Shown here: piece by piece, positions 1 to 29,384 of the stretch | Layout: each line of letters begins with the position of its first letter | How positions within the stretch are numbered: position 1 is the stretch's first letter | Virus record (IMG/VR): IMGVR_UViG_3300046791_000119 | Span: 1 to 29,384 of that record | Source: a virus | Length of the DNA: 29,384 bases | Reading direction: 5' to 3' (one strand) | Program-made: the position numbers and the translations under genes | Notes under the pieces: model-generated | Databases searched by the model: none | The model's input: only the letters and a program-made list of their open reading frames with translations | Told to the model about the DNA's origin: nothing

Positions 1-157
1 CGGGCGTTAGTGCCGCAGTAGTTGTGAGTGCGGCTGATAGTTGGCGAAAGTTTCGCATGAGCCATTTTTTGCAGTCGTCAGGGTGACAAATATCACTCGC
101 GACTTGTGATAGCTCTCGCTGCAATGCGTCGCGCTGTGCTTGTGTTGGTGCGGTCAT
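1..157 (-). CDS. Probable N-terminus of the terminase large subunit, cut by the window edge
   Basis: An open frame begins at ATG 157 and runs leftward off base 1 (52 codons plus one base). The opposite end of the window carries the large terminase on the same strand, also without a stop or a clear start at the edge. If the molecule is circular, the leftover G here and the AT at 29384-29383 make GAT, and the frame continues without interruption into the terminase. The visible residues are hydrophilic and end in a Thr/Ala-rich stretch, with no motif of their own. No convincing Shine-Dalgarno precedes ATG 157, and only 16 bases separate it from the divergent gene at 174, so translation may start further inside. 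If the molecule is not circular, this is an unidentified partial ORF. Confidence 0.5.
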   Translation of the reverse strand, partial: MTAPTQAQRDALQRELSQVASDICHPDDCKKWLMRNFRQLSAALTTTAALTP

Positions 158-173
158 TTACTAAGGAAATGCC

Positions 174-353
174 ATGACTGACGGATTAGATGATCCCTGG
201 TTTTGCCGGGCTTGCAAAGCGGAGTTTCGGGCTGGCGAATTAAGATCGCGGGGCTCGGAACCGGCGGGACAAGTTCATTGTCCGAAATGCGATAGCCTCA
301 GAGTCTACGAATACGAAGTCGGTGATGACATCGATTGGCCGACAGAGCACTAA
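174..353 (+). CDS. Small zinc-ribbon protein, 59 aa
   Basis: The ORF of 59 codons starts at ATG 174 behind the Shine-Dalgarno AAGGAA. It carries two Cys pairs typical of a zinc ribbon: CRAC at residues 11-14 and CPKC at 36-39, about 22 residues apart. The C-terminal third is acidic and ends in a Trp-Pro-Thr-Glu-His tail. Such small treble-clef or ribbon proteins in phages usually bind nucleic acid or serve as regulatory adaptors, but the exact role here is unknown. It is the first gene of a short rightward set with the HNH endonuclease, which begins 6 bases after its stop. Its function is inferred from the Cys spacing only. Confidence 0.7.
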   Translation: MTDGLDDPWFCRACKAEFRAGELRSRGSEPAGQVHCPKCDSLRVYEYEVGDDIDWPTEH

Positions 354-358
354 CGGCA

Positions 359-727
359 ATGGCAAGCGATGCGCCCTGGCATAGTTTCTATAATACTAAA
401 ACCTGGAAATTGCGCCGTATGGTGCAATTGCAAAACCATCCGCTTTGCGCGCTATGCCTCGAGCGCAACATAATCCGCGCCGCGCGCATCGTTCACCACG
501 TCACCCCGCATGAAGGCGATTGGGAGCTCTTTCGCCTCGGTGAACTAGCCTCGCTATGCAAGCAACACCACGACGGCCTAGCGCAATCCGAGGAACGCCG
601 CGGTTTCAATAAAGGCTGTGACGTCAACGGTGCGCCGATCGCCGATCGCTGGCAAAGGAAACAACCGTTTTCCACGCCCGCAAGCAATGGAGGAAACATG
701 AGCAGGGAGAAGCCGAGTGGTGTCTAG
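359..727 (+). CDS. HNH endonuclease
   Basis: This 122-residue protein has the HNH/treble-clef pattern. A zinc-binding CxxC lies at residues 30-33, the catalytic-site His pair HH at 46-47 follows in 'IVHHVTPHEGD', and C67 with H70/H71 in 'SLCKQHHDG' supplies the second half of the zinc site. The middle Asn of HNH appears to be replaced by Glu62 in 'LGELASLC'. A conserved-looking tail 'GFNKGCDVNGAPI' resembles phage HNH proteins that lie beside terminase genes and assist packaging cleavage. If the molecule is circular, the terminase starts only about 200 bases away on the other strand, which fits that role. ATG 359 is preferred over the upstream TTG 335, which overlaps the zinc-ribbon gene. The last codons hold an in-frame ATG (698) behind GGAGG, giving only nine residues. 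Confidence 0.85.
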   Translation: MASDAPWHSFYNTKTWKLRRMVQLQNHPLCALCLERNIIRAARIVHHVTPHEGDWELFRLGELASLCKQHHDGLAQSEERRGFNKGCDVNGAPIADRWQRKQPFSTPASNGGNMSREKPSGV

Positions 728-911
728 TGGCAGTGTTCGTTATGAAAAACTACAGCTCTATCAAGTCGAGGCGAACAACCGCTTGGGGAAATGGATGTCC
801 GCCGCATTAGATGATCCTAGCGTGTGCGAGGCAATGAAGGCTGATATTCGGTTTTGGTTCGATAGTTGGTCACCTGCCGCCGATGATGTGCGCGGGATAC
901 TCAAGCGTTAA
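717..911 (+). CDS. Hypothetical protein, 64 aa
   Basis: A GTG-started ORF (717, or the next GTG at 720) overlaps the end of the HNH gene by 11 bases and has a GGGAGA ribosome-binding sequence 6-12 bases upstream. The product is soluble and helical-looking, with a Trp-rich segment (residues 41-51, 'DIRFWFDSWSP'). I do not recognise the family. It closes the short rightward transcription unit and is followed 57 bases later by a strong hairpin terminator, which supports its being the last gene of that unit. Confidence 0.55.
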   Translation: MVSSGSVRYEKLQLYQVEANNRLGKWMSAALDDPSVCEAMKADIRFWFDSWSPAADDVRGILKR

Positions 912-968
912 GCCGCTCGCGCTCGATAGCGTCGTCATGTTGCTGCGATTTATCCAAGGCTTTAACCC

Positions 969-994
969 CCGCGCACGGTTGTTGCCGTGCGCGG
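969..994. terminator. Bidirectional hairpin terminator between convergent operons
   Basis: A perfect 10-bp stem (CCGCGCACGG paired with CCGTGCGCGG) encloses a 6-nt TTGTTG loop. It is followed on the plus strand by TCTTATTT. It lies between the end of the rightward HNH unit (911) and the end of the leftward operon (1009), the place where a shared terminator is expected. The T-run is modest, so efficiency on either strand is uncertain. Confidence 0.75.
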
Positions 995-1008
995 TCTTAT
1001 TTGCCGAT

Positions 1009-1371
1009 TTACTTCTTTGATGGCGTAGGAACCGGGCCTGTTGGAATGGCGAAAACAAACCACCCCGTATTTGGGGTCCAGCCATATTTCACGTCCCAAC
1101 CAGAAGCCGGCGGTACGTTTGGTTTGGGCGGTGGATTGCCCCACCCCCAGGGCGGCTCGGCAATCGGCACCGTCGGAAACGTCTCGCCCGAACCGCCCCA
1201 AATCCCTGGCGGTGGCTCAGTCACAGGCGGTTTCGGCCAGGCGCCGGTGCCGGGATTCCAGCCGGCAATAGGCAGCGTCGGCCGCGGATCGCCGGGCCCC
1301 CAGATGACAAAATCGCTAGGAACCGCAGTTATCGGGGTTTCACTTTGCGCGTAATAAACCGTTTTCGCCAT
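1009..1371 (-). CDS. Pro/Gly/Trp-rich low-complexity protein, 120 aa
   Basis: The start ATG at 1371 has an excellent Shine-Dalgarno (AGGAGG ten bases upstream), which decides the strand and frame in a region open on both strands. After a short ordered N-terminus ('MAKTVYYAQSETPIT') the protein is dominated by Pro, Gly and Trp, with quasi-repeated blocks such as 'PPPGIWGGSGETFP', 'IAEPPWGWGNPPPKP' and 'TPNTGWFVFAIP'. It has no membrane segment and probably lacks a stable fold. Similar Pro/Gly/Trp-rich small proteins occur in phages and rhizobial genomes without known function. It is the last gene of the leftward regulatory operon, right behind a 35-aa membrane peptide whose stop overlaps this gene's ribosome-binding site. 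Confidence 0.7.
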   Translation of the reverse strand: MAKTVYYAQSETPITAVPSDFVIWGPGDPRPTLPIAGWNPGTGAWPKPPVTEPPPGIWGGSGETFPTVPIAEPPWGWGNPPPKPNVPPASGWDVKYGWTPNTGWFVFAIPTGPVPTPSKK

Positions 1372-1384
1372 TTTCGTTTTCCTC

Positions 1385-1492
1385 CTATCGCACGAGTAGA
1401 TAAACCAATATTACCAGCGCCAGGGCGATAATGCTGGCGCCGGCGATAACGATAACAAACATAAAGGATTCAAAATTTTTCTCATGGTCCAT
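1385..1492 (-). CDS. 35-aa single-span membrane peptide
   Basis: An ORF of 35 codons begins at ATG 1492; the codon directly before it is a stop, so no longer start is possible. The first ten residues are charged or polar (MDHEKNFESF). Residues 11-34 are almost wholly hydrophobic and end in a terminal Arg, consistent with one transmembrane helix. Its stop codon TAG overlaps the AGGAGG that serves the next gene, suggesting translational coupling. The ORF's own ribosome-binding site is weak. Function is unknown; candidates are a lysis-accessory, exclusion or regulatory membrane peptide. Confidence 0.55.
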   Translation of the reverse strand: MDHEKNFESFMFVIVIAGASIIALALVILVYLLVR

Positions 1493-1516
1493 TTACCGGA
1501 GTTACCATTGTATCCA

Positions 1517-1717
1517 TTAAACCGGCAATTTCATTTCAATCCGCTTTAGCGTGTCAAAAACGGCGCGCATTCGATCCATATGATAGTCGGCAACCGATTT
1601 TTTCATCTTTCCCGACGCGATCCACCGCGGATAAACCTCGGCGCGAAGTCTCAACTCGCGTTCAATTTCCTCAATTTGTTGCGCAAGGGAAAACTTTGCC
1701 GACAAGGATTCAATCAT
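1517..1717 (-). CDS. Small conserved-looking helical phage protein, 66 aa
   Basis: The protein is highly charged and almost entirely helical. An N-terminal heptad-like segment ('LAQQIEEIERELRLRAEVYPRWI') is followed by a second helix ('DYHMDRMRAVFDTLKRIE'). The RAEVYPxWxxxGK pattern recalls short orphan proteins common in alphaproteobacterial phages, but I cannot assign a function. It overlaps the preceding gene by four bases (ATGA), so it is translated from the same leftward mRNA. No HTH, zinc site or membrane segment is visible. Confidence 0.7.
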   Translation of the reverse strand: MIESLSAKFSLAQQIEEIERELRLRAEVYPRWIASGKMKKSVADYHMDRMRAVFDTLKRIEMKLPV

Positions 1718-1902
1718 TCTAATCGCTCAGAAGCTTTTGATTTGCTTACCATCATCCGAACCGGCGTTACCATGCCTATAGGTTCCTTTTCCAATACCAT
1801 CATTGTTGCGAGCGCCGATCGGGCCAGCGCCGCGGCCGATTTGTCCGACAAATCATTGTCGGCAATTTTGTTTAGGATCGCCAGCAATTCGTCGTTTGTC
1901 AT
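1714..1902 (-). CDS. Hypothetical protein, 62 aa
   Basis: The start ATG 1902 overlaps the stop of the upstream HTH-like gene (ATGA), and its own stop overlaps the next gene the same way, so it sits in a translationally coupled string. The N-terminal 40 residues look like two amphipathic helices ('DELLAILNKIAD', 'DKSAAALARSALATMMVL'). The rest is short and basic. There is no recognisable motif, and no function is proposed. Confidence 0.6.
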   Translation of the reverse strand: MTNDELLAILNKIADNDLSDKSAAALARSALATMMVLEKEPIGMVTPVRMMVSKSKASERLE

Positions 1903-2264
1903 GTTTTGAGCCCGAGCCTTCGGCGATCGGCCGGTGATAGCCGGTCAATGGCCGATCGGCCTGGCCGCGGGTCGCCGAGGTATTGCTGTGATGTTGTGAG
2001 GTTGTCCCAATCTATGCTTTGCACGGTTTCCGCCTCGGCCTGGACGGCCGGCGGCAAATACGGGTCTAGATGGCGGGCAACGCGGTGGTTGGTCTTGCCG
2101 GGGTTTTCCCGTTTGCGTCTATATCGGTCATAAAGCGCCGCTTGGATGGTTGCTGCCGTATGGCGGCCGAGGCGCTTGGCAATCTGCCCGTAGGATAGGC
2201 CATGCGCCCGCAAAAGGTAGGCTTCCTCGATTTCAGGTTTCGTTATTTCAGGCTGTTTTTTCAA
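1899..2264 (-). CDS. Putative HTH DNA-binding protein, 121 aa
   Basis: A segment near the N-terminus ('EEAYLLRAHGLSYGQIAKRLGRH', about residues 11-33) has the form of a helix-turn-helix of the resolvase/sigma-like or small-terminase type. Basic residues follow ('YDRYRRKREN'), then a Pro-rich, acidic C-terminal half. The best ribosome-binding sequence, GGAGGGG, lies seven bases before TTG 2264, so I choose TTG. ATG 2279 is the alternative and would add five residues. It heads a string of overlapping leftward genes. With no other small terminase visible, this HTH protein is one candidate for that role, but a transcription regulator is at least as likely. Confidence 0.6.
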   Translation of the reverse strand: MKKQPEITKPEIEEAYLLRAHGLSYGQIAKRLGRHTAATIQAALYDRYRRKRENPGKTNHRVARHLDPYLPPAVQAEAETVQSIDWDNLTTSQQYLGDPRPGRSAIDRLSPADRRRLGLKT

Positions 2265-2596
2265 GACACACCCCTCCATTGAAAGCCGTTTTTTTCTTCT
2301 TCGGGTGTCCCCTTCTCGGCGGCCAGTCTCGCTACGGCGCCGTGGGGGCGCGCTCGCCTGGCCGCTCGTTGGCTTGTCGTCCGTGCAAGGGCCGCGCGTA
2401 GCGAGAACCATGCCAAGACACCGTGTCAAGAGGGACTCTCAATCATTGGGCTGTAGCTGTGCATAAGTACTTTTATTCCTATGCTCTAGGCATGTTGTCC
2501 TAGTGCGCCTTATTCATTCCGGCCGATTCGCGCGTCGCCGCGAAATATTATTACTTATGAACATACCATAGCTAGTAGCGAAAACGTGCCGGCACG
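2265..2596. other. Intergenic region with promoter-like and hairpin elements, no gene seen
   Basis: No convincing ORF lies here; the leftward frame is open to 2429 but is Arg/Pro-rich and has no good start. On the minus strand a perfect TTGACA (2429-2424) overlaps an 11-bp inverted repeat GACAC-C-GTGTC (2417-2427) and could be a -35 box with an operator for the HTH operon; no clear -10 follows. A CTAGG/CCTAG inverted repeat with an 8-base spacer lies at 2486-2503. A 12-bp palindrome CGTGCCGGCACG (2585-2596), followed on the minus strand by TTTT, directly follows the repressor-like gene and could be a weak terminator. Confidence 0.4.
2327..2406. repeat. 80-base inverted-repeat element with 10-bp perfect closing stem
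   Basis: The arms TCTCGCTACG (2327-2336) and CGTAGCGAGA (2397-2406) are perfectly complementary and enclose 60 GC-rich bases. Inside, GCGCC-gtggg-GGCGC (2338-2352) could form a second hairpin. The element lies in the leader region of the leftward HTH operon, so it could be a structured RNA leader, a cruciform or a protein-binding site. It lacks the T-loop consensus and is not a tRNA. Confidence 0.45.
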
Positions 2597-2836
2597 CTAC
2601 CCCTTGCGCCTCATTTTCCTAAAGGCAAACAATTCCGCATCGGCCTCGCAACCTCTCGCCTGCAAAAGCGCATTTATGACCAGGAATTGATTGGCCGGGA
2701 TTCGTTTGTTTGCTTTCCAATTGGCTATATTGGTGTCCTGAATGGCCAGCGCCGCGGCCAAGGCGCTAGAACCGCCCAATACCATAACAACATCGGCAAC
2801 GCTTTTTAACTTTTGCATAGCGGGTATTATATTCAT
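2597..2836 (-). CDS. Repressor-like small HTH protein (carph-isopro/Cro-like), 79 aa
   Basis: Residues 16-47 have the form of a lambdoid-type HTH domain. A 'LGGSSALAAAL' first helix and turn are followed by the recognition segment 'DTNIANWKANKRIPANQF'. The LGG...A.AL......I.NWK...RIPA pattern matches the small carph-isopro or YdaS-like regulators of prophages. The gene is transcribed away from the rightward early operon across a 92-bp region with overlapping promoter-like elements, the cI/cro arrangement, so it is probably the transcriptional switch protein. ATG 2836 is used. ATG 2818 (residue 7) is possible, and neither has a strong Shine-Dalgarno. The protein lacks a C-terminal oligomerisation or RecA-cleavage domain. 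Confidence 0.75.
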   Translation of the reverse strand: MNIIPAMQKLKSVADVVMVLGGSSALAAALAIQDTNIANWKANKRIPANQFLVINALLQARGCEADAELFAFRKMRRKG

Positions 2837-2928
2837 ATTTTTTGAGATTTGGCTAGGTTGCCTATTGACGGGCTCATTTTAATTGAGAACTATCATTGCC
2901 TTGTCAACTTAACGCTTGGGGATTCAAA
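2837..2928. promoter_or_regulatory. Divergent early/repressor promoter region
   Basis: The 92 bases separate the leftward repressor-like gene from the rightward early operon. A plus-strand TTGACG (2865-2870) is followed 17-20 bases later by AACTAT/TATCAT (2888-2896). A minus-strand TTGACA (2907-2902) is followed by the AT-rich AATTAAAAT (about 2884-2876). The two -35 boxes point toward each other, so the promoters would overlap and exclude each other. This is read from the sequence alone; start sites are unproven. Confidence 0.5.
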
Positions 2929-3027
2929 ATGCGCCGCTTTCTATTTACCACCGCCGCTATCGCCGGACTTCAGTTGTTTGGCGTTATCATTGGCTACAGT
3001 CTGGCATTGCTGCAGGTGACGTTCTAA
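2929..3027 (+). CDS. 32-aa single-span membrane peptide, first early gene
   Basis: ATG 2929 follows a GGGG ribosome-binding sequence. The 32-residue product begins with two Arg (MRRF) and is hydrophobic almost throughout, with a likely membrane helix at about residues 8-30, so an N-inside orientation is predicted. Its stop and the next gene's start overlap in TAATG, which supports real translation and coupling. It is the first gene after the divergent promoter region. No family is recognised. Tiny membrane peptides in this position can act on host physiology, superinfection or lysis timing, but nothing here distinguishes these. Confidence 0.55.
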   Translation: MRRFLFTTAAIAGLQLFGVIIGYSLALLQVTF

Positions 3028-3257
3028 TGGCAATGACACCTCGCAAAACCCTCTTGCATATGTCGCATCTAACCTTGCGATCGCGCGGTCAATGGCCGCT
3101 CTCGGGTCGCCGGTGGCCGAGCGTCGCTGAGATTGACCGCGCGGTGAACGCCTGCGCCGATCTGTTGCGGGGCGATGATATGCCGGACCTAATTACGCTC
3201 GCGCATATTGAGTCGGTAATCAAAGAATTAAAAACTTACTGCGGTTGCGAGGTATGA
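3027..3257 (+). CDS. Hypothetical protein, 76 aa
   Basis: I start this gene at ATG 3027, which overlaps the stop of the 32-aa membrane peptide. Longer TTG-started forms would read through that gene in another frame. The N-terminal third is basic ('MAMTPRKTLLHMSH'). The C-terminal half looks helical, with 'VAEIDRAVNACADLLRGDD' and 'LAHIESVIKELKTY', and ends in CGCEV. I do not recognise the family. It overlaps the next gene by four bases (ATGA), so it belongs to the early operon. Confidence 0.65.
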   Translation: MAMTPRKTLLHMSHLTLRSRGQWPLSGRRWPSVAEIDRAVNACADLLRGDDMPDLITLAHIESVIKELKTYCGCEV

Positions 3258-3772
3258 GAATCTGGATTCGCCTTACGGCAAAGGAAACCGACGAAGCGAA
3301 CCGCGTCGGCCTGGCGCGCCATGTCCGAGCCGAACAAGGTGGTTGGCAACATACCAACTATCAAACCGGCGATCCGACGCTCGATTTGCTGGTCAACCAA
3401 AAGGCCGCGCGCTGCGAACTGGCCGCCCATATCGGATTAAAGACTAACTACTGGAATACACTTGATGGAACCGGCGGCGCCGATTTGGATGGTTGGATCG
3501 ACGTCAAAGAACGCTACTGGCTGAATTGGGATTTGAAAATCGCGCTAAAATGCAAACCGGAATTTGCCTACATTTCCGTTTGCTCGCAACGGGCACCGCT
3601 CTACGCCATCGACGGTTGGTGCTACGGTCACGAAATTATGCTGAAGAAAAACTTGCGCTCATTAAGGCCCGATCGAAAGCCGATGTATATGCTTGACCCC
3701 TGCAGATACGTTCCGCCGATCAAAACGCCGCAAGCGTTGATGCTCATTGTAAAAAGCCGGCGGCAACAATGA
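3254..3772 (+). CDS. Putative PD-(D/E)XK-like phage protein, 172 aa
   Basis: ATG 3254 overlaps the previous stop; the TTG at 3245 is less likely. After a basic N-terminus there is an 'ARCELAAHIGL' helix with E55. Then come acidic residues in 'GGADLDGWIDVKERYW' (D77, D79, D83-V-K85) and a strand 'FAYISVCS'. An early helix Glu, a later Asp and a D/E-x-K strand suggest the PD-(D/E)XK nuclease fold. A similar layout is known from phage proteins with an 'E-A.AK.LG...D' core. Activity is not proven. Residues 110-170 carry three Cys and a 'YAIDGWCYGHEI' element typical of that group's C-terminal region. It lies in the early operon upstream of the recombination pair. Confidence 0.55.
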   Translation: MRIWIRLTAKETDEANRVGLARHVRAEQGGWQHTNYQTGDPTLDLLVNQKAARCELAAHIGLKTNYWNTLDGTGGADLDGWIDVKERYWLNWDLKIALKCKPEFAYISVCSQRAPLYAIDGWCYGHEIMLKKNLRSLRPDRKPMYMLDPCRYVPPIKTPQALMLIVKSRRQQ

Positions 3773-3984
3773 TACCCAAATTGCGAGTACTGCAAGAGTC
3801 CGGCGACGATGGTTGGCAATATGTCCTTGTAGAAGGACTCGAGCGTGCCGACGTCCAAGCAGAGGTTGACCGCCTGTTTCGTGCAATCGAGGAAAGTCCT
3901 GGTCTAGCGTCGGCGCACGCGCACGGTCCGATCCGCGTGCGTGGTGGTTATGTCGCAACGTGCAAATATAAAGAGGAAATTTAA
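3769..3984 (+). CDS. Hypothetical protein, 71 aa
   Basis: ATG 3769 overlaps the previous stop in ATGA. The product looks like a small alpha/beta protein. A strand 'WQYVLVEGL' is followed by a helix 'RADVQAEVDRLFRAIEES' and a final strand region 'RVRGGYVATCKYKEE'. It has no catalytic motif, membrane segment or zinc site. It is separated from the next gene by one base. Function is unknown; the setting says early, non-structural. Confidence 0.65.
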   Translation: MIPKLRVLQESGDDGWQYVLVEGLERADVQAEVDRLFRAIEESPGLASAHAHGPIRVRGGYVATCKYKEEI

Positions 3985-3985
3985 C

Positions 3986-4450
3986 ATGGTTTGGAATGGA
4001 AAACTTTGTCCCGCAATGGTTCAAGCATGGAGTCGCGATGATATGGCCGACGATGAAACCCCGCCGCCACCGCCGCCGATCGCCACGTTGCCCGAGCCCG
4101 CGGCGATACCGCGCGGCGAGAGTGACTTAGAACGCGATGCCAGAATATTCGGAGAGGCCGCCGTGCGCACCGCCTCGCTGCGCCGCACGATAGAGTCCGA
4201 GGCCGAACGCAATAACCTGTTAACTGTCGAACTGCAGGAAACGCGAGGCTTACTGGCGTCCGAGCGCAAAAAATCCGGCTTCCTCGAATTGGAAAACGCC
4301 GAACTGCGCAACAATCTGCAGGCCTCGGAATCCGATCGGCTCGCCTTTGTCGAAACGCAGCAAAGGATCCTGGCCGCCATAGATCGGCACGGCGTCAAGC
4401 GTCCGCCACGCAAGAATGGAAAAAAGAATCATGCCGAAAGCCCCGAGTAA
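3986..4450 (+). CDS. Coiled-coil early protein, 154 aa
   Basis: ATG 3986 is chosen because AGAGGAAAT lies six bases upstream; the earlier in-frame ATGs at 3941 and 3950 lie inside the preceding gene. A short N-terminal part ('MVWNGKLCPAMVQAW') leads into a Pro run (residues 27-33). From about residue 55 to 135 follows a long charged helix with heptad spacing ('RRTIESEAERNNL', 'LELENAELRNNLQASESDR'). It ends in a basic tail rich in Arg/Lys (136-150). The make-up suggests an oligomeric scaffold or nucleic-acid-associated protein. No specific family is recognised. Confidence 0.65.
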   Translation: MVWNGKLCPAMVQAWSRDDMADDETPPPPPPIATLPEPAAIPRGESDLERDARIFGEAAVRTASLRRTIESEAERNNLLTVELQETRGLLASERKKSGFLELENAELRNNLQASESDRLAFVETQQRILAAIDRHGVKRPPRKNGKKNHAESPE

Positions 4451-4745
4451 ACGCCCGGTTATAGCTATGCGAATCCATAAGCCGCTTTACCGCGCGCTTG
4501 TCAAAGCCACACGCGAAAGTCACCGCTCAATTTCCGAGGAAGCGGAATTTCGGTTGGATAGGTCTTTCCTCGAGGAACTGCAACAGGTCGGCGCTCTTTG
4601 GGACAACCTTAAGTCCTTTATCATGGCCCCGCGCCATATCGAAGTCATGACTGCTTTGGAGCGCATTGAACAAAAAATTGAGAACCTTCGCCAAGCCGAG
4701 GCCGATCCCAGGGACGAATGGGGGCAGAGTCCACCCAATGAATAA
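4431..4745 (+). CDS. Arc-like ribbon-helix-helix protein, 104 aa
   Basis: The N-terminus has the Arc/CopG ribbon-helix-helix pattern. A strand 'PVIAMRIHKPLYRALV' is followed by two short helices with 'ATRESHRSISEEAEFRLDRSF', where 'SHRSISEEAE' is the typical turn and second helix. A longer helical C-terminal part ('MTALERIEQKIENLRQAEAD') could mediate assembly. ATG 4431 follows GGAAAAAAG and is preferred to ATG 4416, which would add five residues. It overlaps the previous gene by 20 bases and the next by eight. The likely role is a DNA-binding repressor of early or lysogeny promoters. Confidence 0.75.
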   Translation: MPKAPSKRPVIAMRIHKPLYRALVKATRESHRSISEEAEFRLDRSFLEELQQVGALWDNLKSFIMAPRHIEVMTALERIEQKIENLRQAEADPRDEWGQSPPNE

Positions 4746-5154
4746 CGACACCGCCGGCGCCTTGCTTGTCATGGTCCTGGCCGCGCTCGGCGTGGCGGTC
4801 CTGGCCTACGTGCTAATGCCTACGGCCGCCGGCGCGCTCGAATGCCGGGAACGGCCGGACGGCAAAACCTATTGGAGTTATCGCCTCATTGACGGTGAGC
4901 GTTGCTGGTATCGCGGCCACCGCGTCTTGCCCAAGTCGCGCCTGCATTGGCCGGCCGAACCAAAGCCTAAAAAGATAAAGAGTGATCCGGTTTTTAATCA
5001 AATCCGTGCCCAGGTGAAAACGGTAAAGCCGAACGAGGTTAACGATATTGACGCAATGGCCCAGGAACAACCGACACCGTTCGTCACGTTGACCGATAAA
5101 TTACAAAGTTGGGGAACCTGGTTTAGCAATCGCGTTGGCGAGGTGTTCAAGTGA
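4738..5154 (+). CDS. Membrane-anchored small protein, 138 aa
   Basis: ATG 4738 overlaps the end of the Arc-like gene, and the coding sequence begins with a hydrophobic helix (residues about 7-28, 'ALLVMVLAALGVAVLAYVLM'). This is a signal anchor or uncleaved signal peptide. The following domain has two Cys in 'ALECRERPDGKTYWSYRLIDGERCWYRGH', a small disulphide-like unit often seen in periplasmic proteins of Rhizobiales. A basic linker with 'EPKPKKIKSD' and a soluble C-terminus follow. In an early operon this suggests an envelope protein acting on the host, for example exclusion, but no function is established. Confidence 0.6.
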   Translation: MNNDTAGALLVMVLAALGVAVLAYVLMPTAAGALECRERPDGKTYWSYRLIDGERCWYRGHRVLPKSRLHWPAEPKPKKIKSDPVFNQIRAQVKTVKPNEVNDIDAMAQEQPTPFVTLTDKLQSWGTWFSNRVGEVFK

Positions 5155-5166
5155 ATAGGAAAAAAC

Positions 5167-5802
5167 ATGCCGACAATTCTATATCGCGCTAAAGACGGCA
5201 AGCGCCTGCCGAGCGTGACGACGGTTAATAAAATCGGCCAGGACCCCGGCGGCCTGATTCATTGGGCGTGGGATTTAGGAACCCAAGGCATAGATTATAA
5301 AAAAGCGCGCGATGATGCCGCCGAGGCCGGAACCGTAGGCCATGCGCTAGTCGAGGCCGCCTTGCATAATAAGATTCTGGACGTTGGGCAATTTTCCCCA
5401 GAAACCCGCGACCAGGCCGCCAACGCCTTTTCCGCTTATACCGAATGGCGCTTGCAGACAAAGCTTAAATTTATCGCCAGCGAAACCCCGCTAGTGTCCG
5501 AGCGTTGGCGCTTTGGCGGTTGCCTTGATGCGGTCGCCCAACAGGCCAAAAAATACGTGCTATGCGATTGGAAAACCGGCCAACTTTGGCCCGAGCATTT
5601 ATGCCAGGCCGCGGCCTATGGCGAACTTTGGAACGAGCACGAGCCGGCACGCAAGGTTAGCGGGTTTCATCTATGCCGGTTCAATAAGGAAACCGGCAAT
5701 TTCATTCACGCCTATTTCGCCGATCTAACGGAAGCGTGGCAGGCGTTCCGCCTTAAACTCGAGCTCTACTACCTATTGGGCAAATTGAAAAAGCAGGTGT
5801 GA
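5167..5802 (+). CDS. PD-(D/E)XK exonuclease (RecB/Cas4-like), recombination partner
   Basis: The 211-residue protein carries the core of RecB/Cas4-type nucleases. 'VGHALVEAAL' holds H59 and E63 on the first helix, D121 is in 'FGGCLDAVA', and D134-W-K136 is in 'LCDWKTG'. The helix motif Q147xxAxYG is in 'LCQAAAYGELW'. All expected metal-binding and catalytic positions are present. AGGAA precedes ATG 5167. The next gene, encoding an annealing-type protein, overlaps or abuts its stop. Together they form the two-component phage recombination system, in which the nuclease resects duplex ends and the partner anneals the single strands (as in lambda Exo/Bet or RecE/RecT). The family is secure; substrate polarity is inferred. 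Confidence 0.8.
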   Translation: MPTILYRAKDGKRLPSVTTVNKIGQDPGGLIHWAWDLGTQGIDYKKARDDAAEAGTVGHALVEAALHNKILDVGQFSPETRDQAANAFSAYTEWRLQTKLKFIASETPLVSERWRFGGCLDAVAQQAKKYVLCDWKTGQLWPEHLCQAAAYGELWNEHEPARKVSGFHLCRFNKETGNFIHAYFADLTEAWQAFRLKLELYYLLGKLKKQV

Positions 5803-5804
5803 AA

Positions 5805-6632
5805 ATGGACTCCAACCGCCACCGCGAGGCCCCAGGCGGCGCGACATTGCCGCCGGCAACAATATCCGGCCATGACATTATGGAAACCGTGATCGCCAAA
5901 GGCGATCTCAGTAAATTAACGGTCGAGGAACGCAACCGCTACTACTCGGAAACCTGCGAATCGCTCGGCCTCAATCCGCTCACGCGCCCGTTTGAATACA
6001 TTACGCTTAACAATCAATTGCGCCTGTATTGCCGGCGCGATGCCTGCGACCAATTACGCCGGATTCATAATGTCAACGTGGAAATCGTGAAACAAGAATT
6101 TGACGGCGGAATGTTCCTCGTTACCGTCCGAGCAACGTTGCCATCGGGCCGGTTTGATTCCGATATGGGAGTCGTTTCCATGTCCACCGGCGCCGGCGAG
6201 ATTCGCGCCAATTCGATAATGAAAGCGGTTACGAAGGCCAAGCGTCGGGTAACACTTTCGATCGTAGGCCTCGGCTTTTTAACCGAGGATGAAATAGAAG
6301 ATATAACCAAGGCGGAAAGCAAAAGAGGCAAAATGCAAACCGTCACCGCGGCCGACAAGCCGCAGGCGCTTCCTGCGGGCGATGCCCCAAGCGCGCTCGA
6401 GGAACCGGCCGGCGTTGACCAGCCCCAAGCCCTAACGCCGGCCGGGCTCTCCGAAATAGAGTCGGCGATCGACGAAAAGCTTGCCGAGGCCGCGGCCAAA
6501 GGCGGCAAGGCGCTGCAGGTGCAATGGGTAGCCTTGCACGCCGGCAAGTATCCGGCGCTAAAAGATCGACTCGAGAATCAGCATAAGCCGGCCGCGGCCG
6601 CGTATGACAATCGACCTAGCGCAAAAATATGA
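5805..6632 (+). CDS. Putative single-strand annealing recombinase, 275 aa
   Basis: Residues about 35-85 contain 'CESLGLNPLTRPFEYITLN', then 'LRLYCRRDACDQLRRIHNVNV'. The core ends with 'SIMKAVTKAKRRVTLSIVGLGFL', followed by acidic 'TEDEIEDI'. That combination is typical of phage RecT/Bet/Sak-like annealing proteins. The C-terminal 100 residues are Ala/Pro-rich and acidic, like a flexible tail. It follows the PD-(D/E)XK exonuclease gene directly, supporting a joint role in phage recombination and concatemer formation. ATG 5805 is preferred to GTG 5799, two codons upstream. Its 3' end overlaps the end of the leftward holin-like gene by 17 bases, so the early and late operons run head-on. Confidence 0.7.
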   Translation: MDSNRHREAPGGATLPPATISGHDIMETVIAKGDLSKLTVEERNRYYSETCESLGLNPLTRPFEYITLNNQLRLYCRRDACDQLRRIHNVNVEIVKQEFDGGMFLVTVRATLPSGRFDSDMGVVSMSTGAGEIRANSIMKAVTKAKRRVTLSIVGLGFLTEDEIEDITKAESKRGKMQTVTAADKPQALPAGDAPSALEEPAGVDQPQALTPAGLSEIESAIDEKLAEAAAKGGKALQVQWVALHAGKYPALKDRLENQHKPAAAAYDNRPSAKI

Positions 6633-6891
6633 AACTCTTTGTCGTCGGATCGTAATTGTTTGGCCGCGGACCTTGCTTGCCGCAATCGCGAATGTCCGTG
6701 ATAAGCTTGGCAATCAATTCCAATTGCATCTTATTGCGTTCGTTTGAGTTGGCCACCGCGCCGGCCATAAGGTAAACGAGAATTCCGAGAAAGCCGGCGT
6801 TGACCAATAGCAGCGCCAGCAGCATCGGCGTCCCCTTAAACGAATCGACAACCGTGGTGGCAACCTTGCCGGCTTGCTCGGGCATACTCAT
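6616..6891 (-). CDS. Holin-like single-span membrane protein, 91 aa
   Basis: A short N-terminal soluble part is followed by one strong hydrophobic helix (residues about 23-47, 'MLLALLLVNAGFLGILVYLM'). After that comes a charged helix ('ERNKMQLELIAKLI') and a basic soluble tail. One helix, small size and position at the end of the lysis block behind the amidase fit a holin or pinholin-type protein that releases the endolysin. ATG 6891 overlaps the previous stop (ATGA); ATG 6885 is an alternative. With only one helix it might instead be a spanin-like or unrelated envelope protein. Confidence 0.6.
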   Translation of the reverse strand: MSMPEQAGKVATTVVDSFKGTPMLLALLLVNAGFLGILVYLMAGAVANSNERNKMQLELIAKLITDIRDCGKQGPRPNNYDPTTKSFIFLR

Positions 6892-7100
6892 TGCGGGGAT
6901 ACTTTATGAAACTCGCCGCACCAATCCGCCGGCATGACCGTCGGCCAGGCGCAATCAACTCTTTGTTTATGCCCGGCCGATGGTTGCCGATAGGATGCCG
7001 TGGCCAACCATACCGACGGCGGGCCGCGCTGACACGTGCTCGAGGAGTCAATAAAATACCGGCATTGCGCGCATGATTCGCCGTCGGGAACCGTGGTCAT
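6888..7100 (-). CDS. Small Cys-rich phage protein, 70 aa
   Basis: ATG 7100 overlaps the stop of the amidase (ATGA); frames starting further upstream run through that gene. The protein has CAQC at residues 10-13, then 'STCQRGPPSVW' with C23, and later 'RVDCAWPTVMPADWCGEF' with C50 and C61. CxxC, C-R-x-P-P and a final WCGEF are features of a widespread small phage protein often placed near lysis or tail genes. The five Cys suggest metal binding. No function is known. Confidence 0.7.
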   Translation of the reverse strand: MTTVPDGESCAQCRYFIDSSSTCQRGPPSVWLATASYRQPSAGHKQRVDCAWPTVMPADWCGEFHKVSPQ

Positions 7101-8077
7101 TCTTTTTTCTCCCAGGGATAAATAACCTCGACGTCGGAGTCTGTCGTTAGCTGCAAATCGGCCATGAGCGATGGCGATAGATCGGCGATTCGATTCGTCG
7201 CCGAGTTGGGCCCCCAATCGGCCGGCATGGCGGTCAACGCAAAGCCGGTTGCGGCATTGCGCACTAAGGCAACGTCGGGCCCGCAAAGCATCGCTTTGGG
7301 GGTGACGTCATAATTCCAACGGCAAGCTACGTAATGCGTCGCTACGTTTAGGTCGCGCCCGAGCGCCGGCGAACTCAGTGGTTTGCCGGCCATGAACACC
7401 GCCGGCTTGTCGCTTTGCTTCATTAAAAACGCCAACGGTTCCGAGCTTGTCATTCCCGAATCCGCCGGGCCGCCGAATTCCGAGCACCGTCCGATGGCGT
7501 GAAATGCCACCTCGGGCAATGGTGCGCCAGGAGCCGTCGTTTCATCGCCGGTTAATATTGCGGCGATGTTTTCGCAAATAGCGTCAAAATTGGCTTCGTA
7601 TATGTCAACGTCGGGCATGGAATCGACAAAGCATATTTCCAAGAGCACGCTTTTTTCTTCGGTGTCGCGTAAAAATTTTAGGTCTGTCCGCTGCTTTGGT
7701 CCCCTATCAATGAACCCCACCGCGGCAATCGCCCGCGATATGTCGCCGGCGAGCTTTGCGTCCGAATAGTAAAGCACCTCGCAGCCCATAGCCTTGGTAT
7801 CGGTATGCTCATACGCATTTAGGTGAATTGAACAATCGAGTTGGCGGGTTTCGCGGTTGTGAGCCGATACAATTGTTGAAAGGTTGGTTGATTGATCGTG
7901 CGACGTGTTATCGTGGAACGTGACTACCTTACAATCGCGGTTGCGTAATTCTTCCGCCAGGCGCTCGACAATGCGGCGCGCTTCGTCCACTTCGTCTAGG
8001 CCGTCGGGGTCGCTGGCGCCGCGCACGTATTTGCCGTGCCCAGAGCTCAATACGATGCTGGAATAATCGTATGGCAT
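7097..8077 (-). CDS. N-acetylmuramoyl-L-alanine amidase (Amidase_3), endolysin
   Basis: The N-terminal 175 residues show the Amidase_3 zinc site: H14 in 'LSSGHGKY', E29 in 'GLDEVDEA', H85 in 'CSIHLNAY' and the catalytic E147 in 'VLLEICFVD'. The enzyme cleaves the bond between N-acetylmuramic acid and L-alanine in peptidoglycan and would lyse the host at the end of infection. A linker leads to a C-terminal domain (about 190-326) of unknown family, possibly for wall binding. No signal peptide is visible, so release through a holin is expected; the holin-like gene lies two genes downstream. GGGAGGG precedes ATG 8077. Confidence 0.9.
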   Translation of the reverse strand: MPYDYSSIVLSSGHGKYVRGASDPDGLDEVDEARRIVERLAEELRNRDCKVVTFHDNTSHDQSTNLSTIVSAHNRETRQLDCSIHLNAYEHTDTKAMGCEVLYYSDAKLAGDISRAIAAVGFIDRGPKQRTDLKFLRDTEEKSVLLEICFVDSMPDVDIYEANFDAICENIAAILTGDETTAPGAPLPEVAFHAIGRCSEFGGPADSGMTSSEPLAFLMKQSDKPAVFMAGKPLSSPALGRDLNVATHYVACRWNYDVTPKAMLCGPDVALVRNAATGFALTAMPADWGPNSATNRIADLSPSLMADLQLTTDSDVEVIYPWEKKE

Positions 8078-8089
8078 TGCCGGCCCTCC

Positions 8090-11000
8090 CTAGTTGATCT
8101 GCGAGCCCAATATGCTGCCGCTATTGCTCAACGTTATGAAGCTTATACCATCAATCGCCGGGCCGGCGGCGCCGCCGGCGCGCACGTTGACGGGGGCAGC
8201 GGTGTTTGTCGAGCTTGCGCCGGCCAGGCCAGGCCCACCGCCAGCGCCGCCGAGAAAATTCGTGCTATTGGTGCCGCCGAGCCCGCCGGCGGCGGTGGAA
8301 CCGTTGTTACCATTATAGTTTGCTATATTGCCGCCGCTGGCAACGCCGCCGGCGCCGCCATTCGTTCCCGAACCGCCGCCGCCGGCATACTCGTAATTGG
8401 GCGGGGAAAAAGTCGCACCGCCACCGCCGCCGCCGCCGAATATTTCCGCGGTGTTTGTTAGGTTGATTGCTTGCCTGGTATAGAACGCCGTAGCGCCTGG
8501 ATTGCCTACGCTCGCTCCTTTTTGCGCGTTACCGCCGGCGCCGCCGCAACCTTGAATGCGCCCGCCATTGTTAATGTTGATGGTGACGCCGGAATTCCAA
8601 CCGGTGCCGACGTCGAAAGCGACGCCGCCGGTGGTGTTGGCGCCAATGGTAATTCCGCCGTTGATAATGCAATTCACGGTGTCGCCGGAAACCGCTGCGG
8701 TAAACAGCGAGTCGTGTATCGTTTTTAGATTTATGCCGTTTTGATTGGAATCGATAAATATATTGCGCGTCGTCGTATCAATCAAATCCTCGCTGGCGCT
8801 GGCTAACATTTCCTCGGCCTCGACAATCCATCGGTCCGGCGCCGAGCTCACTCGCGTTAGCTGAATCGGAATATCTACCCAATCGCCGGTATCGTCCTGA
8901 AACGGCCAGGAGCGCCGCACGACGTTTGGACCGCCAAGCAAATAGCCGCCGCCGAGCGCCGGCGCCGTGACGCTGAAACGCAATAGCTCGAATTTGAACC
9001 GCCGCGGCGCGCGCTTGAAGCGATTCAAATAGCGTAGCGCAATGCGATTGGCCACCGAGCGCCCGCCTTGCGCAATCTCGCGCGCATAGATTGTCTTGAT
9101 TGCCGAACTGCCCTCGAGGAATTCCGTTAGTTCGTCGGTCACTACCTCGGTTGAACGATAGTTGCGCGTTTCGTCAACCTTTAGCGTCGGGTTGATTTGC
9201 CCATAATAAACGATTACTCGCGAAACGCGCTTTTCCGGTTGCTCGGTAACCTCGAGCGTTCCGGTGAGAACGTTGTCCTCGGTAAAACGATCGGCCGTCG
9301 TCGGAATCGAGCGAATAACTTGCCAGCGAACTTGCTGGTTAACGTCGTCCCACCATAGCGCCGAGCCGGTGGCCTGTAATACTTCCTCGACAAGTTTATC
9401 AACCGGCGTTGGCTCGGTAATTAACATCGAAATATTTATAGCGAGGTAGGTCGCGCTTTCCAGGTGCCAAGCGTCAATATCAATATAAGCCGCGTCGATG
9501 TCGGCAATGAATTGCAACAAAAGTTGCAGAACATCGGCCGGGTCGCTAGGCTCTACGGCCAAACATAATTGGAATCTGTCTTGCGCCGAATGCGTGCCTT
9601 CCTCGGTGTTGAAAATGCCGCGCGCGTCTAAATCGACATTATCACCGCTTATATTTTGATAATGTACAATCTCGCTGCCACCGATACAGGCGAAGCCGTC
9701 GGTGCCATAAAAGTTATTCGGATCGGCCAGGGCTCCCGACGGGCCGATCGAAATGTTTATGTTGCCGGTGGTTATGTCGGCTGTCAAAAACCCACTTGAC
9801 GGTGGCGGTGTGACTATACGATCGCCAGAAGCAAATTTTAGAATGTCTTGCGCGGTGATTGTAAACTCGCCCTCTGGCGTCGGCCCGGCCATCGAGTCAA
9901 TAATAAAATACCGAGTTTCCAGCGCCGCCAGCGATTGCTCCGCCTCGCCGATGTAGAGGCGAATTTGCCGGCCGCGCATATAGGGATTTCGCGCGCGGAA
10001 TTTGCCCCAAAACGTTCCTCGCGTGTATGGATCATAGCCGCGGCTAGACGGGTATTTATCAAAACTTGGTCCGGCGTCGGAGTGCGGCGCGTCCCTGAAA
10101 ACAATTTTCAGCGAGGCGCGCTGGCCAATCTGGCCCTCTAGCGAAACGATCGCCGGTTGATAATCAACCGTCTTTATAAAGGGATATACCGTTGCGGCAA
10201 TTGGGCTTACTAGCGGGATATTCTCGCTAAAAAGCAGTGTTACCGTTTCCTCGGTAAAGTTTTCGAGGTCCTGGCAAGTACCGACGCTGTTAAAACACTT
10301 GCGCGAACCCGTCGCAAAACCAACGGCGTATTCCGTGCCGTTGGCAACCGTGGTAAAACCTCCGCCGGTTCCTAGATTGGTTTTGAATGCGGTCCCGGCA
10401 TTGCCAAAGTAAACCAACGGCGTACCAAAGCCGGGCGCCTGGCCGATCGTGCCGAGGTAAACCGGATTGCCGTTGGCCGATATGAATTTGCGCCGATTGG
10501 CGGCAACGGAAAAATCAACATAGGTGTTAAGACTCAGCCAAAAATCGGCATAGATTGTTTCGTCGTCTATATGCTCGGTGCCATCGGCCAAAGCGCCGAA
10601 AGACCAATCGGCCAAAGTATAGTCGATGGCATTATTAGCATAGGTAACGGCGTTAAGACTGCTAACGTCGTCAATGTACAGGTGACGCAACGCCGTGCTG
10701 GTTAGATCAAAACTAAAGAGAGTGTGATACCAGGAGCCACTCTGTATTGCCGTGGTATTGCGCATATCAAGCGTCAGCGTGCCGGCGCTGGTCGTGCCGG
10801 TGATGCGAAAAATTCCGCTAACAAGCCGAATGCTGAATCGCGTTGTCGCGCCATTAAGCGTTGTTTCGCCGGCGAATAGCGTTTGATTGCCGCCTGTATT
10901 GGCGTTGGCAAAAAACCAAAAGCTTCCGGTCGCTTGCTTGCCATCGGCCGCGCCGGTTAGGCCGCCATTGCGATGTGCGAAGGTATCGGTGCCGAATCCA

Positions 11001-11137
11001 ACCGCGTTTGGTTCCGCGCCATTGGTCGGCGCGCCGCCGGCAACGTCAAAGCCGGTTTGCGCCCTGCAAGGCAGAACACTATAGGTCAACGTGCAATGCG
11101 GAACGTCCAGCGCGACGAATTGCACAACGCCGGTCAT
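8090..11137 (-). CDS. Large tail-tip/host-recognition protein with LamG-like domain and glycine-rich end
   Basis: This 1015-residue protein occupies the place of a siphophage central tail or host-specificity protein. Residues about 70-190 resemble a laminin-G/concanavalin-like lectin fold ('GSFWFFANANTGG', 'GSWYHTLFSFDL', 'LRHLYIDDVS'). The middle part (about 320-800) resembles baseplate-hub-like tail proteins ('ETRYFIIDSMAGP', 'LWWDDVNQQVRWQVI'). The last 170 residues are glycine-rich ('IFGGGGGGGATF', 'GGAGGVASGG'), as in tail-tip adhesins where polyglycine helices bind the receptor. It is probably the adhesin contacting the host surface. Its start overlaps the upstream tail gene by four bases, and the amidase follows after 12 bases. 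Confidence 0.75.
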   Translation of the reverse strand: MTGVVQFVALDVPHCTLTYSVLPCRAQTGFDVAGGAPTNGAEPNAVGFGTDTFAHRNGGLTGAADGKQATGSFWFFANANTGGNQTLFAGETTLNGATTRFSIRLVSGIFRITGTTSAGTLTLDMRNTTAIQSGSWYHTLFSFDLTSTALRHLYIDDVSSLNAVTYANNAIDYTLADWSFGALADGTEHIDDETIYADFWLSLNTYVDFSVAANRRKFISANGNPVYLGTIGQAPGFGTPLVYFGNAGTAFKTNLGTGGGFTTVANGTEYAVGFATGSRKCFNSVGTCQDLENFTEETVTLLFSENIPLVSPIAATVYPFIKTVDYQPAIVSLEGQIGQRASLKIVFRDAPHSDAGPSFDKYPSSRGYDPYTRGTFWGKFRARNPYMRGRQIRLYIGEAEQSLAALETRYFIIDSMAGPTPEGEFTITAQDILKFASGDRIVTPPPSSGFLTADITTGNINISIGPSGALADPNNFYGTDGFACIGGSEIVHYQNISGDNVDLDARGIFNTEEGTHSAQDRFQLCLAVEPSDPADVLQLLLQFIADIDAAYIDIDAWHLESATYLAINISMLITEPTPVDKLVEEVLQATGSALWWDDVNQQVRWQVIRSIPTTADRFTEDNVLTGTLEVTEQPEKRVSRVIVYYGQINPTLKVDETRNYRSTEVVTDELTEFLEGSSAIKTIYAREIAQGGRSVANRIALRYLNRFKRAPRRFKFELLRFSVTAPALGGGYLLGGPNVVRRSWPFQDDTGDWVDIPIQLTRVSSAPDRWIVEAEEMLASASEDLIDTTTRNIFIDSNQNGINLKTIHDSLFTAAVSGDTVNCIINGGITIGANTTGGVAFDVGTGWNSGVTININNGGRIQGCGGAGGNAQKGASVGNPGATAFYTRQAINLTNTAEIFGGGGGGGATFSPPNYEYAGGGGSGTNGGAGGVASGGNIANYNGNNGSTAAGGLGGTNSTNFLGGAGGGPGLAGASSTNTAAPVNVRAGGAAGPAIDGISFITLSNSGSILGSQIN

Positions 11138-11928
11138 GCTATCCCGCGCATTTCAAGCGAGACAATAAAGCGATCGGTCGGCAGGTGCATTTCCGGCCGC
11201 GGGTCTTTTGTTAACCAGCAATAGCCGGTATCGGTCGGATAAATTGCCGGCGCCCATGACATAAAAAACGGGTTTTCAACGGCGGCAATGATAAAGGCGT
11301 CAATTTCGGCGCGATAAAAACTATTGGTAAAATACCAAAAATCTATTTTGGAATCCTTGTATTGATTGCGGACCAGGCGCCCGAGGAACTGGCCGGACTC
11401 AGCCATTCCGCTGACTATATCCGACACCGTGGCCAGATTTATCGGCGTGTGATTGAGGTCAATGCGGACGCTACGCTCGAGCGTTGTAATACTGCCGGCA
11501 TAAAGCACGGCGGCGGCGCCCGGTGTCGTGCCTGGCCCTTGCATCCGCAACCGCACGCCGACGCAATTAGCAACCGGCGCCCATTGAAACAGTAGCGGCA
11601 TGTTGTCGGTGATAGCGGTTGCCGGCACGGCCGTGACCCAGGTCGAGCCGTTAAGCGTTGTTTCAACCGTGCAAGTAAGTCCGGCGGAGCCAAAATAGTG
11701 TTGGGCAACCGCCAGATAACTCAGCGTTTCATTGATGCCGGAAATGGTGATGTATTCGCTTGTCACGTTGGCGGCCGATTGCCACCTTAAATGCGTTGAC
11801 GGGTTCGCCAAGTTGGTAACGGGAAAATCCGCTGCCGCGGTGGTTGCGGCAATGTTGGACGCGGTGACGACATTGCGCCACCCAACCACCGGATTACCGT
11901 CGGTCACGCCGCTGGCCCGAATAATCAT
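11134..11928 (-). CDS. Minor tail protein downstream of the tape measure, 264 aa
   Basis: ATG 11928 overlaps the stop of the tape measure gene (ATGA); the longer frame from 11970 would run inside it. The N-terminal 150 residues are rich in Ser/Thr/Ala beta-strand-like sequence ('DFPVTNLANPSTHLRW', 'GLTCTVETTLNGSTW'), like a jelly-roll or carbohydrate-binding module. The C-terminal part ('FWYFTNSFYRAEIDAF', 'FFMSWAPAIYPTDTGYCW') resembles distal tail-type proteins. Position between the tape measure and the tail-tip protein supports a distal-tail or tip-assembly role. The specific family is not certain. Confidence 0.65.
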   Translation of the reverse strand: MIIRASGVTDGNPVVGWRNVVTASNIAATTAAADFPVTNLANPSTHLRWQSAANVTSEYITISGINETLSYLAVAQHYFGSAGLTCTVETTLNGSTWVTAVPATAITDNMPLLFQWAPVANCVGVRLRMQGPGTTPGAAAVLYAGSITTLERSVRIDLNHTPINLATVSDIVSGMAESGQFLGRLVRNQYKDSKIDFWYFTNSFYRAEIDAFIIAAVENPFFMSWAPAIYPTDTGYCWLTKDPRPEMHLPTDRFIVSLEMRGIA

Positions 11929-13889
11929 TGCCGTGCGAACCTCACACCTGTTCCGCCGTTGCGCATCCATTCGTCAATTGACAGCACCATTTCCCGCACG
12001 GTGTCGCCGGTAAAAAAGTCTTTCGGCCGTATCGGGTTTATCACCAGCGCCCCGCCGGATCGGTTCACCTGGTTGGCCGGCGTTACGTCCACGCGCTCGC
12101 CGGGCGCCAGGTGCATCCGCACGAGTTTTGAATCGGTCGCCCTATTGCCGCCCGGCACCATGAATGAACCGCCCATAGCCGCCGACGGCGGTTTCTGCGC
12201 GACGATCTTAGCAACCGCGGCGAGGCCGGATGCTAACGCCGCGGCCGCGGCAATTTCCGGCAATGGCGGCGGGAGTGGCAAAGTTAGCGCCCTGGTAAAC
12301 GCCAAATAAGAATTGATGATTGCTTGCGCGATGGCAAAAGCCTTGCCGGCGACAAACATGGTTTTATTTCCGGCGGCAAAGGCCATGAAAAATTCAGAAA
12401 ATTGACCGGCCGCCGTCGAAAGCACCGTGCCCATTTGCTCCTGCATTTTTTGGAATGCTTGGGCGCTCGCCAGGCGCATTTTGTCTGCGCTCAGCGGAAA
12501 GTCCGAACCTTGAATCTGTATTAGGTCGCGCAATTTTTTCTCGTATTGCTCCATCGGCGTTTGCAAATCTGTGCTCAATTTCATTTGCACGGCCGCCAGG
12601 TTCACCGCATTCGCCGCCGCCTGATCCGCAAGCGCCTTAATTGCCGCGCGTTGCTTATCCGTCATAGCAATATTGTTGGCTTGCGCGATCGCTTGCGCCT
12701 CTAAAGATACCTTTAAGCTTTCATGCGCCCCGATCAAACCGCCCATTGTCGTTATCTGCGCTTGCGTGGCGGCCTGGCCTTTCTGTTGCGAAATAATAAA
12801 TTGGTCTAGTGCGTTCTTTGCTGCCTCGATGATTGGCGCCGGGTCGCTTTTGCCAAAATTGCGAAACGTCAACGCCAGCATATTGATTTGATTATTCAGA
12901 TTATCGACGTTGATGCCCAGGACAAACGAATTTTGCAGGTCGTTAAACCGTTTTTGATTCTCGGCAATAACGCCGGACATTCTGTTAAAAAATGCCGATA
13001 CGCTCTCGGTCGGGTCCGTTGCTTTTAATGCCGTCCATAATGTAATCAAATTGCCCCATAGCAATTGATAAGTCTGTAATTGCTGCAAATCAGACTGCGT
13101 AATGAGGTTGCTAACGATGTCCTTAAAAAATCCGCCTTTCGTCTTTCCATCTAAAAATGTATCGGCAAGCTTTTGTAATATCGGCAGTAAGTTTTCCGCG
13201 GCAAGCAACGCCAAGCCTTGCGATGCGGCGCTAATTTTTTTGAGCGTATCATTAAATTGCTCGGCCTTCGCCGCCGTCTCCGTGCTTATAACAATGCCGA
13301 GCTTCGCCGCCTCGTCGGTCATTTCCTTGATGCCGGAACGGCCTTGATTCAGTAATGGAATCAAATCTGCGCCTGACTTACCGAATAATTTTATTGCCAG
13401 CGCGGTTTTGCCGGCGCCGTCCTCCATTTTGGCGAACTTGTCGGCGACATCTAGAAAAACATCCTCTGAGCTTCGCAGGTTTCCATTGGTATCGGTAACG
13501 GAAACGCCGATAGCCTTGAAACCTTTGGCCGCCTTGCTGGCAGGATCGGTTGACTCGGACATGGCTTTCGCCATTTTGCCCAAGCCTTTTTCAAGCGACT
13601 CAAAACTTACGTTGGCCAGGTCGGCCGCGTATTTCAATCCCGATAATGTTTCAACAGGAACGCCGAACTTTTGCGACGCCTTGCTCAATTCGTCGGCCGT
13701 GTTAATCATGCCTTTGACGTCGGTGACAAATTTCGTTGCGACGGCGGTGATAGCTAATTTTTTGGCGACGTCATTAAATACGGCTTGAAAATTCTTTAAC
13801 GATTGTTCCGAGTCCTTGAGTCCTTTGGAAAAGTTGGCGGTATCGATTCCGAGGATCGCCCGCAATGCGCCTATGACCGCTTCAGACAT
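11925..13889 (-). CDS. Tape measure protein
   Basis: The 654-residue protein is almost entirely helical, with long Ala/Lys/Gln-rich stretches ('EQSLKNFQAVFNDVAKKL'). A small hydrophobic block near residues 535-570 ('LPLPPPLPEIAAAAALASGL') leads into the Ala-rich end, as in other tape measure proteins. It follows the two chaperone frames and precedes the distal tail genes, the conserved siphophage order. It sets tail length and is passed into the host envelope during DNA entry. Using about 0.15 nm per residue, a tail of roughly 100 nm would be expected. It overlaps the chaperone frame by eight bases. Confidence 0.9.
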   Translation of the reverse strand: MSEAVIGALRAILGIDTANFSKGLKDSEQSLKNFQAVFNDVAKKLAITAVATKFVTDVKGMINTADELSKASQKFGVPVETLSGLKYAADLANVSFESLEKGLGKMAKAMSESTDPASKAAKGFKAIGVSVTDTNGNLRSSEDVFLDVADKFAKMEDGAGKTALAIKLFGKSGADLIPLLNQGRSGIKEMTDEAAKLGIVISTETAAKAEQFNDTLKKISAASQGLALLAAENLLPILQKLADTFLDGKTKGGFFKDIVSNLITQSDLQQLQTYQLLWGNLITLWTALKATDPTESVSAFFNRMSGVIAENQKRFNDLQNSFVLGINVDNLNNQINMLALTFRNFGKSDPAPIIEAAKNALDQFIISQQKGQAATQAQITTMGGLIGAHESLKVSLEAQAIAQANNIAMTDKQRAAIKALADQAAANAVNLAAVQMKLSTDLQTPMEQYEKKLRDLIQIQGSDFPLSADKMRLASAQAFQKMQEQMGTVLSTAAGQFSEFFMAFAAGNKTMFVAGKAFAIAQAIINSYLAFTRALTLPLPPPLPEIAAAAALASGLAAVAKIVAQKPPSAAMGGSFMVPGGNRATDSKLVRMHLAPGERVDVTPANQVNRSGGALVINPIRPKDFFTGDTVREMVLSIDEWMRNGGTGVRFARQ

Positions 13890-14181
13890 TTTCGCCCGCC
13901 TTTATAATTTTGCCGCCGACGGCCACGTGCCAGCGTTTCAGGCCCTCAACCTTGACTTGCCAGGGAATAACAGGTTTTTTTGCGCGCCTACTGCTAGGAC
14001 TCTTGACTTGCAGCGTGGAGAGAGTCGGCATTTTCTTCGCTTTCACCATTGCCGCGGTGTGCCAGGCAATGCTCATACTCAAGTTGTATTCGGCTATTGC
14101 CCGTTCGTTATCGGCGTCAAACGCCAATTGCAAAGTCCGATCGGTTTGCCGCCAGAACGATTCCAGGTCATTGCCGAGCAT
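13882..14181 (-). CDS. Tail assembly chaperone, downstream frame (gpT-like), probably made by -1 frameshift
   Basis: The frame is open well upstream of its ATG 14181 and overlaps the end of the gpG-like gene. Read from the slippery site at 14235-14241, the -1 frame passes through 'EPNDWEWDWTIKQWLMLGND' into 'LESFWRQTDRTLQ' without a stop. The FWRxT motif recalls small tail chaperones of alphaproteobacterial phages and gene transfer agents. Independent initiation at ATG 14181 (overlapping TAATG) is possible but would omit the Trp-rich part. As in lambda G-GT, the fused product would recruit tail tube subunits and the tape measure. The product is basic toward the C-terminus. Confidence 0.75.
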   Translation of the reverse strand: MLGNDLESFWRQTDRTLQLAFDADNERAIAEYNLSMSIAWHTAAMVKAKKMPTLSTLQVKSPSSRRAKKPVIPWQVKVEGLKRWHVAVGGKIIKAGENV

Positions 14182-14570
14182 TAACCATTGCTTGATGGTC
14201 CAATCCCATTCCCAATCATTGGGTTCGCCGCCGGAAAATTTCCGTTGCCTTTTGCCACCTCCGTTATTCTAGGAAATACCAGTTTCATGGCCTCGACTAT
14301 AATTTCCTGCGCGCGCTCTCGCCCCAGGTGATCCAACAGTGCGCATATTTGCGTTTCATCCAGTTCATGCCGTTGGTTTAAGCCGGCGGTGAAAAGTTCG
14401 ACAAGTTGCAGGTCGCCAAACGATGCTGGATCGACGCCGGCAAAATATTGGTTAAAGCTTTTGCCGGTCGTCCTTTGTAATTGCAGGCGCGCCCAGGTAT
14501 TCAACGCAAATACATAGCGCGCGCCGTCAACCATTATTTCCATTTCGCCCATTATTTCGTTAACGGCCAT
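14181..14570 (-). CDS. Tail assembly chaperone, upstream frame (gpG-like, GTA gp10-type)
   Basis: The 129-residue protein has a beta-strand beginning ('EIMVDGARYVFALNTWARLQLQ') and a helical rest ('LVELFTAGLNQRHELDETQICALLDHLG'). This resembles the family of gene-transfer-agent and siphophage tail chaperones found between the tail tube and tape measure. ATG 14570 follows AAAGGAGC. The frame extends upstream to ATG 14648 but would then overlap the tail tube gene. Near its 3' end lies the heptamer AAATTTT in phase for a -1 slip. The short form would then be the G protein and the extended one the GT protein. Confidence 0.8.
   Translation of the reverse strand: MAVNEIMGEMEIMVDGARYVFALNTWARLQLQRTTGKSFNQYFAGVDPASFGDLQLVELFTAGLNQRHELDETQICALLDHLGRERAQEIIVEAMKLVFPRITEVAKGNGNFPAANPMIGNGIGPSSNG
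14235..14241 (-). promoter_or_regulatory. Programmed -1 frameshift slippery heptamer
   Basis: Read on the minus strand, codons GGA AAT TTT carry the heptamer A AAT TTT, the canonical X XXY YYZ form. After a -1 slip the ribosome reads AAA TTT TCC and enters the downstream chaperone frame, which has no stop from there to 13882. A short stem CCCAA-TGA-TTGGG begins about 11 bases downstream. Position at the end of a tail chaperone gene matches lambda G/GT. Confidence 0.75.
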
Positions 14571-14583
14571 TGGCTTTGCTCCT

Positions 14584-15021
14584 TTAGCCGATAACGGTGA
14601 TGGACGAGTCCACCTTGAAGGTTGCGGTGGCTTCCATAACCCCGTCAACAGGTGCCGTGGTTTCGTAGCCTTTCACGTGGCCTAAGAAAGTCCATATGAT
14701 ATTATTGGGCCAGGTTACTTTGACGTGAACTTTGTTGGCGCCAGTTTGCAGCAACAAAATTAAATCTTCAGTTGGCGAACCGGGAACGCGGTTCATTACA
14801 CACGAGGCCTCGCCGCCTTCGATTAAGCCGCCGATATATTCGCGGGTGCGGCCGGGTGAGAGGTAGTGAGTCACCTCAACGTCGTCCACTTGTAGATTGG
14901 GCGGCGTTACGTCTTTAACCTCGACCAGAGAAAAGTAAACGCCGGGCGAGGTTGGTTTTTCAACTTGAACTTGCGTAGTCCAACCAATGATTGCGGTTGT
15001 CGGCGTGGTAGGCGATACCAT
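14584..15021 (-). CDS. Major tail tube protein, 145 aa
   Basis: The sequence has the short-strand composition of tail tube proteins. 'GVYFSLVEVKDVTPPNLQVDDVEVTHYLSPGRTREYIGGLIEGGEA' (residues about 27-72) contains the characteristic region where strands lead to a 'T.H..p..trEyi.Gl..gGe' pattern. The last strand run ends in 'MEATATFKVDSSITVIG'. It lies directly upstream of the tail chaperones and tape measure, the standard order. AGGAGG is seven bases before ATG 15021. Its product polymerises into the tube through which DNA passes. Confidence 0.85.
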   Translation of the reverse strand: MVSPTTPTTAIIGWTTQVQVEKPTSPGVYFSLVEVKDVTPPNLQVDDVEVTHYLSPGRTREYIGGLIEGGEASCVMNRVPGSPTEDLILLLQTGANKVHVKVTWPNNIIWTFLGHVKGYETTAPVDGVMEATATFKVDSSITVIG

Positions 15022-15032
15022 TAGAAAACCTC

Positions 15033-15593
15033 CTATGTACTGGCCGCTTGCCGGGCCGCCTTGCGGGCCAGGCGCGCCGCGGCCTTTTGAATCTCATTCC
15101 ATAGCTCGGATTTGATTAGCTCGAGTGCTTGCAAGGCGTTGGCGTCCCAGGCCGGCCGCATGTACGGTTGCGGGCCGTGGTGCACGGTGCCAAATTCTTG
15201 CATGTACGCTTGCGGCATTCGGCCTGGGCCGATCACCATAACCGCCGAGGTTATGGCGGGATCATCGCCGGCGGCCGCGGCGTTGGCCGCCCTGGCGGCG
15301 CTTTGCGCCTCGGCGCGCGTGGCGCCTTCCGACATGGCCTGTGCGAATGCCTGCTTGCCGGCGCTGCCGCCGGTGAACTTGATCTTTGAAACCGTGATGC
15401 TGTTTTTCAATTCGCCCGGCCGCGGCGGGCCTACCGGCGCCAGGTCAATCGCCATATCCAAGATAGGTTGCCCGGCCTTGACCAACGCCCGCCGCATAAC
15501 GTTTTTGCCGGTCGCCTTGGGCAATTCCTGCAGCGCCGTCTCGAGCTCGGCCAGGCCCTCGACTCGCAAGCTAGTGACAAGTTGAAGCGCCAT
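15033..15593 (-). CDS. HK97 gp10-like head-tail/tail component, 186 aa
   Basis: The N-terminus 'LVTSLRVEGLAELETALQELP' and the following 'MRRALVKAGQPILDMAIDLAP' are the hallmark of the HK97 gp10 family, where a helix follows a short strand. A later 'AYMQEFGTVHHGPQPYMRPAWD' is its typical 'E.GT..h.a.PFmrPa' end motif. Between them is an Ala-rich, probably loop-like insertion ('AQSAARAANAAAAGDD') that lengthens the protein compared with usual members. It acts at the head-tail interface or in tail completion. Its start overlaps the previous stop by one base. Confidence 0.85.
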   Translation of the reverse strand: MALQLVTSLRVEGLAELETALQELPKATGKNVMRRALVKAGQPILDMAIDLAPVGPPRPGELKNSITVSKIKFTGGSAGKQAFAQAMSEGATRAEAQSAARAANAAAAGDDPAITSAVMVIGPGRMPQAYMQEFGTVHHGPQPYMRPAWDANALQALELIKSELWNEIQKAAARLARKAARQAAST

Positions 15594-16018
15594 TAGTTTC
15601 GCTCGTTATGCCAGAGGAAAAAATCGCGCCCCATCGTGTAGAGTTTGGTCGTGTCGTCAAAAGCTTCGCTCGATAGGTTGGAATGAAATATTCCCTGTAC
15701 CGTGCAAACCTCGGCCGGTGAGCCGCCGAAAGTAACGTCGCCGGCAAAACCAGAAATATGTTCGTGCACTAGGTTGGCCAGGTGCGCGGCGCTGTCGGTT
15801 GACCGCGATAGCGAGTCGATCTGGAACCGCGTCTGCATTAGCCAAGACGGGCCGCGGTAGTGGTAGATTTCGCTTTCGCTTATGCGGTGAAAAACGATCG
15901 AATCCCTTATTTCACCTTGCGGCAATAGTACCGTAAAAACCCGACTGCCGACTATGGCGACAATATCGGGGTTAGCCAGGATCAGCGCCCGCAAACCTGG
16001 CCTAGCGTCAACCAGCAT
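15593..16018 (-). CDS. DUF3168-type tail completion protein, 141 aa
   Basis: The N-terminus 'DARPGLRALILANPDIVAIVGSRVFTVLLPQG' has the DUF3168 beginning, where a short helix is followed by a loop with a VG..V......P pattern. The region 'RFQIDSLSRSTDSAAHLANLV' matches the family's middle part. Members close the top of the tail at the connector and are placed just before the gp10 family and tube genes, as here. Start ATG 16018 directly abuts the stop of the methyltransferase gene. Confidence 0.8.
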   Translation of the reverse strand: MLVDARPGLRALILANPDIVAIVGSRVFTVLLPQGEIRDSIVFHRISESEIYHYRGPSWLMQTRFQIDSLSRSTDSAAHLANLVHEHISGFAGDVTFGGSPAEVCTVQGIFHSNLSSEAFDDTTKLYTMGRDFFLWHNERN

Positions 16019-16693
16019 CTATTCCGCCCTCCGCTTGAAGGCAAAGGCGCCTATATCCTCGCGCCCCGCTATTATTTCCATTTCGCTTTCGCTTACCAGG
16101 TCAAAGCCGAGGCAGTGCAAGGCGCCAATCAGGCCGCCGCGGGTAAAATACCAACAATGTTCGTCCGGCCGGTAATGTTTGGAGCGTAAAGCGTGCTCGG
16201 CGTCGGTAAAAATAGGCAATGCCAGGAACAACCACTTTTGCACCTTGGCCAATAGCGGGCGAAAGTCGCGGATATGTTCGAGCACGTCCCATAAAGACAA
16301 GGCCGGAACCGGGCCATGATAGGGGTTAAGCCATAGGCCGCGCCGCTTTAGCCAGGCCACGCCGGCCGGGTTAATATCAAAGCCGAACGTCGAATGCGGA
16401 ACCGAGGCGTTGCGCCGCTCGATAAAGGCGCCGCAACCGATGCCGACGTCTATGAGCATTTCGCGGTGCATATGCTCATAAACAAAGGCTACGCGCTGGC
16501 GCATAAGCGTTTGGCCGATCGGCGAGGCCGCCTGGCGGGCGAACCGATCAAAGTAATCCTGGTCATAAGGCGCGCCCTCAATAGGCAGGTAGCCAATTCC
16601 TAATTGGCTAAACCATTGCAGGCTTGGTTGCGAACCTGGCCGCCATACCAGGTCAAAAATTGCGGCATTAAATCGGGAATGGTTTTCTCGCAT
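16019..16693 (-). CDS. SAM-dependent methyltransferase, 224 aa or longer
   Basis: A class I methyltransferase motif I is clear ('LIDVGIGCGAF', the SAM-binding Gly loop), followed by 'TFGFDINPAGVAWL' with the acidic strand-2 residue. A motif IV-like 'LSLWDVLEHI' follows. The later 'SKHYRPDEHCWYFTRGGLI' is also typical of small-molecule or sugar methyltransferases that accompany glycosyltransferases. I start at ATG 16693; ATG 16714 is also possible, and either overlaps the upstream glycosyltransferase by about 100 bases, so the true start may be internal. It is the third gene of a sugar-modification-like cassette inserted between head closure and tail completion genes. The substrate is unknown. 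Confidence 0.75.
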   Translation of the reverse strand: MRENHSRFNAAIFDLVWRPGSQPSLQWFSQLGIGYLPIEGAPYDQDYFDRFARQAASPIGQTLMRQRVAFVYEHMHREMLIDVGIGCGAFIERRNASVPHSTFGFDINPAGVAWLKRRGLWLNPYHGPVPALSLWDVLEHIRDFRPLLAKVQKWLFLALPIFTDAEHALRSKHYRPDEHCWYFTRGGLIGALHCLGFDLVSESEMEIIAGREDIGAFAFKRRAE

Positions 16694-17487
16694 TGGTGGC
16701 GCATATCGGTGCATGGGCAGAAAACCTCCGGTTTGGCGAAGCCGATGCGGCTTAGGTCTAGGCGCGGATCGGTGATTCTAGCCGGCGCGTTGTGGCCGCC
16801 CTGGCCGCCGAGCACGATAAAACAGGGACGCTTTAAGGCGATCGCCGCCGGGACAATCCAACCGACGCCGCCCAGGATCAGCGCCGCGCTGGCCGCCAGC
16901 GATAACATATCCATCACCGGCAATTCTCCCAGGCAAAAAACGCTATCGGCCTTGGGCGGGTCGCCGACAAACCACTCGGCGCGGTCGGCGACGTCGGCCA
17001 CCGTGACGATATGGTGCGAAGGCCGCAGGTAATCGCATATTGCGGCGATATATTCCGGCCGCGGGTTGCGCGCCTCGTTTAGCCATTCGGTTCGCGCGGT
17101 AACCGGGCGCACGAATACGATCGGCTTTTGCGATACGATCGGCGGTGGCGGCAATGGCGGCAAGTCGAAATAGTCGGGATTCAACTTGGTGTTAAAACAT
17201 TCCTCGAATGCGTTGATAATCGAGCCGCCAGAAAGATTATAGGCAACGCGGCGTTGGCCGCCTTGCGGACCTGGCGCCCAAACGTCGGCCGGCGTGCGCA
17301 CCATGTTCTTGGCCTGCGTGCGAAGAATGCTTTGCTTTTTTACCAACTTGATCGGCAGGTCAGAATACAATTGCGGCCACGGCGTTTCTAAATAAACCTC
17401 GTAGAGTCCCATGACCGCGCGGATAAAAGGCCGTTGAAAAATGTTATCGCCGAGGCCGTGCATACCAATGTAATGCCGTTGGTTCAT
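16600..17487 (-). CDS. GT9-like glycosyltransferase, 295 aa
   Basis: The N-terminus 'HYIGMHGLGDNIFQRPFIRAV' matches the heptosyltransferase/GT-B beginning, where G-GD--- lies in the first Rossmann loop. 'PIVFVRPVTARTEWLNEARNPRPEYIAAICDYL' starts the second half. The acceptor/donor region with 'SAALILGGVGWIVPAAIALKRPCFIVLGG' follows GT9, where 'D.....P..H.A...g.P...lfG' is typical, and the final part is Cys-rich (residues about 260-275). Donor and acceptor cannot be told. It is the middle gene of a three-gene cassette with overlapping ends (ATGA with its upstream neighbour). Confidence 0.65.
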   Translation of the reverse strand: MNQRHYIGMHGLGDNIFQRPFIRAVMGLYEVYLETPWPQLYSDLPIKLVKKQSILRTQAKNMVRTPADVWAPGPQGGQRRVAYNLSGGSIINAFEECFNTKLNPDYFDLPPLPPPPIVSQKPIVFVRPVTARTEWLNEARNPRPEYIAAICDYLRPSHHIVTVADVADRAEWFVGDPPKADSVFCLGELPVMDMLSLAASAALILGGVGWIVPAAIALKRPCFIVLGGQGGHNAPARITDPRLDLSRIGFAKPEVFCPCTDMRHQCEKTIPDLMPQFLTWYGGQVRNQACNGLAN

Positions 17488-18113
17488 AGGCAGGCCTCGA
17501 GCGTGGCCGATGGAAAACAGGTGAGCGCACTATTCGGCGTTGCGTTGACGATGCGAATCGACGGCGGCAAAAGCCTCGCGGCGATGGTAAAGTTTTCCAG
17601 AAAAGTCGGGTACATGTTGGGATTGTTAAGCGGCCGCGGATGATTGCCGAAAAAGTGTTGTTTGCCCTCTACGGCGCGCATATCAAAGCCGACTAGGACA
17701 ACCTCGGCCACGCCGAACAATAGCGCCAGGTTAATCGCCTGGAAGCCGGAATTGGCGCCGTAGTGGATGCGCTCGGGGTTAAACGAAAAGCCTTCCGCCT
17801 CGGCGTGGACTCCATCGACCAGGTGTAAATCGTACGCCTGCGCGGTGTTTAACTTGTCGTTTAGCCGGCCCTGGTTGAAGTCGTGCGAGCTCCATTTCTC
17901 GCCGGCAAAGCCTTTGCAACCTTTATGGTGCGCCCACCATGCCGAGTCGCAGGCGTATAAAATGTCGGCCTTGGGCAAAAGCTTATAGGCGTCATTGACC
18001 GCGATTAGCCGATGCGTGGCCGCGGCCTGGCACCGCTCGGCCACCGCCGGCGTCAGTGACGGGCCGGTTGCGGCCACGATACACTTTGCACCTAGCCAGC
18101 GTTTTTCGATCAT
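17484..18113 (-). CDS. MptE/DUF115-like glycan- or nucleotide-associated protein, 209 aa
   Basis: The protein has a Rossmann-like core: 'KCIVAATGPSL' is followed by 'RLIAVNDAYKLLPKADILYACDSAWW' and later 'NSGFQAINLALLFGVAEVVLVGFDM'. The GPSL, VND and VLVGFDM elements are those of the MptE-like/DUF115 group, which includes proteins that lie in surface-glycan clusters. It ends with 'SALTCFPSATLEACL'. The overlaps with the head-closure gene and with the GT9-like gene (both ATGA) place it in the late mRNA. A role in making or transferring a sugar is inferred from the neighbours; biochemical activity is not shown. Confidence 0.65.
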   Translation of the reverse strand: MIEKRWLGAKCIVAATGPSLTPAVAERCQAAATHRLIAVNDAYKLLPKADILYACDSAWWAHHKGCKGFAGEKWSSHDFNQGRLNDKLNTAQAYDLHLVDGVHAEAEGFSFNPERIHYGANSGFQAINLALLFGVAEVVLVGFDMRAVEGKQHFFGNHPRPLNNPNMYPTFLENFTIAARLLPPSIRIVNATPNSALTCFPSATLEACL

Positions 18114-18484
18114 GGCACGTCGGCGCGGCGCGCGGCGATAATGGCCAGGCCCTCGCGCCGGCCTATCTCATTAACCGCCAGAATATCATAAAGCCGGTTG
18201 ACCGCGGTAAGCGCCGGCGGCGATCCGGCCTCGAGCGCCGGGTATATGACGCGATCGAGTGGAGATAGGTTGGCGACGTCGGCGCTATAGCGAATGCGAA
18301 ACTCAACTTGCTGCAGCGCCGCCACTTGCGGCGCATTGAACCGCTCGGTTCCTGCAACCGGCGCGTATGAGGCCGCGCGCCGTGTGATGATGGTTTGCCA
18401 ACCGGCAATAACCGCGCCCGAGTCCGACGTGGAATTGGTGGCGCGTTGAATATCAATAAGCCGGTCCAGTTTTCCCGCGCGCAT
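18110..18484 (-). CDS. Head closure / head-tail adaptor protein, 124 aa
   Basis: The beginning 'MRAGKLDRLIDIQRAT' is the hallmark of the SPP1 gp16/phage_H_T_join family, where a 'M..G.L..RI.I.......' strand starts a small beta-barrel. 'AGWQTIITRRAASYAPVAGTERFNA' and 'VEFRIRYSADVANLSPLDRVIYP' continue the family pattern, with R-x-x-x-x-x-x-P-x-D-R near the middle. The protein closes the connector after DNA packaging and offers a platform for the tail. ATG 18484 lies two bases after the previous stop. Confidence 0.85.
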   Translation of the reverse strand: MRAGKLDRLIDIQRATNSTSDSGAVIAGWQTIITRRAASYAPVAGTERFNAPQVAALQQVEFRIRYSADVANLSPLDRVIYPALEAGSPPALTAVNRLYDILAVNEIGRREGLAIIAARRADVP

Positions 18485-18486
18485 GT

Positions 18487-21400
18487 TTAGCCACTCCCTT
18501 GTCGCCGCGTCGGCGTCGGCGCCGCCGGCCTGGCCGGGTGTTGGTCGTCCGGCCGCGTCGGATTATCGGCCACCGGCCGCCGCGCCCAATAGCTCGTAGT
18601 ACTCCAAGCCGAATGCGCCTGGCGCCGATCGGTGCTCAATGCCACCGTAAAGTTGCCGGCCTGGCCAAAAGCCGAAACCCCGACTAGCGGTACGTAGCGG
18701 GCGCTCGGGCTCGAGACAATAAACAGGCCACGTTGCCCGGTCGCCGGCGCCGCCGTGAGCGTCTTGGCAACATTGGGAACGAGGCTCGCGGCCTGGCCGG
18801 TGGCCGTGGTGGCGGTGACCGTCTTGGCCGGATTGGGAACGAAACTCGCGCGCTGTCCGGTGGCAGTGACCGAAACAAGATTGACGTTGGCATTCGCGCC
18901 CACCGATACGCTGAAATTACCGCGTTGCGACGTCGCCGGCGCCGCGGTGAGGTTGACGTTGGCGTCAACGCGAATCGCGAACGTGTTGGTCTGGCCGGTG
19001 GCGATGGTGGCGGTAAGCGTCTTAGCCGGATTGGGAACCAGGCTCGCGGCCTGCCCGGTGGCTGGCGCCGCGGTAAGCGTCTTAGCTGGATTGGGAACCA
19101 GGCTCGCGGCCTGGCCGGTGGCGCTGGCCGAAACTAGATTGACGTTTGCATTGCCCGCCGCCGATACGCTGAAACTGGCGAATTGCCCCGTCGCCGGCGC
19201 CGCAATGAGATTAACGTTGGCGTCACCGCGCACCGTGAACGTGTTGGTCTGGCCGGTAGCCGGCGTTGCCGTAAGCGTCTTGGCTGGATTGGGAACGAAA
19301 CTCGCGCGCTGGCCGGTGGCCGGCGCCGCGACTAGCGAAACGCTGGCCGGAATGGAAACCGTAAACGCGCCTATTTGCGCGGTCGCCGGCGCCGCTACCA
19401 AATTGAAATTGATATTTCCCGCCGCCGATACGCTGAAATTACTGAATTGGCCGGTCGCCGGCGCCGCAATGAGATTAACGCTGGCGTCGCCGCGAATCGC
19501 GAAGGCGTTGGTTTGACCCGTCGCCGTAGTGGCAACGGGCGTCTTTGCAACGTTGGGAACGAAACTAGCGGCCTGGCCGGTGGCCGGCGCCGCGGTAAGC
19601 GTCTTATCGACTCTTGGCGTGAGGCTCGCGGCCTGGCCGGTGGCAGGCGCTGCAGTCAGCGTGACGCTGGCCGAACCGCTTACGGTAAACGAAGCGAACT
19701 GGCCCGTTGCCGAGGCCGCGGTAAGCGGTTTATCGACCGCCGGCGTAAAGGTTGCGCTTTGCCCGGTGGCGCTGACCGCGCTGAGGTTAACGTTGGTCGC
19801 CGAGGTGGCCGACACCGTGAACGAATTGAATTGTCCGGTGGCTGGCGCGGCAGTGAGCGCCTTATCAACCGCCGGTGTAAAGGTTGCGGCCTGCCCGGTT
19901 GCGGGCGCGGCGGTTAACGTCTTATCAACCGCGGGCGTAAAGGTTGCCCGCTGCCCGGTCGCCGGCGCCGCGACTAGCGAAATGCTGGCCGGAATGGAAA
20001 CCGTAAACGCAGCAATCTGGCCGGTTGCCGAGGCCGCGGTCAGTGGTTTGTCAACCGCCGGCGTAAAGGTTGCGCGCTGTCCGGTGGCGCTGACTGCAGT
20101 CAAGTTGACGTTAGTCGCCGAGGCGATCGAAACCGTGAATGAACTAAATTGCCCGGTGGCGCTTTGCGCCGTAAGCGGTTTGTCAACCGCCGGCGTAAAG
20201 GTTGCGGCCTGGCCGGTGGCGCTGACCGCGGTGAGATTAACGTTGGTCGCCGAGACAACCGAAACCGTGAATGAATTAAATTGCCCGGTGGCCGGCGCGG
20301 CGGTGAGCGTTTTCTGTACGTTAGGAACAAAAACACTTGTCTGCCCGGTGGCCGGCGCGGCGGTGAGCGAAATGTTTGAGCTTATCTGTAGCGAAAAAGT
20401 ATTTGTCTGCCCGTTTGCCGAAACACTTGTCGGCGTAATGTCCGTCCCCGCAGTGATCTTGAATGATACGGTGCCGAGAACGATGGCGCCCAACGCCGTG
20501 CCGCCAACTTGCTTGGCGCATGTTGGCGTAATGCTGGCGGTCGAACTTACCGTGCGATGGCCGATGGAGGATTGCGGCCAGAACGTAGAGCCCTGATTGA
20601 CGCCATAGACCGTTATTGCCTTGACGCTTGGCGATCCGTATTCCGGCAGGTCAGTAGTGCCAATCCCCGCCCAAGTAATCACTAATTCGTTTGCTTGCGC
20701 CAGCGTCCCGGTAGCGGGCGCGTTTACGCTTGCGGTGGTGACGGCCGGGTTAACATCTATTGCCGAGAACGGGCCTTTATAGGCCGCCGCGCAAATCGCC
20801 CGCGTACCTTGCGATGATAGATGGCCAATGGCTGTCAGAGTGCCGGCCGTGGTAACGATAGAGTAGTACGCCTCTCCGTTGTCGGTCCCGCTGGCACCGC
20901 TGCCGCATGCCGTGTAGGTGTTGCCTAGGTTGTCGGTTACTGATCCCGAAATTCCGCCTTGGGCAGCACAGACGACAAAGACAAGATCGTTAACGGCAAC
21001 GGTGGCAAAACCGTTAGCAGTCTTTGTTGTCCCGCCGCCGCCGGTTAGCGCGGTGGGAAGCGAAAAGACGCCAATACAATCGCCGGCGACATTGCTCGCA
21101 TTCAGTTTGCGGAAACTGGCGGTCTTGGTTGCGCCCGACGTACTGGCGCTGCTACCGATCGACGGCGTTTCGCCGGCTGTCGAGGAAACCAGATGAAAGA
21201 TATTCGCGCCCGATGCGGTATTCGCGCCGGTTCCGCTCGATGCTCCTATGCCGAGCGTATAAGGCGACGTTGCGGTATAGCTCGCCGCCGCGCCGCCGTT
21301 GCCTTGCCCCATAAGGCCGAAAATAACTTCATCGGCTTGCGATAGCGTTCCGCTCGCCGGACAGCCATATGGCGTCGTTGAGTCAGCTATAGAAAATATG

Positions 21401-21753
21401 TCTCGGTCGTTGGTGAAAGGATCGAATGGCCCTTCGATCACCGTGACAGCGAAACCAACGTCGCCTGCCGAACTTGGATGCGCCGCCGTTACTGTCGTTA
21501 GCGTGCCTGCCGAAGTCGCATAGGCAAAGAACGAATACGGTCGGGCACCGCCTATTGTATTGTTGAAGTGCAGACGATGGTAGAAAGAGCCAAGATTGTC
21601 GGCCAGCGTAATGTCATTAAGGACAGCATTCTGTGCGTAGTTGGCGACGATAAGATCGCCAACGCTGACCGATACAGAGCCGGTCGCAGCTATACCAGTA
21701 CCGGGACTAGTGCTGTTGCCAGTTAGATTGCCGCGTAGTGCGCCAAAGGCCAT
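18487..21753 (-). CDS. Giant Ser/Thr/Ala-rich protein with 28 'ATGQ' repeats, 1088 aa
   Basis: The N-terminal part (residues 1-435) appears to contain two related beta-rich domains of about 215 residues. Each has a 'VSVGDLIVANY/VAVNDLVFVVC' element and later 'IEGPFDPF/YKGPFSAI' and 'GTLSQADEVIF/GTLAQANELVI'. From about residue 437 to 1045 come 28 repeats of roughly 20-24 residues around ATGQ, alternating 'KTLTAAPATGQ..TFTPAVD' with 'VNLTAVSATGQ..SFTVS' types. The C-terminal 40 residues are basic and Pro-rich. No enzyme motif is present. It is in the late head region, so it is probably a surface fibre or decoration protein. It does not belong to a family I recognise, and it directly precedes head closure and the sugar/methyl-transfer cassette. 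Confidence 0.75.
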   Translation of the reverse strand: MAFGALRGNLTGNSTSPGTGIAATGSVSVSVGDLIVANYAQNAVLNDITLADNLGSFYHRLHFNNTIGGARPYSFFAYATSAGTLTTVTAAHPSSAGDVGFAVTVIEGPFDPFTNDRDIFSIADSTTPYGCPASGTLSQADEVIFGLMGQGNGGAAASYTATSPYTLGIGASSGTGANTASGANIFHLVSSTAGETPSIGSSASTSGATKTASFRKLNASNVAGDCIGVFSLPTALTGGGGTTKTANGFATVAVNDLVFVVCAAQGGISGSVTDNLGNTYTACGSGASGTDNGEAYYSIVTTAGTLTAIGHLSSQGTRAICAAAYKGPFSAIDVNPAVTTASVNAPATGTLAQANELVITWAGIGTTDLPEYGSPSVKAITVYGVNQGSTFWPQSSIGHRTVSSTASITPTCAKQVGGTALGAIVLGTVSFKITAGTDITPTSVSANGQTNTFSLQISSNISLTAAPATGQTSVFVPNVQKTLTAAPATGQFNSFTVSVVSATNVNLTAVSATGQAATFTPAVDKPLTAQSATGQFSSFTVSIASATNVNLTAVSATGQRATFTPAVDKPLTAASATGQIAAFTVSIPASISLVAAPATGQRATFTPAVDKTLTAAPATGQAATFTPAVDKALTAAPATGQFNSFTVSATSATNVNLSAVSATGQSATFTPAVDKPLTAASATGQFASFTVSGSASVTLTAAPATGQAASLTPRVDKTLTAAPATGQAASFVPNVAKTPVATTATGQTNAFAIRGDASVNLIAAPATGQFSNFSVSAAGNINFNLVAAPATAQIGAFTVSIPASVSLVAAPATGQRASFVPNPAKTLTATPATGQTNTFTVRGDANVNLIAAPATGQFASFSVSAAGNANVNLVSASATGQAASLVPNPAKTLTAAPATGQAASLVPNPAKTLTATIATGQTNTFAIRVDANVNLTAAPATSQRGNFSVSVGANANVNLVSVTATGQRASFVPNPAKTVTATTATGQAASLVPNVAKTLTAAPATGQRGLFIVSSPSARYVPLVGVSAFGQAGNFTVALSTDRRQAHSAWSTTSYWARRPVADNPTRPDDQHPARPAAPTPTRRQGSG
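18619..20445 (-). repeat. Coding tandem repeat array, 28 units of about 60-72 bp
   Basis: The units encode about 20-24 residues centred on A-T-G-Q with variants ANGQ, ATAQ, ATSQ and AFGQ at some copies. Several neighbouring units are near-identical at DNA level, for example the two 'KTLTAAPATGQAASLVPNPA'-like units around 19.0-19.1 kb. The array is in frame throughout. Its antisense strand is open over long stretches, which explains large spurious ORFs on the plus strand. Confidence 0.85.
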
Positions 21754-21831
21754 TGGCTAACGTCTTTCGGCGTGACGAAATTGCCCTTTCGCCTTTTGCA
21801 ACATGGCGGCGCATTCGCCAACGACTCGGTT

Positions 21832-22296
21832 TTAAGCGATACGCAAAAGCGACGTGCCCGCTGCGTTAGCCGGAAGGATCAGCGTCAACGTTCCCGCGGT
21901 GACGGTTTGCGTGCCGGCAAAGTCACCGACATAAACCGATTTGCCCGCGCTTGTTGAATTGTAAAGCAGGCAAGCGATTGTCGAAAAGCTTGCCGACGTC
22001 CAATTCGGATTCACGCTCCAAGACCAAAAGGCGGTGGTGCCGGTGGAAGTCGGCGTTGTGTTTTGCGCCGCCGTCCAAAGGAAGCCGTTCGTGGTGTAGC
22101 CGCCGCCCGAGGCTACTTCGTCGGTGGTTGCCGTTTGCAGTTGCGATAGGTTCGTCGTCGAGGCGTCATAGGTTCGTGCGGCGCCCACTTTGCCGAGCGC
22201 CACGGCAAACACGTTGCCCGTCGTGGTGGTGAAGTTATGCGTCGCTGTTGCCAGTTCAACTTTGAAACTCGTAGTCATTGCGGTGGTGAAGGCCAT
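21832..22296 (-). CDS. Conserved-looking phage structural protein, 154 aa
   Basis: The start 'MAFTTAMTTSFKVELATATHNF' and later 'VFAVALGKVGAARTYDASTTNLS' and 'TSASFSTIACLLYNSTSAGKSVYV' match the layout of a widespread phage structural group that begins MAFTTAM.NSFK.EL. It ends in 'LPANAAGTSLLRIA'. This beta-rich protein usually lies among head or neck genes and is thought to be a minor decoration or fibre protein. No function is proven. GGGAG precedes ATG 22296 by nine bases. Confidence 0.7.
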   Translation of the reverse strand: MAFTTAMTTSFKVELATATHNFTTTTGNVFAVALGKVGAARTYDASTTNLSQLQTATTDEVASGGGYTTNGFLWTAAQNTTPTSTGTTAFWSWSVNPNWTSASFSTIACLLYNSTSAGKSVYVGDFAGTQTVTAGTLTLILPANAAGTSLLRIA

Positions 22297-22302
22297 TTGA
22301 TT

Positions 22303-22629
22303 TTACTCCCGGTAAAGTTTGCTCTCGGTGTCTAGAAGCGTATTGAAGTCCCGCGTCAGTATGGCGACAATGCTCGCCTTCAGTAGTGCTCGGTTTGCTA
22401 TGTTCTTTTCGTCGGCCACGAGTTTGAACATAAAATGAATCGTCTTGCGCGCCTGCGCGTAAAGGTCTTGCACCTGCGCCCGCATGGCGGCCATTTTGAC
22501 CGGGTTGGAATCCGGGTCGCATAAGTTATGCATCGACATTTCCGTTATCATTTCGACGGAATGGTTGCCGTTGTTAGTGATGAAAACGCGAACTTGTCCG
22601 TTGCCGGCTTTTGCTTCTACAGGTTGCAT
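22303..22629 (-). CDS. Hypothetical late protein, 108 aa
   Basis: A short strand region 'GQVRVFITNNGNHSVEMI' is followed by helices ('KMAAMRAQVQDLYAQARKTIHFMF', 'RALLKASIVAILTRDFNTLL'). It has no recognised motif, signal or membrane segment. AAAGGGAC lies about eight bases upstream of ATG 22629. Placement between the connector and a structural gene makes a minor virion or assembly role likely, but the sequence does not identify it. Confidence 0.7.
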   Translation of the reverse strand: MQPVEAKAGNGQVRVFITNNGNHSVEMITEMSMHNLCDPDSNPVKMAAMRAQVQDLYAQARKTIHFMFKLVADEKNIANRALLKASIVAILTRDFNTLLDTESKLYRE

Positions 22630-22647
22630 TGTTAGTCCCTTTCTAAG

Positions 22648-23247
22648 TTAGGCCATGCCCAATCGGACGCGGTGAGTCTCCAATAGATTAGTCCAGGCCT
22701 TCGAGGTGAACGCGGTTAATCCTATGCTGATTGTTGCGCGGGTGTCGAAAGCGTCGCCGACGCCGAGCAATACCGCGTGACGAATATCGTCGGGAACGGC
22801 CAGCGTCGGCGGCGAGCTCTGCGACAAGTATCCGGCCCGGTAGCGCACGCGCACGGCGTTAATGCCGTCAAACGTCGCCGGCCAGGCGCCGTCGGGCAAA
22901 ATCCAACCGTAACCGTCCACGGTTTCCGCATCGACGGTGTAGGCGGTGTCCGGCAATATGGTTTCGTCGCCGATCGTATTGTCATAGGCGACGCTGGTAA
23001 CCGCGATCAGCGGTGGCTTCGGCACGCGCAATTCGTTTGGCGGGAAGGTATCAAGCGACAATTCCCACGTTTGATCGACCAGCGCGCGGCCGAGCCAGTT
23101 TTCCACCTCATTGGTCGCCGCGCCGATATAGCGGGTAATCAATGCGTCATAGTCGGCGACGTTGACGTTGCAATGCGCCTTGGCCTCGGCCAGCGTCACC
23201 GGCGACGTCACCGGCGGGGTTATGAGTTTAAGCCCCATCTTTGCCAT
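22648..23247 (-). CDS. Head-tail connector protein (HK97 gp6-like), 199 aa
   Basis: The beginning '[45 protein letters not shown]' is the signature of the phage gp6/phiE125 gp8-type connector family. There 'L.eaK.hl.i...d.D..i...i.aA...ve..tgr.l' forms the N-terminal helices. The part that follows, up to '[14 protein letters not shown]' and '[19 protein letters not shown]', completes the family pattern. It docks under the portal as the ring of adaptor subunits. It overlaps the collagen-like gene by 20 bases; ATG 23238 (three codons in) is an alternative start. Confidence 0.85.
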
Positions 23248-23911
23248 CCCGGCCGCGCTTGCACGCTAACAGCCAATCGTCATTTCCATCTACGCCGGAC
23301 GGTTTCTTATTGGTATCGCGTTGCGCGTACCAGGTAGAGCCGGCAAACGTAACGCTATCGCCGGCGAGGTAAGCGCCGTCTTTCCATATCCCCAGGTGTT
23401 GCGGGAACGGGAAAACAAGCGCCTTGCGCTCGAGCCGATCGCCGGCGCCCCAGGTGATCGTGATTGTTTTTCGTTTGTCCCATTCGACGTTGAACTGCTC
23501 GAGCCCGAGGCCGTCTTTACCGTCGCGGCCAGGCGCGCCGGCGGAAGCGGGCAAGCCGTCGCGGCCGGGCGTGCCGGCCTCGCCTTTAATTGATTTTCCT
23601 TCCGGCCCGATCGGCCCTATAGGTCCGGCCGGACCTATAGGGCCGGGCTCGCCTTGTATCGCTTTGCCTTCCGGTCCTGTTGGCCCCATTGGGCCCGGTG
23701 GTCCGACGCTGCCGGGCTCGCCCTTGTCGCCTGGCGGGCCGATCGGTCCTGGCGCGCCGGCGGCGCCTACCTCGCCTTTCTCGCCGCGTTCCGGTTGTCG
23801 CGCCTCGAGCGCCTTTATGCGATCCAATAGCGGTTGAATCTCGCGGTCCATGTATTGCTTAACCGCGGTGACAACCTCGCGGCCGAATGCCTCGCCGTCA
23901 ATGCCCGGCAT
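23228..23911 (-). CDS. Collagen-like protein with carbohydrate-binding-like C-terminus, 227 aa
   Basis: An N-terminal helix (residues 1-40, '[27 protein letters not shown]') could trimerise the protein. Residues about 43-135 are Gly-X-Y triplets ('[22 protein letters not shown]'-type), expected to form a collagen triple helix. Residues 160-227 end in '[26 protein letters not shown]' and '...[17 protein letters not shown]'. These resemble the CBM5/12-like module found behind collagen stretches in phage proteins. It is probably a surface fibre or receptor-binding decoration on the head or neck. It overlaps the portal end by 14 bases. A 34-bp perfect DNA palindrome lies in the triplet region. 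Confidence 0.85.
23612..23645. repeat. 34-bp perfect palindrome inside the collagen-like gene
   Basis: The half-site CGGCCCTATAGGTCCGG (23612-23628) is followed directly by its exact reverse complement to 23645, with no spacer. It encodes Gly-Pro-Ile/Gly-Pro-Ala triplets and uses the same codons symmetrically (ATA for Ile on both sides). Transcripts could fold to a strong hairpin and the DNA could extrude as a cruciform. Confidence 0.9.
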
Positions 23912-25292
23912 GGTTCAAGCCTTTATGAATGGCCAACAGCGCCCGCGCCGCTTGCACGGCGTCGATGCTCGGCGGGTTGCCGTCGGCCGGTTGCGCGCCA
24001 GGTCCCTGGCCTTGCGGTCCCTGGCCTGGCGCCGGCGTCGGTTTTATTTCCTGGTTGCTGGCGTTTTCTACCGAAACGTTTTGCTGTTGCGTAAGCACCG
24101 TATCGCAACCGGGTTTTGGCCCGTAGCCAAGTTTTTTGCGCGCCTCATTGGCGGTAATGATTCCCTTGATGGCGTTTTGCAGCGTGGTGACCAGGCTCGC
24201 GGTATCCATACGCAGCAAGTCGTCTAGTTCGAACTGCACCGAGTAGCCGGCGTCTACCAGGCCGAGGCCGGCGTTCAAACATTTCTCAATTGATTTAATA
24301 TGCACCTGCAAGCATTGGGTAAAGTATTGCGTCGATAGCGCGTCCACGTTGTTATAGGCGGGCGCCGTTCCGGCGTTTATCATATAGGCCGGCACGCCAA
24401 AGGCGCCGGCGATCGTGCTGTCGGTCCATTTTAGTTGTTCTATCAATTGCGAATCCTGCGAGGTCATGCGCAACGGTTTGAACTCGAGGCCGCCGCCGAG
24501 TGCTACCACTTTGCCGGCCTGCAGCGCCCCATAGTTCACTTCCCAATGATCTTTTAGGCGCTTTGCCTGGTCGTCGGAAATGCGCTCGGGCGCCAGCAAC
24601 ATGCCCGACGGCATAGAGGCATTATTAAAAAATACCGTGCTGTTATTCTGAATTTTCTTGCCCATGCCGGCGGTGAGGCCGGCGGCGTGTAGCGGCGAGA
24701 GGCCGCACAACGGATGGTAAAGCGTGTTCCAGCGATCGTGAATCACCTCGCTGGCCGGCGCCGCCACAATCGACGTTTGCACCTGGTTCAAATAATCCTG
24801 TTGCAATTCGTAGAACACCGAGCCGTCGGCGTCGGATACCAACGGGCGCACGCGCCACGGATCGAGCACGTAAAGCGCCGTTACCACGTCGCGGTTATCG
24901 CGTTCTTTCAAAACGTAGGTATTGCCGCGGGTTAACTTGGATTCCATCCAACTTTGAAAAAACTGCAGCGAGTTTTGAAAGTGATTGGGAGTCCTTAACA
25001 CCGGAGAGAACGCCGGCGAGTCGGCTTCTTCGTCAACGTCGCCGGACTCGCGCAACAATTTCAATTCGAGCTTGGCAATGTCCGAGGCGATAATATTGAT
25101 ACAGCGCAACACCGCCCAATAGCTAAAGCAATCCTCGGCGGCCAATCCGGTATTGGTTTGCCAGGCGCCGGTGAATGGTTCATGGATCGTTTGCGTTAAT
25201 GGAAACCAGCCGCCGCGGCCGGCGTCCACCGTCTGCAGCGCCTTTGATTGTTGCGCCGGCGGCCGAGTAATATCAAAACCGAATAACCTCAT
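23898..25292 (-). CDS. HK97-family portal protein, 464 aa
   Basis: Features of the HK97 portal family appear in order. '[26 protein letters not shown]' is the first helix and wing region. '[26 protein letters not shown]' and '[24 protein letters not shown]' follow (the 'H....s....GlSpl..a' motif). 'FGVPAYMIN' and the long helix near '[31 protein letters not shown]' complete it. Twelve copies form the ring at one head vertex through which DNA enters and leaves. ATG 25292 overlaps the previous stop (ATGA). The C-terminus is Gln/Pro-rich and variable. It lies downstream of the capsid gene, not upstream as in most HK97-like phages. Confidence 0.95.
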
Positions 25293-25534
25293 TCGCCAAC
25301 CGCCTTGCGCAACCGCGCCAGGCCCCACCGCTTGTCGGCGTGCTTATTGGTTTTCGTTTCATAGAGTTGCCGTAAGGAATCCATTTCTTCGTCGGTTTCA
25401 TCCTCGCGCGCCTTGCGCGCGTTCAACGTCATGGCCAGCCAGTAGGCGTCGGTTTCGCTTGTTTCGTATAGCTGGCCGGCCCGCATTCGGCGCGTGCCGT
25501 ATTCGTGGTCACGCAACGCAATCATTTTGGCCAT
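25289..25534 (-). CDS. Small head-region protein, 81 aa
   Basis: ATG 25534 has AAAGGAGG six bases upstream, which sets the start; the longer frame extends into the intergenic terminator-like region and is not coding. The N-terminal 'MIALRDHEYGTRRMRAGQLYETSETDAYWLAMTLNARKARE' follows the K.RAL.D..Y..R....G..ye....dA..L...g.A pattern. That is found in small phage proteins next to capsid genes (DUF7302-like). The C-terminal half is charged and helical. Its function in head assembly is unknown. It ends overlapping the portal start. Confidence 0.75.
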   Translation of the reverse strand: MAKMIALRDHEYGTRRMRAGQLYETSETDAYWLAMTLNARKAREDETDEEMDSLRQLYETKTNKHADKRWGLARLRKAVGE

Positions 25535-25554
25535 GCCGGTCCTCCTTTGGCAAA

Positions 25555-25600
25555 CGGCGCCCGCCGCCGGTCCTGGTAAGCGTCGGGCGCCGCCTTTTTT
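25555..25600 (+). terminator. Rho-independent terminator, plus-strand orientation
   Basis: A 9-bp stem CGGCGCCCG/CGGGCGCCG (25555-25563 with 25584-25592) closes a 20-base loop. It is followed two bases later by six T (25595-25600). This is the classical form on the plus strand, antisense to the late operon. On the minus strand there is no U-run after the hairpin. Confidence 0.65.
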
Positions 25601-25640
25601 CCACGCCGGGGGTCTGCGCGCCTGGCGTGGAATCCTTTTT
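25599..25640 (+). terminator. Second hairpin with T-run behind the capsid stop
   Basis: Arms TTCCACGCC (25599-25607) and GGCGTGGAA (25624-25632) form a perfect 9-bp stem with a 16-base loop, followed on the plus strand by TCC and TTTTT (25636-25640). The capsid stop codon (minus strand) lies in that T-run. As a minus-strand RNA the stem is followed by A-residues, so here it may protect or process late mRNA rather than end it. Confidence 0.6.
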
Positions 25641-27600
25641 AGATCGAGGCGCCGTCCGGCGAGGATGCCGTATTGCCCCAACCGACGGACGAAGCATAGG
25701 CGCAAGAATTCAAGCCGCGCCGGCGTGCCCAATTGATGAAACGCTCGGAACGGATTGCCACGCTGTTGGTCTGGAACATGGAAACAACGCTTACGCCGAC
25801 GGGTTGCGACGGTGACGACGTATCGCCGATAACCATTGTCGGCGCGTTGTCCATTGACAGCGAAGCCTCGCGGCTGGCCGCAACGTTAAACCCGCCGTCG
25901 TCGGCCAGGTAGATTTCCGAGGCCGCCACCAGCGCCGCAATGCCGAGTGGAACGAATTGCGAGGCGATCACCGGGAACCCCAACAGCGTACCGCCGGTCG
26001 GCGTGATGTCGGGGAAGTCGCGCACGCCGAGCGTTGACACCTGCAGCGACAAGGCCGTGCTCATTGATTGCCGCATGATCCAAACCAGGGAATCGAGTGG
26101 CACCTTGGCGGCGATAAAGTAACCTATCAACGCCTTTAGATCGCCCATGATTTCCTGCGAGGTAACGGCGCCGGAAGCAAACGTATTGGTAACGCCGTTT
26201 AGGATGCTGGCCGGCCGTTGTTCGACAACCGCCGTCACCGTCGGGTCGATAAAGTCGGTATCGAGTCGCGCTTGCAAAGCCTCGGCCAACAGGTTGCGAA
26301 CCAGCACCTCGGCCGACGGCGTGCTAAAGCGAATCAATTCTTCCGACAACACCGCGATCGCCGCTACCTTATTCCAAGTTAGCGTCGTGGACGTGAAGCC
26401 GAAACTTGTTAGCGGTTTGGCCGAACCTTCGCCTACCCAGTAGCCTTGTCCCGGCAACGTCGATTCTTTGATAATGACGTTGAACGGAATCCGCCGCAGT
26501 GCCGGAATCCCATTGGTGCCGAATTTGCCGACGATGGTTGTTTCGCGCAAATACTCGATAAAGTCGGCGGTGTAGTTGACCGGCGTAACCAGGTTGCCGC
26601 CCCAGGTTGCGTCGATGGTGATGCCGCCGGCGACAACCGCCTTAAACTCGGCGTGGAGTTTTTCGTCGCCAGGATAGCGTTGCTTGGCAAGTTGGCCGGC
26701 ACGATAGGGGTCATAGTTGGCTTGGTGCAAACACATCACCTTGCGGGCGAAGCCCTGGCCCTTCACTTCCTGAACCGCAACCTCGGCGGGAACGGTCGGC
26801 CGTGGCCGTGGCGCCGGCGCTGGATCGACGGGCCGCGCGGTTGAAAGCGAAGATTCCAACAGCCGCAGGTTTTTGAGTTTCTTGTTGGCGTTGGTTATGT
26901 CGGCCTGCAGCGTTTCGATTTCCGCGGTTTCGCTGTCCTCGAGTCCTTCGCCGCTGTCGTCTTTGGTCATAAGCGCCTTCAGGCGCTCGGCCGCGTCGGC
27001 GCGTTTGTCCTCTTGCGCCGTGATCTGTTGGCTAAAGTCTTGCATCGTCTTGCCCTTCTTTGGTGATCCCGCGGCGCCGGGGGTAAATGATGGCGAACGC
27101 CGTTGGCCAGGCGCGGCCGACGTTTGCCGATCGAAACTCTTAATGTTCGTGATGGTGGCTTGCGCGTTGGCCGGGATCGTTACCAGCGAGAGTTCGAACC
27201 ACTCCCAGGCCTTGATACGCCAACCGCCATTTTTGAGAACGTCTTTATCGGTGGTCTTGAAGCCGATGGAAACGCCGCGCACGACGCCGGCCTTTACCAT
27301 CTGCCATACTTTGTCGGTTAGGTTTTTGAACTCGCCGAGCTCGCTTTCGCTTTTGATGCGCGCGCGGAACGGAATGCCGTCGGCCTTGGCCTCGGCAAAT
27401 TCGACCAGGCCGACGGGTTCGTCGGCGCGGTGTTGCCATAGTAGTGGCAACGGCAGGGAAAACTTCGCCCCCAAGGGCTCGACTATATCGTTAACGCGGT
27501 CGCTGGCCGGCGTGCTGGCTATGCCTTCTATGATCCGTTCGTCGCCGCGCTGCACGATGCTTTTGATGGTGAGCAGCGAATAGGCGCGTTCCCTGTTCAT
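25639..27600 (-). CDS. Fused prohead protease - major capsid protein, 653 aa
   Basis: Residues 1-160 form an HK97-type S78 prohead protease. 'RIIEGIASTPASDRVNDIV' begins the fold, the catalytic His is H57 in 'LLWQHRADEPVG', the Ser is S111 in 'RGVSIGFKT', and 'WEWFELSLVTIPANAQA' is the end of the domain. A linker with 'GSPKKGKTMQDFSQQI' follows. Residues about 186-280 form a scaffolding-like charged helix ('EDKRADAAERLKALM'), and residues 290-653 are the HK97-fold capsid ('GGNLVTPVNYTADFIEYL', 'FTSTTLTWNKVAAIAVLSEELI'). Protease, scaffold and capsid are normally two genes. The protease would cut itself and the scaffold away. An internal ATG (residue 186, 27045) behind GAAGGG could also start a separate capsid. 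Confidence 0.9.
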   Translation of the reverse strand: MNRERAYSLLTIKSIVQRGDERIIEGIASTPASDRVNDIVEPLGAKFSLPLPLLWQHRADEPVGLVEFAEAKADGIPFRARIKSESELGEFKNLTDKVWQMVKAGVVRGVSIGFKTTDKDVLKNGGWRIKAWEWFELSLVTIPANAQATITNIKSFDRQTSAAPGQRRSPSFTPGAAGSPKKGKTMQDFSQQITAQEDKRADAAERLKALMTKDDSGEGLEDSETAEIETLQADITNANKKLKNLRLLESSLSTARPVDPAPAPRPRPTVPAEVAVQEVKGQGFARKVMCLHQANYDPYRAGQLAKQRYPGDEKLHAEFKAVVAGGITIDATWGGNLVTPVNYTADFIEYLRETTIVGKFGTNGIPALRRIPFNVIIKESTLPGQGYWVGEGSAKPLTSFGFTSTTLTWNKVAAIAVLSEELIRFSTPSAEVLVRNLLAEALQARLDTDFIDPTVTAVVEQRPASILNGVTNTFASGAVTSQEIMGDLKALIGYFIAAKVPLDSLVWIMRQSMSTALSLQVSTLGVRDFPDITPTGGTLLGFPVIASQFVPLGIAALVAASEIYLADDGGFNVAASREASLSMDNAPTMVIGDTSSPSQPVGVSVVSMFQTNSVAIRSERFINWARRRGLNSCAYASSVGWGNTASSPDGASI

Positions 27601-27615
27601 AAGCCGGCCCGTCCT

Positions 27616-27633
27616 TTTTGACCTAGATCAAAA
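27616..27633. promoter_or_regulatory. FNR/FixK-like palindromic operator
   Basis: TTTTGACCTAGATCAAAA is an 18-bp palindrome with one mismatched pair. Its core TTGACCTAGATCAA (27618-27631) fits TTGA-N6-TCAA, the FNR/FixK box form used in rhizobia. It lies about 37 bases before the 66-aa gene's ATG, with CTATAG (27649-27654) as a possible -10. It also lies in front of the divergent capsid gene. Confidence 0.5.
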
Positions 27634-27661
27634 CATTTCCCGAATCTGCTATAGCGTCGGC

Positions 27662-27862
27662 ATGGTAGATGCCTACCCACGCACCGTGCTGACCGAGTTT
27701 CGCGTTTTGCTCGACGACGTGACGGTTGCCCGGCTTATGGAAATTGCCGACGCCGCGCACGCGCTGCCCGAGGCTATAATCGCCTGTATTGTCCATGACG
27801 TTTGCGAGGATGATTGGCACGCGCACCTGGCCGAGTCTTCCTCTGGCGTTTCGGTGCATTAA
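27662..27862 (+). CDS. Ribbon-helix-helix-like moron protein, 66 aa
   Basis: This is the only rightward gene within the 21-kb leftward late operon. A strand 'FRVLLDD' precedes two helices, 'VTVARLMEIADAAH' and 'LPEAIIACIVHDVCED', the form of ribbon-helix-helix proteins or of a helical dimer. The rest is short and polar, with two acidic groups. Its stop overlaps the terminase stop by three bases in a tail-to-tail arrangement. A promoter-like region with an FNR/FixK-like palindrome precedes it, and no strong Shine-Dalgarno is seen, so the mRNA may be nearly leaderless. An independently transcribed gene in a structural operon is a moron: it may act in the lysogen. The precise role is unknown. 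Confidence 0.65.
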   Translation: MVDAYPRTVLTEFRVLLDDVTVARLMEIADAAHALPEAIIACIVHDVCEDDWHAHLAESSSGVSVH

Positions 27863-29384
27863 ACAAACAATATTTGGTAATCTTTTTCCACCGTTCCCTG
27901 CAGCGTGGCGGTGCCGATCGCCATTAACAGCGCCACCAGGCCGTCAACGTGGCCGCTCGAGCGTTTTTTCGTCACCTTGCGGTTGCCGGCCGGGTCCGTC
28001 TCGATTGCCGCATTGCCTACCTGCCAGCGTAGGATTGGGTGTCCGCCGTGATGGATTCGCTTGTCGATGATGGCGGCCTCGAGCGCCTGTACCGCCGGCG
28101 CCATCGAAACGTAACCTTGCCCGAACTCGACCAGTGGAAACTCGAGCCCCATTTCATCGCAGCGCACCTTGAAGGTTTTTATAAAGGCGCGATCGTAGCC
28201 GACGGCGCGCAAGTTAAACTGCGTCGATATTTCGCCGAGCCGCTGGATAATGGCGGCAAAATTGATAGCGCCGCCGGGCGTGGTTTCCAAGAGCTTGCTA
28301 TCGCGCCAAGTCCGATAGTGGCCGCCTTCCTTGCGGTCGCGGTCTAGCAGGCCCTCGGCCGGGAGCCAGAAGTAAGGCAACACCGCACCGTTGTGCGGCC
28401 AATACAGCGCCAGGGCGCTCATATCGGTGGTTGTCGATAGGTCCAGGCCGGCATAGCAGGCCTTGCCGGCCAGGCCCGCCAGGTCCACCGGCGCCGCGCA
28501 TTCCATCCAAACCGGGTCGCTGATAAATTGGCTACTGGCGTCAATGCGTTGATTTAGCCGCAGGTTTTGAAACTTGGCGCGGAACCCGGTCAAGCGCCGC
28601 GCCTGTACCGCCTGGTTGCGAAACTCGGCCAGGTCTAAAAACTTGCCGAGCGCCTCATTGCAGGCGAACCAGGTTTCCTCGGCGAATATATCGGCGTCGG
28701 CCGGCGCCGTGGCCAATTGCAAATAGAGGCTTTTATCAACGCCTTGCGCCGCTTCGTCGATCAGCACCGAAAGCGGGTGCAAATCATTGGCCGCCTGCGT
28801 GCTGATAATCACGCCCAAGCTTTCGCGCCGTTTTCCCATTGCCGTACGTAGGTTGTCCAACAGGTCGCTATTCGGCGCTTGGGCGAATTCGTCATAAATC
28901 CAAAGCGTCGGCGCCAGGCCATGCGCGCGCCGATCGTCGGCCGACAGGCTCTCAAATATTGAGCCCTCGCCCGGCCCTTTCATCACCTCCAACATTTTTT
29001 GGATGCGGTGAATGTTGATGCGGTCGGCAAAGGCCGGCACGGCGCGTACGATCGCCGCCATTTCGGCAAAAATCAGCGCCGCTTGCAGTTTGTTATAGGC
29101 GCACGAATAAACCTCGCCGCGGAGCTCGGCCTCCGGCCCGCATAAATGGCACAGCGCCAGGCCGGCCAACAGTCCGGTTTTGCCGTTGCCGCGCGGTTCC
29201 GATTTGATGGCAAGGCGGTATTGCCGGCGGCCGTCCTCGGCCAGGGTTCCGTAAATCGCCTCGACAAAGGCGCGCTGTCCCGGCAACAGCACCATTTTAC
29301 TGCCGACTAGGATTCCCTTGGTGATCGGCAGGGACTCGAGGAAAACAATAATCCGTTCGACGCGGCTTAAGTCCCTGGTCGAAT
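27859..29384 (-). CDS. Terminase large subunit, truncated at the window edge
   Basis: The ATPase half has a Walker A-like 'EPRGNGKTGLL' (residues 33-43 counted from the ATG at 29295) and Walker B 'LWIYDEF' (131-137). The coupling element 'LGVIISTQAAN' is at 160-170. The nuclease half has 'CYAGLDLSTTTDMSALAL' with D285 and later 'AVGYDRAFIKTF'. Residues upstream of 29295 remain in frame and include 'RVERIIVFLESLPITKG', typical of the N-terminus, so the true start lies beyond the edge (probably at 157 if the molecule is circular). The enzyme cuts concatemeric DNA and pumps it through the portal. No small terminase gene lies next to it. Confidence 0.95.
   Translation of the reverse strand, partial: STRDLSRVERIIVFLESLPITKGILVGSKMVLLPGQRAFVEAIYGTLAEDGRRQYRLAIKSEPRGNGKTGLLAGLALCHLCGPEAELRGEVYSCAYNKLQAALIFAEMAAIVRAVPAFADRINIHRIQKMLEVMKGPGEGSIFESLSADDRRAHGLAPTLWIYDEFAQAPNSDLLDNLRTAMGKRRESLGVIISTQAANDLHPLSVLIDEAAQGVDKSLYLQLATAPADADIFAEETWFACNEALGKFLDLAEFRNQAVQARRLTGFRAKFQNLRLNQRIDASSQFISDPVWMECAAPVDLAGLAGKACYAGLDLSTTTDMSALALYWPHNGAVLPYFWLPAEGLLDRDRKEGGHYRTWRDSKLLETTPGGAINFAAIIQRLGEISTQFNLRAVGYDRAFIKTFKVRCDEMGLEFPLVEFGQGYVSMAPAVQALEAAIIDKRIHHGGHPILRWQVGNAAIETDPAGNRKVTKKRSSGHVDGLVALLMAIGTATLQGTVEKDYQILFV

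Follow-up and report, generated by a model that had tools for sequence, protein, structure and literature searches.

The window, meaning the whole stretch of DNA analysed, is a virus record of 29,384 bases whose late operon lies on the minus strand. This operon encodes a terminase, a fused protease-capsid protein, a portal protein, a collagen-like protein, Ad1 and two small proteins, followed by a repeat protein, the head closure protein Hc1, a trio of predicted transferases, a tail terminator, gp10, a tail tube protein and a tape measure protein. The features considered here are listed below.

23228-23911, minus strand: collagen-like protein behind the portal (PF01391, 1.6e-11), a hallmark of the portal lineage
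21832-22629, minus strand: genes for a 154-aa and a 108-aa protein, which move with the repeat protein and stand in the same three-gene order in contig L061 (4950-9180)
18487-21753, minus strand: ATGQ-repeat protein, 1088 aa, 28 motifs; separate module, unlinked to the cassette
18484-18110, minus strand: head closure protein Hc1 (PF05521, 5.5e-15; phrog_25), one border of the insertion
17484-18113, minus strand: predicted Maf/MptE-like glycosyltransferase (phrog_4603, 1.8e-40), cassette gene 1
16600-17487, minus strand: predicted GT-B glycosyltransferase, TibC/heptosyltransferase-like (phrog_6804, 3.5e-89)
16019-16714, minus strand: predicted SAM-dependent methyltransferase (PF13489, 3.7e-8; phrog_6564, 7.6e-57)
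15033-16018, minus strand: tail terminator and gp10 (phrog_347, 7e-7; phrog_5, 1.2e-21), the other border of the insertion
16018-15593, minus strand: tail terminator, directly after the methyltransferase in transcription order
15593-15033, minus strand: HK97 gp10/Neck1, after the tail terminator

A preliminary description of this DNA had placed an overlapping cassette between head-tail genes, next to a repeat protein of 1088 aa, and these gene identities and coordinates were confirmed. Its statement that all of the genes overlap as one unit holds for Hc1 and the trio: the Hc1/MptE-like and MptE-like/GT-B junctions each overlap by 4 nt, and the GT-B and methyltransferase genes by 115 nt. It does not extend to the repeat gene, which is separated from Hc1 by a 2-nt gap, or to the methyltransferase gene, which only abuts the tail terminator. 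The inserted unit between Hc1 and the tail genes consists of the cassette only, excluding the repeat gene, because the repeat protein sits in a separate three-gene module (22629-18487). Elsewhere in the window, a 1015-aa protein (8090-11137) ends in a Gp38-type adhesin domain (residues 797-1013; PF05268, 5.7e-10).

Co-inheritance of the trio and the variable neck slot

Among loci with enough sequence, the methyltransferase gene lies downstream of the GT-B gene, within 2 kb, in 100 of 100 cases, and the Maf-like gene lies upstream of it in 87 of 99. The counts hold after clustering at 70% identity (22/22 and 16/22, respectively), so the co-occurrence does not reflect redundancy only. An apparent swap of the methyltransferase and GT-B genes in four loci (L105, L113, L114 and L118) proved to be an artefact of long open frames, and domain coordinates show the usual order. 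The trio is thus one co-inherited unit of constant order. A scan with a GT-B family profile found matches in no fewer than 293 viral contigs. Where a carrier has a named host, this is mostly a Gram-negative bacterium. In bacterial genomes, GT-B loci were found in Mesorhizobium, Bradyrhizobium, two Bordetella and one Burkholderiaceae MAG, most of them adjoining phage head or tail genes. Several capsid types are represented among the carriers; the cassette also stands as an isolated operon in the jumbo phage Eowyn, and cyanophage BUCT-ZZ01 has a GT-B/methyltransferase pair close to a neck gene.

The Pseudomonas phages PAJU2 and D3 (Detrevirus) contain the same three genes, with GT-B genes 47-48% identical to that of the window. 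The trio occupies the identical place and order in PAJU2 (Hc1-trio-gp10), whereas in D3 the Maf-like gene is placed elsewhere; in both phages, the order of tail terminator and gp10 is the reverse of that in the window. Our literature search found no report on the function of the trio genes in D3 or PAJU2. Three phages of the window's own capsid and portal family (SP-016, X2_26 and SOVA965) lack an insert, and Hc1 adjoins gp10. Five further contigs (L141, L142, L149, L190 and L196) leave scarcely any space, or none, between Ad1 and Hc1, and in another five (L143, L150, L167, L188 and L189) the interval holds a Maf-like gene together with other glycosyl- or methyltransferase genes. Across portal-anchored contigs, the fillers of the Ad1-Hc1-gp10 interval are a Maf-like gene and differing GT9, glycosyltransferase or methyltransferase genes, and in L030 a GT-B/methyltransferase pair is located between capsid and portal instead of the neck. 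The Ad1-Hc1-gp10 interval behaves as a swappable slot, which is either empty or variously filled. In a separate observation, the record of Tetraselmis viridis virus S20 (L015), which resembles a bacterial phage although its stated host is an alga, carries several transferase-type genes, two of them Maf-like, between capsid and Hc1 (6350-12038).

Predicted folds and family membership of the transferases

The model of the GT-B protein (pLDDT 92.6) is most similar in Foldseek to TibC chains (E 1.1e-8, TMq 0.5-0.63), followed by the LPS heptosyltransferases WaaF (1.8e-7) and WaaC (4.5e-6). The Maf-like model (pLDDT 84) best matches Maf (5mu5; E 8.2e-5, TMq 0.63), with an archaeal MptE-type kinase ranking second. 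TibC (PMC4358343), a protein O-heptosyltransferase, and Maf (PMC11339370) both act on proteins. With the autotransporter heptosyltransferases (BAHT) TibC/AAH, the GT-B protein shares the GT-B fold, its best PDB match and a Cys-rich motif near the C-terminus. Unlike TibC, its model lacks the N-terminal beta-barrel (residues 1-97) and opens with a Rossmann-type strand-helix, in which the GLGD motif ends at residue 14; in place of the four-Cys iron finger (C339, C342, C358 and C370; PMC4358343) it has a C-x-C-x4-H-x-C motif. This putative metal motif is kept in 114 of 115 family members and suggests a bound metal; in the lone exception, L060, Cys and His are exchanged (HxC..CxxC), with four candidate ligands retained. 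The Asp of the GLGD motif (D14 in the window protein) is conserved in all 114 members compared. The Maf-like protein resembles the Maf flagellin glycosyltransferases in the fold of the central MptE-like domain; it differs from them in comprising only 209 aa, with the flanking Maf domains missing.

Profile searches place these proteins at a distance from the curated families. The window GT-B protein has no match to TIGR04414 (Aah/TibC), and D3 orf12 gives a weak independent hint of this family (E=0.02; 13.8 bits, far below the NCBIfam cutoff of 200). The preliminary description had called the GT-B protein GT9-like; the GT9 Pfam (PF01075) and NCBIfam models do not match it, nor was PF01075 matched among 27 family members, and what stands is a probable kinship based on the predicted fold and the conserved GLGD motif. 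Further genes of the islands in L144 and L189 score above the GT9 Pfam cutoff. The window Maf-like protein scores 23.4 bits against PF01973, under the cutoff of 34.6, and 18 of 20 members of its family reach E<=1 (best 4.1e-6). The methyltransferase passes the PF13489 cutoff (33.7 bits against 27). A sequence-profile search of the PDB gave no significant match for either glycosyltransferase and weak O-methyltransferase matches for the methyltransferase. Since both glycosyltransferases miss the curated cutoffs of their nearest families, we limit our claim to predicting that they work like those enzymes, not that they belong to them.

Candidate acceptors of the trio

The best explanation of these features, which we hold to be slightly more probable than not, is that the trio constitutes a swappable phage island that glycosylates, and then methylates, a virion protein as its putative acceptor. 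The preliminary description had likewise proposed modification of a virion protein, naming the repeat protein or the collagen-like fibre as target; the general proposal fits the co-inherited trio and its TibC- and Maf-like folds, and neither protein is upheld as a dedicated acceptor. The repeat protein contains 24 exact ATGQ copies; the looser pattern A-[TFIN]-[GAS]-Q gives 28 motifs, which span residues 446 to 1028 at a spacing of always 20, 22 or 24. This array is far beyond chance, as shuffled versions contained at most two ATGQ over 2000 trials. A scan of viral contigs recovered just two, the near-identical L016 and a relative, L061, and neither the protein nor its N-terminal part had a match among 50,697 phage records. 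The module of the 108-aa, 154-aa and repeat genes is common to the window and L061, where it lies upstream of a terminase and a portal unrelated to the window's. The 154-aa protein is not a piece of the repeat protein. At the C-terminus of the repeat protein, the final ~50 residues (18487-18650) are rich in Arg, Pro, Thr and His, differ from the L061 ending and resemble a shifted frame, and no alternative reading frame gave back that ending.

A dedicated role of the repeat protein as glycan acceptor would agree with its adjacency to the cassette in the operon and its Ser+Thr content of 25%, yet a double dissociation makes this role very unlikely. Neither the GT-B nor the methyltransferase gene was found in L061 (a 48.8-kb record, possibly incomplete), although the GT-B search found its target in 10 of 10 other records, and the repeat protein is absent from 10 of 10 cassette-bearing records, some possibly incomplete. 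Repeat module and cassette are two unlinked units, and the repeat protein could be a bystander substrate. Even less credible is the collagen-like protein as dedicated acceptor: in many relatives its gene sits between portal and cassette, but it is about as common without the cassette (21/26) as with it (6/6; Fisher p=0.55), in a small sample of related members, chosen by portal similarity irrespective of cassette status, that is still compatible with a weak association. The collagen-like gene tracks the portal lineage, not the cassette. Separately, its ~95-aa C-terminal domain recurs in homologues from X2_26, SOVA965, SP-016 and PAJU2, which lie behind the portal both in phages that have Gly-X-Y repeats and in phages that lack them, and which are in some cases annotated as portal. 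Against both proteins stand D3 and Psp6, where absences weigh most because these genomes are complete and other records may not be. Both genomes contain the GT-B, methyltransferase and Maf-like genes, and neither has an ORF of >=100 aa that is strongly repetitive or contains >=7 Gly-X-Y triplets in a row; a cassette without a repeat or collagen protein is the case that the preliminary description had set in advance as refuting its proposal.

The main rival, which we consider unlikely, takes a host surface glycan, either LPS core or O-antigen, as the target, which the cassette would modify late in infection to keep progeny off debris or to exclude other phages. The mostly Gram-negative named hosts and the proximity of WaaF and WaaC to TibC among the GT-B matches are in its favour; structure prediction, which the preliminary description had suggested as a check, yielded protein-transferase-like folds and did not separate them from an LPS acceptor. 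D3 is known to alter O-antigen, but via other genes (orf28 acetylase, wzy-beta and iap), and the trio lies apart from these, among late head-tail genes. The Maf-like partner of the GT-B enzyme is similar to a flagellin transferase, and the cassette lacks a membrane flippase or GtrABC-type genes. Phage transferases also glycosylate DNA bases in other systems (PMC12619734); for the trio this is highly improbable, given its place in the late structural region and the fact that the annotations of D3 and Psp6, both complete genomes, include no base-modification gene of the hydroxymethylase or thymidylate-synthase-like kind.

Proposed virion glycosylation and related systems

A virion protein is a reasonable target to propose because both glycosyltransferases fold most like the protein glycosyltransferases TibC and Maf, and the late-operon position and gene overlaps of the trio speak for it as well. 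The PmgO and PmgP proteins of phage P1 resemble the Maf-like gene product and are nonessential (PMC10695390), which fits, as an accessory modification would be expected to be dispensable. Counted against a virion target are the several capsid types, the isolated Eowyn operon and the BUCT-ZZ01 pair; fold likeness cannot tell protein from LPS acceptors, WaaF and WaaC being close behind TibC. By eye, the major capsid proteins of cassette carriers show no obvious C-terminal Ser/Thr-rich extension, and no candidate acceptor was found.

The island itself can be seen in its gene content and overlaps, in its co-inheritance and slot behaviour, and in the predicted folds of its products. We propose that the trio would be co-translated with the late head-tail genes, and that the TibC-like GT-B and Maf-like enzymes would move sugars from host nucleotide-sugars onto a virion protein, presumably at Ser/Thr, in the cytoplasm during assembly, after which the methyltransferase would cap the glycan. 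The presumed benefit of this putative activity would be an altered particle surface. The acceptor would not specifically be the repeat or the collagen-like protein, and the slot location would let related phages show different modifications or none.

A precedent is mycobacteriophage Che8, whose capsid glycans are reported at second hand in PMC11256854; in Che8 and its relatives, phage-encoded transferases are reported to decorate capsid or tail tube proteins (Freeman 2023, as cited in PMC11256854 and PMC12619734). Compared by description only, the two systems share phage-encoded transferases. They differ in that the trio is mostly linked to Gram-negative hosts, combines Maf-like, TibC-like and methyltransferase genes and occupies a neck slot.

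In the literature reviewed, the documented cases of glycosylated phage particles come mainly from mycobacteriophages. Because the trio's transferase occurs both in D3, a classic laboratory phage, and in at least 293 viral contigs, virion glycosylation in phages of Gram-negative bacteria becomes testable in an existing model. The slot shows how phage surface chemistry could be exchanged without change to the structural genes. Tentatively, the neck slot of many siphophages may be a virion serotype locus with a Maf-like core and interchangeable glycosyl- and methyltransferases; if so, it would give related phages different particle glycans and thereby vary their adsorption, stability or recognition.
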